Positions 1 through 64,000 of a stretch of DNA of 64,000 nt are shown piece after piece. The stretch covers positions 1,200,005-1,264,004 of the forward strand of contig NZ_ATTH01000001.1 of NCBI RefSeq assembly GCF_000419585.1, read 5' to 3'. Both the position numbers and the translations under genes were made by a program. The first letter of the stretch is position 1; each line of letters opens with the position of its first letter. A model generated the notes under the pieces. That model worked only from the letters and a program-made list of their open reading frames with translations, was not told where the DNA came from and made no database searches. The DNA is from Salisaeta longa DSM 21114. GTDB taxonomy: Bacteria; Bacteroidota; Rhodothermia; Rhodothermales; Salinibacteraceae.

Positions 1-498
1 GTGTACGACATCCTCGCCTCGGTGCTTTCCAACGGACGCACAAGCCGCTTGTACAAGCAACTCGTAGAAACCGGGAAAGCCCTGAACGCTCAGGCTATCT
101 CCAGCTTCCCCGGCGATAAGTATCCGTCGCTGTTTGCGCTCTTTGCAGTGCCCAACCGCGGCGTATCACCCGATAGCGTAGAGCAGATGGTGTACGACGT
201 GCTGGAGCGCATCAAGACGGAAGGCATTACGCAGGAAGAGCTTGAACGCGCCAAGACAAAGGCGCGCGCCAACCTGATCCAGGGCCTCGACTCCAACAGC
301 GGCCTCGCCCGTGCCTTCTCGCGCATGGAAGCCCTCACCGGCGACTGGCGCAACGTCTTCCGCCGGCTCGACGCCCTGCAAGCCGTTACCGCAGCGGATG
401 TACAGCGCGTCGCGCAGGATACCTTTGTGCGCAGCAACCGCACGGTGGGCATGATTAAATCGGCCGATGACGCCGCGCCCACGGCGAGCGCCCAGTAA
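1..498 (+). CDS. M16 family zinc peptidase, C-terminal end (partial)
   Basis: This is the last 165 codons of an M16 (insulinase/pitrilysin-like) peptidase whose beginning lies before the window, so the GTG at position 1 is not its start. The run around residues 8-25 (LSNGRTSRLYKQL) is the usual start of the second M16 half-domain, and the tail has the VTAADVQRVA helix that closes that domain. The HxxEH zinc site would be upstream and cannot be checked. The next gene, 53 bases on, is a second M16 protein lacking the zinc motif, so the two probably form the active/inactive heterodimer known in this family, acting in the periplasm. Family confident; substrate unknown. Confidence 0.88.
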   Translation: MYDILASVLSNGRTSRLYKQLVETGKALNAQAISSFPGDKYPSLFALFAVPNRGVSPDSVEQMVYDVLERIKTEGITQEELERAKTKARANLIQGLDSNSGLARAFSRMEALTGDWRNVFRRLDALQAVTAADVQRVAQDTFVRSNRTVGMIKSADDAAPTASAQ

Positions 499-551
499 GC
501 CGCCGCGCCATGCACCCCGCGCAACTCTTTCCATCTGACTTTTTGGATCCT

Positions 552-2714
552 ATGAAACGCTTCGTTCTTGTTTGTCTTGCGCTGTTGCTGCCTGCCGTGG
601 CAACGGCCCAAGATCAACCCATTGAAACGGTTGACTACGATGTTCGCGACCTTGAATTTCCAGCGCTCCGCGACTTTCAAGCGCCCGAGCCTACCCGTGT
701 AACGCTCGATAACGGCCTCACGGTGCTGCTGCTCGAAGATCACGAGTTGCCCACGATTAGTGCCGCCGCGCGCATTGCCACCGGGAGCGTGTACGCGCCG
801 GCCGACCATGCCGGGCTCGCCTCCATCACGGGCACCGTGCTGCGTACCGGCGGCACGCAAACGATCTCGCCCGATTCCCTGAACCTGTTGCTTGAAAATG
901 TGGGCGCCGCGGTAGAGACGGGCATCGGTCAAACCTCCGGATCTGCATTCATGTCGACCCTCAGCGAGCATATAGACACTGTGCTGCCGCTGTTTGCCAG
1001 CGTGCTCATCGATCCGGCCTTTGCGGAGGAGAAGGTATCACTGGCCAAGAGACAGCAAAAGTCGGCGATCTCGCGCCGCAACGACAACGCGCAGCAGCTG
1101 GCTTTCCGCGTGTTCGATAAGATTGTGTACGGCGAAGACAGTCCGTACGCCCGCACGCCGGAGTACTACACCATCGACCGCATCAGCCGCGCGGATGTCA
1201 TCGATTTCTACAACACGTACTTCCACCCCAATAACGTCATTTTGAGCGTGTGGGGCGACTTTGAAACCGAAGCGATGGTGGCCAAGCTACGTGAGCACTT
1301 TGGCGATTGGCCCACAAAGGCAGGCTTCGAGCAGCCCACCCCACCGACGCCCACGGCCAACCGCAAGGCCTCGGTGAGTGTCGTGCCGCGATCTGATGTC
1401 AACCAAAGCACGGTGCTCATTGGGCACGTAGGGGAACTGCAGCGCGACGACGCCGACTACCCCGCCACCATCATCATGAATGAGGTGCTGAGCGGCGGCT
1501 TCTCGGGACGGCTGTTCCAGAATGTGCGGAAGGACAAAGGACTGGCCTATTCCGTCTTTGGCGCCTACACTGCCGGGTACAACCGGCCCGGGCGCTTTTA
1601 CGCGGGCGTGTTTACCAAAAGCGGAACGACCGTGCAGGCCGCCAATGCCGTCTTGGAGGAGGTGAAGGGCATGCGCACAGACAAGCCCACGCCCGAGGAG
1701 ATTAGCTTGGCGAAAGACAGCTACCTCAACTCGTTCGTGTTCAACTTCGACACCGAGCGCGAGGTGCTGTCCCGTCTCATGACGTATGCATACTATGACT
1801 ACCCGGCCGACTTCCTCCAGCAGACCAAGAACAAGCTGGATGCGGTAACGGCCGACGACGTGCAACGCGTGGCGCAGAAGTACCTGTACCCGGGGCAGAG
1901 CCACATCCTTGTGGTGGGCAATACGGCCGACTTCTCGCAAGACCTGTCGACGCTCGCTCCCGATGGAGCGGTGGACACCGTAGACGTGTCGATCCCCACC
2001 GAGCCGCCTACTGCGAAGGCCGACGCCCCCGCCTCAGCGGCCGCGATGAAAGCGGGCATGACGCAGCTCCAGGCGGCCCAGAAGGCCCTGGGCGGCACCG
2101 CCTATGCTAACCTGCAGGCGATGCGCATCAAGCAGACGCAGGCCGTGCAGAGCCCTGCAGGCGAGCAGAAAATTGAGGTGTCGCTGCTGCTGAACATGGC
2201 CGATGGCACCCTGCGCGCCGAGCGTGTCTTGCCCAACGGCATGACCGTAGTGGCCGTCGACAACGGACAAACCATGAAGGCCAAGGCACCCGGCCGCGGC
2301 GTGATCGAGATGCCCGCGTCGATGCGCGAACAAAGGCGCAAGCAGGTATGGTACAGCATTCCGTACCTCATGGCCAACCTCGACGCGCAAGGCCTGAAGG
2401 CTGAGGCGCTCGGGGAGCAAACCGTTGAGGGCACCACGTACCGCGCTGTGAAGGTCACGCCCCCCAAGGCCGACCCCATGACGCTGTACCTCGACCCGGA
2501 CACCAACCGGCCCATGCGTATCACCTACACGGGCATGACCCGACAAGGCCCCATGGAGACGACCACAGTCATTGACAGCTACAAGCAGTTCGGGGATGTG
2601 ATGGTCCCCGCCAAGCTGGTCACTTTCCGCGACGGCTCGAAGGCCGCCACGACCGAAACCACCGCGTTTGTGGTGAACCCCGACATTGCGGAGGGCACCT
2701 TCACGCTAGAGTGA
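552..2714 (+). CDS. M16-like protein without zinc motif, with C-terminal LolA-like domain
   Basis: 720 residues, starting at the ATG that gives a clean signal peptide (MKRFVLVCLALLLPAVATAQ); an in-frame ATG 42 bases earlier would spoil it. Residues about 35-470 are two M16 half-domains. Where active members have HxxEH there is GLASITGTVLRTGG, so zinc catalysis is not expected. The R...Y substrate-binding stretch (FQNVRKDKGLAYSVFGAY) is kept. This is the pattern of the non-catalytic partner, and the preceding gene would be the catalytic one. After about residue 500 comes a beta-rich region of some 220 residues (MTLYLDPDTNRPMRITY) resembling outer-membrane lipoprotein-sorting (LolA-like) folds. 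That extension is inferred from pattern only. A strong terminator follows. Confidence 0.87.
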   Translation: MKRFVLVCLALLLPAVATAQDQPIETVDYDVRDLEFPALRDFQAPEPTRVTLDNGLTVLLLEDHELPTISAAARIATGSVYAPADHAGLASITGTVLRTGGTQTISPDSLNLLLENVGAAVETGIGQTSGSAFMSTLSEHIDTVLPLFASVLIDPAFAEEKVSLAKRQQKSAISRRNDNAQQLAFRVFDKIVYGEDSPYARTPEYYTIDRISRADVIDFYNTYFHPNNVILSVWGDFETEAMVAKLREHFGDWPTKAGFEQPTPPTPTANRKASVSVVPRSDVNQSTVLIGHVGELQRDDADYPATIIMNEVLSGGFSGRLFQNVRKDKGLAYSVFGAYTAGYNRPGRFYAGVFTKSGTTVQAANAVLEEVKGMRTDKPTPEEISLAKDSYLNSFVFNFDTEREVLSRLMTYAYYDYPADFLQQTKNKLDAVTADDVQRVAQKYLYPGQSHILVVGNTADFSQDLSTLAPDGAVDTVDVSIPTEPPTAKADAPASAAAMKAGMTQLQAAQKALGGTAYANLQAMRIKQTQAVQSPAGEQKIEVSLLLNMADGTLRAERVLPNGMTVVAVDNGQTMKAKAPGRGVIEMPASMREQRRKQVWYSIPYLMANLDAQGLKAEALGEQTVEGTTYRAVKVTPPKADPMTLYLDPDTNRPMRITYTGMTRQGPMETTTVIDSYKQFGDVMVPAKLVTFRDGSKAATTETTAFVVNPDIAEGTFTLE

Positions 2715-2747
2715 CGCTGCTCGCTCTCCTTCTGCGACCATGAAAGC

Positions 2748-2788
2748 AACCGCCTGGCAGCCACCCGCTGCCGGGCGGTTTGTGTTTG
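2748..2788 (+). terminator. Intrinsic terminator after the M16 pair
   Basis: The arms at 2748-2761 and 2767-2780 form a 14-bp stem with one T-G wobble and the loop CACCC, followed by the T-rich tail TGTGTTTGTATTG. It lies 33 bases after the M16 stop codon. Confidence 0.8.
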
Positions 2789-2890
2789 TATTGCCCGTGC
2801 CCCCCACTCGCGCCCTGCGCGGGGAACGTCCGCCCCGTGCCTGCCGTCCGCTCTATCCACCAAAAAGCGCTTTCATCGACTTGGCGTCTT

Positions 2891-3802
2891 ATGCTCCCCG
2901 ACCACGTAACCCTGTGTGACGTTGGCCCGCGCGACGGCTTTCAGTTTGAGGACCGGTTTATTCCCACCGACCGCAAACTCGCCATCATCAACGCCCTTGC
3001 CGACGCCGGCCTGCCGCGCATTCAGGCGGCCTCGTTTGTTCATCCGAAGTGGGTGCCGCAGATGCGTGATGCCGAAGCGGTATGCGCCGGGCTGCCGGAC
3101 CGCGACGACGTCATCTTTAGCGGGCTGGCCCTGAACCAGCGCGGGCTGGAGCGTGCCCATGCGGCCGGACTCTCGCACGTCGACCTGTCGATTGCCACCC
3201 ACGACGCCCACAGCCAGGACAATGCCAACATGAGCGTTGACGAAGCGGTGGCCCAGGCCGATGCCATGCTCGATTATGCCGCGGCCCACGGCCTATCGGC
3301 CCAGATGGGCTTTCAGACCGTGTTTGGCTATCAGGAGCCGGGCGATACGCCGCTGGAGCAGATCACCGAGCTGGCCGCTCATTTCGCGCAACGTCCCCTC
3401 GACTCCCTCTCGCTCGCCGATTCGACCGGCATGGCCAATCCCCGGATGATTCAGCAACGGGTGGAGGCGGTGCAGCAGGTTATCGGCGACGTGCCGCTGG
3501 TGCTGCATCTTCACGACACGCGCGGGCTGGGGCTGGCCAACGTGTATGCTGCCCTGGAGGTGGGCGTCTCCTGGTTCGATACGTCGCTGGCCGGTATGGG
3601 CGGCTGCCCCTTCATTGAGGGCGCGACCGGCAATATCGCAACCGAAGACACGGCCTATCTGCTGGAACAACTGGACATCACCACGGGCGTCGACTACCGT
3701 GCGGTGGCCCGCGCCTCAACCCAGATCGAGGCGTTTTTGGACAAGACGTTTCCCGGCACCATGCACCACCTCTTGCAACGCAGCGCGGCTACGCCTGCGT
3801 AA
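2891..3802 (+). CDS. Hydroxymethylglutaryl-CoA lyase
   Basis: 303 residues, a normal length for this TIM-barrel enzyme, which cleaves HMG-CoA to acetyl-CoA and acetoacetate (leucine degradation) using a divalent metal. The N-terminal signature DVGPRDGFQ carries the catalytic Arg14 and metal-binding Asp15. HLHDTRG near residue 204 gives the metal-binding histidines. GMGGCPFIEGATGN near 235-248 contains the family's catalytic cysteine loop. Start: the ATG at 2891 begins right before the conserved barrel; the frame is open further upstream but that part is not protein-like. A related lyase of the DRE-TIM family is possible, but the cysteine loop favours HMG-CoA lyase. No other leucine-catabolism gene is adjacent. 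Confidence 0.88.
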   Translation: MLPDHVTLCDVGPRDGFQFEDRFIPTDRKLAIINALADAGLPRIQAASFVHPKWVPQMRDAEAVCAGLPDRDDVIFSGLALNQRGLERAHAAGLSHVDLSIATHDAHSQDNANMSVDEAVAQADAMLDYAAAHGLSAQMGFQTVFGYQEPGDTPLEQITELAAHFAQRPLDSLSLADSTGMANPRMIQQRVEAVQQVIGDVPLVLHLHDTRGLGLANVYAALEVGVSWFDTSLAGMGGCPFIEGATGNIATEDTAYLLEQLDITTGVDYRAVARASTQIEAFLDKTFPGTMHHLLQRSAATPA

Positions 3803-3821
3803 CCGGCACCGGCTGCATACC

Positions 3822-3914
3822 CTACGCCACCTGTCCCAAAATGGCCATCAGGACAAAAAACCCGACCAGGATGCCTACAGCGATCATAATTTGACGCTTT
3901 ACTCGACGATTCAT
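3822..3914 (-). CDS. Small single-span membrane protein (30 aa)
   Basis: A 30-codon frame, MNRRVKRQIM then a hydrophobic stretch ending AILGQVA. The basic N-terminus followed by about 17 hydrophobic residues is a textbook one-pass membrane peptide with the N-terminus inside. An AAGAGG ribosome-binding site sits 4 bases before the ATG (3919-3924). It lies convergent to the HMG-CoA lyase gene in an otherwise empty gap. Function unknown. Support is the ribosome-binding site plus the peptide pattern only. Confidence 0.5.
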   Translation of the reverse strand: MNRRVKRQIMIAVGILVGFFVLMAILGQVA

Positions 3915-3944
3915 GACGCCTCTTGGGTTTTATCAGGGAGGATG

Positions 3945-3960
3945 GCCCGGAAGGGCTTTT
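3945..3960 (+). terminator. Weak terminator-like hairpin
   Basis: GCCC-GGAA-GGGC followed by TTTT: a 4-bp stem (5 with a wobble) on a GNRA-type loop. It could end transcription from the lyase gene, but the stem is short and it also overlaps the upstream region of the small minus-strand gene. Confidence 0.3.
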
Positions 3961-4305
3961 GTGTGTTTCTATACGTTACGTTAACAAGCGGGTGCCGGTT
4001 CGTCAACCAGTTGCTTGCATCTGCAGGGCAATCGCATCAAGTGGGAGTCCGTCCTGGTGCCGTTCAGGAGTAATTTGTACAATGACAATGATATGCCCCG
4101 GAAGCGGGGGCTGAACTTTGAAACGTACAGGGCGGATTCACGATTGCTCATGCGATTGTATTGCTTACATCTGTACCTTCAATGCTACGATTGATTTTGG
4201 TTTTTGATCAGGCGCTCCATTAGCTTACGCCAGTCCATTCACCTGCGGCCTGGAAATGGTCGCCGGACGGTTGCTTGCTGCCTGGTATTTGCTGTTGGTC
4301 TCTTC
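3961..4305. other. Intergenic region upstream of HTCS 1
   Basis: About 345 bases with no convincing gene. It is less GC-rich than its surroundings and must hold the HTCS 1 promoter, but I could not point to a clear -33/-7 pair or to the 21-bp direct repeats seen at the other AraC-linked loci. The HTCS frame stays open back to a TTG at 4204. Confidence 0.4.
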
Positions 4306-7300
4306 ATGTGTCGCCTACGCTTCGTTGCTTTTCTCCTTTGTGCATGTATCGCTTCCTGCCCACCAGTAGCAGCCGCCCAGCAGCGCCTCACCACCGGCCT
4401 TCCATGGATTGAACCGTACGACGCCGACACCTACGCGAGCTGGCGCGGCGACGTTAAGGTCGGCCACCGCCAAAACTGGTCCATAACGCAGGGCCCCAAC
4501 GGCATCCTCTATGTCGGCAACCAAGAAGGACTACTGAGCTTTGATGGGGCGCGCTGGGGTGCGATTCCTGTAGGCGCCTCAGAAGCTACCGGGCACCGGG
4601 GACGACGCGTCGCATCTGTGACGACGACGCCCCCCGAGCATCCCACGCCGGGCCGGGTGCTTGTGGGCAGCGAGGGTACGTTCGGCTGGCTGCGCCCGGA
4701 TTCGCTTGGGCGCATGACGTACGAAGCGCTGTCTGATTCGCAGGCCGTGGCCGATCCGTTTGGGACGGTGTGGAAGACCAGTGCCACGTCGCGGGCAGCC
4801 TATTTCCTTACCACCCAACGCCTCTTTCAGTGGAAAAACGACACGCTGCACGTCTGGCACACCACCGATATCCAGTTTCCGGCGTCTGCCGATACCTCGC
4901 AGCTGGCGCCTCCCGCGGCGCGCGAATTTTTCTTTTCGTTTGTGGTGCGTGACACCCTCTACGTGCAAATGCGCGGCGTGGGCTTACTGTATGCCGACGG
5001 CCATACCCTGCGCCCGCTGCCGGGAGGGCTCTCGCTCGGCGGCCGCGATGGCATCTACGCGTTGCTGCCGTACCGGAATCATCAGCTGCTTATCGGCACG
5101 CGCACCCAGGGGCTGTTCATCTACACGGGCCGCACAATTCGGCCGGTGGACTGGCCCGTGGAGCCGTGGCTGCTGCGCAACCAGTTGTACCATGGCGTGC
5201 GCCTGCCCGACGGTACCTATGCCCTGGGCACGCGGCGCGGCGGCATCCTCCGCATGACGGCACGCGGGGAGCGCCTGTACGTCTTAGATGAGTCAAACGG
5301 GCTGCCGGATCAAAAAGTACACTTCCTGCGGACAGACCGCGAGGGCAACCTGTGGGCCGCTCTCAACCAGGGCATCGCGCGCATCGACGTGGCCTCGCCC
5401 TACACCTATGTAACCAACCATTTGGGCTTCGACACGTCCGTCAATGCCGTTGCGTGGTTCCAGGAGAAACTCATGTTAGGAACCAATGCAGGCGTATACC
5501 GCATGCGCCCCCGGGCGGGCGCCTTCCCGACGTTTGAGCTGCTTCCGTTGCCCACTGTCACGTGTAGTGATATACAACCTACGCCGCAAGGGCTGCTCGT
5601 CGCGCTGCAAACCGGCCTTTACGTGTATACCCCTGAGGAATCGTATCGCGTGCTGTCTACAGCCGATAAAGCAGAACAGGTGGTGCGTACGCTTACGCTC
5701 CCGGCCCCCTCCGCACGGTACGCCTACGTCGGCTTTCGGAATGGCGGTGTGGGGCGGTTGGTCGTGCGCGACGGACGCTGGACGCTCGACCGCATGCTGC
5801 CCGGAACCCACGATGCGTCTGTCACGCACGTGGTCGAAACAGCCGGCGGCACCTTGTGGGCGTCCACCTTTGCCAACGGCGCCCTCCGCATCGAGCACCC
5901 CGAACGCGAAAATCCGCGCGTGACGCGCTGGGGGCTCGATGACGGCTTGCCGGTGCTTATCGATCTGACGCTGCACAGCATCCGCGACACCGTCTATTTC
6001 GCCACGCGCCAGGGCCTCTATCGCTTTGACGCCGCCACGCAACGCTTCCGCCCCGATTCTACGCTGCTTCCGCGCTGGGCCCGTTCGGATCAGTTTGTCA
6101 CGTCGCTGCAGCGGGGTCCGACGGACTGGTTGTGGGGACGCGCGGCCGACATGAACGCGCGCCGTGATGCATCCATCTTGCGCCCCCTCCGCCGTACGGC
6201 GACCGGCTGGCAGCCCGGGCGTCCGGTGGCTGCTACGCGTCCGTCGGTGGTTTACGATCTGGCCATCGGGGCGCGCGGGCTGTGGGTGGCCGTGAACGAA
6301 CCGGGCGCGCTTATTCACGTCAACCGCCGCCGCTTTCGCGCCTTCCCGTGGCCCACCTCCGCACCAGACGCGCTGCCGCCTCCCATCGTGCGCAGCATCA
6401 CTGTAGCGCCCGACGACTCGCTGGTTTATGGCGGCCCGGCGGGACCGGTGCCGCAACTCGCACCCGCCACGCAAAACGTGCGTGTATCGTTCGCGCTGCC
6501 GCTCTTTTCGCACACGGCCCGCGTGGAATACCGCACGCGGCCTGGCCCCACCGCCCGGTGGTCGGAGTGGTCGGCTCGGCCGTCGGTCACCTATGCGCGG
6601 CTGCGTCCGGGCCGCCACGCGATAGCCATTCAGGCACGCACCGCCGCGGGCCGCCGCTCGGCCATTGCCACCCTGCCCATCGTCGTGGAGACGCCCTGGT
6701 ACCGCACGCCGCTTGCGTGGGCCGCCTGGCTTCTGGGGGCTGTGGGCGCCGCGGTTGGCCTGGGCTACGGCGCCGTCCGCTGGCGCACCCGCCGGTTGCA
6801 GCAGCGGCAGGCCGCGCTGGAACGCACCGTGGACGCCCAAACCGAAGCGCTACGCGCCGAGAAGCAACGCACCGCCGATGCCCTTGCCGCCGTGGCCGAG
6901 CAGAAAGACGCCATCGCATCGCTCAACACGACCCAATCGCGCTTCTTCACCAACATCAGCCACGAGTTTCGCACGCCCCTCACCGTAACGCTGGGGCTGC
7001 TCGACACGTGGCGCGCGGCCGACGACCTGCCGGATCAACTCCAGAGCGACCTGCAGCAAATTCTCCACCACAACCGCCGCCTCCTCACGCTCGTCAATCA
7101 GCTGCTCGATATTGCCCGGCTGGAAGCCAACACGCTCGATCTGCGCATGCAGCGCATCGGCCTGCACCCCTTTTTGTCTACGCTGGCGCAGTCGTTTGTG
7201 GGATTGGCCGAGCGGCGCAGCCTCACCTTCCGCCGCACCCTCGTCGATGCCCCGGTGCTGGCGGACCCCGAGCAGTTGGAAACCATCGTGACGAACCTGC

Positions 7301-8532
7301 TCAGCAATGCGTTTAAGCACACCCCGGCCGGTGGCACCGTTACGCTCTCAACCGCTGTGCACGACGGCGCCGTTTGCATAGCCGTAGCCGACACCGGGCC
7401 CGGGATTCCGGCTGCAGCGCAGGAACACATCTTTGAGCGCTTCCACCAGGTTGAGGGGCGCTCGGCCGGTGCAAGCAGCGGCCTGGGCCTCTCGTTGGCC
7501 CGCGCCCTGGCCGAGCGCCACGGGGGTACCCTCACCGTGGAGAGCACACCCGGCGACGGCGCTACGTTTACCCTGGCGCTCCCGGCCGATGCCACCGCAC
7601 TGGTTGGCCGCCCCGATGTGACCTGGCGCCCCGAGGCCGCCGCGCGCACGTCTGCCCCGCTGCGCACCACGCCCCAATCCCTTCCGGCCGCATCACACGA
7701 CGCCACGGCTGCGTCGGCCCCTGATGACGCGGCCGCTGCCGCAGACGACGCGCGCCCGCTCGTTCTGGTCGTCGACGACAACGCCGACATCCGTACCTAT
7801 GTGCGCCGCGTGCTGACGCCGGCCTACCGCGTGATGACCGCACCGGATGGCGCGCGGGCCCTGGCGCATGCCCGTGCCCAGCCGCCCGACTGCATCGTGG
7901 CCGATGTGATGATGCCCACCATGGACGGTACCGAACTGCTCGCCACGCTCCGCGACGACCCGGCCCTCGACTTCATCCCGGTCATTCTCCTCACGGCCCG
8001 CGCTACGCTACCCGACAAGCTAGACGGACTGGCCACCGGCGCCGACGCGTACCTCACCAAGCCTTTTGAACCCAAGGAGCTCCGCGCCCGCATTCAGAAC
8101 CTCATCGACCAGCGCATGCGCCTGCGCAACCGCTTTCAACAAGAGCAACCGGCGCATCTCTTTTCATCCGACGGGCACCCGGGCCCGCCTCCGCAAGCCC
8201 CCAACTTTTTGGATACGGTGCGCGCGGCCATCCGCGACCACATCAGCGACGAATCGTTCGGCGTGCGCGCCCTAGCCGAGGCGGTGGGCGTGAGCCGCTC
8301 GAAGCTGTACCGCGAGCTCAAGGATTACACCGAGCAGTCGCCCAGCGCACTCATCTGGGAGATGCGCCTCGACGCGGCGCGCGCCTTGTTACGCAACGAC
8401 GAGGGCACCATCAGCGAGGTGGCGTACGGCGTGGGCTTTAAGAGCGTCGCCCACTTCACCAACCGATTCCGCGAACGCTTCGGCTATCCGCCGTCGGAGC
8501 TGCAGGCGGCCGCTACAGATGCCGCGTCGTAG
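4306..8532 (+). CDS. Hybrid two-component sensor/regulator (HTCS) 1
   Basis: 1408 residues joining a whole two-component system in one chain. The signal peptide (VAFLLCACIASCPPVAAAQ) leads to a periplasmic beta-propeller of Reg_prop-type repeats (about 30-715), then a Y_Y_Y domain (about 720-795) and a membrane span (about 798-825). The cytoplasmic part has a histidine kinase with the phospho-acceptor in ISHEFRTPL (about 883), ATP-binding boxes NLLSNAFKH, DTGPGIP and GLGLSLA, a receiver domain (VVDDNADIR, phospho-Asp in DVMMPTMDG) and an AraC-type DNA-binding domain (about 1301-1398, SRSKLYRE). HTCS proteins normally sense glycan fragments and switch on polysaccharide-utilization genes, but none is nearby. 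Start: ATG 4306 gives a good signal peptide; a TTG at 4204 is possible. It is convergent with ppdK. Confidence 0.92.
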   Translation: MCRLRFVAFLLCACIASCPPVAAAQQRLTTGLPWIEPYDADTYASWRGDVKVGHRQNWSITQGPNGILYVGNQEGLLSFDGARWGAIPVGASEATGHRGRRVASVTTTPPEHPTPGRVLVGSEGTFGWLRPDSLGRMTYEALSDSQAVADPFGTVWKTSATSRAAYFLTTQRLFQWKNDTLHVWHTTDIQFPASADTSQLAPPAAREFFFSFVVRDTLYVQMRGVGLLYADGHTLRPLPGGLSLGGRDGIYALLPYRNHQLLIGTRTQGLFIYTGRTIRPVDWPVEPWLLRNQLYHGVRLPDGTYALGTRRGGILRMTARGERLYVLDESNGLPDQKVHFLRTDREGNLWAALNQGIARIDVASPYTYVTNHLGFDTSVNAVAWFQEKLMLGTNAGVYRMRPRAGAFPTFELLPLPTVTCSDIQPTPQGLLVALQTGLYVYTPEESYRVLSTADKAEQVVRTLTLPAPSARYAYVGFRNGGVGRLVVRDGRWTLDRMLPGTHDASVTHVVETAGGTLWASTFANGALRIEHPERENPRVTRWGLDDGLPVLIDLTLHSIRDTVYFATRQGLYRFDAATQRFRPDSTLLPRWARSDQFVTSLQRGPTDWLWGRAADMNARRDASILRPLRRTATGWQPGRPVAATRPSVVYDLAIGARGLWVAVNEPGALIHVNRRRFRAFPWPTSAPDALPPPIVRSITVAPDDSLVYGGPAGPVPQLAPATQNVRVSFALPLFSHTARVEYRTRPGPTARWSEWSARPSVTYARLRPGRHAIAIQARTAAGRRSAIATLPIVVETPWYRTPLAWAAWLLGAVGAAVGLGYGAVRWRTRRLQQRQAALERTVDAQTEALRAEKQRTADALAAVAEQKDAIASLNTTQSRFFTNISHEFRTPLTVTLGLLDTWRAADDLPDQLQSDLQQILHHNRRLLTLVNQLLDIARLEANTLDLRMQRIGLHPFLSTLAQSFVGLAERRSLTFRRTLVDAPVLADPEQLETIVTNLLSNAFKHTPAGGTVTLSTAVHDGAVCIAVADTGPGIPAAAQEHIFERFHQVEGRSAGASSGLGLSLARALAERHGGTLTVESTPGDGATFTLALPADATALVGRPDVTWRPEAAARTSAPLRTTPQSLPAASHDATAASAPDDAAAAADDARPLVLVVDDNADIRTYVRRVLTPAYRVMTAPDGARALAHARAQPPDCIVADVMMPTMDGTELLATLRDDPALDFIPVILLTARATLPDKLDGLATGADAYLTKPFEPKELRARIQNLIDQRMRLRNRFQQEQPAHLFSSDGHPGPPPQAPNFLDTVRAAIRDHISDESFGVRALAEAVGVSRSKLYRELKDYTEQSPSALIWEMRLDAARALLRNDEGTISEVAYGVGFKSVAHFTNRFRERFGYPPSELQAAATDAAS

Positions 8533-8593
8533 CGGCCCCGCTGCACTGTCGATTCCGTGAGGTTGAGTAGCCGTCGGCGCGGGGTACTCGGCG

Positions 8594-11245
8594 TTACGCG
8601 TCCGCTTTAATCGCGGCCTGCGCGGCGGCCAATCGGGCAATGGGCACGCGGAAGGGCGAACAGGAGACGTAGTCGAGGCCTGCCTCGTAGCAGAAGGCAA
8701 TCGAGGAGGGCTCGCCCCCGTGCTCGCCGCAGATGCCGACCGGAAGCTCGGGATTGGCCGTGCGGCCACGCTCTGTCCCCAGCCGCACGAGTTCGCCCAC
8801 GCCCTCCTGGTCGAGCGCCTGAAACGGATCCTCCGGCAGCAGCCCTTCATCCACGTAAGAAGGCAGAAAGGACCCGGCGTCATCGCGGCTGTAGCCGAAT
8901 GTCATCTGCGTCAGGTCGTTCGTGCCGAACGAGAAGAAGTCAGCGGCCGCGCCAATCGATTCGGCCTGAAGGGCGGCGCGCGGCACCTCGATCATCGTGC
9001 CGATGTGCACGTCGACAGACGCCTCGCGCTCGTCGAAGACGGTCTGGATGGTGCGCTCGATGACGCGGCGCTGGTCGTCAAACTCGGCCCGCGTGCTGAC
9101 GAGCGGTACCATAATTTCGGGATGTACCGAGATGCCGTCGGCCTGCACGTCGAGCGCGGCCTCGATGATGGCGCGCGTCTGCATCTCCGTGAGCGCCGGC
9201 ACGGTGATGCCGAGGCGGCAGCCGCGGTGGCCCAGCATCGGGTTGAACTCTTCGAGCGCCTCGACCTTTTCGCGCACGGCATCGACCGAGACGCCGGCGC
9301 GCTCGGCCAGCTTCTTCTGGCCCGCGGCGTCGTTCGGTAGGAATTCGTGCAGCGGCGGATCGAGCAGGCGGATGGTGACGGGGTGGCCGTCCATCACGCG
9401 GAAGATATCTGCGAAGTCGCTGCGCTGGTGGGGACGCAGGGCGTCGAGGGCGTCGCGCCGGGCGTCCTCCGTGTCGGCCAGGATCATCTCGCGCATGGCG
9501 AGGATGCGTTCATCGCCGAAGAACATGTGCTCGGTGCGGCAGAGCCCGATGCCCGCCGCGCCAAAGTCGAGGGCCTGCTGGGCGTCGTCCGCCGTGTCGG
9601 CATTGGCGCGCACGCCCAGCGTGCGGAATTCATCGACCCAGGCCATGAAGGTGGAGAAGGCGCCCGTCATCTCGGGCTCCACGAGCGGCACCTTGCCGCG
9701 GATGACCGCGCCCGTCGCGCCATCCATCGAGATCCAGTCGCCCGCGTGGATGGTGACCGAACCGTTCGTGAACCGCTTCTCGTCTTCGTAGACGGTGAGG
9801 GCGTCGCAGCCGGCTACGCAGGGCTTGCCCCAGCCGCGGGCCACGACGGCCGCGTGGGAGGTCATGCCGCCGCGCGACGTGATGATGCCCTGCGCCGCAT
9901 CCATCCCGCCCACGTCCTCGGGGCTCGTCTCGGTGCGGACGAGGATCACGTCTTCTCCATTCTTGGCTGCTGCTTCGGCATCGTCAGCCGAGAAGACGGC
10001 CCTGCCGACGGCCGCGCCGGGGGACGCGGGCAGCCCGGTGCCCAGGACGTCGTCCTCGTAGTCGGCGTCCTCGTCGAAGTGCGGATGCAATAGCTGGTCG
10101 AGATGGCGGGGCTCAACGAGGTGCGCCACGGCGCGCCGGCGGTCGATGAGTTCTTCATCCACCATATCCACGGCAATTTTGATGGCGGCGGGTCCGGTGC
10201 GTTTGCCGTCGCGCGTCTGGAGGATGTAGAGCGTGCCGTCCTGAATGGTGAACTCCAGGTCCTGCATATCGCCGTAGTGCGCTTCGAGCGTGCGGCGGAC
10301 CTCCTGCAGCTCGTCATATATCGCCGGCATGAGGTCTTGCAGCTCCTGGATGTCGCGCGGGGTGCGAATGCCAGCCACGACGTCTTCGCCCTGTGCGTTC
10401 GGCAGGAACTCACCGAAGAGCTTATTCTCGCCGGTGGCAGGGTTGCGGGTGAAGCAGACGCCCGTGCCGCTCTGCTCGCCCATGTTGCCGTACACCATCG
10501 CCTGCACGTTGACGGCCGTGCCGCGCAGCCCTGTGATGTTGTTGATCTTGCGGTACTTGACGGCGCGCTCGTTGCGCCACGAGTCGAACACCGCGTCGAT
10601 GGCGCGGCGCAGCTGTTCGCGCGGGTCGCTGGGAAATGGTTCGCCCGTCTCGTCTTCGAAGAGGGCGCGGTAGCGATCGACGAGTGTGCGGAGGTCATCG
10701 GCCGTGAGGTCGAGGTCGTTCGCGGCGCCGCGCTCGTCTTTCAGCTCGGTCATCACGTCTTCGAACCGGCGGTGCGGCACGCCGGCCACCACGTCGCCAA
10801 ACATGTCGATGAGGCGACGATAGGCGTCGTAGGCGAAGCGCGCATTGCCGGTGGCGCGGGCGAGGCCCGCTACGGTGTCATCGTTCAGGCCCAGGTTGAG
10901 CACCGAATCCATCATGCCAGGCATCGAAACGGCTGCGCCGCTCCGCACGGAGACGAGCAGCGGCGCCTCGGCGTCGCCCAGCGTGCGGTCCATGAGCGTT
11001 TCGAGGTGCGCGATGCCGCCTTCCACTTCGTCCTGCATGCCACGCGGCCAGTCGCCGTCGTGGTCGTTGTAGTAGTGGCACGCCTCGGTGGTGATGGTGA
11101 AGCCCGGCGGGACGGGCAGGCCGAGGGCGCTCATCTCGTTGAGGTTGGCGCCTTTTCCGCCCAGCAGCGCTTTCATCTCTTTGCTGCCTTCAGCGGAGCC
11201 ATCGCCAAAGCGGTAAACGAACGTCGTATCTGAGTCGTGGGGCAT
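8594..11245 (-). CDS. ppdK: Pyruvate, phosphate dikinase
   Basis: 883 residues, standard length. The enzyme interconverts pyruvate + ATP + Pi and phosphoenolpyruvate + AMP + PPi in the cytoplasm. The N-terminal ATP-grasp part begins at the conserved LLGGKGANLNEMS. The swivelling phosphohistidine domain has GGMTSHAAVVARGWGKPC (near 460), with the catalytic His. The C-terminal PEP/pyruvate barrel ends with CGEHGGEPSS (near 837), carrying the catalytic Cys. The start is set by this domain beginning right after the ATG (MPHDSDT). The frame stays open some 310 bases further upstream, but that stretch has no family similarity. It is monocistronic and tail-to-tail with HTCS 1. Confidence 0.96.
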   Translation of the reverse strand: MPHDSDTTFVYRFGDGSAEGSKEMKALLGGKGANLNEMSALGLPVPPGFTITTEACHYYNDHDGDWPRGMQDEVEGGIAHLETLMDRTLGDAEAPLLVSVRSGAAVSMPGMMDSVLNLGLNDDTVAGLARATGNARFAYDAYRRLIDMFGDVVAGVPHRRFEDVMTELKDERGAANDLDLTADDLRTLVDRYRALFEDETGEPFPSDPREQLRRAIDAVFDSWRNERAVKYRKINNITGLRGTAVNVQAMVYGNMGEQSGTGVCFTRNPATGENKLFGEFLPNAQGEDVVAGIRTPRDIQELQDLMPAIYDELQEVRRTLEAHYGDMQDLEFTIQDGTLYILQTRDGKRTGPAAIKIAVDMVDEELIDRRRAVAHLVEPRHLDQLLHPHFDEDADYEDDVLGTGLPASPGAAVGRAVFSADDAEAAAKNGEDVILVRTETSPEDVGGMDAAQGIITSRGGMTSHAAVVARGWGKPCVAGCDALTVYEDEKRFTNGSVTIHAGDWISMDGATGAVIRGKVPLVEPEMTGAFSTFMAWVDEFRTLGVRANADTADDAQQALDFGAAGIGLCRTEHMFFGDERILAMREMILADTEDARRDALDALRPHQRSDFADIFRVMDGHPVTIRLLDPPLHEFLPNDAAGQKKLAERAGVSVDAVREKVEALEEFNPMLGHRGCRLGITVPALTEMQTRAIIEAALDVQADGISVHPEIMVPLVSTRAEFDDQRRVIERTIQTVFDEREASVDVHIGTMIEVPRAALQAESIGAAADFFSFGTNDLTQMTFGYSRDDAGSFLPSYVDEGLLPEDPFQALDQEGVGELVRLGTERGRTANPELPVGICGEHGGEPSSIAFCYEAGLDYVSCSPFRVPIARLAAAQAAIKADA

Positions 11246-11577
11246 ACCATGGAGCGCTTGGTTCGGAAGGACCGGCCATGCAAAACACGTCGTTTGGCCG
11301 CGCAACGGAGGCAACGTCTCATCCACACAGCCTTGAGAATTGCAGCACAAACGCCGTGGGACTAATAACGCCTTACACGAACGTACGTTTGGTCCTGTAG
11401 TCCGGACATCTCGGGTGGGGGCTGCCCTGACAACCGCGTGGGGATCGAAGCGAACGGCGGTTTCTTGATAAACAACACCCCGACGGCCACTCATCACCGG
11501 CCCCTCGTCCGCCACGCAGGCAACATCTGCGTGACGGCAGCCCGCGATGATGGCCATGCTCCCTGACAGACCAGGCC
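11246..11577. other. Intergenic region between the FG-GAP protein gene and ppdK
   Basis: 332 bases. Minus-strand transcription leaves the FG-GAP protein gene here and enters ppdK. An ACGTACGT self-complementary core near 11378-11390 is the only local structure noticed. No good terminator, promoter or gene was recognised. Confidence 0.4.
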
Positions 11578-14553
11578 TTAGCGCACGAGCACAAGCTTAC
11601 GTGTGTACGCGGCGCCGTTGGTTTGCAACCGCACGAAATAGACCCCACTAGGCAACGCCTGAGCGTCTGCTTCCGGCGCCCACTGCACCTCATGTCGTCC
11701 CGCCGCCTGACGCGCGTCGACGAGCGTGGCCACGCGGCGGCCCAGCACATCGTACACCTGCAGTTGCACGCGCTGGGCCGTGGGGAGGGCATACGCGAGG
11801 GTCGTGTGCTCGCGCACCGGGTTGGGATACGGCGGACGGAGCGTTGCCGTAGCGGGCGGTGCGGCTGTCGATGTCTGTTTTGCCGCAGGCCCCAAGAGCA
11901 ACGCGAGCGCGGTGCGCGGCTTTGTCACCGAAATCGCCTGTGGCTTGCTGCCCAGCGCGTAGCGCGCGCCGGTGGCCGGATGGTGCAGCACGGCGGGCGT
12001 TGTCGCTTGACGCAACGGACCGCTGAGGGTGAGCTGCACGCGCGTACCGGGGGCCGCGTGCAACGTGAGCGGAATGCGCCCTCCCTCGTCGGGCGTCGGC
12101 TGCACCGTTGTGGCCAGGGCCGTAGCCTCCGGATGCGGCGCCTCGGGCATCGGCACGCGCAAGCTGACGGCCTCGAAGCGCGTTGTCGGCGCAAACTGAT
12201 CGAAGCGGTCGGTGCCTGCGCGGGCGTCGGGGCGGAAGCGTACGCGCACCGTTGAGGCGTGCCCGTCGCCGTCGCGCACGGTCAGCGCCAGCGTAGGAGC
12301 TTCGGCATTCGCGATGGGCGGAGTCGGCGCGCCGGGGTAGGGAATGCGCAGCGAATCGCGGCCGGTGGTATTCAAGAAGTAGTAGCCTTCCCCGCCCCGC
12401 GCCGACTGAAACAACGATGCTTGCTGAAAGCCCGCGTCGAAGCGCCACAGCGGCTGCAGGGCGCCGCCATTGGCCCGCGCCACATCGGCCCACAGCACAT
12501 CTTTCTCCAACGGATTTGAAATGATGTTCCACCCGGCGTGCACCGGAATGACGGCCGCCGAATCGCCCCGCAGCGGCACCGTGGGCACCTGCGCCTCCAC
12601 GCGCCACGGCACGGTTCCAATCAGCCAGAAGCCGCGGCCCGGCGCAAACACAAACCGGTCGGCCGCGCCCTCATCAAACGCAACTAGCGAGTCGCGCTGC
12701 GCCCCCGGCTCCCAGTACGCCTGCCAGTCGACGGTGGGCGTGCCCGGCACGGTGGTGCGCAACGGAACGTCGGTGCGGCCCGGCAGCGCCACGAGATGGT
12801 AGTCGGTCACTGCGCGCGCCTCGCCAAAGGTGCGCACGGCGTTGATGCTGACGCGCGCCGGGTAGTAGAACGCACGCACAGTGTTTGACAACGGACCTTG
12901 CAGTCCGGCGGTGTCGACGGCGGCCGCGCGGTAGTAGAGCGTTCCGCCGGTTTCCAACGACGCATCGGCAAACTGACGCTGCGCAACCGGTGCCTCGGTC
13001 ACACGAAGCGCCGCAGATGCCGTCTCAAACGGCTGACGGGCGCGGTACACGTGATAGCCCACCACGTCGGGCGCGGTGCTCGCACGCCACCGCGCGGTGG
13101 CCGTGGCGTCTGCCACGCGGACGGATGTGAGGGTGGGCGCGCGCGGCGCCACCGGCCGGGGACGGGCCTGGGCGGTGTCGGAGGGCGGCCCGAGGCGTCC
13201 CTCGCGATCGATGGCGGCGACGCGGTAGTGATACGTCGTGGAGGCGCTCAGGCCTGTGTCGGTGTACGACGTAGCCGCTGCCGGTGCCGTGCCCACCGGC
13301 TCATTGGCTACAGCATCCCCAAAAGGCGTAGCGGAGCGGTAGATCGCATACGCCTGCACGTCAGGCGCGGGCGACGGGGCCCACGCGACCTCCACGGATT
13401 GTTCGCGTATCGGCGCCGCCGTAACGTCCCGCGGCGGCCGCGGCACGCCCAACCCCTGGCTGTAATCCACGCGCACGGTACGCGCCCACCACGCCGCCGA
13501 CACCACGTCGGGGGCCGCATCGGCATTCACCCGTGCGGTTGTTACCGCCACGGCGCCATCGGCAGGGCCTCCCACCGCATCGGGCGCCGCAAAGGTGCCA
13601 TCCTGGCGCAACCGATTCTCGACCCACCAGATGACATCGCCGGTATTTGCAGCCGCCAGCACCTCCGCATCGCCGTCCGCATCCAAATCCGAAGCCGCCA
13701 CGGCATATCCGCCCTGAATAGGCATGATGGCCTGCGGAGCCTCAAAGCCCTGGACGGTGTTCCGTAGCCACACGATGGCCGTGTCGTGCGCGACCAGCAG
13801 GTCGGTCGTGCCGTCGCCGTCGATATCTGCGGCGTGCACATCGCGCGGCCGCTCGGGGAAGGTCGTCACACGCACCGGCTGAACGCCGCCCGCAGCAGTC
13901 GGCTGCAGTGCCACGAGCGTTTGGGCACGCTGCGCCAACACAAAAATCGTCGGACGCGCTGCTTCCGAGTTGTGCAGCGCAAGCACGCGGCGCGCGCCGT
14001 CAAGGTCGGTGGCGAGGGTGTCCGGCGCCCCAAACGACCCGTCGGCCTGCTGCGGGTACCACACCACCTGATCGCTCAAAAAGCCTGCGGCCACCATGTC
14101 CCGATCGCCGTCGCCGTCCACATCCGCCGCGCGGGCATCGATCGCGCCAAGCAGCCCCGTCCCTACCGGTTGTGCGCCCGTGAAGCGCGGCGTCGCCCCC
14201 GCGCCTCGATTCTCAAACCAATAAACCGTTCCGGTATCGTACGCTGTAGCCAGCACGTCGCGGTCGCCGTCGGCGTCAAGGTCGGGCGTCGTCACCGAGG
14301 CCGCCCCTTGCATTGCATCGGATAAAACGTGCCGCGTGAAGGTGCTATCGGCCGTGGCTTCGTACCAGGCAACCGTATCGGTGCCTTGCGCCGCGGTGAG
14401 GATCTCTGCGCGGCCGTCGCCCGTGAGGTCGGCCGCGGCAAGGGCCCGCGGTTCCTCAATGGAGGACGTGACGGTGCGCGACGCCACCTGCGCACGGCTC
14501 GGTAGGCACGCGAGCAACCCGGCGATGGTGAAAAGCAAGATGCGAAGACGCAT
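11578..14553 (-). CDS. Secreted FG-GAP/VCBS and FnIII protein with T9SS sorting tail
   Basis: 991 residues. After a signal peptide (LRILLFTIAGLLACLPSRAQ) come about seven FG-GAP/VCBS repeats with the calcium-binding pattern DxDGDGxxD (about 28-358), probably a beta-propeller. Two fibronectin type III domains follow (about 371-565), then a beta-rich module of about 330 residues (PGRGFWL, GWNIISNPLEKDV). The chain ends in a T9SS type A sorting domain (YPNPVREHTTLAY, VYDVLGRRVATL, SGVYFVRL). The protein should be exported by Sec, passed out by the type IX system and anchored or released. Its last 400 residues are clearly related to those of the 3501-residue protein two genes upstream. Last gene of the apparent unit. 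The ATG chosen gives the signal peptide; an in-frame start 30 bases earlier is less likely. Confidence 0.9.
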   Translation of the reverse strand: MRLRILLFTIAGLLACLPSRAQVASRTVTSSIEEPRALAAADLTGDGRAEILTAAQGTDTVAWYEATADSTFTRHVLSDAMQGAASVTTPDLDADGDRDVLATAYDTGTVYWFENRGAGATPRFTGAQPVGTGLLGAIDARAADVDGDGDRDMVAAGFLSDQVVWYPQQADGSFGAPDTLATDLDGARRVLALHNSEAARPTIFVLAQRAQTLVALQPTAAGGVQPVRVTTFPERPRDVHAADIDGDGTTDLLVAHDTAIVWLRNTVQGFEAPQAIMPIQGGYAVAASDLDADGDAEVLAAANTGDVIWWVENRLRQDGTFAAPDAVGGPADGAVAVTTARVNADAAPDVVSAAWWARTVRVDYSQGLGVPRPPRDVTAAPIREQSVEVAWAPSPAPDVQAYAIYRSATPFGDAVANEPVGTAPAAATSYTDTGLSASTTYHYRVAAIDREGRLGPPSDTAQARPRPVAPRAPTLTSVRVADATATARWRASTAPDVVGYHVYRARQPFETASAALRVTEAPVAQRQFADASLETGGTLYYRAAAVDTAGLQGPLSNTVRAFYYPARVSINAVRTFGEARAVTDYHLVALPGRTDVPLRTTVPGTPTVDWQAYWEPGAQRDSLVAFDEGAADRFVFAPGRGFWLIGTVPWRVEAQVPTVPLRGDSAAVIPVHAGWNIISNPLEKDVLWADVARANGGALQPLWRFDAGFQQASLFQSARGGEGYYFLNTTGRDSLRIPYPGAPTPPIANAEAPTLALTVRDGDGHASTVRVRFRPDARAGTDRFDQFAPTTRFEAVSLRVPMPEAPHPEATALATTVQPTPDEGGRIPLTLHAAPGTRVQLTLSGPLRQATTPAVLHHPATGARYALGSKPQAISVTKPRTALALLLGPAAKQTSTAAPPATATLRPPYPNPVREHTTLAYALPTAQRVQLQVYDVLGRRVATLVDARQAAGRHEVQWAPEADAQALPSGVYFVRLQTNGAAYTRKLVLVR

Positions 14554-14601
14554 GAGACGAGGACGTATCGGGACAGAGGACAACGTGGGGGCGCAGCGGC
14601 A

Positions 14602-15021
14602 CTACGGACGCACCGGCGCTGGAAAGACGGTGGCGCGCACCTGCGACGACGGGGGACTCTCCTCCCCCGAGGCCCGCACCGCCGTCACGCGGTAATGGTA
14701 CACCGTACCGGGCGTCGGGCTGCGATCCACAAACGCGAGGGTGTCCGGCGCCAACGAATCGGCGCGAATCCCATCCAGCCGCTGCGCAACCGCCGGTGGC
14801 GCGACGATGGCCACGGTATCGCGGTACACGATGTAGCCGTACCGATCGGGGGCCGGGCCGCCGGCGGTCCACCGAAGCACGATGGTGCCGTCGGTGGGCG
14901 TGGCCGTAAGTTGTTGGGGGGCGGGCAGCGGCGCGCGCGGCGTCTGGTTATCGCATCCGGCAAGACTACCAACGAGCACGATGCTCAGGATCAGCGATAC
15001 CTGGCGAGATAGTCGGTACAT
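14602..15021 (-). CDS. Small lipoprotein with one FnIII domain
   Basis: 139 residues. The lipobox GSLAGC puts the lipidated cysteine at 23. Residues about 35-130 form one fibronectin type III-like domain (TDGTIVLRWTAGG, GTVYHYRVTAV) and there is little else. It lies between the two T9SS cargo genes with gaps of 44 and 48 bases on the same strand, so it is probably co-transcribed. Its FnIII domain resembles those of its neighbours. A surface-anchored partner of the two large proteins is a reasonable guess, but no function can be read directly. Confidence 0.82.
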   Translation of the reverse strand: MYRLSRQVSLILSIVLVGSLAGCDNQTPRAPLPAPQQLTATPTDGTIVLRWTAGGPAPDRYGYIVYRDTVAIVAPPAVAQRLDGIRADSLAPDTLAFVDRSPTPGTVYHYRVTAVRASGEESPPSSQVRATVFPAPVRP

Positions 15022-15065
15022 ACGAGGCGTAGGCGGTTGGTTGGAAAGCAGCGGAGCGGCCCGGT

Positions 15066-18000
15066 TTAGCGCACGATGACCATCTTGTGCGTGCGCACCT
15101 CGCCGCCCACGCGCAGGCGGCCAAAGTAGACGCCACTCGCGAGGCGCTGGCGCCCGGCGGTCGCGTTCCAGCGCACGCGGTGCCAGCCCGCCTTCTGCGT
15201 GGCATTGACGAGCGTCGCCACGCGCCGTCCAAGCAGATCGTACACATCCAGCCGCACGGGGCCCGCTTTGGGCACGGCGTACTCGATGGTCGTCTGCGTC
15301 CGAAACGGATTCGGGTAGTTGGCGCGCAGGCGCACCGTAGGCGGCACAATGGACGACCAGGCCTCTTCCACAAATGCCGTCGTGCCCATCAGCAGCACAA
15401 GCGGCGTTTGGGCGTGCTCCACCTGCAGCGTAAAGCTTTGGCGCTGCGTCAGGTCGATCATGCGTCCGGTGGCGCGCTCCACGAGGCGCACGGCGGGTAC
15501 GTCGAGGGCATTCACCGTGCGGGCGTCGATGCGCACGTGCGATCCGGCCGGGGCGTGAAGCGTGAGGTTTACGCGTTGCCCGTCGGTACCCGCGGGGCGC
15601 GCCTCATGAGCCAACCAGCGCTGCCGCGGCGACGGCGGATCGGCCACCGGCAGGCGCAGGCGCGGCCCCTCAAACCGGGCGGGCGGCGCCACCTGATCGA
15701 GCGCGTCGCGGCCCACGCGGGCGTCGGGGGCCAGCTGAATGGTGGCCTGCCCCGTGTGCGTGCCGTCGTAAAAGGTGGCCAGGGTCAACGTGCGGGCGGC
15801 GCTGGCTTTGGACGTCGATTTTTCGCTGGACGTCTGCTGCACAAAGGGCGCGCCGGGATACGGCACCACCAGCGAATCCAGTCCCCGGTCATTCAGGAAG
15901 TAGAACGCCTCGCCGGTGGTTGCCGAGGCAAAGGTTTGCGCTCGTGTGTAGCGCCCCGCGAAGCGCCAGAGCGCCTGCAGGTTGGCAGCGTTGGCCTGTT
16001 CCACCGCCGCCCACGCCACGTCTTTGTCCAGCGGGTTGGCGATGATATTCCATCCGTCGTGCACATCAATGACCGCGACGGTATCGCCCCGGAGGTCAAC
16101 GGTCTGCACCGTTTTGTCGACGGTCCAGGCCTCGCGCTGGCGCAGCCAGTAGCCGCGGCCGGGCGTAAACGCCCGATCGGAGGCAGCGTCAATTTCGACG
16201 AACGGATCCTCGGACGTGCCACGGTCGGCGTAGGCCGTCCAGTCGTCGCCGGGCGTTCCGTTAAGGGCTTCGGTGAGGCGCTGTTGTACGGCGCCCGGCA
16301 GCGCGACGAGGCGGAAGTCCTGCGGATCGTCGCCGCCCGCAAACGACCGCTGCGTGTGGGCCGCCACGGTGCGCGGGTAGAGGAAGATGGAGGCCGCCTC
16401 GGAGGGCGCGCTCATCTCGCCGGTGGCCGCGCGGGCCACGAGGCGGTAGTAATGCGTCGCGCCCACCTGTGCGGTGCTGTCGACGTACTGCGACCGCTGC
16501 CCCCGCACCGTCGCCACGCGGGCGCCGGTGGTGTCAAAGCGAGCATTCGAGCCGCGGTACACCTGATACCGCGCCGCGCCTTTGTCCCCTGGCGTCCAGC
16601 GCAGATCCACGTGCTGCTGAGGCGTCGATTGCGCCCATACCTGCTGCGGCGTGCGCACGGCGGGCTCGGGCCGTTCAATGATTGTCGTGAGGCGATACAA
16701 GGCGGCGCGGGCTCCTACGCCGGTTACGCGCACCGTATCGATGTACGTGCCGGGTCGGCGGTCGGCCGCTACGTTGATGGTAACGGTCCGGGACGCGCCA
16801 GGCGCCAGCGGATCGGGGGCTGCGGTCGGCCCTTCGATTGTCAGAGCGTCCCCCGAGGCAGTCAGTCCGTAATCAACCAGCTGGGTGCGGAAGTTGGTGA
16901 GGCGCGTGCTTACTTGTCCCGTCGTCCCGCGCACAAGGCGCAGCGTATCGGCCGCGGGCGTCCACGTAAGGCCGCGCTGCTGAACGGTAAACCGCCAATC
17001 CACCGACGCCGGCAGGGGGTTGCCCGCCCGATCGGTCAGGCTCAGCGGACCCGCGGAATCGCGCTGCACGCCGCCGTCCTCTGTCAACGCAGCCGTCACC
17101 GTCGCAACGAGGCGCTGGTCTTCGGCCTGGGCGAGGGCTTCCGGATCGCGGGGTTGCAGGTAGAGCACGCGGCCGTCGCAGGTGGGCGTGATGGGAATGC
17201 GCCCGCCCACCGTCGAATCGGCGTAGGCCAGGGTCACGTTCTCGTTGGCGCGCACCGTAGCGCAGGCCACGGTTTCGTCGAACGTGACGGCTATATCGTC
17301 GCCGGCTGTCAGCAGACCATCGGCCGGCTCGGGCGTGCCATGCACCCGCGGGCGCTTCGTGTCCACAATAATCCGTCGCGGCTCGGCCACGTACGCACCG
17401 GTCACGGTGCCTTCCGCGTTGGTCGTTTTGGTGTAGGCCGCAATCTCGTACACCCCATCCGGACCGCGGTATTGCGTGCGCTCAAAGTAGGTCGTAATGT
17501 CGCTCAGGTCGCACGCTTCGTTGGCGCAGTCGTTGAGCTGCAGAATGTTTTGCCGCGTCGCCACAAGCAGCGTCTGCGACCAATCTTCCAGCGCTTCAAC
17601 GCCTTGTGTGGCCTTTGCGGCGGCTCCATTCTCGATGCGGCGGAAGAGCGCGCGAGCAGCTTCTCCTTTCAAATAGCGCGGCCCGCGTAGGCTGTCGGCG
17701 GCCGAGCTGTCGCCGTTGGCTGTTGTTTGCAGGGGCGGAAACCCGCCGTTCAGGTCGATGGCCGGACGAATGAAGACGCCAACCTCGGAGAGGCGATGGC
17801 CGGTGTCGGTGGTGTCAACGGAGAAGCCGGAGAAGCTCACGTCGAAGGGCGCGTCTTTTGTGGCCCGGTTGATGGCAAAGCCCGGCGCGGGGCTCTCCAG
17901 CGCAATGGGCGAACTGGGCGGCTGAAAGGTGACGCTGACATAGACGGTGTCGGTGCTGGGCACCTCGCCGCCGGCCGCCAGATCGCACGGCGGATACGCC

Positions 18001-21000
18001 ATTACGGCCAGCGAATCGTAGCGGAAGCCGCGCGCGCCGCGCTCTACGGTCAAGGTGAGGTTGCGCGCCTTCCCGGGGCCCACCTCAAAGGGCAACCCGC
18101 TGCCGCCGCTGATGGCCGCGCCGTTGGCCTTCACGATGGCCCCCTTCGGATTCGATTCGTTCAGGAGGCGCACCGCGTAGGAGCGCGTTTCATCGGACGG
18201 GCTGTCGTTGACGAGCGTCAGCCCAAACGTGGCCGCCTCGTCTGGCGCCACGCTCACTTGCCGGCTGATGCCGTTGCTTACGTTCAGCTCCACCTTGTCG
18301 CGGCGGGTGGTCAGCACGTCGCCCTCAAACGCCGACCATGCGGCCCGATCGGCTGCGAAGGACGAGAACGTATCGAACGGCTCGCGGGCCGGCTCAAACG
18401 GACACGAGCTGGTGCCCGAGCGCGTCTGAAAGACGGGCGTTCCGTAGCGCGGGTCTTTCTTGATGTCCACGGTGTACGAATCCCCCGCGTCGTCGTCGCT
18501 CAGCACGTAGCCCCACGTGCGCTGTTGCTGGTTGCTCTGCTCGCTGCCGGACGCATCCGACGGCGTAATCACCGTCTCGGTGGCCAAAGTCGCTACAGCT
18601 GGTTTCAGCACCCCCACTTCGGCAAAGATGCGCGTAGCCACCGAGGTGAACACCGACGAGTAGGTGGCGCTGCGCTGCGTGCGCGTTTCTTCGTACTGAA
18701 AGCTGTTGCCGCTGCTAAAGCTTCTGTTTTCGATAAGCTCGGCCTCGCTGGCCAGCCGATCGCTCTCGTACAGGATATTTTCCCACAGCGCAATCACATC
18801 GTCGTAATCGAGGCGACCCTCACGATCGTCGGTCTTCAGGTCTTGCAGCTCGGGGATGAGCGTCTCCTCAATGTGTTGGCGGGTGTAGGCATAGGTCGTT
18901 GAAATAGAGTCGGGCTGGAAGGAGACAGTCTGCGACTTTCTGATTTCGCATGCGGCCTTGTCTTCGCCCAGCACCTTGAGCACATCGGAGGTGGCAAATA
19001 CGAAGTTGATGCCCGCCCCCATGAACACATCGGCCGACCGGCCCGTGGCGCCCGGCGCGGCAGACGTTTGCAGGCGCTCGGTGGTCGTCTGACACACTGA
19101 GAAGCGTTCGCCGTTGGTGCTGCTCTGCGACACCGTCACGCCTACACCGCCCACGGCAAGGACCTCGACGTCGGCATAAAAGCCCCACCAGCCCACCTGC
19201 ACCTCGGTGTTTACGCCCGCCGTTACAGCAGTAGCGTTTGAAAGTGCTAGGCCCGACTCCGTCCAGGTGCTGCTGCATACCTCGGTGCCTTCCGAGAGGT
19301 AGCTGTACGACCCATCGCCCGGCGGGTCGCGCAGCACAGCCACCGGCAGCTCTACAGCCCGCGTGATGAACTGCGTGCCTTCGCGCGCCCGCAGGCCCTC
19401 CACAATGGCCCACCGGGTGGTGGCATCGCGGCGGGTGGACACTTCAGCGGTTACCGACAGCGACTTCTGGTACGAGCGGTCGATCCCGTTCACCACGCGC
19501 CCGGCAATCAGGTTGGGCGAGCGTCCGAAGGTGTGGTACGAAATGGCACCGGTGGAATCGGTGGTGGCCGTGACGGGGTCGTCGCCGCGGTCGGCCAGCT
19601 CGTCGTAAACCGTCACCGATGCGTCTTCTACGGGGCACAAGTTGCCGTTGCCGTAGTCTTCGGCCACCTGGATGCGCAGGTTCAGCTCCTGATTGCGCTT
19701 CACCACCGGCACGCTCACGTTGCTGCAACTAGCCGCCTCGGGCCACTCCTTAACGGCCACCTGAATGGGCGCCCGGTAGATGAGCTCCACCGTGGTGTCG
19801 GCCGGCGCAAGGTCGACGTTGATGGCGCCACGCTGGGCAAAGAACTTCTCGATGGCCACCTTCTGGCTGGGGTCGGGCACGTCGCGCACGCCCGTCACCT
19901 GCACCGTGTACTCCTGCGGCGGCAGCTCGGCCGTGAACACGCCTTGCGCATTGGTCTCTACGGTGCGCGTGTAACAGCCGTTGGTGGAGCGAATCTTGAG
20001 CTCCGCGATGCCTACCGAAAAACCGCAGCCGCCGTGCACGTCCACCGTCAAGCGGCGGGTGGTGGTGTCTTCAAAGTTGACGTCGGTGCGGGCGCCCGTC
20101 ACGTCGAGCGTTTGCTGCTCGGGCGTGAAGGTGTGCGTTCCGCTGGCGTTATCATCCAGCACGGGCCGCAGCGTGTGCGTGCCCGGAATGACGCCCACAG
20201 TAAATGCGCCCTGCGTGTCGGTGGATGCTTCCTGCTCGCCGTCCACAAGCATGTTCACGCCCGTCGCCGGACACTGCGTACCGGCGTACTGGATGGTGCC
20301 TGATACCGGCAGGCTGGTTTGGTCAGTGAAGCGGACCTGGTTTTGGACCGGCGTCTGCGGGCTGAGGGTGACGCTGGTGCGCGTGGGCTGAAAGACGTGC
20401 GGGGGTTTCTGCGGAATGACGGCGAACGTGATGCCGTCGCCATACCGCAAGTCGCTGATGCTGTAGGTGCCGTCGGCCCCGGTGCGGACGCACGCGTTGA
20501 GCGGCGCGCCCTGCTCGGCTGGTCCGGCGCCGTTTTGGTACACGGCATAGAACGCGCCGTCGTCGCTGGCCACATTGGCCCCGGCCGTACCGCCGCGCTC
20601 GTCGAGCGGCCAATACGCCATTAGATCGTCCTCGGTGCCGTCTAGCGGCTCAAACCGGTGGGCCTCTACCTGCGCCGCCGTACGATTTGTATGCCACAGC
20701 CGCACGTCGTCAATCTGCCCGGCAAAAAAGTCGCTTGCCTGACGCTCTCCGCCGGCTTCATCGTACTCTTGGCCCAGCGAGAATAGGTCGTTGGCGTCCG
20801 GCCGCACTGATGACGAAATCATAAACGATGCCTGCAGGGTGCCATTGACGATCAGCTGTCCGGTGCCGTCGGCCGCAACGGAAAGCGCTACGTGGTGCCA
20901 GGCGTTCGGCGCAAACGTGTCAGCGCTGGCCTGCGTTTGATTGTCGGTGTCGTAATGCTCAAAGCGTTGCGTGTCGTGGTTGTACCGGAGGGTGAACTTG

Positions 21001-24000
21001 TTTCCGCCCTCGTTTGTGTTCAGGCCCCACACCGCATCTTTGGCGGATCCACCCAAAGCAGGCTTCACCCAGGCAGACAGCGTAAAGGCCGGAGGCAGGT
21101 TGCCGGCAAGATCCTGGATGGCCACATACCCGCCGGCCCCGTCCAGCACGAGCGCCCCGTTAGGACTGGGCGAGAGGCATATGTTAACGCCGGCAAAGGC
21201 GCTGCCGTCTTGTAGTTGGGTACGCCCCGAAATGGCCCCGTCGGGGGCGCGCCAGCCGCGGTTGCAAATGCGATCCGTCTCGAAGCCCACTTCCGTCTCG
21301 TAGGCCGTTACGCAGTACGCGTAGGTATTGCCCGGGGCGGCATCGGTATCGCGGTAACTCGTTTCGTTCGGCCCGGTGGTCGCGATGAGCGTGCCGTCGC
21401 GGTAGATGCGGTAGCCGTCTTCATCGGCCGAGGCGTCGCTCCACGACAGGCTCACGCGGTTGCGGTAGGCCCCGTCGGAGGCCACCACGCCCTCGGGCGG
21501 GGCGGCGAGGCTCGACACGTACACGGCCCCCGTCTCGGAATTGGCATCGGGCGCGCCGATGATCACATCGCCCGCCCCAAAGGTTACCGTCCGCCCAAAG
21601 CCGTCGCCTGCGGGGTCGCCCTCGGCCTGAAAGATGATGGACCGCCCGTAGATGCCGCGGGCGTCGAGTTGAAAGAGATGGGCCCGGCCGCCCGCGGCCT
21701 GCCCCGGGGCGCCCACAAGCAACAACCCGCTAGGCTCGGCGTGGAGATCCGTGCCAAATTGTGCGTTGTTAGTGCCGTCCCCTGCCGGCTGTAGCGTCTG
21801 CACGAGTTCACTTTGGCGGTTAAAGATGTACACCCGCCCGTCGCCGCCGCTCGCGTTGGGCGCACCGACAATGACGTGACGTTCCGTGAGGGCTACGCTG
21901 CCCCCAAACGATTCATCGAAGCCCTGTGCATTACCAGAGACCGAAAACTGTTGAGGCCACGTTCCATCCGGCGCGCGCTCGTGATAATATACAAAATTGC
22001 GGTCGGTGTCGCCAATCAGCACGCGGGTCCCCAGAATGGCAACGGCCGTTTCCTCCCATGGGGTACCGGTGTCTTCGGTCTGAAAAAGCGTCCCATTAAA
22101 TAGGTCTACAGTGTCTCCACTTTTCAAATTACGAATCACAATCGTTCCGTTGAAGCCGCCATACGCCAGAATGGCCAAGCTATCGTCAACGGCTATATCC
22201 ATCTCGTCTCCAACGCCGTTGTCGTAATCGTCGTCTACGATGAGGTCGGGGTTGCCCCACCCATCGTCGGTCGGCGTGAACTGCACGATCTCGTTCACTT
22301 TTGATTCGCCCACGACGATCGCACCATTACCAATGCCAAGATCCAGGCCAAAGCGTCCGTACGAATTGGGACTCACGGCGCCTAGCTCGCCCATCTCTTC
22401 CCAGGTGCCGCCCGTACGTTTGTAGATGTGCGCGGTGCCGGTCAAGTCTTCACGCTGCCCCCGATGGCCAATGCCCAGATACTCATCGGTGGCATCCAAG
22501 TCGTTGCCAAAATACTCGTTGAAGTCGGTGTCGCCGCCTTGAATTTGATTGGCGAGCGCAACGGTTTGGGCTTGCGTAATGCCGCTGCCACTTCCTAGGC
22601 GTTCCCCTTCATCACACATGCGCTCGGAGGCCTCGCCGCTGGCGCTCAGCGTCTCAACACAATAGGATGCTACGGCGCCCGCTGCAAGACTGGCATCGGT
22701 GTACGTGGTTTGGTTGGCGGCCAGGGTGGTAAGCGCCTCGCCATCGCGCAGCACGCGGTATGCATCCTCCCGGGTGGATTGGTCGACCCAGGTGATGGTC
22801 ACCCGATCGGTGTAGCTCGTGGAGGCCGTGACCGAGCCCGGCGGCAGAATCATGGTGGCGCCTTCGTCGCTATCCGCGGTGGAGGTGCCGTCGTCATCGA
22901 AGGCAACCACCTGATACGTGTACGTAACGCCCAGCAGGCCGGTGGTGTCGGAAAAGGCCGTGACGTTGTCGGGCACCTGGCCCGCGACGGCCTCCGTCCC
23001 GTCGGCCGCGATGCGCGTGATGCGATAGCCGTCCTCCGCCGCCGACTGATCTGTCCACGTAACCACCACCTCGGTCTCGGAGGTGCCGTCGCTGGCCTCG
23101 ACGGCCGTGGGCGGCTGCAGCGTCCGCATCCCGGCATCGGCGCCCGCGCTGGTTGCGAGCGTGTCGCCGGCAAAGGCGATGGCCGTCACGACGCTGTAGC
23201 GGTACCGCTGGCCGGGCACGCCGGTGGTGTCGATGAGCACCTGCTCGTTGCGCAGCGTGGTATGCACGAGCGTCGAGTCGGGCGTTGTGGGCTGCCCCTC
23301 GGCCGTGATGGGCCGCCGGTAGATGCCGTAGCCCGCCTCCACGCGCGAGTTGTCGGCCCACTCCACCCGCACGCGGTCTTCGCGCTCGTTGTCGGTGGCC
23401 GTTACGCCGGTGGGCTTGTTCACCTCGCGGCTGCCAAACGTACACGTCCGCGCCGATTCGTTGCCCTGTTCGGTAAAGGCCGACACGCAATATTCGTGGC
23501 GCGCGTTGGGCGGAGCGTTCTCATCGACGTACGTGCGGGTTTGCTTCGAGGGCGTCGCAATGGCCTGAAGGGTCGACGCCCCGGCGTTGCGGCGATAAAT
23601 GCGATAGAAGGAGGAGCGCGTGGCAGGATCGTTCCACGTGATGCGGACCCGGTCTTCGGCCACGGAGTCGGTGGCTGCCACGTTGGTGGGTGCCAGCACC
23701 ACGCTCCGGCGGCCGGTGTCGCAGGCGTCTACGGTGCGGCCGACCGGATCGGTGCCCGTCAGCTGGGTGCGAGCATTGCCGTTGGTGGCCGCTACGGCAC
23801 AGTACGTGTACACCTGTCCGGGTACGGCGGCGCGGTCGGTGTAGGCAGCGGCGTCGGAGGCAAGGGTAGCGACGCGCGTCATGGCGGCGGTGTCGGGCGT
23901 GGCGGTGGGGAGGCCCGGTTGCCGGTAGATCAGATAGCGGGCCTCGGCGGTGGCGGCGTCGGTCCACTGCAGGGCCACCCGGTCGTCGTAGGTCGCGTCG

Positions 24001-25571
24001 GTGGCCTGCACCGCGGTGGGCGCTGCCAGGGTGCCGGCGCTGCCCGAAGCACAGAGGGGCCGCGAGGTGATCGTCCCCTCCACGCGCTGCACGCAGTAGG
24101 TAGCCGTTGCGCCGGGCACGCTCGCTCGGTCTACAAATTGCTGCTGGGACGGATCGTTGAGCGTGGCTATGGACGTGTCGTTGCGCGTAATCACGTAGCC
24201 CGACGTGCCCGGCCCCGGATCCTGCCACGTCACCACGACGCGGTCGCTGTACGTGCCCGTAGTGGCTTCCACCGAAGCGACCGGCACCACCTCGGCCAGC
24301 CGACCGGCATCGCAGACGCGCTGTCCTTCGCCATCGTCATCGTACGGTGCCACGCAGTAGCGATGGTCGCGCAGGGGCGCCAACGCGCTGCTTGTATCGG
24401 CGTACTGCTGCACGTTGGCCTCGAGCACGGCCACCTGCTGCCCGTCGCGGTACACCCGGTAGCCCGCTTCCACTTGCGACGCATCGCGCCACGTCAGCGC
24501 AATCTGATCGGTGAACATCTCGTCGGAGGCGCGCACGTTTGCTGCCGGTCGAAACGAGCGTGTGCCGTCGTCGCAAGCGTAGGTATAGGTTTGGCCGTCA
24601 ATGGTGACGTCCAGGCAATACGCGTAGGCTACGTCCGAGGCGCCCGTGTCGTCGACGTACGTGCTATCGCCGGTGGAGCGGTACGCCAATACGGTGCCGT
24701 TTCGGGTAACACGCAACAGCGCGGCTGCAGGGACAATCGTTGCCGGATCGGGCCACCGCAGCTCCACCCGGTCTTCGTACAGCGCGTCGCTGGCCACCAC
24801 GGGCTGAAGGGCCTGCGGCGTTGGCGCGGGCTGCACGCGGGCGTCGCCCTGCACGGTGCCGTCCAGTCCGCTGGGGCCTCGGTCGGCCAGCACGGTCGCT
24901 CCACTGGCGGTGGGCAGCGTGTTGGCCGGATAGTAAGCAAGCAGGTTTGCTTCGTCACCCTCCAGCGGGTGCCACAGGCTGTGCCGGATGCGATCGCGCG
25001 AGCGGGCGGCCGACCAAAAGCGGATGTCGTCAAGCTGGGCGGCGAGCGTAGCGGTGGGCGGTGCTGCCGCGGCGCCAAGGCGCACCGGGGCCGTGTTTTG
25101 CGCCAGCGGCCCCATAGCTGTGGCCGTGCCATCACGCCTGCCATCCACATACAACGTCTTGTCGCCCGTCGCGGCGTTGTACACCACGGCGATGTGATGC
25201 CACTGCCCGTCGTCTACCGGCGTGCGGCCTTCTAAGCGCGACGTTGAGCCGCCGTGCGTGCTCACAAATACGAGCGTGCCTTCGGCTCCGGACTGCCGGA
25301 TCGCCCAACTTCCACTTCCTTTGGCCACAATGGGCACGTTGGGCGTGGCAAAACCGTCGGCTTTCAGCCAAAACGCAACGGTAAAGCTACCCGTGAAGTC
25401 AAACGCAGCAGACTGAGACAGCACGACCTGATCGTCGGTGCCGTCCAGTACAAGCGCCTGCGCTCCCGACTGTGCGGCCGCCGAAAGCGCGGTACCGCCC
25501 CACACGGCAAGCGCCACCAAAAAACCTGCAACAAAACGACGAAATAGCATGCGACTCGTAGATGCAATCAT
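15066..25571 (-). CDS. Giant secreted multidomain protein (LamG, FnIII, FG-GAP, Ig-like) with T9SS tail
   Basis: 3501 residues with a signal peptide (FVAGFLVALAVWGGTALSAAAQ). Domains in order, approximate residues: LamG/concanavalin-like (37-214); eight FnIII-like repeats starting with variants of ASDxxYxDRVxxxW (254-990); FG-GAP-type repeats (1003-1357); a ninth FnIII-like repeat (1360-1447); a second LamG (1470-1640); carboxypeptidase-regulatory/SpaA-like beta domains (about 1690-1890); a long unassigned region with a helical stretch (1900-2720); a Big_5-type Ig domain (about 2735-2860); one FnIII (about 2975-3057); a GWNIIANPLDKDV module; and a T9SS type A tail (about 3413-3501, VYDLLGRRVATL). 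Seven of nine FnIII-like repeats have a matched cysteine pair. It is likely an adhesin or surface-matrix protein. ATG 25571 is preferred; ATG 25550 and a TTG at 25592 are alternatives. Confidence 0.9.
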   Translation of the reverse strand: MIASTSRMLFRRFVAGFLVALAVWGGTALSAAAQSGAQALVLDGTDDQVVLSQSAAFDFTGSFTVAFWLKADGFATPNVPIVAKGSGSWAIRQSGAEGTLVFVSTHGGSTSRLEGRTPVDDGQWHHIAVVYNAATGDKTLYVDGRRDGTATAMGPLAQNTAPVRLGAAAAPPTATLAAQLDDIRFWSAARSRDRIRHSLWHPLEGDEANLLAYYPANTLPTASGATVLADRGPSGLDGTVQGDARVQPAPTPQALQPVVASDALYEDRVELRWPDPATIVPAAALLRVTRNGTVLAYRSTGDSTYVDDTGASDVAYAYCLDVTIDGQTYTYACDDGTRSFRPAANVRASDEMFTDQIALTWRDASQVEAGYRVYRDGQQVAVLEANVQQYADTSSALAPLRDHRYCVAPYDDDGEGQRVCDAGRLAEVVPVASVEATTGTYSDRVVVTWQDPGPGTSGYVITRNDTSIATLNDPSQQQFVDRASVPGATATYCVQRVEGTITSRPLCASGSAGTLAAPTAVQATDATYDDRVALQWTDAATAEARYLIYRQPGLPTATPDTAAMTRVATLASDAAAYTDRAAVPGQVYTYCAVAATNGNARTQLTGTDPVGRTVDACDTGRRSVVLAPTNVAATDSVAEDRVRITWNDPATRSSFYRIYRRNAGASTLQAIATPSKQTRTYVDENAPPNARHEYCVSAFTEQGNESARTCTFGSREVNKPTGVTATDNEREDRVRVEWADNSRVEAGYGIYRRPITAEGQPTTPDSTLVHTTLRNEQVLIDTTGVPGQRYRYSVVTAIAFAGDTLATSAGADAGMRTLQPPTAVEASDGTSETEVVVTWTDQSAAEDGYRITRIAADGTEAVAGQVPDNVTAFSDTTGLLGVTYTYQVVAFDDDGTSTADSDEGATMILPPGSVTASTSYTDRVTITWVDQSTREDAYRVLRDGEALTTLAANQTTYTDASLAAGAVASYCVETLSASGEASERMCDEGERLGSGSGITQAQTVALANQIQGGDTDFNEYFGNDLDATDEYLGIGHRGQREDLTGTAHIYKRTGGTWEEMGELGAVSPNSYGRFGLDLGIGNGAIVVGESKVNEIVQFTPTDDGWGNPDLIVDDDYDNGVGDEMDIAVDDSLAILAYGGFNGTIVIRNLKSGDTVDLFNGTLFQTEDTGTPWEETAVAILGTRVLIGDTDRNFVYYHERAPDGTWPQQFSVSGNAQGFDESFGGSVALTERHVIVGAPNASGGDGRVYIFNRQSELVQTLQPAGDGTNNAQFGTDLHAEPSGLLLVGAPGQAAGGRAHLFQLDARGIYGRSIIFQAEGDPAGDGFGRTVTFGAGDVIIGAPDANSETGAVYVSSLAAPPEGVVASDGAYRNRVSLSWSDASADEDGYRIYRDGTLIATTGPNETSYRDTDAAPGNTYAYCVTAYETEVGFETDRICNRGWRAPDGAISGRTQLQDGSAFAGVNICLSPSPNGALVLDGAGGYVAIQDLAGNLPPAFTLSAWVKPALGGSAKDAVWGLNTNEGGNKFTLRYNHDTQRFEHYDTDNQTQASADTFAPNAWHHVALSVAADGTGQLIVNGTLQASFMISSSVRPDANDLFSLGQEYDEAGGERQASDFFAGQIDDVRLWHTNRTAAQVEAHRFEPLDGTEDDLMAYWPLDERGGTAGANVASDDGAFYAVYQNGAGPAEQGAPLNACVRTGADGTYSISDLRYGDGITFAVIPQKPPHVFQPTRTSVTLSPQTPVQNQVRFTDQTSLPVSGTIQYAGTQCPATGVNMLVDGEQEASTDTQGAFTVGVIPGTHTLRPVLDDNASGTHTFTPEQQTLDVTGARTDVNFEDTTTRRLTVDVHGGCGFSVGIAELKIRSTNGCYTRTVETNAQGVFTAELPPQEYTVQVTGVRDVPDPSQKVAIEKFFAQRGAINVDLAPADTTVELIYRAPIQVAVKEWPEAASCSNVSVPVVKRNQELNLRIQVAEDYGNGNLCPVEDASVTVYDELADRGDDPVTATTDSTGAISYHTFGRSPNLIAGRVVNGIDRSYQKSLSVTAEVSTRRDATTRWAIVEGLRAREGTQFITRAVELPVAVLRDPPGDGSYSYLSEGTEVCSSTWTESGLALSNATAVTAGVNTEVQVGWWGFYADVEVLAVGGVGVTVSQSSTNGERFSVCQTTTERLQTSAAPGATGRSADVFMGAGINFVFATSDVLKVLGEDKAACEIRKSQTVSFQPDSISTTYAYTRQHIEETLIPELQDLKTDDREGRLDYDDVIALWENILYESDRLASEAELIENRSFSSGNSFQYEETRTQRSATYSSVFTSVATRIFAEVGVLKPAVATLATETVITPSDASGSEQSNQQQRTWGYVLSDDDAGDSYTVDIKKDPRYGTPVFQTRSGTSSCPFEPAREPFDTFSSFAADRAAWSAFEGDVLTTRRDKVELNVSNGISRQVSVAPDEAATFGLTLVNDSPSDETRSYAVRLLNESNPKGAIVKANGAAISGGSGLPFEVGPGKARNLTLTVERGARGFRYDSLAVMAYPPCDLAAGGEVPSTDTVYVSVTFQPPSSPIALESPAPGFAINRATKDAPFDVSFSGFSVDTTDTGHRLSEVGVFIRPAIDLNGGFPPLQTTANGDSSAADSLRGPRYLKGEAARALFRRIENGAAAKATQGVEALEDWSQTLLVATRQNILQLNDCANEACDLSDITTYFERTQYRGPDGVYEIAAYTKTTNAEGTVTGAYVAEPRRIIVDTKRPRVHGTPEPADGLLTAGDDIAVTFDETVACATVRANENVTLAYADSTVGGRIPITPTCDGRVLYLQPRDPEALAQAEDQRLVATVTAALTEDGGVQRDSAGPLSLTDRAGNPLPASVDWRFTVQQRGLTWTPAADTLRLVRGTTGQVSTRLTNFRTQLVDYGLTASGDALTIEGPTAAPDPLAPGASRTVTINVAADRRPGTYIDTVRVTGVGARAALYRLTTIIERPEPAVRTPQQVWAQSTPQQHVDLRWTPGDKGAARYQVYRGSNARFDTTGARVATVRGQRSQYVDSTAQVGATHYYRLVARAATGEMSAPSEAASIFLYPRTVAAHTQRSFAGGDDPQDFRLVALPGAVQQRLTEALNGTPGDDWTAYADRGTSEDPFVEIDAASDRAFTPGRGYWLRQREAWTVDKTVQTVDLRGDTVAVIDVHDGWNIIANPLDKDVAWAAVEQANAANLQALWRFAGRYTRAQTFASATTGEAFYFLNDRGLDSLVVPYPGAPFVQQTSSEKSTSKASAARTLTLATFYDGTHTGQATIQLAPDARVGRDALDQVAPPARFEGPRLRLPVADPPSPRQRWLAHEARPAGTDGQRVNLTLHAPAGSHVRIDARTVNALDVPAVRLVERATGRMIDLTQRQSFTLQVEHAQTPLVLLMGTTAFVEEAWSSIVPPTVRLRANYPNPFRTQTTIEYAVPKAGPVRLDVYDLLGRRVATLVNATQKAGWHRVRWNATAGRQRLASGVYFGRLRVGGEVRTHKMVIVR

Positions 25572-25595
25572 GATTACGTCTTTTGTCTTCAAGAT

Positions 25596-25617
25596 TGGCG
25601 GATCGGCCGATCCGCCA
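25596..25617. repeat. 22-bp perfect palindrome before the giant gene
   Basis: TGGCGGATCGG and its exact reverse complement meet without a spacer. It lies 25 bases before the chosen start codon, inside the likely leader or promoter of the giant gene. It could be an operator for a dimeric regulator or an mRNA hairpin near the ribosome-binding site. Confidence 0.75.
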
Positions 25618-25631
25618 GCTCGTGTAGCATA

Positions 25632-25650
25632 ACCACCACGAAGCGGTGGT
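25632..25650 (-). terminator. Hairpin after the AraC gene
   Basis: ACCACC and GGTGGT flank a 7-base loop region that can extend the stem to 8 bp with a wobble. It follows the AraC stop codon by 24 bases in the direction of transcription. No T-run follows, so it may slow rather than stop transcription into the giant gene. Confidence 0.35.
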
Positions 25651-25674
25651 ACTTCAAGTGATGTGTCAACTTTT

Positions 25675-26046
25675 TTAAGCTACCAGCACCCGTTCGGAAG
25701 AGCACGCGGCGGCATGCTCGGTGGGCGCGCGGTCGTGGTAGTCGCGAAATTGCGTGCTGAAGCTTTGCACGCTGCTGTATCCGACGGCAAAGGCGATTTG
25801 CGTAACCGACTGCTCGGTGCGCAACAACGCCCGTGCGGCCTGCATGCGGCGGGCGCGGATGAGCGCACAGGGCGACACGTCGTAGTAGGCCTGCACGCGA
25901 CGATACAGTGTGCTCCGACTCATGGCGAGATGATGCGCAAGCTCTTGCACGCCAAAGGTGGGCACATCGAGGTGATGCTGAATGGCGTGTTCAAGGCGCT
26001 GGCGAAAAAGGGAGGGATGCTGACGGGCGGGACGCGACGTCGTCAT
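25675..26046 (-). CDS. Orphan AraC-family DNA-binding protein
   Basis: 123 residues, essentially just the double helix-turn-helix of the AraC family. First HTH: FGVQELAHHLAMSRSTLYRR. Second: QIAFAVGYSSVQSFSTQFRDY. There is no sensor domain. The family normally binds two direct-repeat half sites, and a pair of 18-bp repeats with a 21-bp period lies about 92 bases upstream. Its recognition helices (SRSTLYRR; YSSVQSFSTQF) are closer to those of HTCS 2 than to HTCS 1. It sits 103 bases before the giant gene on the same strand, so it probably controls it and perhaps itself. Start uncertain: ATG 26046 is chosen because the extra 16 residues from ATG 26094 look unlike the family. Confidence 0.85.
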   Translation of the reverse strand: MTTSRPARQHPSLFRQRLEHAIQHHLDVPTFGVQELAHHLAMSRSTLYRRVQAYYDVSPCALIRARRMQAARALLRTEQSVTQIAFAVGYSSVQSFSTQFRDYHDRAPTEHAAACSSERVLVA

Positions 26047-26109
26047 GACGAAGGGTGTGGGAAACGTGAGCAAGCAAACGATCCATGACGCCATTGGATG
26101 ACGTCGCTG

Positions 26110-26117
26110 TAAGGATA
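26110..26117 (-). promoter_or_regulatory. Possible -7 box of the AraC gene
   Basis: TATCCTTA on the minus strand resembles the Bacteroidota TAnnTTTG box with two mismatches. It lies just downstream of the paired direct repeats, where an AraC-type activator would be expected to touch the polymerase. Confidence 0.3.
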
Positions 26118-26137
26118 GCGTGCGCTCGTTTGTCTTG

Positions 26138-26176
26138 CGTTGCGTGAGCGTCCCAATCTTTTGCGTGAGCGTGTCA
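26138..26176 (-). promoter_or_regulatory. Paired direct repeats, 21-bp period (candidate AraC operator)
   Basis: On the minus strand TGACACGCTCACGCAAAA (26176 to 26159) and TGGGACGCTCACGCAACG (26155 to 26138) share a 12-base identical core, ACGCTCACGCAA. Their starts are exactly 21 bp apart, the spacing of the araI1/araI2 half sites of AraC. The upstream copy fits TGACAC-N6-GCAAA, also found in the repeats at 58819-58858. Confidence 0.6.
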
Positions 26177-26221
26177 CGGCACGTTTCAACCGCCCGCAGG
26201 GCGCCTGTGGGCCGATTAGGT

Positions 26222-27388
26222 TTATGCGTCTACAGGCGAGGTGCGACGCGTGCAGGTCCGCAGCCGCTGCGCCCACGGATGCGCAGGCGGCTCGGCAGAA
26301 GGCGGCTGCAGCTCATCTACCCAGTGCGCCAGCTGCCGCGCGCAGCTCCACGATAGCGTGACGCCTGCCCCGCCGTGGCCGTAGTTGTGAAGCACGGGAC
26401 GCCCATCGGTCCACGTGTCGCGCGCCAGGCGCAGCGGCGTCCGATGGAACCGATAGCCGACGGTTGTGCGGGCGTCGTGGAGCGCCACCCGGTGGCCGGT
26501 GAGCTGCTCCACCAGGGTTGCGTTGAGGTCGAGCACCGCCGCGGGCACCTCCAGGCCATCAACGATGCGCGTGGGTGGGGGCAACGACGGCCCGCTCCAC
26601 CCCGAGGGCGTCCACGGAGCAGCGGTCTTGGTGCCGCCCAGCAGCCAGGCATCGCCGCGCGGGTAGAAGTACAGCCCGCCGGCGGCCCCATCGGCCCCGC
26701 GGTACTGCGCGGGCGACGGAGTGTAGTTGTACGAGCAGCGCCGCCCGGTGCCCGGAGGCACGCGTACCAGCACGCCCCGGATGAGCTGCAGCGGAGCGGG
26801 ATCGTCAAAGAGTTGCGGCGCCCCGGCGCCCAGCGTGTTCACCATGATATCAGCCGGCAGGGCATCGAGGGAGGCGCGCGTCAGGTCTTGCGGGACGACG
26901 CGACCGCCGAGTGTTTGGTAGAGCCGTCCAAGACGTGCGACGTACACCGGTGCCTCCGCAAAGAACACCCGGAAGGCCCACCCAAAGATGTGCGCCGCTC
27001 CGGGACGGCGCGGCGCTTCCGGGAGGCCGCGGCCGTCGCGGGGAAACGCCCGGAGGTGCCGAAGCGCCTCAGCGTACGCGGGCAACGCCACCGGCGCCTC
27101 GTACACCTCGTAGTGATCCTGCACGCGCACGCCAAACGACGGATCGGTGCACAACGCTGCAAAAAACTTCTGTGCAACGCGTAGATGCGCCGCAACGTGG
27201 TCGATGGCAACGGTATGCGGAATCACGGAGGCCGCCGGGTACAGACTAGCCACCCGCGGCGGCCGCGCATCCCCCGGCCGGTCAGCGCGGGTACGGGCGT
27301 ATATCGTGGTCGCGTAGCCCATTGCTTGCAGCAACACACCGGTCGTAAGGCCACTGACGCCTCCTCCTAAAATTGCAACAGATCTCAT
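26222..27388 (-). CDS. D-amino-acid oxidase-type flavoenzyme
   Basis: 388 residues. It begins with the FAD-binding Rossmann motif VAILGGGVSGL and ends with NYGHGGAGVTLSWSCA, the C-terminal signature of D-amino-acid oxidases (HGGxGxTLSWG). The reaction is oxidative deamination of D-amino acids to 2-oxo acids with O2 giving H2O2. The middle residues (PRVASLYPAA; QRFHRTPLRL-like segments) match the family's layout. The ATG at 27388 starts right at the Rossmann fold. It is transcribed away from the small gene at 27800 and has its own TAnnTTTG box. D-aspartate oxidase is the main alternative and sequence alone does not settle the substrate. Confidence 0.85.
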   Translation of the reverse strand: MRSVAILGGGVSGLTTGVLLQAMGYATTIYARTRADRPGDARPPRVASLYPAASVIPHTVAIDHVAAHLRVAQKFFAALCTDPSFGVRVQDHYEVYEAPVALPAYAEALRHLRAFPRDGRGLPEAPRRPGAAHIFGWAFRVFFAEAPVYVARLGRLYQTLGGRVVPQDLTRASLDALPADIMVNTLGAGAPQLFDDPAPLQLIRGVLVRVPPGTGRRCSYNYTPSPAQYRGADGAAGGLYFYPRGDAWLLGGTKTAAPWTPSGWSGPSLPPPTRIVDGLEVPAAVLDLNATLVEQLTGHRVALHDARTTVGYRFHRTPLRLARDTWTDGRPVLHNYGHGGAGVTLSWSCARQLAHWVDELQPPSAEPPAHPWAQRLRTCTRRTSPVDA

Positions 27389-27799
27389 GCGCCGCGTGCT
27401 GTCCTGTTTATACGCCTGTTTACTTTCTAACGTGCGCCAACAATGCTACGATTTTATGGATGCAAAGATACAGTGCACCTGCACAGGCATTCCGAATTGA
27501 CTCAATTCAATCTTCATTTTATCAGCATCCATGACGATGTTGGTGCAAAGAGCCGTGATGCTGCGTGCGCGCCTACACGAATTTTTAAGCGGATAGCTTC
27601 GATGTTGTATCGCGAAAGCGCTTCGACCAATCATGACAGCCTTTCTGTTGCAGATGTTATGCACGCGCTACACGGCTTCATGTAGTCACTCGTTCTTTGT
27701 CATACGCCGTTTATACTTTTACAGAAAGCGGAGGAACACCCATCCAGCCCAACAATTCCATGGGCTGTATATTTTCCCACTGATAAATAACTACTTGTA
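27389..27799. other. AT-richer intergenic region between divergent genes
   Basis: 411 bases, visibly poorer in G+C than the flanks. It holds the -7 box of the D-amino-acid oxidase gene and, toward 27700-27790, the promoter side of the small gene at 27800. Two overlapping short frames (27443-27685 plus, 27446-27664 minus) lack ribosome-binding sites and protein-like composition. Confidence 0.5.
27463..27470 (-). promoter_or_regulatory. TATCTTTG -7 box for the D-amino-acid oxidase gene
   Basis: An exact match to the Bacteroidota -7 consensus TAnnTTTG, 75 bases before the start codon. No matching -33 TTTG was found at the usual distance. The same eight bases precede the efflux adaptor gene. Confidence 0.45.
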
Positions 27800-28102
27800 A
27801 TGAAAGTTGTATCCAAAAGCGAGGCTTTGCGTACCATCAACCGACACAGCCGACGTAGAAGCAAGTATTCGCCCATCCTCGATTTAGCCGAGGAAAACAT
27901 TGATGGCGACAGCGATGCCGTTCTTGTAGAGGAGATTGAAGGCGAGCCGCTCACCTCCACTGAGGTGCAAGGCATTCGCGCCTACATGAACCGCCACATG
28001 GAAGGACGTTACATCGTCCGGTCGCGGTCGTACGACACCAACGAGGCCGGTGAGCGCCTGTACAAGGTGGCGATCTTCCTCGACCCGGAGCGCGACAGCT
28101 AA
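27800..28102 (+). CDS. Hypothetical protein, 100 aa
   Basis: 100 residues with a basic N-terminus (RTINRHSRRRSKY) and an acidic middle (DSDAVLVEEIEGEPL), then a short alpha/beta-looking C-terminus (RYIVRSRSYDTNEAGERLYKV). No signal peptide, membrane span or family motif was recognised. It is a real gene judging by codon pattern, an isolated position in its own transcription unit, and a terminator-like hairpin 32 bases after its stop. Function unknown. Confidence 0.7.
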   Translation: MKVVSKSEALRTINRHSRRRSKYSPILDLAEENIDGDSDAVLVEEIEGEPLTSTEVQGIRAYMNRHMEGRYIVRSRSYDTNEAGERLYKVAIFLDPERDS

Positions 28103-28134
28103 ACGCGGCGCTGTCATTTAGACTCTGTCTACCG

Positions 28135-28163
28135 CGAAGCCGCTGGTGTTGCCAGGGGCTTCG
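28135..28163 (+). terminator. Terminator-like hairpin after the 100-aa gene
   Basis: CGAAGCC-G-CTGG / CCAG-G-GGCTTCG with loop TGTTG: 11 base pairs with one G-G mismatch, followed by TGTGTTCT. It lies before the LD-carboxypeptidase gene and argues that the longer upstream GTG start of that gene (28146) is not used. Confidence 0.6.
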
Positions 28164-28202
28164 TGTGTTCTACCTCCTTCCTCCTACCAAGCAACCTCGC
28201 AC

Positions 28203-29117
28203 GTGCGTACTCCGCCGCCCCTTCGTCCGGGCGACCCGGTGGCTGTGGTGGCCCCGGCGAGCCCGCCCCGCAACGTCGACCGCTACCGCACCGGCCTGCG
28301 GGCCCTTCGCGCGCGCTACGACGTGCGCACCGCCTACGGGCCCAACGCTGCCCCGGCCCCGCTCGATTTTCTCGCGGCCGCCGATGTGGAACGCACGGAG
28401 GCCGTAAATGCGGCGCTGTGCGACCCGTCGATTCGCGCCATCTTTTGCGTCCGGGGCGGCTACGGTGCCATGCGCTTGCTTCCGCACCTGGCGTACGACG
28501 CGGCCACGCCCACGTGGGTGATTGGCTACAGCGACATCACGGCGCTGCACCTGGCGCTCTATCAGCGATTGGGGTGGGTGGGCCTCTCGGGCCCCGTGGT
28601 TACCGAGTGGCCGCTGGTGGATGCCCCCATGCAGGCCGCGCTCGACGCTACGCTGAATGATCCACATGACTGGACCGCCGCAACGAGCGACGATGGCCCG
28701 GTGCCCCTGCGCACCGGCGCGGCGACCGGTCCGCTACTGGGCGGCAACCTCTCGGTGCTCTCGCGCCTCATCGGCACGCCCTACTTGCCCTCGCTCGATG
28801 GTGCGATCCTCGTCCTTGAAGACGTGGCCGAGGCGCCCTATCGGGTCGATCGTATGCTTGCGCATTGTGCCCTGGCCGGGCTCCTCGATGGACTGGCGGG
28901 CGTCGTGCTGGGGCGCTTCCGGCTGCCGGAGCATGCAGACACGGAGGCCGCGCGGGCAACCCTCACCGCTATCTTTCGCGACTACTTCGCGGCCCGTCCG
29001 TACCCGGTGGCCACGCACCTTCGCTACGGCCACCTGATGCCCCGCACCGTCCTGCCCATCGGCCTGCCGGTGGCGCTTCGCGTGACCGACCGCGCGGTGA
29101 CGCTCCGGGCGGCCTGA
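28203..29117 (+). CDS. LD-carboxypeptidase, peptidase family S66
   Basis: 304 residues. These serine peptidases remove the terminal D-Ala from murein tetrapeptides, or cut related peptides (microcin C resistance type). Seen: RPGDPVAVVAPASPP at the N-terminus, the nucleophile elbow FCVRGGYGAMRLLPHL, the GYSDITALH segment, GGNLSVLSRLIGT, and the late acidic/His residues in ILVLEDVAEAPYRVDRML and THLRYGHLMPRTVLP. The start is a GTG at 28203 placed just before the conserved beginning; an earlier GTG at 28146 falls inside a hairpin. It is followed at 63 bases by the Lol-type permease gene. Cytoplasmic, with a likely role in murein recycling. Confidence 0.86.
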   Translation: MRTPPPLRPGDPVAVVAPASPPRNVDRYRTGLRALRARYDVRTAYGPNAAPAPLDFLAAADVERTEAVNAALCDPSIRAIFCVRGGYGAMRLLPHLAYDAATPTWVIGYSDITALHLALYQRLGWVGLSGPVVTEWPLVDAPMQAALDATLNDPHDWTAATSDDGPVPLRTGAATGPLLGGNLSVLSRLIGTPYLPSLDGAILVLEDVAEAPYRVDRMLAHCALAGLLDGLAGVVLGRFRLPEHADTEAARATLTAIFRDYFAARPYPVATHLRYGHLMPRTVLPIGLPVALRVTDRAVTLRAA

Positions 29118-29180
29118 ACCGAACGCCCAGCCGCTTCGTTGGCGCTTCTGTTCGCTTTCCCCATTCGTTGGTTTGGCTGC

Positions 29181-30419
29181 ATGGCACGCTTTGAGCGATT
29201 TGTTGCGCTTCGGTACCTGTGGGGCGCGGAGGGCCGGTCGGAAGGACGCAGCTTCTTGCGCTTCATCACCTACGTGGCCGTTGGCGGCATCGCCGTCGGC
29301 GTCGCGGCGCTGCTACTGGCCCTCTCGGTGGTGCGCGGCTTCAGCCAGGAGATTCGATCCAAGATTATGGGCATCGGGGCCGACGTCGAGGTGGCGCACT
29401 ACATCCAAAACGAACCCCTGACCCGTGCGCCCGAGCGCGAATCGCAGCTGAAGGCGCTCCCGGCTGTTGCGCGCGTGCGCCCCGTGGTAGAGACGTTCGT
29501 GCTGCTCCGCAAATCGTCAACCGCCGTTGACGGCGTGATTGTGCTGGGCGTGGAGGCACCGCCGCCGTATCTCACCCAACGCATCGTGCGAGGGCGCTTT
29601 GCTACCGATACCGCAACGGGCGCGCCGGGGCTTGTGGTGGGGGCTTCGCTCGCCGAGCGCCTGGGGCTTCGGGTGGGGAGGTCCGTGACGGCGTTTGCCC
29701 TGCCGCGCAACGTCGCGGCGGGCACCATGGGACGGCCCCGCGTGAAGCAATTTCAGGTAACTGGCATCTACGAGACGTCGCTCACTACCATCGACGACAC
29801 GTACACCTTTACGTCGCTACCGGCCGCCCGCGACCTGGCGCGGCTGCCCGCCACGGCCGTCTCGCGGTTCGACCTGGAGCTGACCGATCCTATGCAGGCC
29901 GACTCGGTGGCCGCGCGCATCGAACGCGACCTCGGCTTTCCCATCGCGGCGCGCACCGTGTTCGAGCGCTTCTCTGGACTCTTCGCGTGGGTGAACCTCC
30001 AAGAGGGCATCATCCCGCTGGTGATTGGCGTCATCGTCATCGTGGCGGCGTTCAACATCGTGGGTACGCTCTTGATGATGATGCTGGAGAAAACCCGCGA
30101 GATTGGCGTCTTGCAAAGCCTGGGCGCCTCGGCGCGCATGGTGCGGCGGCTCTTTCTGTCGTTGGGCTTGCTGATGGGTGGCGTGGGCACCGCGCTGGGG
30201 GCGCTCATCGCGCTGGGGCTGGGCCTCGCGCAAAAGCACTTTCAGCTCATTCCCCTCCCGGCCGAGGCCTACTACATGACCACCGCGCCCATCGAACTCA
30301 ACCCGTGGGACTTTGTTATCGTTGCGGTTGTGGCGTGCACGCTGTGTGCGCTCGCGGCCTACGTACCGGCGCGCGTGGCCTCACGCATCGAGCCGGTACG
30401 CGCCATCCGATTCCGTTAA
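29181..30419 (+). CDS. FtsX/LolC/E-type ABC transporter permease
   Basis: 412 residues. One N-terminal membrane span (FITYVAVGGIAVGVAALLLALS), a periplasmic domain of about 220 residues (MacB-PCD-like), and three C-terminal spans (about 285-400; GVIVIVAAFNIVGTLLMMML, LGLLMGGVGTALGALIALGL) form the LolC/LolE layout. Such proteins release lipoproteins from the inner membrane to the LolA carrier, working with the LolD ATPase, which is not next to this gene. EKTREIGVLQSLGA is the cytoplasmic coupling motif that contacts the ATPase. ATG 29181 is chosen since the conserved FVALRYLWG follows directly. MacB-like transport of other substrates cannot be excluded. Confidence 0.88.
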   Translation: MARFERFVALRYLWGAEGRSEGRSFLRFITYVAVGGIAVGVAALLLALSVVRGFSQEIRSKIMGIGADVEVAHYIQNEPLTRAPERESQLKALPAVARVRPVVETFVLLRKSSTAVDGVIVLGVEAPPPYLTQRIVRGRFATDTATGAPGLVVGASLAERLGLRVGRSVTAFALPRNVAAGTMGRPRVKQFQVTGIYETSLTTIDDTYTFTSLPAARDLARLPATAVSRFDLELTDPMQADSVAARIERDLGFPIAARTVFERFSGLFAWVNLQEGIIPLVIGVIVIVAAFNIVGTLLMMMLEKTREIGVLQSLGASARMVRRLFLSLGLLMGGVGTALGALIALGLGLAQKHFQLIPLPAEAYYMTTAPIELNPWDFVIVAVVACTLCALAAYVPARVASRIEPVRAIRFR

Positions 30420-30438
30420 TGCCTCTTCATGCGTCCTT

Positions 30439-30906
30439 ATGGCCCTTTCCACTGGCACCCCCGCCCCCACCTTCACCCTGTACTCCACCGAGATGGAGCC
30501 GGTGCAGCTCTCAGATTTTGAGGGACAGCCCGTCGTGCTCCTGTTCTTTCCCGGCGCGTTTACCAGCGTCTGCACCACGGAACTGAACACCGTGAACAAC
30601 GACCTCGATGCCTTCGGTGACGCGCAGGTGCTGGGCATCTCGACCGACTCGCCGTTCGTTTTGGATGAGTTTCGGCGCGTCAACGACCTCTCGTATCCGC
30701 TGCTCAGCGACCATGACGGAAGCGTGAGCGCGTCGTACGATGCGAAGTACGACAACGACTTCACGCCCATGCAGCTCGACCGCATCAGCAAGCGGGCGGC
30801 GTACGTGATTGATGGCGATGGCGTCATTCGCTACGCCGAGGTGCTCGATAATGCCGGCAACCAGCCCGACTTCGATGCGATTAAAGACGCCCTGCGCGAC
30901 CTGTAG
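30439..30906 (+). CDS. 1-Cys-type peroxiredoxin (AhpC/TSA family)
   Basis: 155 residues, thioredoxin fold. The peroxidatic cysteine is Cys45 in PGAFTSVCTTEL. There is no other cysteine in the protein, so it must be resolved by another thiol, as in AhpE-like or 1-Cys BCP-type enzymes. It reduces hydrogen and organic peroxides in the cytoplasm. It begins 19 bases after the permease stop, so the two are probably co-transcribed. The start is the first ATG before the fold; the longer frame upstream is inside the permease gene. Confidence 0.9.
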   Translation: MALSTGTPAPTFTLYSTEMEPVQLSDFEGQPVVLLFFPGAFTSVCTTELNTVNNDLDAFGDAQVLGISTDSPFVLDEFRRVNDLSYPLLSDHDGSVSASYDAKYDNDFTPMQLDRISKRAAYVIDGDGVIRYAEVLDNAGNQPDFDAIKDALRDL

Positions 30907-30918
30907 CGCACGGTCCAT

Positions 30919-30963
30919 CCCGTAAAACGGGCGCCTTCGCTCCGGTTATGCGGAGCGGAGGCG
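30919..30963. terminator. Bidirectional terminator between peroxiredoxin and cry-DASH
   Basis: A small CCCGT-AAA-ACGGG hairpin (30919-30931) is followed by a strong 13-bp stem (30932-30944 with 30951-30963, one wobble, loop GTTATG). The TAA stop codon of the cryptochrome gene lies in the loop. Confidence 0.65.
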
Positions 30964-32394
30964 TTCGTACGTTTGCTCCAGGTCGACCATCGGGTTCGGG
31001 TAGTCGGTGCCGATGATGCACCCGGCGGCTTTTTGCTCGTCGGTGTTCATAGTTTGCGGCTCATGGATCTTCTCGTCGGGCACGTCGGCCAGCTCCGGTA
31101 GCCAGTGGCGCACGTACGCGCCGTCGCCGTCATAGCGATGCGCCTGCTTCACGATGTTGAAGTACCGGTCGCGCGGGTCGTGTCCCACCCCGGCGTTGTA
31201 GGCCCAGTTGCCCCAGTTGCTGGTCACGTCATAATCCACCAGCTTCGACTCGAAGTACGCTGCGCCCATCCGCCAATCCAGCCGCAGGCTTTTGGCAAGC
31301 ATGCTGGCCACGTTTTGGCGCCCGCGGTTCGACATGAATCCCGTGGTGTTGAGCTCGCGCATGTTGGCATCGATGAACGGAATGCCCGTGGTGCCGGTGG
31401 CCCAGCGCTCAAACGACGGCTCGTGGGTCGTCCAGTCGATTGCACGATCCATGGGGCCGGAGCGGTAAAACAGCCGTTCGCCATATTTCCACCCCACAAA
31501 CGTGAAGAAGTCGCGCCAGATGAGCTCGAAGATCATCCAGTAGGTCGACTTGTTGGATGTACGCTCGTCCTCGTACCGCTTGACTTCCTCGTAGATCGTG
31601 CGCGGCGAGAGGCAGCCGTGGGCCAGCCAGGCCGAAAACTTGGACGAGTAGTTGGCGCCCAGCAGACCGTTTCGCGTCTTTTTGTACGAGCGCAAGCAAT
31701 CCTTGGCCCACAAGTACGTGCGCAGGCGCTCAAGTCCGGCCGTTTCGCCGCCTTTGAAGGGGAGCACGCCGCGCGGATCGGGCGTTGCCGCGTCGGGCGA
31801 GACGCCCAGGTCGGGCAGCGTGGGCAGTGGCCCGGCTTGTGCCGCATCGGGCAGGGGCGGAAGCGCATCGGGGGCCGCGAAGGTTGCCCGCACGCTGCTC
31901 TGCTTTTCGAGGCGCTTGCGGAAGGGCGTAAACACGTCGTCGACATCTGCCGGGCCGTCGATGGGCAGATCGTCGAGGTGGTAGAGCGTTTTGCCCCAGA
32001 AGAACGCGGGCGACGCGTCGGTATCCTTCAGGGCGTCTTCAACGGCCTGTTCGGCGGCGGACTCTTCGGTGCCCACTTCTTCAATGAAGCACACTTCGTC
32101 CACGGCGTGCGTCGTAACCAAGTCCTTGATGACGGTTGCCGGCGCGCCCTGACGCACGAGGAGGTCGCTACCGCGCCCGCGCAGCGAGGCGCGCAAGTCG
32201 GCGAGGCTTTCCAGCAAAAAGCGAAGGCGGAAGGCACCGGTTTTGGCAACGCCCCACCGCGTGGTTTCCAAGAGACGGGGGGCCAGGCAGTAGACGGGCA
32301 GCAGGCGGTCGTGGCGCCGGGCCGCATACGCAAGCGCCTCGTGGTCGCGAAGGCGAAGGTCGTTGCGAAACCAGACGAGGGCAGTGGTGGGCAT
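30946..32394 (-). CDS. Cryptochrome DASH (photolyase family)
   Basis: 482 residues. The N-terminal alpha/beta photolyase domain (MPTTALVWFRNDLRLRDHEAL) holds the antenna site, and the C-terminal FAD-binding helices carry TGFMSNRGRQNVASMLAKSL and NWGNWAYNAGVGHDPRDRYFN, which is typical of the DASH class rather than CPD photolyase. DASH proteins bind FAD and a folate and repair single-stranded or looped UV-damaged DNA; some have light-signalling roles. The ATG begins right at the domain. It lies 99 bases downstream of the HAD gene and may share its transcript. Common in brightly lit hypersaline settings. Confidence 0.93.
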   Translation of the reverse strand: MPTTALVWFRNDLRLRDHEALAYAARRHDRLLPVYCLAPRLLETTRWGVAKTGAFRLRFLLESLADLRASLRGRGSDLLVRQGAPATVIKDLVTTHAVDEVCFIEEVGTEESAAEQAVEDALKDTDASPAFFWGKTLYHLDDLPIDGPADVDDVFTPFRKRLEKQSSVRATFAAPDALPPLPDAAQAGPLPTLPDLGVSPDAATPDPRGVLPFKGGETAGLERLRTYLWAKDCLRSYKKTRNGLLGANYSSKFSAWLAHGCLSPRTIYEEVKRYEDERTSNKSTYWMIFELIWRDFFTFVGWKYGERLFYRSGPMDRAIDWTTHEPSFERWATGTTGIPFIDANMRELNTTGFMSNRGRQNVASMLAKSLRLDWRMGAAYFESKLVDYDVTSNWGNWAYNAGVGHDPRDRYFNIVKQAHRYDGDGAYVRHWLPELADVPDEKIHEPQTMNTDEQKAAGCIIGTDYPNPMVDLEQTYERLRSA

Positions 32395-32493
32395 GACGAG
32401 GCGAGCGCGTGGACAGGAGCAGTGTACAGTTCCGACGCGAGGCCCGTGCAGCCGTTCGCCCGCGGCCCGCTTCCTTACACCGGCGTTACAGCA

Positions 32494-33159
32494 TCAGGAG
32501 CGGTCGAGCAGCGCCTCCGCGAGGGACATGAGCGAAGGCGCGGCCAGCGCGTGCGATGCATCGAGCGGGTTGGGCACCTTCCCCGCGCGCTGTACGAACA
32601 CCGTTTGGTAGCCCGCGCGCCGCGCACCGGCCAGGTCCCACACGTGGGCCGCCACAAAGTACGCGGCCGCCGGGTCAATCGCGTAACGCTCCGTAACCAG
32701 CCGGTACGGCTTGGGCCCCGGCTTGAGCTGCCGCGCCTCATCCACCGACACGATGCCCGCGAAGAGCGGGGCGAGGCCGGCATGGCGCAGCTGTGCCTGC
32801 AGCGCCTCGGGCGTGCCGTTGCTCAGCGCAAGAAGCTGCCACCCGGCCGCATGGAGGCTCTGGAGCGCCGCCGGCACCTCGGCATGAGGCGGCAAGCGCC
32901 GTAAGCGCCCCAGCAGCCGATCCATCGCCGCCCGGTCGAGCGTCACCCGCTCACGATCGGCACACATACGCAGGGCCGCGCGGGCCAACGTGCCGAAGTC
33001 GGTGTAGGCATCGGTGGCTACGCAGGTGAACGCCAGCTCCAGCAGCTGCTGAAACCACTGCGCGCGGGCATCGGCGGCCCCCAGCGCGTCCTGAAAGGGA
33101 GCATCGAGCACGCGCAGGTCGAGCAGTGTTTCGTTGACATCAAAAACGGCGGTCGGCAT
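32494..33159 (-). CDS. Haloacid dehalogenase type II-like HAD hydrolase
   Basis: 221 residues. HAD motif I is VFDVNETLLD with the nucleophile Asp7. The other motifs are LSNGT (motif II), LKPGPKPY with the conserved Lys (motif III), and VAAHVWDLAGARRAGYQT (motif IV), the spacing of type II (S)-2-haloacid dehalogenases, which turn 2-haloalkanoates into hydroxy acids. Many relatives act on other phosphate or halide substrates, so the exact reaction is open. Its ATG lies 20 bases inside the end of the CHY-zinc-finger gene, implying coupled translation. Confidence 0.88.
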   Translation of the reverse strand: MPTAVFDVNETLLDLRVLDAPFQDALGAADARAQWFQQLLELAFTCVATDAYTDFGTLARAALRMCADRERVTLDRAAMDRLLGRLRRLPPHAEVPAALQSLHAAGWQLLALSNGTPEALQAQLRHAGLAPLFAGIVSVDEARQLKPGPKPYRLVTERYAIDPAAAYFVAAHVWDLAGARRAGYQTVFVQRAGKVPNPLDASHALAAPSLMSLAEALLDRS

Positions 33160-33499
33160 TGGGCAGCGGGGCAAAGTAGCGATCATAGTGCGCCGCGCAG
33201 CCGGGGTTGAACGCCGCGTGGCAATGGGGACAGCGATGGTTGGTGTGCAGGTACGCTGCAATGGTGAGTACGGTGCCGCAGGCGCCGCACAGTACGGCGG
33301 GCGTGTCGCGCGCATCAGCCGGCCAGCGCTCAGCCGCATGATCGGCACAGGCCGCGTGGCAGGCAAGGCAGGGATAGAACCGGCCGCAGCACGGAAAGCG
33401 AATCGCAATCCGGTCGACGGCCGCGTGGTAGTGCGCGCATCGGGTCTCCGCATCGACGGCGACGCCGTGCACCGTGTGGCGGTGAATGGATCGGGTCAT
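33140..33499 (-). CDS. CHY zinc finger protein
   Basis: 119 residues, rich in Cys and His, in the order of the CHY zinc finger: CAHYH, FPCCGRFYPCLACHAACADH, a conserved Trp, LCGACGTVLT, CPHCHAAFNPGCAAHYDRYF. It probably binds three zinc ions. Bacterial single-domain members are uncharacterised; eukaryotic relatives include Hot13 of mitochondria, involved in keeping small Tim proteins zinc-free. The start overlaps the lipoprotein stop by 4 bases (ATGA type) and the end overlaps the HAD gene by 20, so the three are translated together. The frame is open further upstream within the lipoprotein gene, but only this part is zinc-finger-like. Confidence 0.85.
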   Translation of the reverse strand: MTRSIHRHTVHGVAVDAETRCAHYHAAVDRIAIRFPCCGRFYPCLACHAACADHAAERWPADARDTPAVLCGACGTVLTIAAYLHTNHRCPHCHAAFNPGCAAHYDRYFAPLPNADRRF

Positions 33500-34206
33500 G
33501 GCATGCAGTAGCGAGCAGTGGAAACGCGGTTGGCAATACGCACGGTGGCCCCCGGATGAATGACAAACTCGCTCACGCCCACCTCGTCGGTGCCCGGATG
33601 CCAATCGTACGTGTAGCCGAGGCGCGTCCACGGATAGCCGTCCGAGTGGTATGACGCACGCGCGGTGGCATCCATCCATTGCGTGTGCGCAGACGACACC
33701 GTGAGCACAGACGACGGCCGCGGCGAATTGGGCAGGCACTCCCGATCGTTAATTTCAGGATCGGGGCACGGGCGCACCAGGTCGTGCGGGCGCACCCACA
33801 GGGTTACGAAGCGCGTGTAGGGCGCATGGGGCGGAAGGCCAAGCACCTGCCGCAGCCGATCGGCGAGCGCCGGGCCCGTTCGGTCAAACGCGCGGCACAT
33901 CTGCTGAAGAACCGGCACCGGCGTCACCCACACCGTTTCCTGCAGGCGCAGGAGGCCGCGGCCGGCAAGCGTATCGGTCCACGTAACCACCTGCACATGC
34001 CGCGCGCCGTCGATGGTGCGCCACCGCAGCGGGGCATGCGCCGGGGTGATGGGCGTGAGCTGCGTCGTCACCTCCGCAAACGCGGCCGTTTTGGCATCCC
34101 GAATCGCAGCCGCGTAGGCGGCCTGTTGTTGCGCGGGCGTCAGGCGGGCCGTGCCGCACCCCACCAGCCATCCCGCAAGGCAAAGAAGTCCGAGACGTAG
34201 CAGCAT
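33496..34206 (-). CDS. Conserved lipoprotein of unknown function
   Basis: 236 residues. The lipobox LVGC puts the lipidated Cys at 17. The rest is soluble, with WVTPVPVLQQMC, LGLPPHAPYTRFVTLWV, RPCPDPEINDRECL and GYPWTRLGYTYDW standing out as tightly packed conserved-looking stretches. I know similar segments from unnamed lipoproteins of Bacteroidota but cannot give a function. ATG 34206 gives a normal lipoprotein signal. An in-frame ATG three codons earlier is also possible. A hairpin lies directly upstream. First gene of a tightly overlapped unit with CHY and HAD. Confidence 0.78.
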   Translation of the reverse strand: MLLRLGLLCLAGWLVGCGTARLTPAQQQAAYAAAIRDAKTAAFAEVTTQLTPITPAHAPLRWRTIDGARHVQVVTWTDTLAGRGLLRLQETVWVTPVPVLQQMCRAFDRTGPALADRLRQVLGLPPHAPYTRFVTLWVRPHDLVRPCPDPEINDRECLPNSPRPSSVLTVSSAHTQWMDATARASYHSDGYPWTRLGYTYDWHPGTDEVGVSEFVIHPGATVRIANRVSTARYCMP

Positions 34207-34216
34207 ACAAAACAAG

Positions 34217-34250
34217 AGGCGTGCACCGGAAGGTCTACCAGCGCACGCCT
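34217..34250 (-). terminator. Terminator or attenuator hairpin before the lipoprotein gene
   Basis: AGGCGTGC and GCACGCCT form an 8-bp stem with an 18-base loop. On the minus strand the tail is CTTGTTTTG, then the ATG of the lipoprotein gene. It can end the PLDc_N transcript, or mask the start of the next gene. Confidence 0.5.
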
Positions 34251-34278
34251 TAGGCCCGTCATCGTTCGGGGCATGGCC

Positions 34279-34557
34279 CTACTCGCGGCCCACCCAGTAG
34301 TACAGCAGGCAGCCCAACAGCGGCATGAACACGATGAGGAGCGTCCAAAGAATCTTGTCGCCCGTCTCGCGCTTCTTGTCGCCCAGCAAGTCAATTAAGG
34401 CGATGATGTCCAAGATGATGATGATCGTTCCGAAGAACCCCCAGCGCGGCGACGCCATTCGCCGAAAGAGATTCGGCCCACAGCCCGTAAGCAGCAGGAG
34501 CAAGGTGGTGCAGGCGGCGATGAGGGGGGCAGGTGCAACGCGATACAAGCGGTTCAT
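34279..34557 (-). CDS. Small lipoprotein with PLDc_N membrane domain
   Basis: 92 residues. The lipobox LLTGC puts the lipidated Cys at 26. The C-terminal half is a PLDc_N domain (phospholipase D N-terminal type), two hydrophobic helices FFGTIIIILDIIALIDLL and WTLLIVFMPLLGCLLYYWV with the typical ILW...PLLG...YYWVGR pattern. In full-length enzymes this domain anchors cardiolipin synthase; alone it is a common small membrane protein of unknown role. The frame runs further upstream, but ATG 34557 is the only start that yields a signal sequence. Confidence 0.8.
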   Translation of the reverse strand: MNRLYRVAPAPLIAACTTLLLLLTGCGPNLFRRMASPRWGFFGTIIIILDIIALIDLLGDKKRETGDKILWTLLIVFMPLLGCLLYYWVGRE

Positions 34558-34742
34558 AATATTCTGTAGCAAGTGATTGGACAACCGTTCACCCACCAAT
34601 ACGCACGCGCCCCCCAAATGGGTACAACCGGGGGCCGCGCAAAGACACGGGTTTGTTACGAAGGCGCCGCCCGTGCGCTGCACCAGAAGGCGCGCCGCGC
34701 GTATGGCAGATTGAACGCACCCGTACAATAAACCATGTACGC

Positions 34743-35198
34743 ATGGCTGACCGCACCAGCACCGTCATCAACGATCAGGGCCAGTTCATTACCGTGGGCA
34801 TGCCCGACCATCAACCGGCCGAGGACCGCCTGGAGCGCGCCCACCACGACTTCATCACGGGGCACTGGATGGACATTGCGGCGGCGTCCTTCTACGGATT
34901 CAAGAAGATTGGCATTGGCGCGGTGGTCGTGGCTGCCACCGATCCGGCCACCGCGGATGTGGAGCATACGATGGACACGCGCAAGCTGATGTATGCGCCC
35001 GATCATGGGGCGTGGCTCGACGACCGCGTGACGGGCCCTCTGGCCGCGTGGTTTACCACCAAGCTTCAAACGTACGACCCAAACACCGAGGCGCTGGCCC
35101 TCATGGCGGATGACGACGGCACCTTGCGCGGCTACACCGTCGAAGGGTCGCCCGATCCGGGCACGTGCTTCGAGCTGGTGCGCGCCCGCCAGAACTGA
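34743..35198 (+). CDS. Hypothetical protein, 151 aa
   Basis: 151 residues, soluble, with no signal or membrane segment and a mild acidic bias. Its most regular part is FYGFKKIGIGAVVVAATDP, followed by YDPNTEALALMADDDGTLRGYTVEG. No family was recognised. Divergent from the PLDc_N gene and convergent with the AP2-domain gene, with a strong hairpin between. The ATG is chosen because the upstream extension overlaps the promoter region of the divergent gene. Confidence 0.68.
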   Translation: MADRTSTVINDQGQFITVGMPDHQPAEDRLERAHHDFITGHWMDIAAASFYGFKKIGIGAVVVAATDPATADVEHTMDTRKLMYAPDHGAWLDDRVTGPLAAWFTTKLQTYDPNTEALALMADDDGTLRGYTVEGSPDPGTCFELVRARQN

Positions 35199-35255
35199 GT
35201 GTGGCGCTACACGCTGTCTCATCAGATAGCGCCTAAACGACAATGGTCTACAATA

Positions 35256-35286
35256 AAGCGGGCCGCCCTGATGGAGCGGCCCGCTT
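35256..35286. terminator. Strong bidirectional hairpin between convergent genes
   Basis: AAGCGGGCCGC and GCGGCCCGCTT form an 11-bp perfect stem with a 9-base loop. On the minus strand the tail is TTTATTG, favouring termination of the AP2-domain gene; it can also end the 151-aa gene. Confidence 0.75.
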
Positions 35287-35317
35287 GCACACTGCAAAGC
35301 GTCTACACCGCAGGTCG

Positions 35318-35917
35318 TTACGCGCCTGCGGGCACCGCATCAGCCACATCGGCATCGGGCGTTTCCGCGCTATCGTCGAGCCCGTTGCCGTCCGGGCCCT
35401 CCATGTAGCTCTCGCGGATGTTGGGGTAGGCCGTCTGGAACATCGCATTTACTTCCTCCAGCTCGCCGGTGTTGTGCTCCTGGCGCGCCTTGTGGAGCCG
35501 GACGCACGCCTTCCACACGGCGCGGCGCAGGTTCCACTTGCGCACGGAGTAGGCCGCCGAACGGCGCGTGCCATCCTCTTCCAGCCAGCTCAGTTGCACG
35601 TAGGGCTTGGGTGTGCCGCTGCCGTCGTCTTTCCAGCAAAAGTTGAGTCCGATAACGCCTGTTTTGGAGCGGGCCTCGGCCGAGCGCTTCACCGGATCGA
35701 GCGGATCGGGCAGTTCATCCAGCAACTCATCGCGGTAGGCCACGGCCGCCTCCAGCGCCTCATCGGTCCCGCCAAAGCGCTTGTCCGAGAAGTACTTGGT
35801 GTGCTGTTTCTTCTGGCGCTTGATGCGCACTTGCCACCCGTGGGTGGGATGACGATCCGGGGCCTCCTCGGTGGGCTCAATGTCAATCCGGAAAACGTTC
35901 TTCGGTTTGTCAGGCAT
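35318..35917 (-). CDS. AP2-like DNA-binding domain protein
   Basis: 199 residues. Residues about 25-75 (HGWQVRIKRQKKQHTKYFSD, then a helix EALEAAVAYRDELLD) and about 88-150 (TGVIGLNFCWKD, YVQLSWLEEDG, then a helix NLRRAVWKACVRL) each fit three strands plus one helix, the AP2/ERF DNA-binding fold. The C-terminus is acidic. In bacteria and phages AP2 domains are often parts of homing endonucleases or mobile elements, but here no nuclease domain is seen. The TnpB element lies 307 bases upstream. ATG 35917 starts at MPDKPK; an earlier ATG adds seven residues. Likely DNA-binding; target unknown. Confidence 0.75.
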   Translation of the reverse strand: MPDKPKNVFRIDIEPTEEAPDRHPTHGWQVRIKRQKKQHTKYFSDKRFGGTDEALEAAVAYRDELLDELPDPLDPVKRSAEARSKTGVIGLNFCWKDDGSGTPKPYVQLSWLEEDGTRRSAAYSVRKWNLRRAVWKACVRLHKARQEHNTGELEEVNAMFQTAYPNIRESYMEGPDGNGLDDSAETPDADVADAVPAGA

Positions 35918-36224
35918 TGCGGTTGTATGTTGTAACAATCGATTCGATTTGGTGGGGAACGGCCATTTGCCGGGCGATTCTGCGCGTGCACCGCGTGGTG
36001 GTCCAAAAAGATAGGGCCATCATCTGCCGAAGATCTAGCGAAATGCTATGGCCTTCGTTCAGTCGCGTGTTGCAACGGTGCGTTGGACAAGCAGCAGAGA
36101 CGTTTGTGCGCGGCGCGGGCCGTTAATGGTGTACGGTTGCGCGCTTAAACAAGGACGCGCAATGAACCACTCCTAATGTGCGGGAAACATTTCAGAAATG
36201 CAAGCGCGCACCCGCTCGTCCGCT
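35918..36224. other. Intergenic region between the TnpB element and the AP2 gene
   Basis: 307 bases without a supported gene. A short inverted repeat TTGCGCG/CGCGCAA (36137-36162) could end transcription leaving the TnpB element. The bases just outside the element end (about 36221-36240) would act as the TnpB guide. Confidence 0.45.
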
Positions 36225-36390
36225 TCAACAACAGACCAAATTGACTTCTCCCCGCCCTAAAGGGCGAGGATTCTTGCTCACGCAAAAGACGTACTGCTTC
36301 ACCGGACCGTGCCCACTTCGCACAAAGGCTTTGTGGGGCTTACCGCGTCCTTCACAGTCCTCGCGCAGAAATTTCTGCGCTCCCGCCAGC
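36221..36390 (-). ncRNA. Predicted omega/reRNA of TnpB (approximate limits)
   Basis: In the IS200/IS605 group the 3' part of tnpB and the right end are transcribed as the guide RNA scaffold. Here the right-end hairpin (36250-36269, loop TAAA) overlaps the tnpB 3' end and is followed by the element end at about 36241. The guide would start just beyond. Both limits are estimates. Confidence 0.35.
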
Positions 36391-37496
36391 CCGACGGTAC
36401 AAATGTTTTTCGCAGCATTCACGTCCCGATCATGACATGCGCCGCACTCCTCACATTGCCAATGCCGAACCGACAGCGGCTTGGTCCCTCCGACGTGCCC
36501 GCAGGCGGAACACCGCTTCGTGGATGGAAACCAACGGTCAATCTTCACGACCGTACGGCCTGCCCATTCGGCTTTGTACTCAATGTATCGAACGAGCGTA
36601 GACCACCCGGTGTCGGCAATACTGCGGCTCAGGGATCGGTTCTGCACTGAAACAGCACTCGCTTCGCGTCGCTGCATTCCCTTCACGTTCAGGCTCTCCA
36701 GCGCGATGACTTGGTTTTCGTCAACGAGTTTGCGGGAGAGCTTGTGAAGGAAGTCGTTTCGTTTGTCCGCAATCTTCGCGTGCAGACGCGCGACTTTACG
36801 TTTCTGCTTCTTCCAGTTCTGGCTGCCTTTCTCTTTACGAGAGAGGCGGCGTTGTGCTTTGCGAAGGCGATACAGGTCGTCCTCCAGATACTTCGGATTG
36901 CCGCTCTTGAAGCCATCGGAGGTGACGACCACATCGGTGATGCCGAGGTCGATGCCGACGGTACGATCCGTCTCCGGCAGCGGCTTCTTTTCCTCGGTGC
37001 AGGTCAAACTCACGAAGTAGCGCCCCGCCGGGTCTTTGGTGAGCGTAACCGACGTGACGTTGCAACTGTCGGACAGATCCCGGCTCCACCGCACGTTCAG
37101 CGTGCCGGGCACCTTCGACACGCTCAAGCGCTTGCCGTCAAGCGTGAAGGCATTCGAGGCGAAGCGGGCCGTTTGCTTTCCGTGCTTTCGCTTGAAGTTG
37201 GGGTAGCCCGCTCTGCCGTCGAAGAAGTTCTGAAACGCTTGCTCCAGGTCGCGGAGCTTCTGTTGAAGGGCGACGCTCGACACATTGCGAAGCCACTCCT
37301 TTTCCTTCTTGTGCGCAGTCAGACGCTTCGAGGTCGCCGTGTAGGTGAGCGATTTCCCTTCGTCGTAGTAGCTCTGCGTGCGGAGGTCAAGCGCCCAGTT
37401 CCAGACGTAGCGGGTGTGGCCGAACACCTCGGCCAGCGCCGCCTTCTGCTCGGCGGTCGGATAGAATCGAAATTTGTAGGCGGTGTTGTATCGCAT
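36225..37496 (-). CDS. tnpB: TnpB RNA-guided nuclease, IS200/IS605-type
   Basis: 423 residues. After an N-terminal helix-turn-helix (AYKFRFYPTAEQ) comes the RuvC-like nuclease split into three: GIDLGITDVV (catalytic Asp near 185), ALESLNVKGM (Glu near 268) and DRDVNAAKNI (Asp near 357). The zinc ribbon CSACGHVGG...CEECGACHD lies between. All catalytic residues are present, so the enzyme looks active. The reading frame runs through the right-end hairpin, as usual for this group. There is no tnpA transposase beside it, so the element is of the TnpB-only (IS1341-like) kind and needs a helper in trans to move. Confidence 0.93.
   Translation of the reverse strand: MRYNTAYKFRFYPTAEQKAALAEVFGHTRYVWNWALDLRTQSYYDEGKSLTYTATSKRLTAHKKEKEWLRNVSSVALQQKLRDLEQAFQNFFDGRAGYPNFKRKHGKQTARFASNAFTLDGKRLSVSKVPGTLNVRWSRDLSDSCNVTSVTLTKDPAGRYFVSLTCTEEKKPLPETDRTVGIDLGITDVVVTSDGFKSGNPKYLEDDLYRLRKAQRRLSRKEKGSQNWKKQKRKVARLHAKIADKRNDFLHKLSRKLVDENQVIALESLNVKGMQRREASAVSVQNRSLSRSIADTGWSTLVRYIEYKAEWAGRTVVKIDRWFPSTKRCSACGHVGGTKPLSVRHWQCEECGACHDRDVNAAKNICTVGLAGAQKFLREDCEGRGKPHKAFVRSGHGPVKQYVFCVSKNPRPLGRGEVNLVCC
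36249..36270 (-). repeat. Right-end hairpin of the TnpB element
   Basis: CCCCGCCC and GGGCGAGG pair with one C-A mismatch around the loop TAAA. This is the classic right-end structure of the IS605 group, recognised by TnpA and forming part of the guide RNA. Confidence 0.8.
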
Positions 37497-37564
37497 GGTA
37501 TTTGCCTAAATGACGATACGCCTGTAAAGCTCCGTGCGCTCGCATGCGAACTCGCGTACTCACA

Positions 37565-37619
37565 GCGAGAGGGTCCGCGTATCACCCGCTTAAAAGCGGG
37601 CGTTTTGCAGCCCTCTCGC
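37565..37619. repeat. Nested inverted repeat at the left end of the TnpB element
   Basis: Outer arms GCGAGAGGG (37565-37573) and CCCTCTCGC (37611-37619) enclose an inner hairpin CCCGCT-TAAA-AGCGGG (37585-37600). The inner hairpin is the likely left-end TnpA recognition structure. Confidence 0.75.
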
Positions 37620-37707
37620 GCTCTCCCAGTACTATAAGGGAACGTAACAATGTGCATTTGCGGGTTTGCGGCCTGAACTGTGCGGAAGGCCGAGAGTTAG
37701 CAAGCCG

Positions 37708-37715
37708 TATCTTTG
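37708..37715 (+). promoter_or_regulatory. TATCTTTG -7 box for the efflux operon
   Basis: Exact TAnnTTTG match 20 bases before the ATG of the adaptor gene, giving a short leader. No -33 TTTG at the usual spacing. It lies just outside the TnpB element, so the element probably inserted upstream of this promoter. Confidence 0.5.
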
Positions 37716-37735
37716 CAATTGATCACGATGTACGC

Positions 37736-38803
37736 ATGATGACATCTTCGACGGGCAAGCAGATCGCCGGCTGGGTTGTGGCACTTGGCGTGATGGGGCT
37801 GCTGGCTTGGCCTAAAATCAGCGCGTCTGGTGACGCCGCATCGAGCAACCGCGGCGCAGCGCCCCCCCTCGGCGTCGACGTCACCGTTGTAACGCCGACG
37901 ACGGTAACCGAGCGCATTGAAACGACCGGCACGCTGCGCGCGAATGAATCCGTGGCGCTAACGGCCGAGACAAGCGGGAAGATCACTTCACTCCGCTTTG
38001 CCGAGGGGGATCGCGTGGCGGCCGGGCAGCTGCTCTTCACCATCAACAGCGCCGAGCTGGAAGCACAGCGTGAGCGCCTGTCTCATGAGCTATCCCTGGC
38101 CCGCGAGCAAGCACAGCGGCAAGCGCAGTTGCTGCAGCAGGGCGGCGTGAGTCAGGAAACCTACGACGAGACGCTGACCCGCGTGCAGGTGCTGGAGGCA
38201 GAGCAAGCGCTCCTGGATGCCCAAATTGCTAAAACGAAGGTGCGCGCGCCGTTTGGCGGCACGGTGGGTCTGCGATACGTAAGTGAAGGCAGCTACCTCA
38301 CCCCGCAAACGACGGTGGCCATGCTGCACGATCTCAACCCGCTAAAGCTGGACTTTTCGGTGCCCGAGCAGTACGCCGGGCGCGTGGCCCCGGGCCAGCC
38401 CATTCGGTTTCGCGTGCGGGGCGGCGACACGGTGCATACGGCCACTATTTACGCCCAGGCCTCCACCATCGACCCCGAAACGCGCACCCTGCCCTTGCGC
38501 GCCCGCCTCGCCAATCCGGCCCGCCGCCTCCGCCCCGGCGCGTTTGCCGACATCACCGTGCCCCTGCAAGCCACGCGCGACGCCCTCACCGTCCCCACGT
38601 TTGCCGTGCTACCGGAGCTGGGTACGCAGCAGGTGTTCGTGCTTGAACGGGGCGTGGCGCAGCCGCGCAACGTAACGCTGGGCGTGCGGGGCGACTCTGC
38701 CGTGCAAATTACGGAGGGCCTTGCCGCCGGCGACACCGTCATTACCTCGGGGCTGCAGCGCCTGCGCGGCGGCCTGCCCGTGCGCGTTGAGCGCGTCGAG
38801 TAA
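37736..38803 (+). CDS. RND efflux system periplasmic adaptor
   Basis: 355 residues. One N-terminal anchor (AGWVVALGVMGLLAW) precedes the membrane-fusion layout: lipoyl half (GTLRANESVALTAETSGKI), alpha-helical hairpin with coiled coil (LEAQRERLSHELSLAREQAQ), second lipoyl half (KTKVRAPFGGTVGLRYVSEG), then beta-barrel and membrane-proximal domains (GLAAGDTVITSGLQRLRGG). It links the RND pump to an outer-membrane channel; no TolC-like gene is nearby. The start is the first of two tandem ATGs at 37736; the longer frame reaches back into the TnpB left end and is not protein-like. The pump gene follows after 42 bases. Confidence 0.92.
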   Translation: MMTSSTGKQIAGWVVALGVMGLLAWPKISASGDAASSNRGAAPPLGVDVTVVTPTTVTERIETTGTLRANESVALTAETSGKITSLRFAEGDRVAAGQLLFTINSAELEAQRERLSHELSLAREQAQRQAQLLQQGGVSQETYDETLTRVQVLEAEQALLDAQIAKTKVRAPFGGTVGLRYVSEGSYLTPQTTVAMLHDLNPLKLDFSVPEQYAGRVAPGQPIRFRVRGGDTVHTATIYAQASTIDPETRTLPLRARLANPARRLRPGAFADITVPLQATRDALTVPTFAVLPELGTQQVFVLERGVAQPRNVTLGVRGDSAVQITEGLAAGDTVITSGLQRLRGGLPVRVERVE

Positions 38804-38845
38804 CTGCGCAGCCGCCTCGCCCCTCACCTCCTGCCCCGAACCGTC

Positions 38846-41800
38846 ATGACGCTTTACAAGCTCAGCATCGAGCGCCCGGTGCTTTCCACCGTATTCTCGC
38901 TGGTCATTCTCATCTTTGGCGCCGTCGGGTTTTACTTCCTCGGCGTCCGCGAGTACCCGGCCGTCGACCCGCCCATCATCAGCGTCGTTACCAACTACCG
39001 CGGGGCCAACGCCGAAGTCATCGACTCGCAGATTACCGAACCCCTCGAAGAGCAAATCAATGGCGTCGATGGCATCCGCACCATCACGTCGGTGAGCCGC
39101 GAGGGGCGCTCTACCATTACGGTGGAATTTGATCTGTCGGCCGACTTAGAGCGGGCGGCGAACGACGTACGCGACCGGGTGTCGCGCGCGCTTGGCCAGT
39201 TGCCGCAGGACGTGGAGCCGCCCACCGTCTCGAAGTCGGATGCCGACGCGCCGCCCATTGTGTTTCTGAACATCAAGAGCGGCGAGCGCAACCTCATGCA
39301 GCTCACCGAGATTGCCGACAACCGCTTCAAAGAGCGCTTGCAGACCATCGCGGGCGTGAGCCGTGTCGACATCTGGGGCGATAAAACCTACGCCATGCGC
39401 CTGTGGCTCGACCCGCAGCGCCTCGCGGGCTACGGACTGGTACCGGGCGACGTGCGCCGCGCGCTCCAAACCGCCAACGTTGAGCTGCCCTCGGGCCGCA
39501 TCGAGGGCGAAACGATCGAGCTCACGGTGCGCACGCTCAGCCGCCTGCAAACGGTGGAGGACTTCAACAACCTCATCCTGAAGCAAAGCCCCAGCGGGCA
39601 GATTGTACGGCTGGAGGACGTGGGCCGCGCCGAGATTGGGCCGCAAAACATGCGTACGGTCCTCAAGCGCGACGGCGTGCCCATGGTGGGCGTGGTGCTG
39701 CGCCCGCTTCCTGGCTCCAACTACATCGACATCGTCGACGAGTTTTACCAGCGGGTCGAGGACATCAAGCAGGACCTGCCAGCCGACATCAGCCTGGGCA
39801 TTGGCTTTGACGTCACCTCGCAGATCCGCAAAAGCATCAACGAGGTGCAGCAAACCATCCTGATCGCGTTCATCCTGGTGGTGCTCATCATCTTTGCGTT
39901 CCTGCGCGACGTGCGCTCCACCCTCATCCCGCTGGTCACGATTCCCGTGGCGCTGGTGGGCGCGTTCTTCGTGATGTACGCCTTCGACTTCTCCATCAAC
40001 GTGCTCACGCTGTTGGCCATCGTGCTGGGCATTGGCCTTGTGGTGGATGACGCCATTGTGGTGCTGGAGAATATCTACGCCAAAATTGAGGATGGCCTCG
40101 ACCCTATCGAAGCGGGCATTCAAGGCACACGCGAGATTTTCTTCGCGGTGCTGGCCACGTCCATTGCCCTGGTGTCGGTCTTTTTGCCGATCATCTTCTT
40201 GGGCGGCCTTACCGGGCAACTCTTTCAGGAGTTTGGGCTGGTGATTGCTGGTGCGGTGATCATCTCGACGTTTGTGGCGCTCACCCTAACGCCCATGCTC
40301 TGCTCGCGCTTCCTGAAGCCCCATGAGGAATCGTCGTCGTGGGTGTACCGCGTTACCGAGCCGTTCTTTCAGTGGCTCACGCAGGGCTACAAGCGATGGC
40401 TGCAGGCCTTTATGGAGCGGCGGTGGGTGGCGTTTGCCATCATGGCGGGCTCGGTGGCGCTGATTGGCGTGCTGTACGTGACGCTGCCGAAGCAGCTGGC
40501 CCCGCTGGAAGACCGCAGCAGCCTGCGGCTGTTTACCACGGCCCGCGAGGGGGCCACCTTTGCCTACATGGATCGGTTTATGGGCCGGCTGTATGGCACG
40601 CTGCAAGACGTCATTGGCCCGGAGAACCTCGACGCGGTTATCTCGGTCACCTCGCCGGGCTTCGGCGCCTCTAGCTCGGTCAACTCCGGATTCATGCGCG
40701 TGCAACTGGTGCCGCCGGCACAGCGCGACTCCACCCAGATGCAGTACGCCGATCGGCTCCAACAAGTGGTGAGCCGGCTGGAGGGCTCGCAAACCTTTAT
40801 ATCGCAGGAGCAAACCATCTCGGTGGGCTTCAGCGACGGCTTGCCGGTGCAATACGTGCTGCAAGCGCCCAACGTAGAAGCGCTGCGGCGGGTGCTGCCC
40901 ACCTTTCTGCGCCGCGCACAAGAAGATCCAGCGTTTGCGTTCGTCCAAACCAACTTGAAGTTCAACAAGCCCGAACTGCAAGTGCGCATCGACCGCAACC
41001 GGGCCAACAACATCGGCGTCTCGCCGCTCGACGTAGCCGAAACCTTGCAACTGGCGCTCAGCGAGCAGCGCGTGGGCTACTTCATCCGCAATGGCGAGCA
41101 GCGCGAGGTCATCGCGCAGGTGCAAGACGAAAGCCGCAACGAGCCGCTCGACCTCAAGACGCTCTACGTGCGCTCGGCGAGCGGGGAACCCGTCTTGCTC
41201 GACAACCTCGTGACCGTCACGGAAGGCTCCACGCCCCCACAGCTCTACCGGTTCAACCGCTACATGTCGGCCACCATCTCGGCCCAACTGACGCCGAGGC
41301 GCACCATCGCCGACGGCATCAACGCGATGGACGCAATCGCACAGGATGTGCTCGACAACTCGTTCTCGACGGCGCTTGACGGCCCCTCACGCGACTTTCA
41401 GGAGACCTCAAACCGCCTTCTGTACGTGTTTGGCCTGGCCATCGTGCTCATCTACCTGGTGCTGGCCGGGCAGTTTGAGAGCTTCCGCGACCCGTTCACC
41501 ATCTTGCTTACCGTGCCGCTTGCGCTCACCGGGGCGCTGCTGTTCCTCTGGTACTTCAACCAGTCCATCAACATCTTTAGCCAGATTGGCATCGTGATGC
41601 TGGTGGGCCTCGTGGCAAAAAATGGCATCCTGATCGTGGAGTTTGCCAACCAGCGGAAGGCCGCCGGCCGCTCCATCCGAGAGGCCATCGAAGAGGCCGC
41701 CGTGGCCCGCTTTCGTCCAATCCTGATGACGGTGCTATCGACCGTGTTGGGCGTGCTGCCGATTGCGCTGGCCCTGGGCGCGGGCGCCGAGAGCCGCGTG

Positions 41801-41989
41801 CCGATGGGGCTGGCCGTCATTGGCGGCTTGCTGATTGGCACCGGCCTTACGCTCTTTGTGATTCCCGCCCTGTACACGTACATTACCCACCCCGATGCGG
41901 GGCCCGTGCTCGCCACCACCGGCGATGGCGCCTCCAACGAGGCCGCATCGCTTCATCCGTCGACCGCCGCCGCGCAACAAGACTCCTGA
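38846..41989 (+). CDS. RND (HAE1/AcrB-type) efflux permease
   Basis: 1047 residues, normal for the family. Twelve membrane spans are expected in two sets (first span VLSTVFSLVILIFGAVGFYFL). The proton-relay aspartates are in GLVVDDAIVVLENIYAKI near 400. The docking/porter loops are of full length, and FRPILMTVLSTVLGVLPIALA is the conserved C-terminal helix. The MexB-like pump works as a trimer, driven by proton or sodium flow, and exports drugs or lipids through the partner adaptor encoded just upstream. The substrate cannot be read from sequence. The next gene starts on its last stop base. Confidence 0.95.
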   Translation: MTLYKLSIERPVLSTVFSLVILIFGAVGFYFLGVREYPAVDPPIISVVTNYRGANAEVIDSQITEPLEEQINGVDGIRTITSVSREGRSTITVEFDLSADLERAANDVRDRVSRALGQLPQDVEPPTVSKSDADAPPIVFLNIKSGERNLMQLTEIADNRFKERLQTIAGVSRVDIWGDKTYAMRLWLDPQRLAGYGLVPGDVRRALQTANVELPSGRIEGETIELTVRTLSRLQTVEDFNNLILKQSPSGQIVRLEDVGRAEIGPQNMRTVLKRDGVPMVGVVLRPLPGSNYIDIVDEFYQRVEDIKQDLPADISLGIGFDVTSQIRKSINEVQQTILIAFILVVLIIFAFLRDVRSTLIPLVTIPVALVGAFFVMYAFDFSINVLTLLAIVLGIGLVVDDAIVVLENIYAKIEDGLDPIEAGIQGTREIFFAVLATSIALVSVFLPIIFLGGLTGQLFQEFGLVIAGAVIISTFVALTLTPMLCSRFLKPHEESSSWVYRVTEPFFQWLTQGYKRWLQAFMERRWVAFAIMAGSVALIGVLYVTLPKQLAPLEDRSSLRLFTTAREGATFAYMDRFMGRLYGTLQDVIGPENLDAVISVTSPGFGASSSVNSGFMRVQLVPPAQRDSTQMQYADRLQQVVSRLEGSQTFISQEQTISVGFSDGLPVQYVLQAPNVEALRRVLPTFLRRAQEDPAFAFVQTNLKFNKPELQVRIDRNRANNIGVSPLDVAETLQLALSEQRVGYFIRNGEQREVIAQVQDESRNEPLDLKTLYVRSASGEPVLLDNLVTVTEGSTPPQLYRFNRYMSATISAQLTPRRTIADGINAMDAIAQDVLDNSFSTALDGPSRDFQETSNRLLYVFGLAIVLIYLVLAGQFESFRDPFTILLTVPLALTGALLFLWYFNQSINIFSQIGIVMLVGLVAKNGILIVEFANQRKAAGRSIREAIEEAAVARFRPILMTVLSTVLGVLPIALALGAGAESRVPMGLAVIGGLLIGTGLTLFVIPALYTYITHPDAGPVLATTGDGASNEAASLHPSTAAAQQDS

Positions 41990-42924
41990 TGCCCATGCCT
42001 GCTTCCTGGCCGGTCCTTCCTTCGTACGATGACTGGGAACCGACCTGCACCACCGTACACCTGTGGTCGCAGGTGGTGGGCAAGGTGCGCCTCGCCTGCG
42101 CCCCCTGGATCAACCACTCATGGGGCGTGGCGCTGTACGTCACCCCGCGCGGGCTGACCACCTCGCCCATTCCCCACAACGGCGCGACGTTTGCGCTCGA
42201 CTTCGATTTTGTCGACCATGCGCTGCGGCTGGAAACGAGCACCGGCACGCAACGCGCGTTTGCGCTGACGGCCCAGCCGGTGGCGGCGTTCTACGAACAA
42301 ACCATGGCGCTGCTGCACGACGCCGGCATCGACGTGTCGATACATCCGCGGCCCGTCGAGATGGAGGACGTCATTCCATTTCCCGACGATACGACCCACG
42401 CCGCATACGACCCCGACGCCATCCATCGCTTTTGGCACGCCCTTGTGCACGCCCAGCGCGTGTTTACGGCCTTTCGGGCCCCCTTCATCGGAAAAGTGAG
42501 CCCCGTGCACTTCTTTTGGGGCGCATTTGACTTGGCCGTCACACGCTTCTCGGGCCGTACAGCGCCCACGCATCCCGGCGGCATCCCCAACTGCCCCGAC
42601 TGGGTGATGGAAGAGGCCTACTCGCACGAGCTCTCCAGCGCGGGCTTCTGGCCCGGCAGCGGCCTGGGCGAAGCCGCGTTCTATTCGTACGCCTACCCCA
42701 CGCCCGACGGCTTTGCCGACGCCCCGGTGACGCCCGACGCGGCGTTCTATCACGAAGACCTGGGCGAGTTCATCCTGCCGTATGAGGCCGTCCGCACCGC
42801 GCCCGATCCCGATTCTACGCTCATCGCATTTCTGCGCAGCACCTATGCCGCGGCCGCCGACACGGGCGACTGGAACCGCGCCGCGCTAGAGCGCACCGCA
42901 CCGCCTCCGCCCCACGCCTCGTAG
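41989..42924 (+). CDS. DUF5996 family protein
   Basis: 311 residues, soluble. Family-like stretches include [20 protein letters not shown] at the start, [40 protein letters not shown] and [14 protein letters not shown]. Several conserved His, Glu and Trp residues suggest a binding or enzymatic site, but the family has no known function. Its ATG shares one base with the pump stop codon (TGATG), so translation is coupled and it belongs to the efflux operon at least transcriptionally. Whether it serves the pump is unknown. Confidence 0.82.
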
Positions 42925-42966
42925 GCAGTACACGCCGCTCGCGGTGCACATTTGACGGAATGCTCG

Positions 42967-42995
42967 TTGACAAGGCGCCCACGTGTGCATATGTT
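42967..42995 (+). promoter_or_regulatory. Sigma-70-like promoter for parC
   Basis: TTGACA (42967-42972), a 17-base spacer, then TATGTT (42990-42995): a full -35 match at ideal spacing with a 4/6 -10. It lies 36 bases before the parC ATG. Confidence 0.5.
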
Positions 42996-43031
42996 GTGTG
43001 CGGTGAATTGTCGAGTTTAAGAGCCCCGCGT

Positions 43032-45371
43032 ATGCCCGTAACCAAGAGCATCCCGCTGCACGAAACCGCCCGCAAGCGGTATCTTAACTACGCCCTGTCG
43101 GTCATTACAAGCCGTGCCCTGCCCGACATCCGCGACGGGCTGAAGCCCGTGCAGCGCCGCATTTTGTATGCCATGTACAACAACCTCCGGCTCTACCCGG
43201 AGAAGCGGCACCGCAAGAGCGCGACCATCGTGGGTGAAACTATGGGCAAATATCACCCGCACGGCGACAGCGCCATCTACGATGCGATGGTGCGCATGGC
43301 GCAGTCGTTTAGCCTGCGCGCGCCGCTGGTGGATGGGCACGGCAACTTTGGCTCGCTCGATGGCGACAACCCCGCGGCGATGCGCTACACCGAGGCCAAG
43401 CTGCGCCCGCTGGCGGTAGACCTCCTCGACGAAATCCGCAGCGATACGGTCGACTTCCGCCCCACGTTTGACGGGACGCTCTTTGAGCCCGTGGTGCTGC
43501 CGGCCAAGTTCCCCAACTTGCTGGTGAACGGCGCGAGCGGTATTGCGGTGGGCATGGCCACCAACATTCCGCCGCACAACCTGCGTGAGGTGATCAACGC
43601 GGCGCTTTACATGGTCGACTCGCCCAATGCGCGGGTCGACACGCTGGTGCGCAACCACATCCAGGGCCCCGATTTTCCAACCGGCGGGCGCATCCTGAAC
43701 ACCGAAGAGGAGCTGCTGGACATTTACACCACCGGGCGCGGCACCATCGAGATGCGCGGGGCCTACCACGCGAAGGGCAAGTCGCGCATTATCATCGACT
43801 CGGTGCCGTACGGGGTGGACAAGAGCAGCATCGTGGAGTCGATTGCGGAGCACATTGCGGCCGAGGACGTGCCCCAGCTTTCGAACGTCCGCGACGAGTC
43901 GACCGACGATGTGCGCATCGTGCTGGAGCTAAAGCGCGGCGCCGACGGCGAGGCGGCCATGGCGTACCTCTTTAAGCACACGAAGCTGCAGCACCGCTTC
44001 CACGTAAACCTGACGTGCTTGGTGCCTACCGAGGACAGCGATGCGCCGCAGCCCGAGCAGGTGGATCTGTACCAGATCCTGCGGCACTTTCTGGACTTCC
44101 GCCTGAAGGTCGTCACGCGCCGCCTGGCGTACGATCTGAACAAGCTGGAGACGCGCATTCACCTGCTGGAAGGGTTCGAGACCATTTTTGATGCGCTCGA
44201 CGCCGCTGTTGAAATTGTGCGCTCCGCCCAAGACAAGCAAGACGCTGCCCGCGCCCTGTCCGACCGCTTTCCGCTGGATGACGAACAGGTGGAGGCGGTG
44301 CTGGAGACCAAGCTGTACCGGCTCTCGCAACTCGAAATTGCCTCCATCCGCGGCGAGCTCGACGAGAAGCGCACCGAGGCCGAGCGCATCCGCGGGCTCC
44401 TGGCCGACGAGGACGAACGGTGGCGCCTGGTGAAGGAGGAGCTGCGCGCCGTGCGCGACCAATACGCCGACGCGCGCCGCACCGAGATTGCCGGCCCCGA
44501 CGCCCGCGTGGAATACACCGAAGAGGACTACATCATCGACGAGGACGTCTTCGTCATCGTCACGCGCGACGGCTGGGTGAAGCGCCAAGGCTCGTACACG
44601 AGCGTCGACTCGATCCGCGTGCGCGACGGCGACGCCGTGGGCTGGGTACAGCCCGGCTCCACCCGCGCCACCGTGGGCTTCTTTACCAACTTTGGCACGT
44701 GCTACACCACCCGCATCGCCGATATTCCGAGCACGACCGGCTACGGCGATCCGGTGCAAAAGCTGTTTTCGTTCGACGACGGCGAGCGCGTGGTGGGCGT
44801 GATGAGCTTCGACGACCGCCTGCTGCCCAACCCCGTGCCGCCCGCGCCCACCGAGCAGGGCGTGCTGTTTGACGCGGCCGCCGAGGAGCACGACGACGCC
44901 CCCGACGAGCCGTACGTGGTGGCCTTCACCAAGCAGGGACAGGCGACGCGCTTTACGCTGGACGGCTTCAAGGAGCCGTCGACGCGGGCGGGCCGCATGT
45001 ACATGCGCCTCGAAGAGGGCGACGACGTGCTACGTGCCTGCATGGCCCGCGGCCACGAACACGTGTGCATGGCCTCGCACAACGGCCGTGCCCTCATCTT
45101 TCCGGTGCACCAGGTGAGCGTGTACAAGGGCCCCGCCAAGGGCGTCATGGCAATTCGCCTGGAGGCGGGCGACCGGGTGCTGGGCGTTACGCTCTCCGAC
45201 GCCGCCCGCGACGGACTGACCGTAGAGACCAACAACGGGCGCGAAGAGATTGTGCGCACCACGAAGTTCGACGTCACCAACCGCGGCACGAAAGGCACCC
45301 TCGTCATCAAGCGGGGCTACTTTGCTACCGTTCATCAACCGCCCGTGGTGGATGCCTTCCCCGATGCCTAA
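43032..45371 (+). CDS. parC: DNA topoisomerase IV subunit A
   Basis: 779 residues. The breakage-reunion domain has [20 protein letters not shown] and the active-site Tyr119 in [10 protein letters not shown], which forms the transient link to DNA. A coiled coil (about 430-500) and a C-terminal beta-pinwheel follow (repeats [39 protein letters not shown]). The GyrA box (QRRGGKG) needed for supercoiling is missing and the partner is ParE-like, so topoisomerase IV, which separates daughter chromosomes, is favoured over gyrase. ATG 43032 lies just before the conserved beginning. The DUF2726 gene overlaps its last 8 bases. Confidence 0.88.
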
Positions 45372-46293
45372 CACGGCCACCGAGCCCCCCGAGACGCTGG
45401 TGCAGTACGCACAGGCCGCCCGCTGGGTGGACGCCTGGCGGCTGCTGCACGCGCGTGATGACGCGCCCGATGCCCGCTGGGCGTGGGCCGTAGAAACCGC
45501 CACCGATGCCTTCTTTACGGCGCTCGGCAACGGGGCATCCGTCTCGGCCGAAGCCCTTGAGCTGCTCGTGCTCCTGCACAGCAGCCACCGCATCGCCCTT
45601 TCCGACGCCCGCTTTACCACGGCGGTGGCGGCGCTGGTGGAGCGTCACCGCGCCCAAGGCCGCCCCGAGGCGGCCCGGCACTACGCCCGCTTTGCCCCCA
45701 CAGCCGACGTGTGCGCGGCGGTTTTGAATGACCCTGTCGCGCACGACGCACACGCGGAGGCCCCGCCGGCCCAACCGCCGCCTACCGAAACGTTTCAGCA
45801 TCCATGGAGCGACCGGATGGCGGTGACGGTTGTTGCGCCGCACTCCGGACGCGACGCCTCCCTCAGCCTGTTTCGCTCGCGGCAGGAGCGCGCGTTCTTC
45901 CAAGCCCTGCGCCGCGTCTTTCCGACATTTGCGCCGTATCCCAACGTTGCGCTGCACAGCGTGCTCGACCTCGACCGCATCGGTCCGCAACTAACGAACG
46001 ACGAGCGTGCGTTCTTCTTTAAGGGACTGGTCGACTGCGTGCTGTGCGACCCGGCCGACGATTACCGCCCCGTGGCGTTCTTTGAGCTCGACAGCCCGCG
46101 CCACAATGCCCCCGCTCGCCGGCAGAACGACCGCGTCAAGGATCGGATTGTGGCGTGTGCGGGTCACGCACTCTATCGGCTGCGCCCGCATACCGCGCGG
46201 GCGACGGTGCATGACTTTGCGCGCGTGCTTCGTTACCTTGCGCACAGCGACGGCGCCCCCATCGCCTTTGCACCCGCGCGCCCCGATCCGTAG
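45364..46293 (+). CDS. DUF2726 protein between parC and parE
   Basis: 309 residues. The C-terminal part (about 165-290) is a DUF2726 domain: [16 protein letters not shown], a middle Asp ([11 protein letters not shown]), [10 protein letters not shown] and the following [15 protein letters not shown], which together fit a restriction-endonuclease-like fold with a D...ExD...K-type site. The N-terminal half is helical, of unknown type. The start ATG lies within the last 8 bases of parC (ATGCCTAA overlap) and parE follows after 56 bases, so the three are probably one operon. A role in DNA repair or topoisomerase function is only suggested by position. Confidence 0.8.
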
Positions 46294-46349
46294 CGCGCCC
46301 CCGTACCCCCCAATGTCTGTTGCACCAACGCTGCACCCAATTTCCCTTT

Positions 46350-48287
46350 ATGCCCGATCCAAGCACGTATACCGGCGAAAGCATTCAGGTCCTTGAGGGC
46401 CTCGAACCCGTTCGCAAACGCCCCGGCATGTACATCGGCGGCACCGGCCGCCCCGGCCTGCACCACATGCTGTGGGAAATCGTGGACAACGCCGTCGACG
46501 AAGCCACCAACGGCTACGCCTCGCAGATTGACGTCACGCTCCATGCCGATGGCCAAAGCATTAGCGTAACAGATAACGGCCGCGGCATTCCGGTAGACAA
46601 CCATCCGGAGAAAGACATCCCCGCCCTTCAGGTCATTCTGACGACGCTGCATGCCGGCGGTAAGTTTGACGGCAGCAACTACATCACCTCCGGCGGCCTA
46701 CACGGTGTGGGCGCCTCGGTGGTCAATGCGCTTTCGTCCGAGATGATTGCGACCGTGAAGCGCAACGGCGCCACCTACCAGCAGACGTACCAGCGCGGGC
46801 TGCCGATTACCGACCTGGAGGTCATCAAAGAAAGCACCCGCGGTACGGGCACCACGATTTTCTTCCGCCCCGATCCCGACATCTTTGAGACGGTTACGTT
46901 CGACCCGGCGCGCATTCAGGAGACGCTGGAGGTAAAGACCTACCTGAACCGCGACCTCAAGATCGTCTTCACCGATGAGACGAACGATGCCCGGCACGTC
47001 TTTCACCACGAAGGCGGCATCGCGGAGTACCTGGAGACGATGGTGGAGAGCCTCAACGTATCGGCCATCCACGACGACCTGTTCGTGATGCGCACCGACG
47101 ACCTGGACGGCGCGGGGCGCCTGGAGGTCGCATTGCAGTGGACCGACGCGCCCAAGGAGCAGATCCACACGTTTGTGAACGGTATTCCGACACAAGACGG
47201 TGGCACGCACGAGCAGGGGCTGCGCGGCGCCATCCGTACCGTTGTGCGAAGCTACATGGATACGCACGACCTGGTGCCGCACCGCCTCGACATTACGGCC
47301 GACGATACGCGCGAGGGCCTTGTGGCCATCGTGAACCTGTTTCTGGTCGACCCGCAGTTTCAGGGGCAAACGAAGGACAAGCTGAACAACCCGGAGGCGC
47401 GCGGGCTGGTGTCGGGCGCACTCCGCACCGAGCTGGAGCAGCACCTCAACACCCACACGTCGACGGGCGAGGCCATCGCGGCCCGCGTGATTCAGGCCGC
47501 CAAGGCCCGCCGCGCCAGCCGCTCGGCCGCCAGCCGGGCCCGCAGCAGCAGCCGCGCCTCGCGCCGCCTCAACCTGCCCGGCAAGCTTGCGGACTGCTCC
47601 AGCAGCACGCCCAGCGAGTGCGAGCTGTTCATCGTGGAGGGCGACTCGGCCGGTGGCTCGGCCAAACAGGGCCGCGACCGCGCCACGCAGGCGGTGTTGC
47701 CCCTGCGCGGCAAGGTGCTCAACGCCGAGCAGGCCACCCTCAAGCGCGTCCAAAACAACAAGGAACTGTCCAACATCGTGCAGGCCCTGGGCTGCGGCCT
47801 GGGCGATGCGCTCGACCTCTCGCACCTGCGCTATCACAAGGTCATCCTGCTCATGGATGCCGACAGCGACGGGCACCACATCGCCACGCTGCTGCTTACC
47901 TTCTTTTACCGCTACATGCGCCCGCTCATTGACGGCGGCTTTGTGTACATCGCGCAGCCGCCGCTCTACCGCATCGACGCGGCCAAAGAGACGTACTGGG
48001 CCCTCGACGATGCCGACAAGCTGCGCATCGTTGAGGAGCTGGAAGCCGACGGCCGCAACCTCAAGATCGACATCCAGCGGTTCAAGGGCCTGGGCGAGAT
48101 GATGCCCAAAACCTTGAACGAGACGACCCTGGCCCCCGACACGCGCCGCCTGCTGGAAGTCTCCATTCCCGACACTGAGCGCCTCGTCACCGAACAAACC
48201 ATCAGCGAGCTGATGGGCCGCGACACCTCGGCGCGCTACAACTTCATCATGCAGCACGCCACCGAGGCCGACGACCTCGACGTATAG
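46350..48287 (+). CDS. parE: DNA topoisomerase IV subunit B
   Basis: 645 residues. GHKL ATPase domain: VRKRPGMYIGG, EIVDNAVDEA, DNGRGIPVD, GGLHGVGASVVNAL. Transducer, then TOPRIM domain with FIVEGDSAGGSAKQ (near 429) and MDADSDGHHIATLL (near 503). VYIAQPPLYRIDAAKETYW reads like ParE rather than GyrB. It supplies ATP-driven strand passage with ParC. Oddity: the stretch before LPGKLADCSS, normally a charged helix, is a Ser/Arg-rich run (residues about 388-410). The start is the ATG right before the conserved N-terminus. Confidence 0.9.
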   Translation: MPDPSTYTGESIQVLEGLEPVRKRPGMYIGGTGRPGLHHMLWEIVDNAVDEATNGYASQIDVTLHADGQSISVTDNGRGIPVDNHPEKDIPALQVILTTLHAGGKFDGSNYITSGGLHGVGASVVNALSSEMIATVKRNGATYQQTYQRGLPITDLEVIKESTRGTGTTIFFRPDPDIFETVTFDPARIQETLEVKTYLNRDLKIVFTDETNDARHVFHHEGGIAEYLETMVESLNVSAIHDDLFVMRTDDLDGAGRLEVALQWTDAPKEQIHTFVNGIPTQDGGTHEQGLRGAIRTVVRSYMDTHDLVPHRLDITADDTREGLVAIVNLFLVDPQFQGQTKDKLNNPEARGLVSGALRTELEQHLNTHTSTGEAIAARVIQAAKARRASRSAASRARSSSRASRRLNLPGKLADCSSSTPSECELFIVEGDSAGGSAKQGRDRATQAVLPLRGKVLNAEQATLKRVQNNKELSNIVQALGCGLGDALDLSHLRYHKVILLMDADSDGHHIATLLLTFFYRYMRPLIDGGFVYIAQPPLYRIDAAKETYWALDDADKLRIVEELEADGRNLKIDIQRFKGLGEMMPKTLNETTLAPDTRRLLEVSIPDTERLVTEQTISELMGRDTSARYNFIMQHATEADDLDV

Positions 48288-48321
48288 CGGCGCGCTGCGA
48301 GCCCTCACGCCTACATATGCA

Positions 48322-48354
48322 CCGCGCCGTCCCCTGAAGCGGCGGACGGCGCGG
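48322..48354. terminator. Strong hairpin between parE and the transaminase gene
   Basis: CCGCGCCGTCC and GGACGGCGCGG form an 11-bp perfect stem with an 11-base loop in the 99-base gap between two convergent genes. No T-run on either side, so termination is inferred from position. Confidence 0.55.
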
Positions 48355-48386
48355 CGCGGATGTCGGTATGTAGCATGCAGCTGGGC

Positions 48387-49772
48387 TTACGCGTGGGCCG
48401 CGCGCATATCGTGCGCTTCAGCTGCCGCGTCGAGGCCTTCCTTGATGCACGCCACGCCCTCGTCAATTTCCTCGGGGGTGATGGTGAGCGGCGAGCGGAA
48501 CCGAATGGAGCGCTCCCCGCAACCCAGCACGATGGCCCCGGCCTTGAAGGTGTGCTGCTTCACGGCATCGCGATGCTCCGTCGAGGGCAGGTCGAACGCG
48601 CACATCAGCCCACGGCCGCGCACGTTTGTTACGGCCGGATACTGCGCCGCTAGCTCGTGCAACGCCTCGTGCAGATGATCGCCGGCCGCCCCCGCGTGGG
48701 CAACGAGATCGTCTTCTTCTATGATCTCCAGGATGCGATCGAAGCGCACCATATCCACGAGATTGCCGCCCCAGGTAGAATTGATGCGGCTGGGCACCTG
48801 AAACACGTGGTCGTCGACCTCATCGAGCTTGCGCCCGGCCAGGATGCCGCACACCTGCGTCTTTTTCCCAAAAGCCAGGATGTCGGGCTTTACGCCCAGC
48901 GCCTGGTGGGCCCAAAACTGTCCGGTGATGCCCACGCCGCTTTGCACCTCATCAAAGACGAGCAGCGCATCGTTCTCGTGGGCCAGGGCCTTCAGGCGAT
49001 GCAAGAACGATGGACGGAAGTGGTTGTCGCCCCCTTCCCCCTGAATGGGCTCCAGGATGACCGCCGCAATGCGGTCTTTCCGTTCGTGGAAGAAGCGCTT
49101 GGCCTGCTGCAGCGCGCGCTCCTCGTGGGCGCCCACGCGCTCCACCTCGTCTTCGTCGAGCGGAAACCGCACCTTGGGGTTGGTGATGCGCGGCCAGTCG
49201 AAGGTGGGAAAGTGCATCGTCTTGCGCGGATCGGCGGTGTTGGTCAGCGACAGCGTGTAGCCGCTGCGTCCATGAAACGCCTGGTCGAGGTGCAGCACCT
49301 CGTGGCCCACTTCGCGCCGGTAGCCCTTTGCAAAATTCTTGCGCACCTTCCAATCGAACGCCGCCTTCAGGGCGTTCTCGATTGCCAGCGCGCCCCCCGA
49401 GATGAAGAACGTGTACGGCAGATACTCCGGAATCCCCACGCGGTCGAACGTCTCCACAAAGCGTCCCATGTGCTGCGTCATCACATCGGAGTTCGTCACC
49501 TTGTTGAGGGCCGCATCCATCAGGCGCGCCTTAAAGCCGTCGTCCTGCGTGAGCTTCGGGTGGTTCATGCCCAGCGGATTCGACGCGTAAAAGCCAAACA
49601 GATCCACGTACGAGCGGCCCGAGTCGGCATCGCGCAGGCGCACGCCCTGGCTTTCATCCATGTCAAGCACCATCGGCATCATGCCTTTGGTAAGCAGGTG
49701 CTTCGACAGCACGTCGCGCACGCGGTTGGGGGTGACGGTATCGGCAATGGAGGCAGAAGATGGAGACGGCAT
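48387..49772 (-). CDS. lat: L-lysine 6-transaminase
   Basis: 461 residues, class III PLP aminotransferase. Seen: the substrate-side FFISGGALAIENALKAAFDW, the aspartate of VFDEVQSGVGITG that holds the PLP ring, and the catalytic lysine in AFGKKTQVCGIL (near 303). FGKKTQVCG with the long N-terminal FGFYASNPLGMNHP is typical of Lat, which moves the epsilon-amino group of lysine to 2-oxoglutarate and yields a 2-aminoadipate semialdehyde/piperideine precursor. That can feed lysine catabolism or pipecolate-type osmolytes. The ATG at 49772 is followed by a normal flexible leader. Divergent from lipA. Confidence 0.9.
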   Translation of the reverse strand: MPSPSSASIADTVTPNRVRDVLSKHLLTKGMMPMVLDMDESQGVRLRDADSGRSYVDLFGFYASNPLGMNHPKLTQDDGFKARLMDAALNKVTNSDVMTQHMGRFVETFDRVGIPEYLPYTFFISGGALAIENALKAAFDWKVRKNFAKGYRREVGHEVLHLDQAFHGRSGYTLSLTNTADPRKTMHFPTFDWPRITNPKVRFPLDEDEVERVGAHEERALQQAKRFFHERKDRIAAVILEPIQGEGGDNHFRPSFLHRLKALAHENDALLVFDEVQSGVGITGQFWAHQALGVKPDILAFGKKTQVCGILAGRKLDEVDDHVFQVPSRINSTWGGNLVDMVRFDRILEIIEEDDLVAHAGAAGDHLHEALHELAAQYPAVTNVRGRGLMCAFDLPSTEHRDAVKQHTFKAGAIVLGCGERSIRFRSPLTITPEEIDEGVACIKEGLDAAAEAHDMRAAHA

Positions 49773-49926
49773 GTAAGGGCTTCCAAACCATTGAATGAGC
49801 AGAATTTCGCGTGGGCGGTGCCTCGCGCAGGAGGAACGCCCGTCCGGTCGTATCGTACGCTAGGAGCGCAGAAAATGTCCGACGGAATGTCGGTCACGTC
49901 CTGATGTACACACACCTTGCTGGCGT

Positions 49927-50913
49927 ATGCCTACTACCCCTTCCGTACAAGACCAGAAACCAAAAACGCCCGACGATCTTCAGCTTAAGCGTGTCGAGCA
50001 AGAGGCGCTGGGCTCAACGGGCGATGGAGACCCCGGTTTCTTTGAACTGCCCGTCGTGGAGAACACGAACCAGAACCAGCGCGGCAACCGCCCCGACTGG
50101 CTGCGCGTGAAGCTCCCGCACGGCAAAAAGTACAAACGCATCCGCGAGCTGGTCGAGGAATACGACCTGCACACGGTGTGCGAGAGTGCCAACTGCCCCA
50201 ACATGGGCGAGTGCTGGACCGCCGGCACGGCCACCTTCATGATTCTAGGAAACGTCTGCACCCGCTCCTGCGGCTTCTGCGCCGTAAAGACCGGACGCCC
50301 GCAGGATGGGTTGGACTGGGACGAGCCGCGGCGCGTGGCGGAAGCGGTGGAGCTGATGGGCATCGACCATGCCGTCATCACCAGCGTAAACCGCGACGAG
50401 CGGGCCGATGGCGGCGCGCCCATCTTTGCTGACGTCATCGAGCGGCTGCACGCGCTTGGGTGCACGGTAGAAGTGCTCACGCCCGACTTCCGCGGAAGCC
50501 GCGAGGCGTGCCAGACCGTGTTTGACGCCCGCCCCGACGTATTCAATCACAACATGGAAACGGTGCCCAGCTTGTACCGCCGCGTGCGCCCGCAGGCCGA
50601 CTACCAGCGCTCGCTCGACGTGCTGGAATGGGCCAAGGACGAGGGCCTACGCACCAAAAGCGGCATCATGGTGGGCCTGGGCGAAACCGAAGAAGAAGTC
50701 TTTGCCCTCATGGACGACTTTGTGGACATCGGCCTTGACGTGATGACCATCGGGCAGTACATGCAGCCCACCAACATGCACCTGCCCGTGGAGAAGTGGG
50801 TGACACCCGATACCTTTGCGCACTACAAAGAAGTGGGCGAAGCCAAAGGGATTGATCACGTAGAGAGCAGCCCGCTCACGCGCTCCAGCTACCACGCCGA
50901 GCGCCACGTGTAA
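49927..50913 (+). CDS. lipA: Lipoyl synthase
   Basis: 328 residues, radical SAM. The auxiliary [4Fe-4S] cluster ligands are in CESANCPNMGEC (about 84-95) and the SAM cluster in CTRSCGFC (about 112-119). The C-terminal RSSYHAE serine motif that binds the auxiliary cluster is also present. The enzyme inserts two sulfurs into octanoyl groups of 2-oxoacid dehydrogenase and glycine-cleavage proteins. The first 50 residues are a non-conserved leader, so a later start is possible, but ATG 49927 is the only one before the conserved PDWLRVKLP. The neighbour downstream (33 bases) is a Uma2 gene, probably co-transcribed by chance. Confidence 0.95.
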   Translation: MPTTPSVQDQKPKTPDDLQLKRVEQEALGSTGDGDPGFFELPVVENTNQNQRGNRPDWLRVKLPHGKKYKRIRELVEEYDLHTVCESANCPNMGECWTAGTATFMILGNVCTRSCGFCAVKTGRPQDGLDWDEPRRVAEAVELMGIDHAVITSVNRDERADGGAPIFADVIERLHALGCTVEVLTPDFRGSREACQTVFDARPDVFNHNMETVPSLYRRVRPQADYQRSLDVLEWAKDEGLRTKSGIMVGLGETEEEVFALMDDFVDIGLDVMTIGQYMQPTNMHLPVEKWVTPDTFAHYKEVGEAKGIDHVESSPLTRSSYHAERHV

Positions 50914-50945
50914 GCCGAATCGAACAAGACGCCTACCCCTCGGCC

Positions 50946-51536
50946 ATGAACAGCAGACGCCAAGAGGCCCCGCCGCGTCCGCGCCGCTTTACGGTGGCAG
51001 AGTACCATGCGATGGCGCGCGCCGGGCTGTTTGGTGAGGACGACCCCATTGAGCTGCTCAATGGCCAGATTTACGTTATGTCGCCCATTGGAAGCCAGCA
51101 TGCTGCGTGCGTCGATCGGCTCACCCGTCTGCTCCTGGATGCCGTGGGCGACCGGGCCATCGTGCGCGTGCGAAGCCCGATTCAGCTCGATGAGACCTCC
51201 GAGCCCGAACCCGACCTCGCCCTCCTCCGTCCGCGCGCCGATGGATACGCCACGCAGCACCCCCAGCCGGGCGACGTCCCGCTCGTTGTTGAGGTGGCCG
51301 ACACGACGCTCGCGTTTGATCGCGACGTAAAAGGCTCCCTGTACGCGGCCGCGGGCCTTCCAACGTATTGGCTCGTCGATCTCACAGCATCGGTCGTCCA
51401 CGTCTATCAGCAGCCCGCCGACGACGGCACCTACCGCGTCCATACGACACACGACGACCAAGCGGTGCTGTCGTGCAGGCCATGGGTCGAGGCCCTTCCT
51501 ACGGCTGACATCTTGGGCGCGGCGACGAGTCGTTGA
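50946..51536 (+). CDS. Uma2 family PD-(D/E)XK nuclease-like protein
   Basis: 196 residues. Family pattern: RRFTVAEYHAMARAGLF, DDPIELLNGQIYVMSP, EPEPDLALLRP (metal-site Asp), PLVVEVADTTLAFDRDVKGSLYA (Glu and Lys of the catalytic core) and YWLVDLTASVVHVY. The fold is that of restriction endonucleases, and such genes are abundant in cyanobacteria and scattered elsewhere, usually without a known role. All core residues are present. It lies 33 bases after lipA in the same direction. Confidence 0.87.
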   Translation: MNSRRQEAPPRPRRFTVAEYHAMARAGLFGEDDPIELLNGQIYVMSPIGSQHAACVDRLTRLLLDAVGDRAIVRVRSPIQLDETSEPEPDLALLRPRADGYATQHPQPGDVPLVVEVADTTLAFDRDVKGSLYAAAGLPTYWLVDLTASVVHVYQQPADDGTYRVHTTHDDQAVLSCRPWVEALPTADILGAATSR

Positions 51537-51596
51537 GGCGGCCTTGGACACGCGATGCGCCCATCAGGCGTCGTGTGACGTTGTGCAGGGCCCGGC

Positions 51597-52739
51597 TCAG
51601 AGGCTGCGCAGCGTCTTGAGGTAGCGTTCGGCGACGGCCGCCCACCCGAAGTGCTCGCGGGTATAGCGCACCGCACGCTCCGATGCGGCGCGCAGGCGCT
51701 CCGGCTGGCGATGGTACCGCAGGATGGCAGCCTCAAACGCTTCGGCATCCTTCGGCGCCACCAGATGGCCGTTCACGTCTTCCGCGATAACGTCTTGGAT
51801 GCCCTCCAGCCGCGCCGCCACCACCGGACATCCGTTTTGGCCGGCCTCCAGCATCACAATGCCAAAACCTTCCATGTCGCCGGGCACCGGCACGTTGGGC
51901 ATCACAAACAGATCGGCGCCGCGGTAGAGCCGGGTCAGATTTTCGTTGGAAATGCGCCCCAGACGACGAACCTGCGGATGCAAGTCGTGGGCTTGAATAG
52001 CCGCGTCGATGGCGTCATCTTGCGGCCCGTCGCCCGCGATCCAGTAGTGTACGTTATTGGGCAAACGCGGCATTACGTGGCGCACAAACCACGCCGTCCC
52101 TTTGCGCTTGACCTGCCGCCCTACGCTGCAAAGCAAGAGCGCATCGTCGGGCAGCGGATGGGCTGCATGCCCCATGGCCTGCGTAAGATGCGCACGCATC
52201 TCGGCGGGCGGGGCCGGTGGCGGGAAGCGGTTCAGGTCGATGCCGTTGGGCACCACGTGCAGCTTCTCCTCGGACAGTCCGCGCTCTAGGCACGCCGCCC
52301 CGGTGGCTCGGCTCACCGGCAAGACCGCATCCAGCGCGTTGAACACCTTGGGCACAAACCACTGGTACGGCGGAAAAGGCGTGGTGACATCCAGCCCATG
52401 CACGATGGCCGCGCTTTGCACGCCGTGGCGACGCAGCACCCCTTGCAGGAGCACCGCTAAGCTGGCGGTTACCATCGACGAAAACAGCACCACATCGACC
52501 TGCCCCGCGCGGGCCTTGCGAACGATGCGCCACGCCGTGCGCAGCAAAAAGAAGGGCACCTTGCGATGGATCACATCCCAGGAGCAGCGCAGCAGGCAGT
52601 GGTCGTACGAAAACGCTGCGGAAGCGGGACGAGCGTCGAGGGCTTCGTGCAGCTTGAGCGCCACACGCTGCATCCCGCCCAGGTTCGCCAAGGGGCGATC
52701 GGCGGGCGGCAGCGAGTGCGAGACAAAGAGGAGACGCAC
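51597..52739 (-). CDS. GT4-family glycosyltransferase
   Basis: 380 residues, GT-B fold. The N-terminal Rossmann domain begins VRLLFVSHSLPP with a GGMQRVALKLHEAL acceptor loop. The C-terminal donor domain has NGIDLNRF, SVGRQVKRKG, WIAGDGPQ and the retaining-type EGFGIVMLEAG (E-x7-E). It transfers a sugar from a nucleotide donor to a lipid or polysaccharide. Start: a GTG at 52739, directly before the conserved first strand, is most likely; the frame is open 43 codons further and a TTG two codons upstream also fits. It follows the next GT4 gene by 43 bases, forming a two-gene unit. Confidence 0.88.
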   Translation of the reverse strand: MRLLFVSHSLPPADRPLANLGGMQRVALKLHEALDARPASAAFSYDHCLLRCSWDVIHRKVPFFLLRTAWRIVRKARAGQVDVVLFSSMVTASLAVLLQGVLRRHGVQSAAIVHGLDVTTPFPPYQWFVPKVFNALDAVLPVSRATGAACLERGLSEEKLHVVPNGIDLNRFPPPAPPAEMRAHLTQAMGHAAHPLPDDALLLCSVGRQVKRKGTAWFVRHVMPRLPNNVHYWIAGDGPQDDAIDAAIQAHDLHPQVRRLGRISNENLTRLYRGADLFVMPNVPVPGDMEGFGIVMLEAGQNGCPVVAARLEGIQDVIAEDVNGHLVAPKDAEAFEAAILRYHRQPERLRAASERAVRYTREHFGWAAVAERYLKTLRSL

Positions 52740-52782
52740 AGGCAAACGACTTGCGTTGAAGGAGGTGAGAAGCGCCGTGCCG

Positions 52783-54024
52783 CTATGCAGCCAGCGGCGA
52801 CGCAGCGTACTCCGCGGGCTCGGGCGAGGCATCCGGCGTACGGCCCAGCACCTCGTCGTAGTACGCATCCATAAGTCCTAAGATGGCATCCCAGCGAAAC
52901 TCCTGCGCCCGCTCATGGGCAGCAGCGCCGTAACGCATCCGCAGGTCGTCATCCACAGCGAGGCGGGCCACCGCTTCGGTGAATGCGTCCACATCGCCGG
53001 GCGTGCACAGGCGCCCAGTCGTGCCGTCCTTTACCAAGTCGCGGCTTCCCACCGCATTGGCGCACACCGTGGGCACACCAGAAGCCATCGCCTCCAGGGT
53101 GACGTTCCCAAACGTTTCCGTATCGCTTGGAAACAGGAAGACATCGGAAGACGCGTAAGCCGTTGCCAGCGCGTCGCCCTCCAGATACCCCGTAAAGACG
53201 GTGTTGTCGAGGCGTTCTTCGAGCGCCTCGCGGGCCGGCCCGTCGCCCACAATAAGACTGCGGTGCGAGATGCCGCGCTGCTCCAGGCGCTCAATGACAT
53301 CGGCGTACACGTCGAGGCCCTTCTCTAGCACCAAACGGCTCACAAACGTAACCACCACCTCGTCATCGCCAAAGCCGTGCGAGCGGCGCCACTCCATCGA
53401 GCGCTTCTGCGGCGTAAAGCGATCGGTATCCACGCCGCGCTGCCACAGCTTCAGGTTGTTGGTGATGCCGTGCGAGCGCAAGATGTTCATCATGGCGGTC
53501 GACGGGACGTAGACGGCTTCGCACCGCTCGTAAAAACGCCGCAAGTAGCCCCACAGGGCGTCCTCCAGCAGGTTCAGATGATAGTACTTGAGGTACGAGC
53601 TAAAGTGCGTGTGGTACGAGCCCACCACCGGCACATTCCACGCATCGGCCAGGTGAAGCGCGTGGCGGCCCAGCAGGTCGGGCGTGGCCACATGAAACAG
53701 CGTCGGCGCAAAGTCCTGCAGGGCATCGCGTACCGACGGGGTAATGCCGAGGGACAAGCGATAGTCCGAGCGCCCCGGCAGGCGCACCGAGCGTACCGGC
53801 ACGAGCGTACCGGCGTGATCCGTAATCTGAGGATTCGACGAGGTGGGCGCAAAAACCCGCACCTCCGTTCCGTGGCGCTCTAGGTAATCCACCAGCCGGT
53901 TGAGCGTGAGCGAGACGCCATCGGCAATGTGGTTGTAGGCGCCAGCAAACAAAGCCACGCGCTTGGGCGGCTGATAAGTTGCCGTGGAGGAAGATGTAAG
54001 CGGGTGGACACGGGCCATGGGCAT
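52783..54024 (-). CDS. GT4-family glycosyltransferase (mannosyl/sulfoquinovosyl-like)
   Basis: 413 residues. KRVALFAGAYNHIADGVSLT opens the first domain and VVGSYHTHFSSYLKYY is the acceptor-site region. GVDTDRFTP, VSRLVLEKGLDVYADVIERL, IVGDGPAREAL and DTETFGNVTLEAMASGVPTV form the donor site. The general look is that of PimB/MgtA- and SqdX-like enzymes that glycosylate diacylglycerol or phosphatidylinositol-type lipids, so membrane glycolipid synthesis is a fair guess. Two start codons two residues apart (54024, 54018) are both possible. First gene of the two-gene unit. Confidence 0.88.
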   Translation of the reverse strand: MPMARVHPLTSSSTATYQPPKRVALFAGAYNHIADGVSLTLNRLVDYLERHGTEVRVFAPTSSNPQITDHAGTLVPVRSVRLPGRSDYRLSLGITPSVRDALQDFAPTLFHVATPDLLGRHALHLADAWNVPVVGSYHTHFSSYLKYYHLNLLEDALWGYLRRFYERCEAVYVPSTAMMNILRSHGITNNLKLWQRGVDTDRFTPQKRSMEWRRSHGFGDDEVVVTFVSRLVLEKGLDVYADVIERLEQRGISHRSLIVGDGPAREALEERLDNTVFTGYLEGDALATAYASSDVFLFPSDTETFGNVTLEAMASGVPTVCANAVGSRDLVKDGTTGRLCTPGDVDAFTEAVARLAVDDDLRMRYGAAAHERAQEFRWDAILGLMDAYYDEVLGRTPDASPEPAEYAASPLAA

Positions 54025-54454
54025 CTTATTTTACAGCAAGTAGCAAAACCTAGCACTCACGCGATGAAGCATTGGACGGAATCATAGATCCGAAGCCCAC
54101 ACAATCTTATGAGAAGGTTACGGGGCTTTTCCAATGTGGTGCGGTAAGTAAACAAAAGCGTGTTTGTGCTTGCTGTGTAAGTCGCATCCGACCGTTCGAA
54201 CGTAACACAGTTAGCGTGCATTTCGCATGAAGGACGGGGGAGGGCGTACGGGCCCCGTACTGCTGTTACGCGACATAACCGAACCGCATGCGGGTCGTAC
54301 GGAGCGAAGTGTCCACTGCTGTTGCCTTGCTGCGCGCCTCTTAGCTCCTAACGCCCCTTTTCATTTCTACAAGGTCTTTCTACATTGGTGACGCGCTTGC
54401 AGGCGCTGGGCCTTTCGGGCATGCGTGAGAACAGGACTTGAGTAGCCCCCAGGG
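54025..54454. other. Intergenic region upstream of HTCS 2 with small inverted repeats
   Basis: 430 bases between the divergent glycosyltransferase and HTCS 2 genes. It holds GTACGGG-C-CCCGTAC (54246-54260) and the palindrome CCGCATGCGG (54284-54293). No 21-bp direct repeats like those downstream of HTCS 2 were found. A TAGGTTTTG on the minus strand near 54055 is a near-match to a -7 box for the glycosyltransferases. Confidence 0.5.
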
Positions 54455-57400
54455 ATGAGTTGTAAAGCGACATGCTGGACGCACCAAGCGGCAGCATTTT
54501 GCTGCGTACTGGGGGCCGTTTTGCTTTCGGGGGCGGGGTTGGCAGCCGCGGCCCAACCGGCCCCCGCCCGCGGCCCGCTCCAGCCCATCGTGCGCACGAT
54601 TGCCCCGGCGGCGTATGGCGGCAACGGCGCGGTATGGGACATGGCGCAGGACCGCCGCGGTCTGCTGTATGCGGCGACAAGCTATGGGGTGCGCCAGTAC
54701 GACGGCGCGCGCTGGCGCGACCTACCGACCGGCAATCAGACCACGCCCTGGGATCTGGCCCTTGGCCCGGATGGCGCGCTGTACGCTGGCGCCCGCAACA
54801 CGCTTGGGGCCTACCGCCTCAATGCAAAAGGCAAGCGCACCTACCAACCCCTCATCGCGCACGTCCCCGATGCGCAGCGGCCGGTGGGCAACGTGCGCGA
54901 CGTGGTTGCTACATCCCGCGGCGCGTGGTTCCGCACGGCCCGTGGGGTGCTGCACTGGGATGGCCAGCAGATGAAGGTGGTGGGCGACTCAACGACGCAG
55001 CGCCTCTTTCGCTGCCGCGATACGGCCTATCTGCAAACCGCGGCGGGACGGCTCCGCCCCGCCGCACGCGCCCCCTCTGCCGCCTCGGTGGCCACGGCCC
55101 AGTTGCCAAGCCCGGTGGCTGCCGCAGGTCCTGCCGGTGCTGATGGCTGCTGGATCGTAACCGAAGCGGGTACGTGGCACACCCTCACGCGCAGCGCCCT
55201 CGCGCACCGCACACCGCCCCACGCGGCCGGCGCATCGTCCATTCAGGATGTGGTGCAGGCGCCCGGCGGCGTTTGGGCCGTTGCGACGGACGAGGTTCTG
55301 TACCTGCACGGGCCCGGCGGCCGGCAGCACCGCCTTCGTGCCTTCGGTCCAAAGGGCCGCGCACGCATCGAAGCGCTGCACATGAGCGCGCGCGGCGCGC
55401 TGTGGGTGGCCACCACCAACGGACTCGCACGCGTGGCATGGCCCAGCCCGCTCACCAAAGCCGCCGGCCTGCCGCATCCCGAGGCGCAACCCCGCGACGT
55501 GGTGCAGACGGCGACGGGCCTCCGGGTGGGCACAACCGAAGGCGTATGGAACGGATGGTCGGCGCAGGCGAAGCGGTTGACGCCTGCCGGTGTCACGTAT
55601 CACCTGCTGCCTACCGCCCACGGTGTACTTGCGGCACAGTCCAACGGCCTCTTTGTCATTGAAGGCTCCGCAACGCGGCGCGTGATGGGTGCAAGCGTGT
55701 ATTCGCTCGCGGCCGCCCCCCATCGCTCCACCGTTGCCTATGCCGGCGCCCGCGACGGGACGGTGCTGCGCCTGCGCCACCGCCAAGGACGCTGGCAGCT
55801 CGCCGACACCCTCGGCACGGTACCGGCGGTTCCGTTTACGCTTTCCCCCGATGCCCGCGGCCACGTGTGGGTGGGCACCGGACATCGCGGCGTTCACCGC
55901 TTCCGTATGCGCCCGAGCGGCGCCACCTACCACGCAGCCTTCGACACGACCAACGGCCTCCCCGCCACCACGTTCAACTACACGACCACCATCGGCGACT
56001 CGGTGCGATTCATCACGCGCGACGGGCTGTACCGCTACACCGGTACCCGCTTCGTACCCGACCGGCGCTTCGCGGCCGTGTACCGCGACAGCGTACGCCA
56101 GGGCTGGCCCGTCGCCGCCGGTCCGCAGCAGCAGGTGTGGATGGACTTTGGCGGGCACAAGCTGGGCGTCGCCCGCGGATGGCCCAATGCCGTAACGTGG
56201 CATGCGCGCGCCTTCCGGCGGATGGCAGACCTCGGCGATGTGCACCGCATCAGCCCCACCTCGGCACATACCGTGTGGTTTGCCACGGCCAACACCCTCA
56301 TGCACTACGACCGCCGCCTTCGCGCTTATGGCGATCACGCCGCCCCCTTTCGCACGCTGTTGCGCGGCGTCGTGCTGCCTGGCGACTCGTTGGTGTGGGC
56401 GGGCGACGCGCCAGCCCCCGCTCGCCGCTTGGTACTGCCGTTTAACCAGCGGCTACGCTTCCTCTTTGGCGCCACGAGCTACGAGCAAATCACCGGCGTC
56501 CTCTTCAACCGATCGGCCGCCCGCCAGTACCGGTGGAAGCTCTCCGGCATAAACGACACGTGGACGCCCTGGACCGCCGAGCCCCGGGCCGACTTCACCA
56601 GCCTCCCGCCCGGCACGTTCACCCTGCAGGTGCAAGCCCGCAACCTGTACAACGTAATTGGGCACACGGCACGCCTCACGTTCACCATTTCGCCGCCCTG
56701 GTACCGCACGTGGAGCGCCTACGCCGGCTACGCCCTGCTGGCGATGCTGCTGATGAGCGGACTCGTCATGTGGCGCACCCGGCACCTGGAGCAGCGCCAG
56801 CGCGTGTTGGAGGCTACCATCCGCGAGCGCACGGCAGAAGTGCGCGCGCAGCGCGATGCCCTGTCCACCCAAAAGGCACAACTGGAACGGCAAACCAGCC
56901 AACTGGCCGAGCAGGCCGACGCGCTACGTGCCCTCGATGAGGCAAAGTCGCGCTTCTTTGCAAACCTCAGCCACGAGTTCCGCACGCCACTCACCCTCAT
57001 CTTGGGGCCGGTGGAACGGGTGCGTGCGCACCTGCTGGAGCAGGCGCCCGCGCTATCACCGGCCGATGCCGCCGAGCAGCTCGCCATGGCCGAACGCAAC
57101 GCCCACCGGCTGCTCCACATGGTGCAGCAGCTTCTGGATCTTGCCCGTCACGACGCTGGCACGCTGCAGCTGCGTGCCCAGCCTACCGACGTAAATGCCA
57201 CCGTAGCGGACATCACGCAGGCGTTTGCGCCGCTCGCCGAACGCCAACAGCTAACGCTCACGGTTGATGCCACACAGCCCCCAACGGATGCGCCCCCTGT
57301 GTACCTCGATCCGGCTTTGTTCGACCAGCTCTTGGGCAATCTGCTGTCGAACGCCATCAAGTTTACCCCACCCGGCGGCCGCATTGTCGTGCACGTCGGC

Positions 57401-58636
57401 CACACCACCGAGGCGGTAACGCTTCGCGTGCAAGACACCGGCATCGGCATTCCAGCAGACAAGCAAGCCCACATCTTCGACCGTTTTACGCAGGCCGACG
57501 ATGCAGCTACCCGCCCCCAGGAAGGCGCGGGCATCGGGCTGGCCCTCACCCAAACATTGGTGCAGCTGCACGGCGGCACCATTGCTGTAGACAGCACACC
57601 CCACGTGGGCAGCACCTTCACCGTCGTTCTGCCACGGGGCGATGCCCACCTTTCCGAAGAACAAGTTGCTGCACCTGCAGAGGCGTCGCCCGACGCGCCC
57701 ACGCTGTCGGCTCCCGGCCCCAAGGCCACTGCAGAGGACAAAGCACCCGCGGAGAGCCCCGCGCCCACGTCTTCTTCTACCGCATCCACGACGCAGCATC
57801 CGGCAGACACGCCCCTCGTGCTGGTCGTCGACGATAACGCCGATCTGCGGGCCTACGTTCGCTCTGTCTTGCAACCATCCTTTCGCATCGAAGAAGCCAC
57901 CTCGGGCACCGAAGGGCTCGCTGCCGCTCGCGAGCACCTTCCCGACGTCATTCTGGCCGATGTGATGATGCCCGCGATGGATGGGTTGGCCATGACCAAA
58001 CGCTTGCGCGACGCCCCCGCCACGGCCGCCCTCCCCATCATCATGCTCACCGCACGGGCCGAAGTGGCCGACGAGGTAGAGGGCCTTGCCGCCGGTGCCA
58101 CCGACTATATCGTAAAGCCATTCGACCCGAAGGTACTGGAGATGCGCGTACGCGGCGCACTCGCCTACCAGGAGCGGCTGCGCCGTCAATTGCTACAGGA
58201 CCTTCAAGACTCGCCGCACAACCGCACAAGCGCACCTGCGCCCCCCGCAACGGATGATGCAAGCACGACGTCAAACGGCCCCCGCCCTGCACAAGACAAC
58301 GAACCGGCATCGTTTGAGGCCCAGATGCGTGCCATAATCGCCCAGCGCCTGCCCGATCCCGCCTTCGGTACGAACGCGCTGGCCGATGCACTGGGCGTTA
58401 GTCGCTCTACGCTCTACCGCCGTGCCCGTAACGCCGAGGCTCCCTCCCCTGCTGAGCTCATCCGTACGATGCGCCTGGAACGCGGGGCTGCACTTCTGCA
58501 AGACGGCGCTGGAAGCGTCTCGGAAGTAGCCTACGCCGTGGGCTTCAGTAGCCTCTCGCATTTCTCCCGGCAGTTTACCGATCACTTCAACCAGGCCCCC
58601 ACCGACTACGCCGCCCCTTCAGTGGAAGAGGGATGA
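54455..58636 (+). CDS. Hybrid two-component sensor/regulator (HTCS) 2
   Basis: 1393 residues. The signal peptide (AFCCVLGAVLLSGAGLAAAAQ) leads to a periplasmic propeller with Reg_prop-like repeats (about 45-660), a Y_Y_Y domain (about 670-745) and a span (YALLAMLLMSGLVMW, about 755-770). A coiled coil with EKAQLE-type heptads and a histidine kinase follow (acceptor in LSHEFRTPLTLILG near 837; NLLSNAIKF, DTGIGIP, GAGIGLA), then a receiver (about 1115-1238, VVDDNADLR, phospho-Asp in DVMMPAMDG) and an AraC-type domain (about 1285-1385). The recognition helices SRSTLYRR and FSSLSHFSRQF match those of the orphan AraC at 25.7 kb. Its likely target is the giant gene 421 bases downstream, which has paired direct repeats in front. 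Confidence 0.92.
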   Translation: MSCKATCWTHQAAAFCCVLGAVLLSGAGLAAAAQPAPARGPLQPIVRTIAPAAYGGNGAVWDMAQDRRGLLYAATSYGVRQYDGARWRDLPTGNQTTPWDLALGPDGALYAGARNTLGAYRLNAKGKRTYQPLIAHVPDAQRPVGNVRDVVATSRGAWFRTARGVLHWDGQQMKVVGDSTTQRLFRCRDTAYLQTAAGRLRPAARAPSAASVATAQLPSPVAAAGPAGADGCWIVTEAGTWHTLTRSALAHRTPPHAAGASSIQDVVQAPGGVWAVATDEVLYLHGPGGRQHRLRAFGPKGRARIEALHMSARGALWVATTNGLARVAWPSPLTKAAGLPHPEAQPRDVVQTATGLRVGTTEGVWNGWSAQAKRLTPAGVTYHLLPTAHGVLAAQSNGLFVIEGSATRRVMGASVYSLAAAPHRSTVAYAGARDGTVLRLRHRQGRWQLADTLGTVPAVPFTLSPDARGHVWVGTGHRGVHRFRMRPSGATYHAAFDTTNGLPATTFNYTTTIGDSVRFITRDGLYRYTGTRFVPDRRFAAVYRDSVRQGWPVAAGPQQQVWMDFGGHKLGVARGWPNAVTWHARAFRRMADLGDVHRISPTSAHTVWFATANTLMHYDRRLRAYGDHAAPFRTLLRGVVLPGDSLVWAGDAPAPARRLVLPFNQRLRFLFGATSYEQITGVLFNRSAARQYRWKLSGINDTWTPWTAEPRADFTSLPPGTFTLQVQARNLYNVIGHTARLTFTISPPWYRTWSAYAGYALLAMLLMSGLVMWRTRHLEQRQRVLEATIRERTAEVRAQRDALSTQKAQLERQTSQLAEQADALRALDEAKSRFFANLSHEFRTPLTLILGPVERVRAHLLEQAPALSPADAAEQLAMAERNAHRLLHMVQQLLDLARHDAGTLQLRAQPTDVNATVADITQAFAPLAERQQLTLTVDATQPPTDAPPVYLDPALFDQLLGNLLSNAIKFTPPGGRIVVHVGHTTEAVTLRVQDTGIGIPADKQAHIFDRFTQADDAATRPQEGAGIGLALTQTLVQLHGGTIAVDSTPHVGSTFTVVLPRGDAHLSEEQVAAPAEASPDAPTLSAPGPKATAEDKAPAESPAPTSSSTASTTQHPADTPLVLVVDDNADLRAYVRSVLQPSFRIEEATSGTEGLAAAREHLPDVILADVMMPAMDGLAMTKRLRDAPATAALPIIMLTARAEVADEVEGLAAGATDYIVKPFDPKVLEMRVRGALAYQERLRRQLLQDLQDSPHNRTSAPAPPATDDASTTSNGPRPAQDNEPASFEAQMRAIIAQRLPDPAFGTNALADALGVSRSTLYRRARNAEAPSPAELIRTMRLERGAALLQDGAGSVSEVAYAVGFSSLSHFSRQFTDHFNQAPTDYAAPSVEEG

Positions 58637-58653
58637 GAAAACCGGCTCAGATT

Positions 58654-58689
58654 CGCTCGGAACGGCCACCTCAGTCCCAGCTCCGAGCG
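58654..58689 (+). terminator. Inverted repeat after HTCS 2
   Basis: CGCTCGGA and TCCGAGCG, a perfect 8-bp inverted repeat around a 20-base loop, 17 bases after the HTCS 2 stop codon. No T-run follows, so its role as a terminator is uncertain. Confidence 0.35.
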
Positions 58690-58818
58690 TTGGGGATTGC
58701 TGCATTTCACCGAACGGACAGCCGAACGGCCCGAAACAGCACCACAGCAATGTAACAAAAACGTGAATACAAAGCAAACACCCCTCCGTATCGGCGCTAA
58801 ACGCTGCCTGGCACGCCG

Positions 58819-58858
58819 TGACACAAATATGCAAACATCTGACACAAATATGCAAACA
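58819..58858 (+). promoter_or_regulatory. Paired 19-bp direct repeats, 21-bp period (candidate HTCS 2 operator)
   Basis: TGACACAAATATGCAAACA occurs at 58819-58837 and again, identical, at 58840-58858, with two bases between. The 21-bp period equals two helical turns and matches AraC half-site spacing. It lies 200 bases before the giant gene and 182 bases after HTCS 2. Confidence 0.7.
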
Positions 58859-59021
58859 GCTCACGCAGCGCTCTTATAGGTTGTGCGCCGTATACGAGCA
58901 TTGCGAACCGGGACTGCCACGCGTGCCTAGATGTACCCATATCGCAGGCCGTACAATCCGGCAACATAACCGGGTACCCTTCGCTCTGCTCGCTTGCACC
59001 CAACGGCACATTTCTCATCAG

Positions 59022-59029
59022 TACTTTTG
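59022..59029 (+). promoter_or_regulatory. TACTTTTG -7 box for the giant beta-helix gene
   Basis: Exact TAnnTTTG match 28 bases before the ATG. No clear -33 TTTG at standard distance, which would fit a promoter that needs an activator such as HTCS 2. Confidence 0.45.
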
Positions 59030-59057
59030 GATGATGCGCATCCCTTCTTTAAACGAT

Positions 59058-62000
59058 ATGCTGAAACGGATTTTCGCTGCGCTGTTCGCGCTGCTCGTTG
59101 TGGGCCTCAGTGCCCCCGCCCACGCCCAGCAGGTCATCTACGTGGACGGCAGCGCAAGCGGCGCAGGCGACGGCTCGTCCTGGGCCGATGCCTACACCAA
59201 CCTGCAGACGGCCATCGACAACGCCGCGGCGGGCGACCAGATCTGGATCGCCGAAGGCATCTACAAACCCACCGGCGACCCGCTCAACCGCGACGCCTCC
59301 TTCACCATCCCCGCCTCCAAAGACGGCCTCAAGCTCTACGGCGGCTTTGAGGGCGAGGCCACCGAAACCCGCCTGGCCGACCGCGACCCCGACGCCCACG
59401 AGGTCGTCCTCTCCGGCGACATTGACGGCAGAGGCGACCGGGCCTTTGCCCCCACCGAAGACTCGGATGGCATCCCGGAAACGGCCACCGCCACCGATCA
59501 CATCAATTTTAGAGACATCGTTAACACGTCCACGACCCCAAACACGTTCATTGATGGAGCGAACAGCAAGAATGTGGTGCGGCTGGGCAGCGGCATTACG
59601 GCGGCCACGGTCATCGACGGGGTGACCATTACCGGCGGCTTTGCCACGGTACCGGACTATCGGGCAACCGATGCTGCCGCTCGGAATAGCAGGGGCGGAG
59701 GGCTGTTCTGCGACGGCTGCAGTGCCACGTTTCGCGGGGTTACCATTAAGGGCAATCATGCTCTTGCCGAGGGTGGTGGGGTTTCTGTAGATGGTGGGGG
59801 TAGCCCCACGTTCATCAACGCCGTGTTTTGGGGCAATAGCGCGGGCGGCTCTGCTCCCAGTGCCGACCCAAGTGATGGCGATTCTCCCACTTCGGGTTTA
59901 CATCGAGATGACATCGTTGGCGACGGTAACAGTGGCCTGTCCGTCAACAGCGGTTCGGCCACGCTCATTCACGTGACGTTTCTGCAGAACTCGATTAATC
60001 GCTTCGATTATGAGGAGCAAACCGGGGCGGGCGACGTGCTCTCCGGCAGCGGCGTAACCGTACAGAACGGCATCCTCACCTCCGGCTGCCCCAGCGGGGC
60101 CACCTGCCAGAACACCGTGAGCAGTAACCTGGACCTGAGCGGCCTGCGTCCCGGCCCGCAGAGCAGCGCCATCGGAGCGGGCGACCCGTCTTTTCTGCCG
60201 GCTGACAGCGAGGACCTCGACGACGACGGCAACACCACCGAACCGCTTCCGCTGGATGCCGGGGCCGATGCCCGCGTGCAGCGCAGCTTCCCGGATGCCG
60301 GGGCGTTCGAGACGGACCACCAGTTCTTCAGCGCGGCCACCGGTGCCGTAGCCCCCGGCGAAACGCTCGTCATCACCGGCCAGCGCCTCGACCAGGTCAC
60401 CGCCGTGGCCGTCAATGGGACGGACGCGCCCGACTTCACCAGCGTCAGCGCCCAGCGCCTGGAGGCCACCGTGCCGCAGGCCGCGACCACCGGCCCCGTC
60501 ACCCTCACCATCGACGGCACCGACGGCGACACTGACCAGCCCGTACCGGTGATCGACGCCTACGGCCCGGGCCGCGCCCTGGGCGGCTTCGCTACCGTGG
60601 AGCTGCCCGACGAGTCGGCCTTCGACTTTGCCTCCAGCTTTACCATTTCGGCGTGGATGAAAGGCGATGCTATTGTTCGAAAAGGCACTGAACCTTCGCT
60701 TTTCCGATTACGGGGGGGACTGTTTGAGGTGTATGGCGAAGTGGCATCTTGGAAGTTTGAAGATAATCCAGCCACCGATGGAGCGTGGCATCATATCACC
60801 GGGGTGTACGACGAGCAGGCTGGTGAGGTACGGGTCTACGTAGACGGCGAGCAGAGCGATGCTTCCGGAACCTTACCTGGGATTGGAGAGCCAGACCTCA
60901 ACGATGAGCCCGTCACGATCGAAACCAACCTGGTCGCAGGCATCCCGGGGAGCGTGGACAACGTGCGCTTCTACACCCGCGCGCTTTCCGACGGCGAAAT
61001 TCAGGACCTTACCCGCCGCCACCGCCGCCTCGACGTCACCGAATCGAAAGCCAACGGCCTGCTGGCCAGCTACCGCTTTGACGCGGCGGGCGGCACGGCC
61101 TACGACTACGCCGGGCGGCGAAGTGGCACGTACACGAGCGGTGGCCCCACGGCCTTCAGCACAGCCCCCATCGGCATTGAGCAGGGCACCACGGTGGGCC
61201 CGGCGGGCGCGCAGCTTGTCTCCAATGTCGCCGCGTACCGCTACGGACGCCTCGGCGGCCCGGCGCGCACCGACGGCGACCCCGGCGAGGCCTTCAGTAC
61301 GGAGATCCTGACCGAGCCCACCGAGCGGGCGAACCTCACGTGGGGCCTGATCGAAGACGCCGGATCGACCACCATCGACTACGGCAACGTGGGCGTCTCC
61401 GCGCCCGTGGGGCTGCTCTACCGCACCGGTCCCGGCGACGACTGGGAGGTGGCCGACGGCTGGACCCGCGACGCCGCCGCCAAAACCTTCACCGCCAGTA
61501 GCGCTCCGGCGGGCGAGTACGCCGTGGCCTCGTTCCCCACCGCCGATCTTGCGCTCACCCTCACCGCCGACCAGGAGGACGTGCCGGAGGGGCAGCCCGA
61601 TACGTTTACCGCCACGGTCACCAACAATGGCCCGGACGCAGTGCCTTCCGGCGTCACCGTTTCGTTTACCCCCACCGGGCTGGGCAGCCTCAGCGCCACC
61701 GGCGGCCCCTTTAGCGACGACACGTGGACGCTCGATGCCCTGAACAGCGGCGCCTCGGCCACACTCACGCTGGAGGGCACCGCCGCCACCGGAACAGACG
61801 TTCACTTTTTGCAGGGAGCAATCAACGCCTCCGACACCGATGCGACCAACAACAGCGCCGGGACCGCGCTCTCCTACGGCAGCGGGCGCAGCCTTACGCT
61901 CAACGGTTCAGCGGAGAGCGAGCACGTTTCCACCGGACGAACCAGCAGCGAGCTGGACCTCGACACCTCGCAGCCCGTCACCGTGGAAGCATGGATCCGG

Positions 62001-64000
62001 TGGGACGGGGCCGCCCACGAACCCGCCTCAAGTGATGGCGCTGTTCCAATTGTGGGTTTGAACAACTTCGACGAAGACGATGCAGTCACCGCTACTGAAT
62101 ATATCGGTCTCGATGATAGCGGTGCATTAAAAGCGGGTGCCTACGGGGCTACGGCAAACACGCAGTTGACACCCAATCAGTGGTATCACGTGGCCTTCGT
62201 CTACTCAGGCGGACAGTGGACCTACTACGTGAACGGGACGCCGGACGGAACGGCCTCGGACGGCCTGCCTAGTAACCGGGAGGTGTGGGTTGGCAAAAGC
62301 GCGGATTCGGACAACGGAGTCGCCGGGGTGATCAACAACACCCACTACTTCGGCGGGCAGATCGACCAGCTCCGCATCTGGTCGGCGGCGCTCACGCAAC
62401 GCGAGATCCGCGCCCGCATGCACCAGACCATCGGAGAAGGGGATCCGGGGCGCGAGGACCTCACGCTCAGCTACCGCTTCGACGGCAGCGGCTCTACCGT
62501 GACCTCAAACGCTGGCACGGCACAGGGCACGCTCCAGGGTGGTGCCGGGCGGCCTGCCTTCAGCAGCGCCCCCCTCGGCCAGCAGAGCGCCCTGGCCACG
62601 CCGTCCTCAGACGCAACCGTGGGCCCGTCCGGCAGCGCGCTTTCCGCGTCGGTCGTCTCCGGCGATCCGGTGCAGCTCTACCGCTACGGGGCCGAGGACG
62701 GTGCGGTGCGCGACGGCAGCGACGCGGGCGACGACTTCAGCGCCCTGCCCGACTTCATCTCCGAGCGCTCCGATCTGGTGTGGGGCGTCGATGCGCCAAA
62801 GGACGCAAGCCCCAGCGCCACCCTCACGCTCGACTACAGCCACGTGGGCACTGCCGGTCCACTCACCACGCCCGTGAACCTGCTGCACCGCGAGCGCCCG
62901 GGCGATCCGTGGGACATCGCCTCCGGCTGGACGAAAGACCCTGCCGCACAGACCTTCACCCACACCGGCCCCGCGCCCACCGGGCAGTACGCCCTGGCCG
63001 AATTTCCCAAAGCCGACCTGGCCGTGAGCCTCGCGCCCGCCTCGCAGGACGTGCGCATCGGCGATGACGCCGCGTTTACCGTCACCGTCACCAACACCGG
63101 CCCCGACGCCGCGCCCGCCGGGACGGCCGTTGCGCTCACCGCCATCACCGGCCTCGCCGACCCGTCCGCCGTTAGTGCCCCGTCCAGCGGCAGCTACGAC
63201 GCCGCGAACGGCACCTGGACGCTGGGCGCGCTGGCCTCGGGCGCGAGCGCCACGCTGGAGGTCACCAGTACATACAACGGCACTACCAACCTCGCCGTGC
63301 TTGGCGCTGCCCTCACGCCCCCGTCGGACGCCGTTGACCTCGAAGGGGACAACCACAACGCCAGTGCGCAAGTTGAGCTGGCCATCAAGCGTTTTCATGT
63401 GAGCGCCGCTGCCGGCAACGATGCCAACAGCGGCGAGAGCTGGGCACAGGCCTTTGCTACGCTCAGCAAGGCCCTGGATGTCGCGCAGACGCAGGATACG
63501 ATCTGGGTGGCCGAAGGCGTCTATTATCCTGACGAGGGACCGGGCGTTACCACAGGCGACCGCACCGCTGCCTTTACCATCACCGGTGCCCAGGACGGCC
63601 TGCACGTCTACGGCGGATTTTCGGGGAATGAGTCGAGCCTTGGCGCCCGCGACCCGAGTGCCCACCCCACGGTGCTCTCCGGCAACATCGGCGCCGCAGG
63701 CGACAGCACCGACAACAGCTACACGGTCCTGCATCTGGACGGCACGAGCGACCCGATCACCCGCGCCACGCGCCTCGATGGGCTCACCATTGCCCACGGC
63801 ACGGCCAACGGCTCCGAGGCGCAGGGCAACCTCACGCAGCAGGGTGCTGGGCTTTTCTGTAACGGAAACGGCGGCGACTGCAGCCCCGCGCTCTCCAACC
63901 TCCGTGTGACCGACAATGCCAGCACCTCCTGGGGCGCGGGAATCATGATTGACGGCACCAGCGGCGACGCCGACCCGCGCATTACCGGTACCGTCATTGC
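59058..64000 (+). CDS. Giant secreted beta-helix/LamG/DUF11-like protein (3' end outside window)
   Basis: 1647 codons in the window; the frame is still open at the edge. Signal peptide MLKRIFAALFALLVVGLSAPAHAQ. Then a right-handed beta-helix of the choice-of-anchor/pectate-lyase-like sort (about 25-410: VIYVDGSASGAGDGSSWADA, VTITGGFAT, GGGLFCDGCSATF), an IPT/TIG-like domain (about 420-500), LamG 1 (505-650), a beta domain ending in a DUF11-type repeat (690-930), LamG 2 (940-1120), again a beta domain with DUF11 (1160-1440), and a second beta-helix beginning VSAAAGNDANSGESWAQAF (about 1447). The block is an internal duplication. A T9SS tail is expected beyond the window but is not seen. Likely surface adhesin; probably controlled by HTCS 2. 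Confidence 0.88.
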   Translation, partial: MLKRIFAALFALLVVGLSAPAHAQQVIYVDGSASGAGDGSSWADAYTNLQTAIDNAAAGDQIWIAEGIYKPTGDPLNRDASFTIPASKDGLKLYGGFEGEATETRLADRDPDAHEVVLSGDIDGRGDRAFAPTEDSDGIPETATATDHINFRDIVNTSTTPNTFIDGANSKNVVRLGSGITAATVIDGVTITGGFATVPDYRATDAAARNSRGGGLFCDGCSATFRGVTIKGNHALAEGGGVSVDGGGSPTFINAVFWGNSAGGSAPSADPSDGDSPTSGLHRDDIVGDGNSGLSVNSGSATLIHVTFLQNSINRFDYEEQTGAGDVLSGSGVTVQNGILTSGCPSGATCQNTVSSNLDLSGLRPGPQSSAIGAGDPSFLPADSEDLDDDGNTTEPLPLDAGADARVQRSFPDAGAFETDHQFFSAATGAVAPGETLVITGQRLDQVTAVAVNGTDAPDFTSVSAQRLEATVPQAATTGPVTLTIDGTDGDTDQPVPVIDAYGPGRALGGFATVELPDESAFDFASSFTISAWMKGDAIVRKGTEPSLFRLRGGLFEVYGEVASWKFEDNPATDGAWHHITGVYDEQAGEVRVYVDGEQSDASGTLPGIGEPDLNDEPVTIETNLVAGIPGSVDNVRFYTRALSDGEIQDLTRRHRRLDVTESKANGLLASYRFDAAGGTAYDYAGRRSGTYTSGGPTAFSTAPIGIEQGTTVGPAGAQLVSNVAAYRYGRLGGPARTDGDPGEAFSTEILTEPTERANLTWGLIEDAGSTTIDYGNVGVSAPVGLLYRTGPGDDWEVADGWTRDAAAKTFTASSAPAGEYAVASFPTADLALTLTADQEDVPEGQPDTFTATVTNNGPDAVPSGVTVSFTPTGLGSLSATGGPFSDDTWTLDALNSGASATLTLEGTAATGTDVHFLQGAINASDTDATNNSAGTALSYGSGRSLTLNGSAESEHVSTGRTSSELDLDTSQPVTVEAWIRWDGAAHEPASSDGAVPIVGLNNFDEDDAVTATEYIGLDDSGALKAGAYGATANTQLTPNQWYHVAFVYSGGQWTYYVNGTPDGTASDGLPSNREVWVGKSADSDNGVAGVINNTHYFGGQIDQLRIWSAALTQREIRARMHQTIGEGDPGREDLTLSYRFDGSGSTVTSNAGTAQGTLQGGAGRPAFSSAPLGQQSALATPSSDATVGPSGSALSASVVSGDPVQLYRYGAEDGAVRDGSDAGDDFSALPDFISERSDLVWGVDAPKDASPSATLTLDYSHVGTAGPLTTPVNLLHRERPGDPWDIASGWTKDPAAQTFTHTGPAPTGQYALAEFPKADLAVSLAPASQDVRIGDDAAFTVTVTNTGPDAAPAGTAVALTAITGLADPSAVSAPSSGSYDAANGTWTLGALASGASATLEVTSTYNGTTNLAVLGAALTPPSDAVDLEGDNHNASAQVELAIKRFHVSAAAGNDANSGESWAQAFATLSKALDVAQTQDTIWVAEGVYYPDEGPGVTTGDRTAAFTITGAQDGLHVYGGFSGNESSLGARDPSAHPTVLSGNIGAAGDSTDNSYTVLHLDGTSDPITRATRLDGLTIAHGTANGSEAQGNLTQQGAGLFCNGNGGDCSPALSNLRVTDNASTSWGAGIMIDGTSGDADPRITGTVI

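Follow-up and report, generated by a model that had tools for sequence, protein, structure and literature searches.

A tandem 21-bp repeat pair upstream of a solo AraC-type gene in Salisaeta longa as a probable HTCS/AraC-class operator

The pair of direct repeats at positions 26140 to 26176 of the window, which is the whole stretch of 64,000 nucleotides from Salisaeta longa DSM 21114 analyzed here, is with a probability of about 75% an HTCS/AraC-class operator (HTCS, hybrid two-component sensor-regulator) at a promoter that is probably activated from it. As judged by sequence comparison, sites of this type precede large genes of a predicted secreted type and often adjoin HTCS genes. The operator class is already known; its putative targets here, a solo AraC gene and genes for giant surface proteins, are unusual.

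RESULTS

A repeat pair with a 21-bp period

The 12-mer TTGCGTGAGCGT, which reads ACGCTCACGCAA on the minus strand, was present exactly twice, at positions 26140 to 26151 and 26161 to 26172, with starts 21 bp apart. The 18-mers starting at 26138 and 26159 were identical at 14 of 18 positions, and this confirmed the preliminary description of two imperfect 18-bp repeats on the minus strand, the bounds of which were improved to 26140 to 26176 (Table 1). Read on this strand, the site consists of TGACACGCTCACGCAA, a spacer of 5 bp (AAGAT), and TGGGACGCTCACGCAA, followed after another 22 bp by TATCCTTA at positions 26117 to 26110, so that the −7-like element described past the repeats was also found. 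The distance of about 92 bases to the AraC start holds for the ATG at 26046, which yields a protein of 123 aa. Starting at a further in-frame ATG, at 26094, would lead to 139 aa, and the 48-nt extension displays a weaker coding character, with a first-position GC of 0.38 vs 0.67.

Evaluation of the repeat needs to consider the repeat content of the window. Five exact runs of at least 12 bp were observed at spacings of 8 to 44 bp compared to 0.4 expected, and this excess leaves the repeat by itself weak, or suggestive only, even if only 2 of 400 simulated windows contained an exact repeat of 12 bp or longer with a spacing of 21 bp. At this spacing, the window contains three runs of 11 bp or more, the longest of them, with 19 bp, at position 58819. 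The pair at 26140 to 26176 occurs a single time in the 3.4-Mb genome when up to three mismatches are allowed.

Table 1 Features of the window surrounding the repeat pair and its sister site
Feature	Position	Strand	Remarks
HTCS, 1,442 aa	4204..8532	+	Candidate trans regulator; DNA-binding domain closest in own genome to motif-adjacent HTCSs
Giant secreted-type ORF, ~3,500 aa (3,508)	15066..25571	−	Matches to LamG, fn3, and, weakly, a C-terminal sorting domain; may be the second gene of the unit
Perfect 20-bp palindrome GGCGGATCGGCCGATCCGCC	25597..25616		In the gap from the AraC stop (25675) to the giant-gene ATG (25571)
Solo AraC-type DNA-binding protein, 123 aa	25675..26046	−	HTH_18 as the only domain; sensor and receiver absent
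−7-like element TATCCTTA	26110..26117	−	Starts 38 bp downstream of the copy 2 start
Putative operator copy 2 (promoter-proximal) TGGGACGCTCACGCAA	26140..26155	−	21 bp from copy 1; repeat and cross-genome matrix
Putative operator copy 1 (promoter-distal) TGACACGCTCACGCAA	26161..26176	−	Repeat and cross-genome matrix
HTCS, 1,393 aa	54455..58636	+	Immediately upstream of the sister operator
Putative sister operator, TGACACAAATATGCAA twice, 21 bp apart	58819..58855	+	Between HTCS 54455-58636 and giant LamG/DUF11 ORF

The motif in related genomes

The search pattern was TGACAC-N6-GCAA occurring twice, 21 bp apart; copy 2 of the 26140 pair deviates from this motif by possessing TGGGAC instead of TGACAC. 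With up to two mismatches, the tandem pattern identified 12 sites in 4 of the 27 genomes of the family, compared to none for the reversed-pattern control, and with up to one mismatch, 3 of the 114 genomes of the order were positive, all of them within the same family. The final group was also composed of 12 sites, after the site in genome G025 had been removed and one extra site in genome G002 added: three from S. longa, seven from G002, which is evidently Longimonas halophila of the phylum Rhodothermota, and two from G009. The removed match (L082:3345-3445) belongs to a plasmid iteron array with a 21-bp period (TTGACACCAAAAAGCTAACAG) before the gene for a Rep3 plasmid initiator on the opposite strand, which mimics the operator pattern, and this indicates that the 21-bp period is not HTCS specific. 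Matches with three mismatches at C1:1109855 of the S. longa genome, in G001 and G016, and at G009:C30 were dropped as likely due to chance.

A weight matrix was trained solely on the nine foreign sites, leaving out those of S. longa. These nine sites were partly paralogous and from one genus, and with the resulting matrix, the 26140 pair was the best match of the window with a score of 47.7, followed by a runner-up with −13.5, while the top score of 30 simulated windows was 2.9. It is this cross-genome test that makes the pair solid. Conservation of the motif before genes in related genomes, which is characteristic of an HTCS-class operator, was found for the 26140 site, and on the level of sequence, the tandem motif recurs across genera.

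The promoter element

The consensus of the Bacteroidota-type −7 element is TAnnTTTG, a string also present in papers on Bacteroides. A TAnnnT motif was present at all 12 sites of the group, 37 bp (3 sites) or 38 bp (9 sites) from where copy 2 begins, which is the constant distance to a promoter element characteristic of HTCS-class operators; none of 2,000 shuffles reached the observed column count, and the 12 sites, being partly paralogous, do not represent 12 independent events. With the TA taken as start of the −7 element, copy 2 would abut the −33 region, which would be the position of an AraC-type activator. Such an operator abutting the −33 region and activating is the usual AraC arrangement, and with the proximal copy located there, binding would most likely activate transcription. 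In the region from 25540 to 26300, a scan with the sigma-70 consensus gave no match, and a scan with the terminator consensus gave no T-run terminator.

Genes adjacent to the sites

Immediately downstream of eight of the 12 sites were large ORFs (784 aa or more in the available sequence), most of which displayed matches or homology to LamG, sorting domains, or the like. The remaining four were the 26140 site, which precedes the solo AraC gene followed by the 3,508-aa ORF, L079:9440, positioned 469 bp before another site, the site of L080 near a contig end, and that of L081, followed by a 220-aa ORF for which Pfam gave no match. An HTCS gene was found directly upstream of four sites, which were L051 of G009, another genus, where TGACACGCTCACGCAACAGATTGACACGCTCACGCAA adjoins the HTCS gene, two sites of L079, and the window site at 58819. 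This adjacency is usual for the class, albeit not required, and some sites of G002 were without an adjacent HTCS gene. It was also absent from the 26140 site, where the nearest HTCS genes in the window are the two listed in Table 1.

Another occurrence of the pair at 58819 to 58855 (TGACACAAATATGCAAACA) precedes a second giant ORF of the S. longa genome, at C1:1268622. The giant genes behind both sites probably share one operator type.

The 21-bp spacing at HTCS loci

Pairs with at least 13 of 17 positions alike were counted in intergenic DNA of HTCS loci. In 33 of 42 loci (99.7 kb), 20 pairs occurred at 21 bp compared to at most 10 at any other spacing between 14 and 35 bp, with one 21-bp pair counted twice due to an overlap of L033 and L083 and two pairs contributed by the three-copy array of L095. 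A replicate with 60 further loci (84 kb), picked among the long-frame matches listed, yielded 25 pairs at 21 bp vs at most 9 at other spacings; here, the three-copy array of L139 adds two pairs, and a few pairs resemble low-complexity sequence. A recognized AraC-type domain was present in the frames used at 89 of the 93 loci of both counts. The L139 array (L139:2794-2852) consists of three tandem 21-bp copies of the TGAGACGAATGAAGTGC type adjoining an HTCS gene, and L095 likewise contains three copies. A weak 21-bp pair at L206:7042 is located between an HTCS gene cut by the contig end and a 2,233-codon frame, in the same layout as in the window.

A direct repeat with about 21 bp between the copies, as present at 26140, is the arrangement of the class. 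The HTCS operators of Bacteroides have already been predicted as direct repeats with an average distance of 21 bp by Ravcheev et al. 2013 (PMC3878776), where paired conserved sites, for instance, two 12-bp sites with a 9-bp spacer, have the same geometry as the pair here, and where HTCS regulons also include distant operons. The targets given there are polysaccharide-utilization genes with SusC/SusD (PMC3878776), whereas here, in a relative of Longimonas halophila (Rhodothermota), a solo AraC gene takes this place together with giant ORFs of the LamG/sorting-domain type. A report of such an operator in Rhodothermota was not found in searches of open-license PMC text. In the case of E. coli AraC, the direct half-sites araI1 and araI2 are 21 bp apart with the proximal one beside the −35 region. 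The 26140 site likewise has two direct copies at 21 bp and a proximal copy near the promoter, but AraC possesses its own sugar-binding dimer domain and the 123-aa protein does not.

The solo AraC gene and the giant gene

The small protein matched HTH_18 with 75 bits over profile positions 1 to 76 of 80 and contains both helix-turn-helix units, as AraC/XylS-type proteins do. Sensor, histidine kinase, and receiver, which define an HTCS protein, are absent: Pfam matches within the 139 aa were to HTH models only, and the whole open frame of 184 codons is too short for these domains. Its closest PDB match was 12aw_A, a “hybrid two-component system protein,” and SoxS chains were also matched. Solo AraC activators of the MarA/SoxS type are short two-HTH-domain proteins that bind a single box as monomers. 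The small protein likewise consists of the two-HTH domain alone; it differs in being associated with a tandem pair and in resembling HTCS output domains. A search of genome contigs with the small protein returned 16 relatives, and no close ortholog was among them (best E-values to partial matches with 44% identity), so there is no footprint for the same gene in a sister species. Just past the AraC stop, a lone TTGACAC (25663 to 25669, minus strand) is present without a 21-bp partner among the pairs listed.

Solo AraC genes were also present in L173 (121-aa frame) and L145 (132 aa), where each follows an HTCS gene with a 21-bp pair in between. These pairs were alike at 14 and 13 of 17 positions, respectively, with TAGTTTT 38 and 39 bp downstream of the copy 2 start. 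The two proteins were 54% identical to each other and 37 to 45% to the neighboring HTCS domains. This suggests that the arrangement of a solo AraC gene behind an HTCS gene with a 21-bp pair recurs. No additional solo gene with a clear 21-bp operator was found at eight other loci with short AraC-domain frames: three contained HTCSs cut by contig ends, four other AraC types, and the eighth, L090 of G009, a 202-codon frame.

The start of the giant ORF appears signal peptide like by eye. It is separated from the AraC stop by about 100 bp with the palindrome GGCGGATCGGCCGATCCGCC, a strong predicted hairpin in a stretch of pronounced predicted RNA structure (z of −3.3). The palindrome occurs once in the genome, plus one match with three mismatches. 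Copies of the operator in relatives are located directly before giant genes, which makes control of the giant gene plausible, and the balance tips slightly toward its being served by the 26140 operator, too, by read-through past the hairpin.

DISCUSSION

In the proposed mechanism, two DNA-binding domains would occupy neighboring positions on the same DNA face, separated by two helix turns, with the proximal copy abutting the −33 region of a promoter with the −7 element TATCCTTA. We infer protein binding, activation, and the identity of the binder. The small AraC gene would be the first target and the giant gene behind it the next one. A chance or nonregulatory repeat instead is very improbable: the window is richer in exact repeats than expected (5 vs 0.4) and iteron arrays such as that of L082 may share the 21-bp period, but the cross-genome matrix score, the constant spacing to the −7 element, and the single genomic occurrence of the pair contradict this explanation.

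The most likely binder would be an HTCS acting in trans, in the first place HTCS 4204-8532, with the small AraC gene as a mere target or a damping competitor, to which we assign not quite an even chance. The S. longa genome contains ten HTH_18 genes, eight of them HTCS-size frames and the others a 321-aa frame and the small AraC gene. Among these, the DNA-binding domain of HTCS 4204-8532 was the best match to the motif-adjacent HTCSs, with 52.9% and 51.0% identity to the L051 and L079 domains, compared to 41% of the small protein to the L051 domain, and the domain tree joined it with both (support 96/92), while the small protein clustered away from them with other HTCS domains (support 84/98, open fork). 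The G002 sites without a neighboring HTCS gene also agree with control in trans. Against it stand the distance of about 17.6 kb between HTCS gene and site, the sensor domains, which are not orthologous (only about 29% identity to those of L051 and L079), and the first recognition helix, SRSKLYRE instead of SRSTLYRR in the motif-adjacent HTCSs. The small protein possesses the latter sequence, but its second recognition helix fits less well than that of HTCS 4204-8532, and the cases are too few to claim a rule linking helix residues to site halves. Binding of the 123-aa AraC protein alone to the pair at its own promoter, turning on itself and the giant gene, is a more tentative explanation. It would agree with the position of its gene directly downstream of the operator, the two complete helix-turn-helix units, the shared first helix, and the two other solo AraC genes under 21-bp pairs; besides the lower identity and the different place in the tree, it is opposed by the lack of a receiver or dimer domain to join two copies and by L051 and L079, where the motif precedes the target without an intervening solo AraC gene. 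Another domain, or both proteins, would account for the rest. On the basis of these comparisons, HTCS 4204-8532 is at least as good a candidate binder as the small AraC protein.

The preliminary description had an AraC-type regulator acting on its own gene and on the giant gene. An AraC-type operator at a −7-like element stands, as indicated by the occurrence of the motif elsewhere, the constant TAnnnT spacing, and the peak at 21 bp, and the giant gene may plausibly be controlled as well. The small AraC protein as the binder does not stand in the same way; HTCS 4204-8532 is closer to the L051/L079 domains. The matrix scan of the window revealed no such operator beside HTCS 4204-8532. The sensors of the L051 and L079 HTCSs were nearer to HTCSs of other genomes, although their DNA-binding domains group with that of HTCS 4204-8532, and swapping of output domains is possible.

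As a broader and rather unlikely interpretation, HTCS-type operators of this lineage may control giant cell-surface proteins as a regulon instead of loci for sugar uptake, and a sensorless AraC protein placed under one of them may act on the same site, either keeping the giant gene on as a relay or damping the HTCS signal as a competitor. A solo AraC gene in this position poses the question of whether signals of hybrid two-component systems are relayed or damped by output domains lacking a sensor. With TGACAC-N6-GCAA twice at 21 bp and TAnnnT 37 to 38 bp on, the operator pattern is readable, so that further targets can be found, and the operator would connect genes for giant surface proteins, which otherwise lack an explanation, with an identifiable class of environmental sensors.

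Follow-up and report, generated by a model that had tools for sequence, protein, structure and literature searches.

A direct repeat between HTCS 2 and a giant surface-protein gene

The window, by which we mean the whole 64-kb stretch of DNA analysed here, carries on its plus strand the gene for HTCS 2 (54455–58636), a hybrid sensor kinase/response regulator with an AraC DNA-binding domain, which we propose as the binder of the element described below. Its Pfam domains are Reg_prop, Y_Y_Y, HisKA, HATPase_c, Response_reg and HTH_18, and it has both a HisKA box (SHEFRTP) and a REC box (DVMMP). Among the regulators of Bacteroidota the HTCS proteins form a major family, for which to our knowledge few operators are known. 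Further downstream, on the same strand, lies the proposed target, a giant T9SS-sorted surface-protein gene recognized by its domain matches (59031–64000, the N-terminal part being contained in the window). In the genome the protein comprises approximately 3117 aa, with LamG and DUF11 domains and, at the C-terminus, a sorting domain of T9SS type A.

Between these two genes, a placement that had been predicted originally and is borne out by the ORF and domain calls, the 19-bp sequence TGACACAAATATGCAAACA occurs as an exact direct repeat at 58819–58837 (distal half-site) and 58840–58858 (proximal half-site), both on the plus strand and with starts 21 bp apart. The repeat begins 182 bp 3’ of the HTCS 2 stop codon. 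Its distance to the start codon of the giant ORF amounts to roughly 170–200 bp, depending on the ATG considered (59031, 59034 or 59058). Each 19-bp half-site contains two short conserved words, TGACAC and GCAAAC, which are about one helical turn apart.

Scanning the window at periods of 18–60, we found the TGACACAAATATGCAAACA pair to be the sole exact tandem run of at least 14 nt; Markov resamples of the window yielded 0.08 runs of length 14 per window and none that were longer. No third match to TGACACAAATATGCAAACA with up to 3 mismatches was detected elsewhere in the 64-kb window, and none in 100 shuffles. The pair is far above chance expectation, and the identical 19-bp copies with a 21-bp period that had been predicted for 58819–58858 were recovered as an exact match with no chance equivalent. 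The listed start of the giant ORF, GTG 58818, is located inside the repeat and was rejected as the gene start, since at the second genomic copy described below the corresponding GTG and the gene are in different reading frames (L005, 10622 versus 10950). This frame difference at the second copy also shows that the repeat is non-coding.

Aligning the receiver domains, we noticed that HTCS 2 (window 57800–58633) and the seven other HTCS receivers of the same genome lack the S/CHIP His in the alpha3-beta4 loop. Bacteroides HTCSs use the His of this motif to hold the AraC domain inactive (PMC11253607). Given its absence, the off-state of the HTCSs investigated here may be under different control.

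Further repeat pairs in the same genome

A whole-genome search for the repeat revealed exactly one further pair, with half-sites at G000:C1:1268622 and 1268643. The first of these is identical to TGACACAAATATGCAAACA, the second, corresponding to the proximal half-site, differs by 2 mismatches, and the period is again 21 bp. This second pair is located 9.8 kb downstream of the first and has an equal linker. After a further 290 bp or so follows the ATG of a second giant T9SS-sorted gene, whose product is 75% identical to the first giant protein at the N-terminus. The flanking intergenic DNA of the two pairs is unalignable; only the repeat block of 40 bp and the downstream TA box are kept.

Searching with the tandem pattern TGACAC-N6-GCAA-N5-TGACAC-N6-GCAA additionally identified a sister operator within the window, TGACACGCTCACGCAAAAGAT TGGGACGCTCACGCAACGCAA, at 26135–26176 on the minus strand and with a 21-bp period. 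It is located upstream of an ORF for a stand-alone AraC HTH protein (25675–26094, minus strand) and also upstream of a 3508-aa giant T9SS gene (15066–25592, minus strand). The repeated word at this position, TGACACGCTCACGCAA, was found as well in two related genomes, G002 and G009. Taking the intergenic DNA in the neighborhood of AraC genes of this genome together, we counted 5 repeats at period 21 and at most 1 at any other period, while the control stretches (13 sampled stretches of 20 kb as genomic background) contained 2. A 21-bp repeat of another type (ATTG), possibly in three copies, is present at L019 12144–12210, in the divergent region between another HTCS of this genome and a 769-aa gene.

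A candidate promoter box at a fixed distance

Downstream of the repeat the sequence TAGGTTG (58877–58883, plus strand) represents a candidate −7 box of the form TAnnTTG. Counted from where the proximal half-site starts, the box lies at an offset of 37 bp. In both pairs of this genome a TAnnTTG box (TAGGTTG and TACGTTG, respectively) begins at precisely this offset from the start of the second half-site. When related sites were included, 13 of 14 had a TA at offset 37 or 38 from the proximal half-site (within positions 37–39), compared to an average of 1.28 of 14 in background windows; many of these sites are paralogs, so that they are not fully independent. The 13 sites with a TA box belong to two genera, i.e. 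the genus of this genome and that of G002 and G009. The single exception is the site of G011, which represents a third genus. A fixed distance to the TA box, as found in 13 of 14 sites, is what is expected of an AraC class II site, and the corresponding overlap with a promoter element presupposes the predicted transcription start.

The original prediction had singled out a different element, an exact TAnnTTTG box. This sequence, TACTTTTG, is indeed present at 59022–59029 (plus strand), but its relevance as a promoter element is doubtful: it abuts the ATG at 59031, and no exact counterpart was found at the equal place in the second giant gene of this genome or in the G009 ortholog. TACTTTTG at 59022 is probably not the promoter element of the operator, and judging from position and recurrence TAGGTTG at 58877 is more likely to be the promoter box.

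Conservation of the arrangement in relatives

The exact word TGACACAAATATGCAAACA was found in its own genome and is absent from 147 relatives of the same family, order and class. Conservation was therefore assessed via the genes and the period, in loci of relatives fetched with the HTCS 2 protein as query. On contig C104 of G009, a genome of the same family but another genus, an HTCS 2 ortholog precedes a direct repeat of period 21 bp, behind which lies an orthologous giant gene. The regulator shares 55% identity over the matched segment, with 65 of 96 residues identical in the DNA-binding domain, and the giant gene is 72% identical at the N-terminus. The G009 repeat, TGGCACATACCGTCAAACATT TGGCACGAATCGTCAAACATG, is accompanied by TACGTTG at offset 37. 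At best phase its half-sites agree with those of the window at 14 and 15 of 21 positions (shuffle P 0.005 and 0.0004). This likeness is modest, and some other sites reach 13 of 21. In G025, whose HTCS is 49% identical, a 21-bp repeat likewise stands between the HTCS and the giant gene, with a diverged half-site of the TGCAACAT type. For both genomes the frame of the half-sites was set by eye. The expectation that the repeat is retained where gene order is retained was thus confirmed for the architecture in G009 and G025, and largely for the sequence in the closer ortholog (G009).

We also analyzed the distribution of periods across larger gene sets. For the giant-protein family, gene starts were taken from protein searches (IYVD...GSSW after the signal peptide) and 450 bp upstream were scanned for direct repeats matching at 12 or more of 15 positions. 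Upstream of 10 of the 19 genes we found a repeat with a 21-bp period, compared to 0–2 genes for each of 29 other periods. Similarly, when 29 AraC-domain genes were scanned over 600 bp of 3’ flank, 7 flanks had a repeat at period 21, compared to 0–2 at the others. Both sets were scored once the 21-bp period was already suspected, with every other period scored identically. The complete pattern TGACAC-N6-GCAA-N5-TGACAC-N6-GCAA has matches in G002, G009 and G011, which in the majority of cases lie a short distance upstream of a gene of the giant-protein family. In the scan of upstream periods some pairs of HTCS and giant gene, e.g. L022, have no detectable 21-bp repeat, and near HTCSs of distant Bacteroidota no peak at period 21 was seen at the stringency used. 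At L075 12187–12240 (G022), an intergenic region near an HTCS contains three TTGCAACAT units in 21-bp steps, which suggests that arrays longer than two may occur.

Taken together, conservation upstream of orthologous or co-regulated genes is seen at the second site of the same genome, in G009, in the architecture of G025 and in the enrichment across the gene family.

Proposed mechanism and alternative explanations

The DNA itself displays a repeat that recurs, that keeps a fixed spacing to a TA box and whose layout is conserved in relatives. From this we infer HTCS 2 as the binder, activation as the outcome and phosphorylation as the control. The geometry of the half-sites and the constant TA distance, combined with the repeats and the binding published for HTCSs, lead us to read the element as an HTCS-responsive activator operator. 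We consider it probable that the two repeats serve the giant gene as an operator for an AraC-type activator, most likely HTCS 2. The architecture of a 21-bp AraC-type tandem operator that had been postulated for this site is strongly supported by its recurrence and by G009, whereas the notion of a single operator has to be given up in view of the second pair at a second giant gene.

An AraC domain has two helix-turn-helix motifs, for which the DNA words must be approximately one turn apart, and each half-site would accordingly hold one such domain via its two words. The 21-bp step would set two AraC domains on one face of the DNA, as judged from what is known of the AraC family. The proximal half-site is predicted to overlap the −33 region of a giant-gene promoter with TAGGTTG at 58877 as its −7 box. 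A proximal half-site over the −33 region is the geometry of a class II activator, as for AraC at araI. A periplasmic signal would switch on HTCS 2, whose phosphorylated receiver and AraC output would then occupy the operator as a dimer; RNA polymerase recruited in this way would transcribe the giant surface-protein gene. HTCS 2 might act likewise 9.8 kb further downstream, where the second giant gene has a nearly identical operator.

An operator of the same type could also be served by a different binder, namely HTCS 3, HTCS 1, the stand-alone AraC protein (25675–26094) or related HTCSs sharing sites. HTCS 3 (G000:C1:1276.2 kb) is the main rival to HTCS 2: it adjoins the second giant gene in convergent orientation, on the other side of the giant-gene pair. 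In addition, TGACAC-N6-GCAA half-sites occur beside HTCSs that are not orthologous to HTCS 2 (L076/L077), so that the sequence of the half-site does not identify the binder, and the Bacteroides paralogs BT4111 and BT4124 have been proposed to share sites (PMC3878776). For these reasons another binder, or sharing between paralogs, is unlikely while retaining appreciable weight. On the other side of the balance, HTCS 2 lies directly beside the site in the same orientation, and its G009 ortholog keeps both site and gene order, whereas L079 and L081, of the fetched loci the closest to HTCS 3, show no repeat of the TGACAC type within their 600-bp flanking regions. The tree built from AraC domains cannot decide between the regulators since it places HTCS 2 in no supported small group. 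Position, orientation and the ortholog in G009 make HTCS 2 the best candidate.

A site for a non-AraC factor or another role of the DNA, such as plasmid-type iterons, an integration site or the remnant of a mobile element, is highly improbable. Such sequences can look similar: at L090 1480–1537 (G025:C123) a replication-initiator-like ORF has beside it three TGACACCAAAAAGCTAACAGT units in tandem, which begin similarly, have a length of 21 bp and are probably plasmid iterons mimicking the operator pattern. The repeats investigated here, however, comprise just two copies, are mostly located upstream of one gene family and keep a fixed distance to the TA box. Plasmid iterons, which form several tandem copies beside a Rep gene, were rejected on the basis of copy number and because the neighboring genes examined (HTCS 2 and the giant gene) gave no match to a Rep family. 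A functionless recent tandem duplication carried along with the duplication of the giant gene would account for both pairs being upstream of paralogous genes in one cluster. It is nevertheless hardly conceivable, as the repeat block and the TA box are retained between flanks of the paralogs that are otherwise unalignable, and as the architecture recurs in other genera with different half-site words.

Returning to the activator operator, a wider picture can tentatively be drawn, which we regard as slightly short of an even chance: HTCS, 21-bp tandem operator and giant T9SS surface protein of Salinibacteraceae may constitute a module that duplicates and is distinct from classical polysaccharide-utilization loci. 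In each lineage the HTCS would diverge together with its half-site words, and the period and the promoter spacing would stay fixed. If this is true, switching of the surface coat would be an HTCS-controlled trait. With about a dozen sister sites for comparison, the operator of a halophile lineage is defined to the base, together with the likely promoter box and the family of target genes, which yields testable predictions as to which giant surface proteins switch together.

Comparison with known HTCS and AraC operators

At pBAD of E. coli the half-sites araI1 and araI2 of AraC form a direct repeat with 21-bp spacing on a single DNA face, and the proximal one adjoins the core promoter. The element described here resembles this arrangement in its two direct half-sites spaced by 21 bp and in the predicted position of the proximal one next to the core promoter. 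It differs in that AraC binds a sugar whereas HTCS 2 is a membrane-bound phosphorelay regulator, in that no distal looping site was found here, and in that the candidate promoter is of the Bacteroidetes −7 type.

The HTCS operators that we found in the literature come from polysaccharide loci of gut Bacteroides. The tandem architecture as such was already described there: for each of the 16 HTCS motifs reconstructed in Bacteroides a direct repeat is predicted, with an average distance of 21 bp, and HTCS dimers on one side of the DNA were proposed (Ravcheev 2013, PMC3878776). HTCS fragments that comprise receiver and AraC domain bind target promoters in vitro (PMC11253607). As in the predicted motifs of Bacteroides thetaiotaomicron (PMC3878776), the present element is a two-site direct repeat of about 21 bp upstream of genes near an HTCS; HTCS_Man of this organism, for example, has 16-bp sites with a 5-bp spacer (PMC3878776). 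The distance between site starts is exactly 21 bp here, and the neighboring HTCS gene encodes an AraC-type DNA-binding domain. In contrast to the Bacteroides thetaiotaomicron motifs, the half-site sequence is different and the two copies are identical. The targets differ as well, being polysaccharide-utilization operons (SusCD, hydrolase) in Bacteroides thetaiotaomicron and giant T9SS-sorted surface proteins in the Salinibacteraceae-like genome analyzed here. Polysaccharide-utilization targets are a trait of the known examples and not of the site itself, and the proteins encoded next to the repeats are of the giant LamG/DUF11/T9SS type. An earlier report of HTCS operators in Salinibacter-type bacteria was not found in the open-licence literature. 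While the general architecture is already known from Bacteroides, the lineage, the definition at the level of single bases, the fixed spacing to the promoter and the class of target genes are new.
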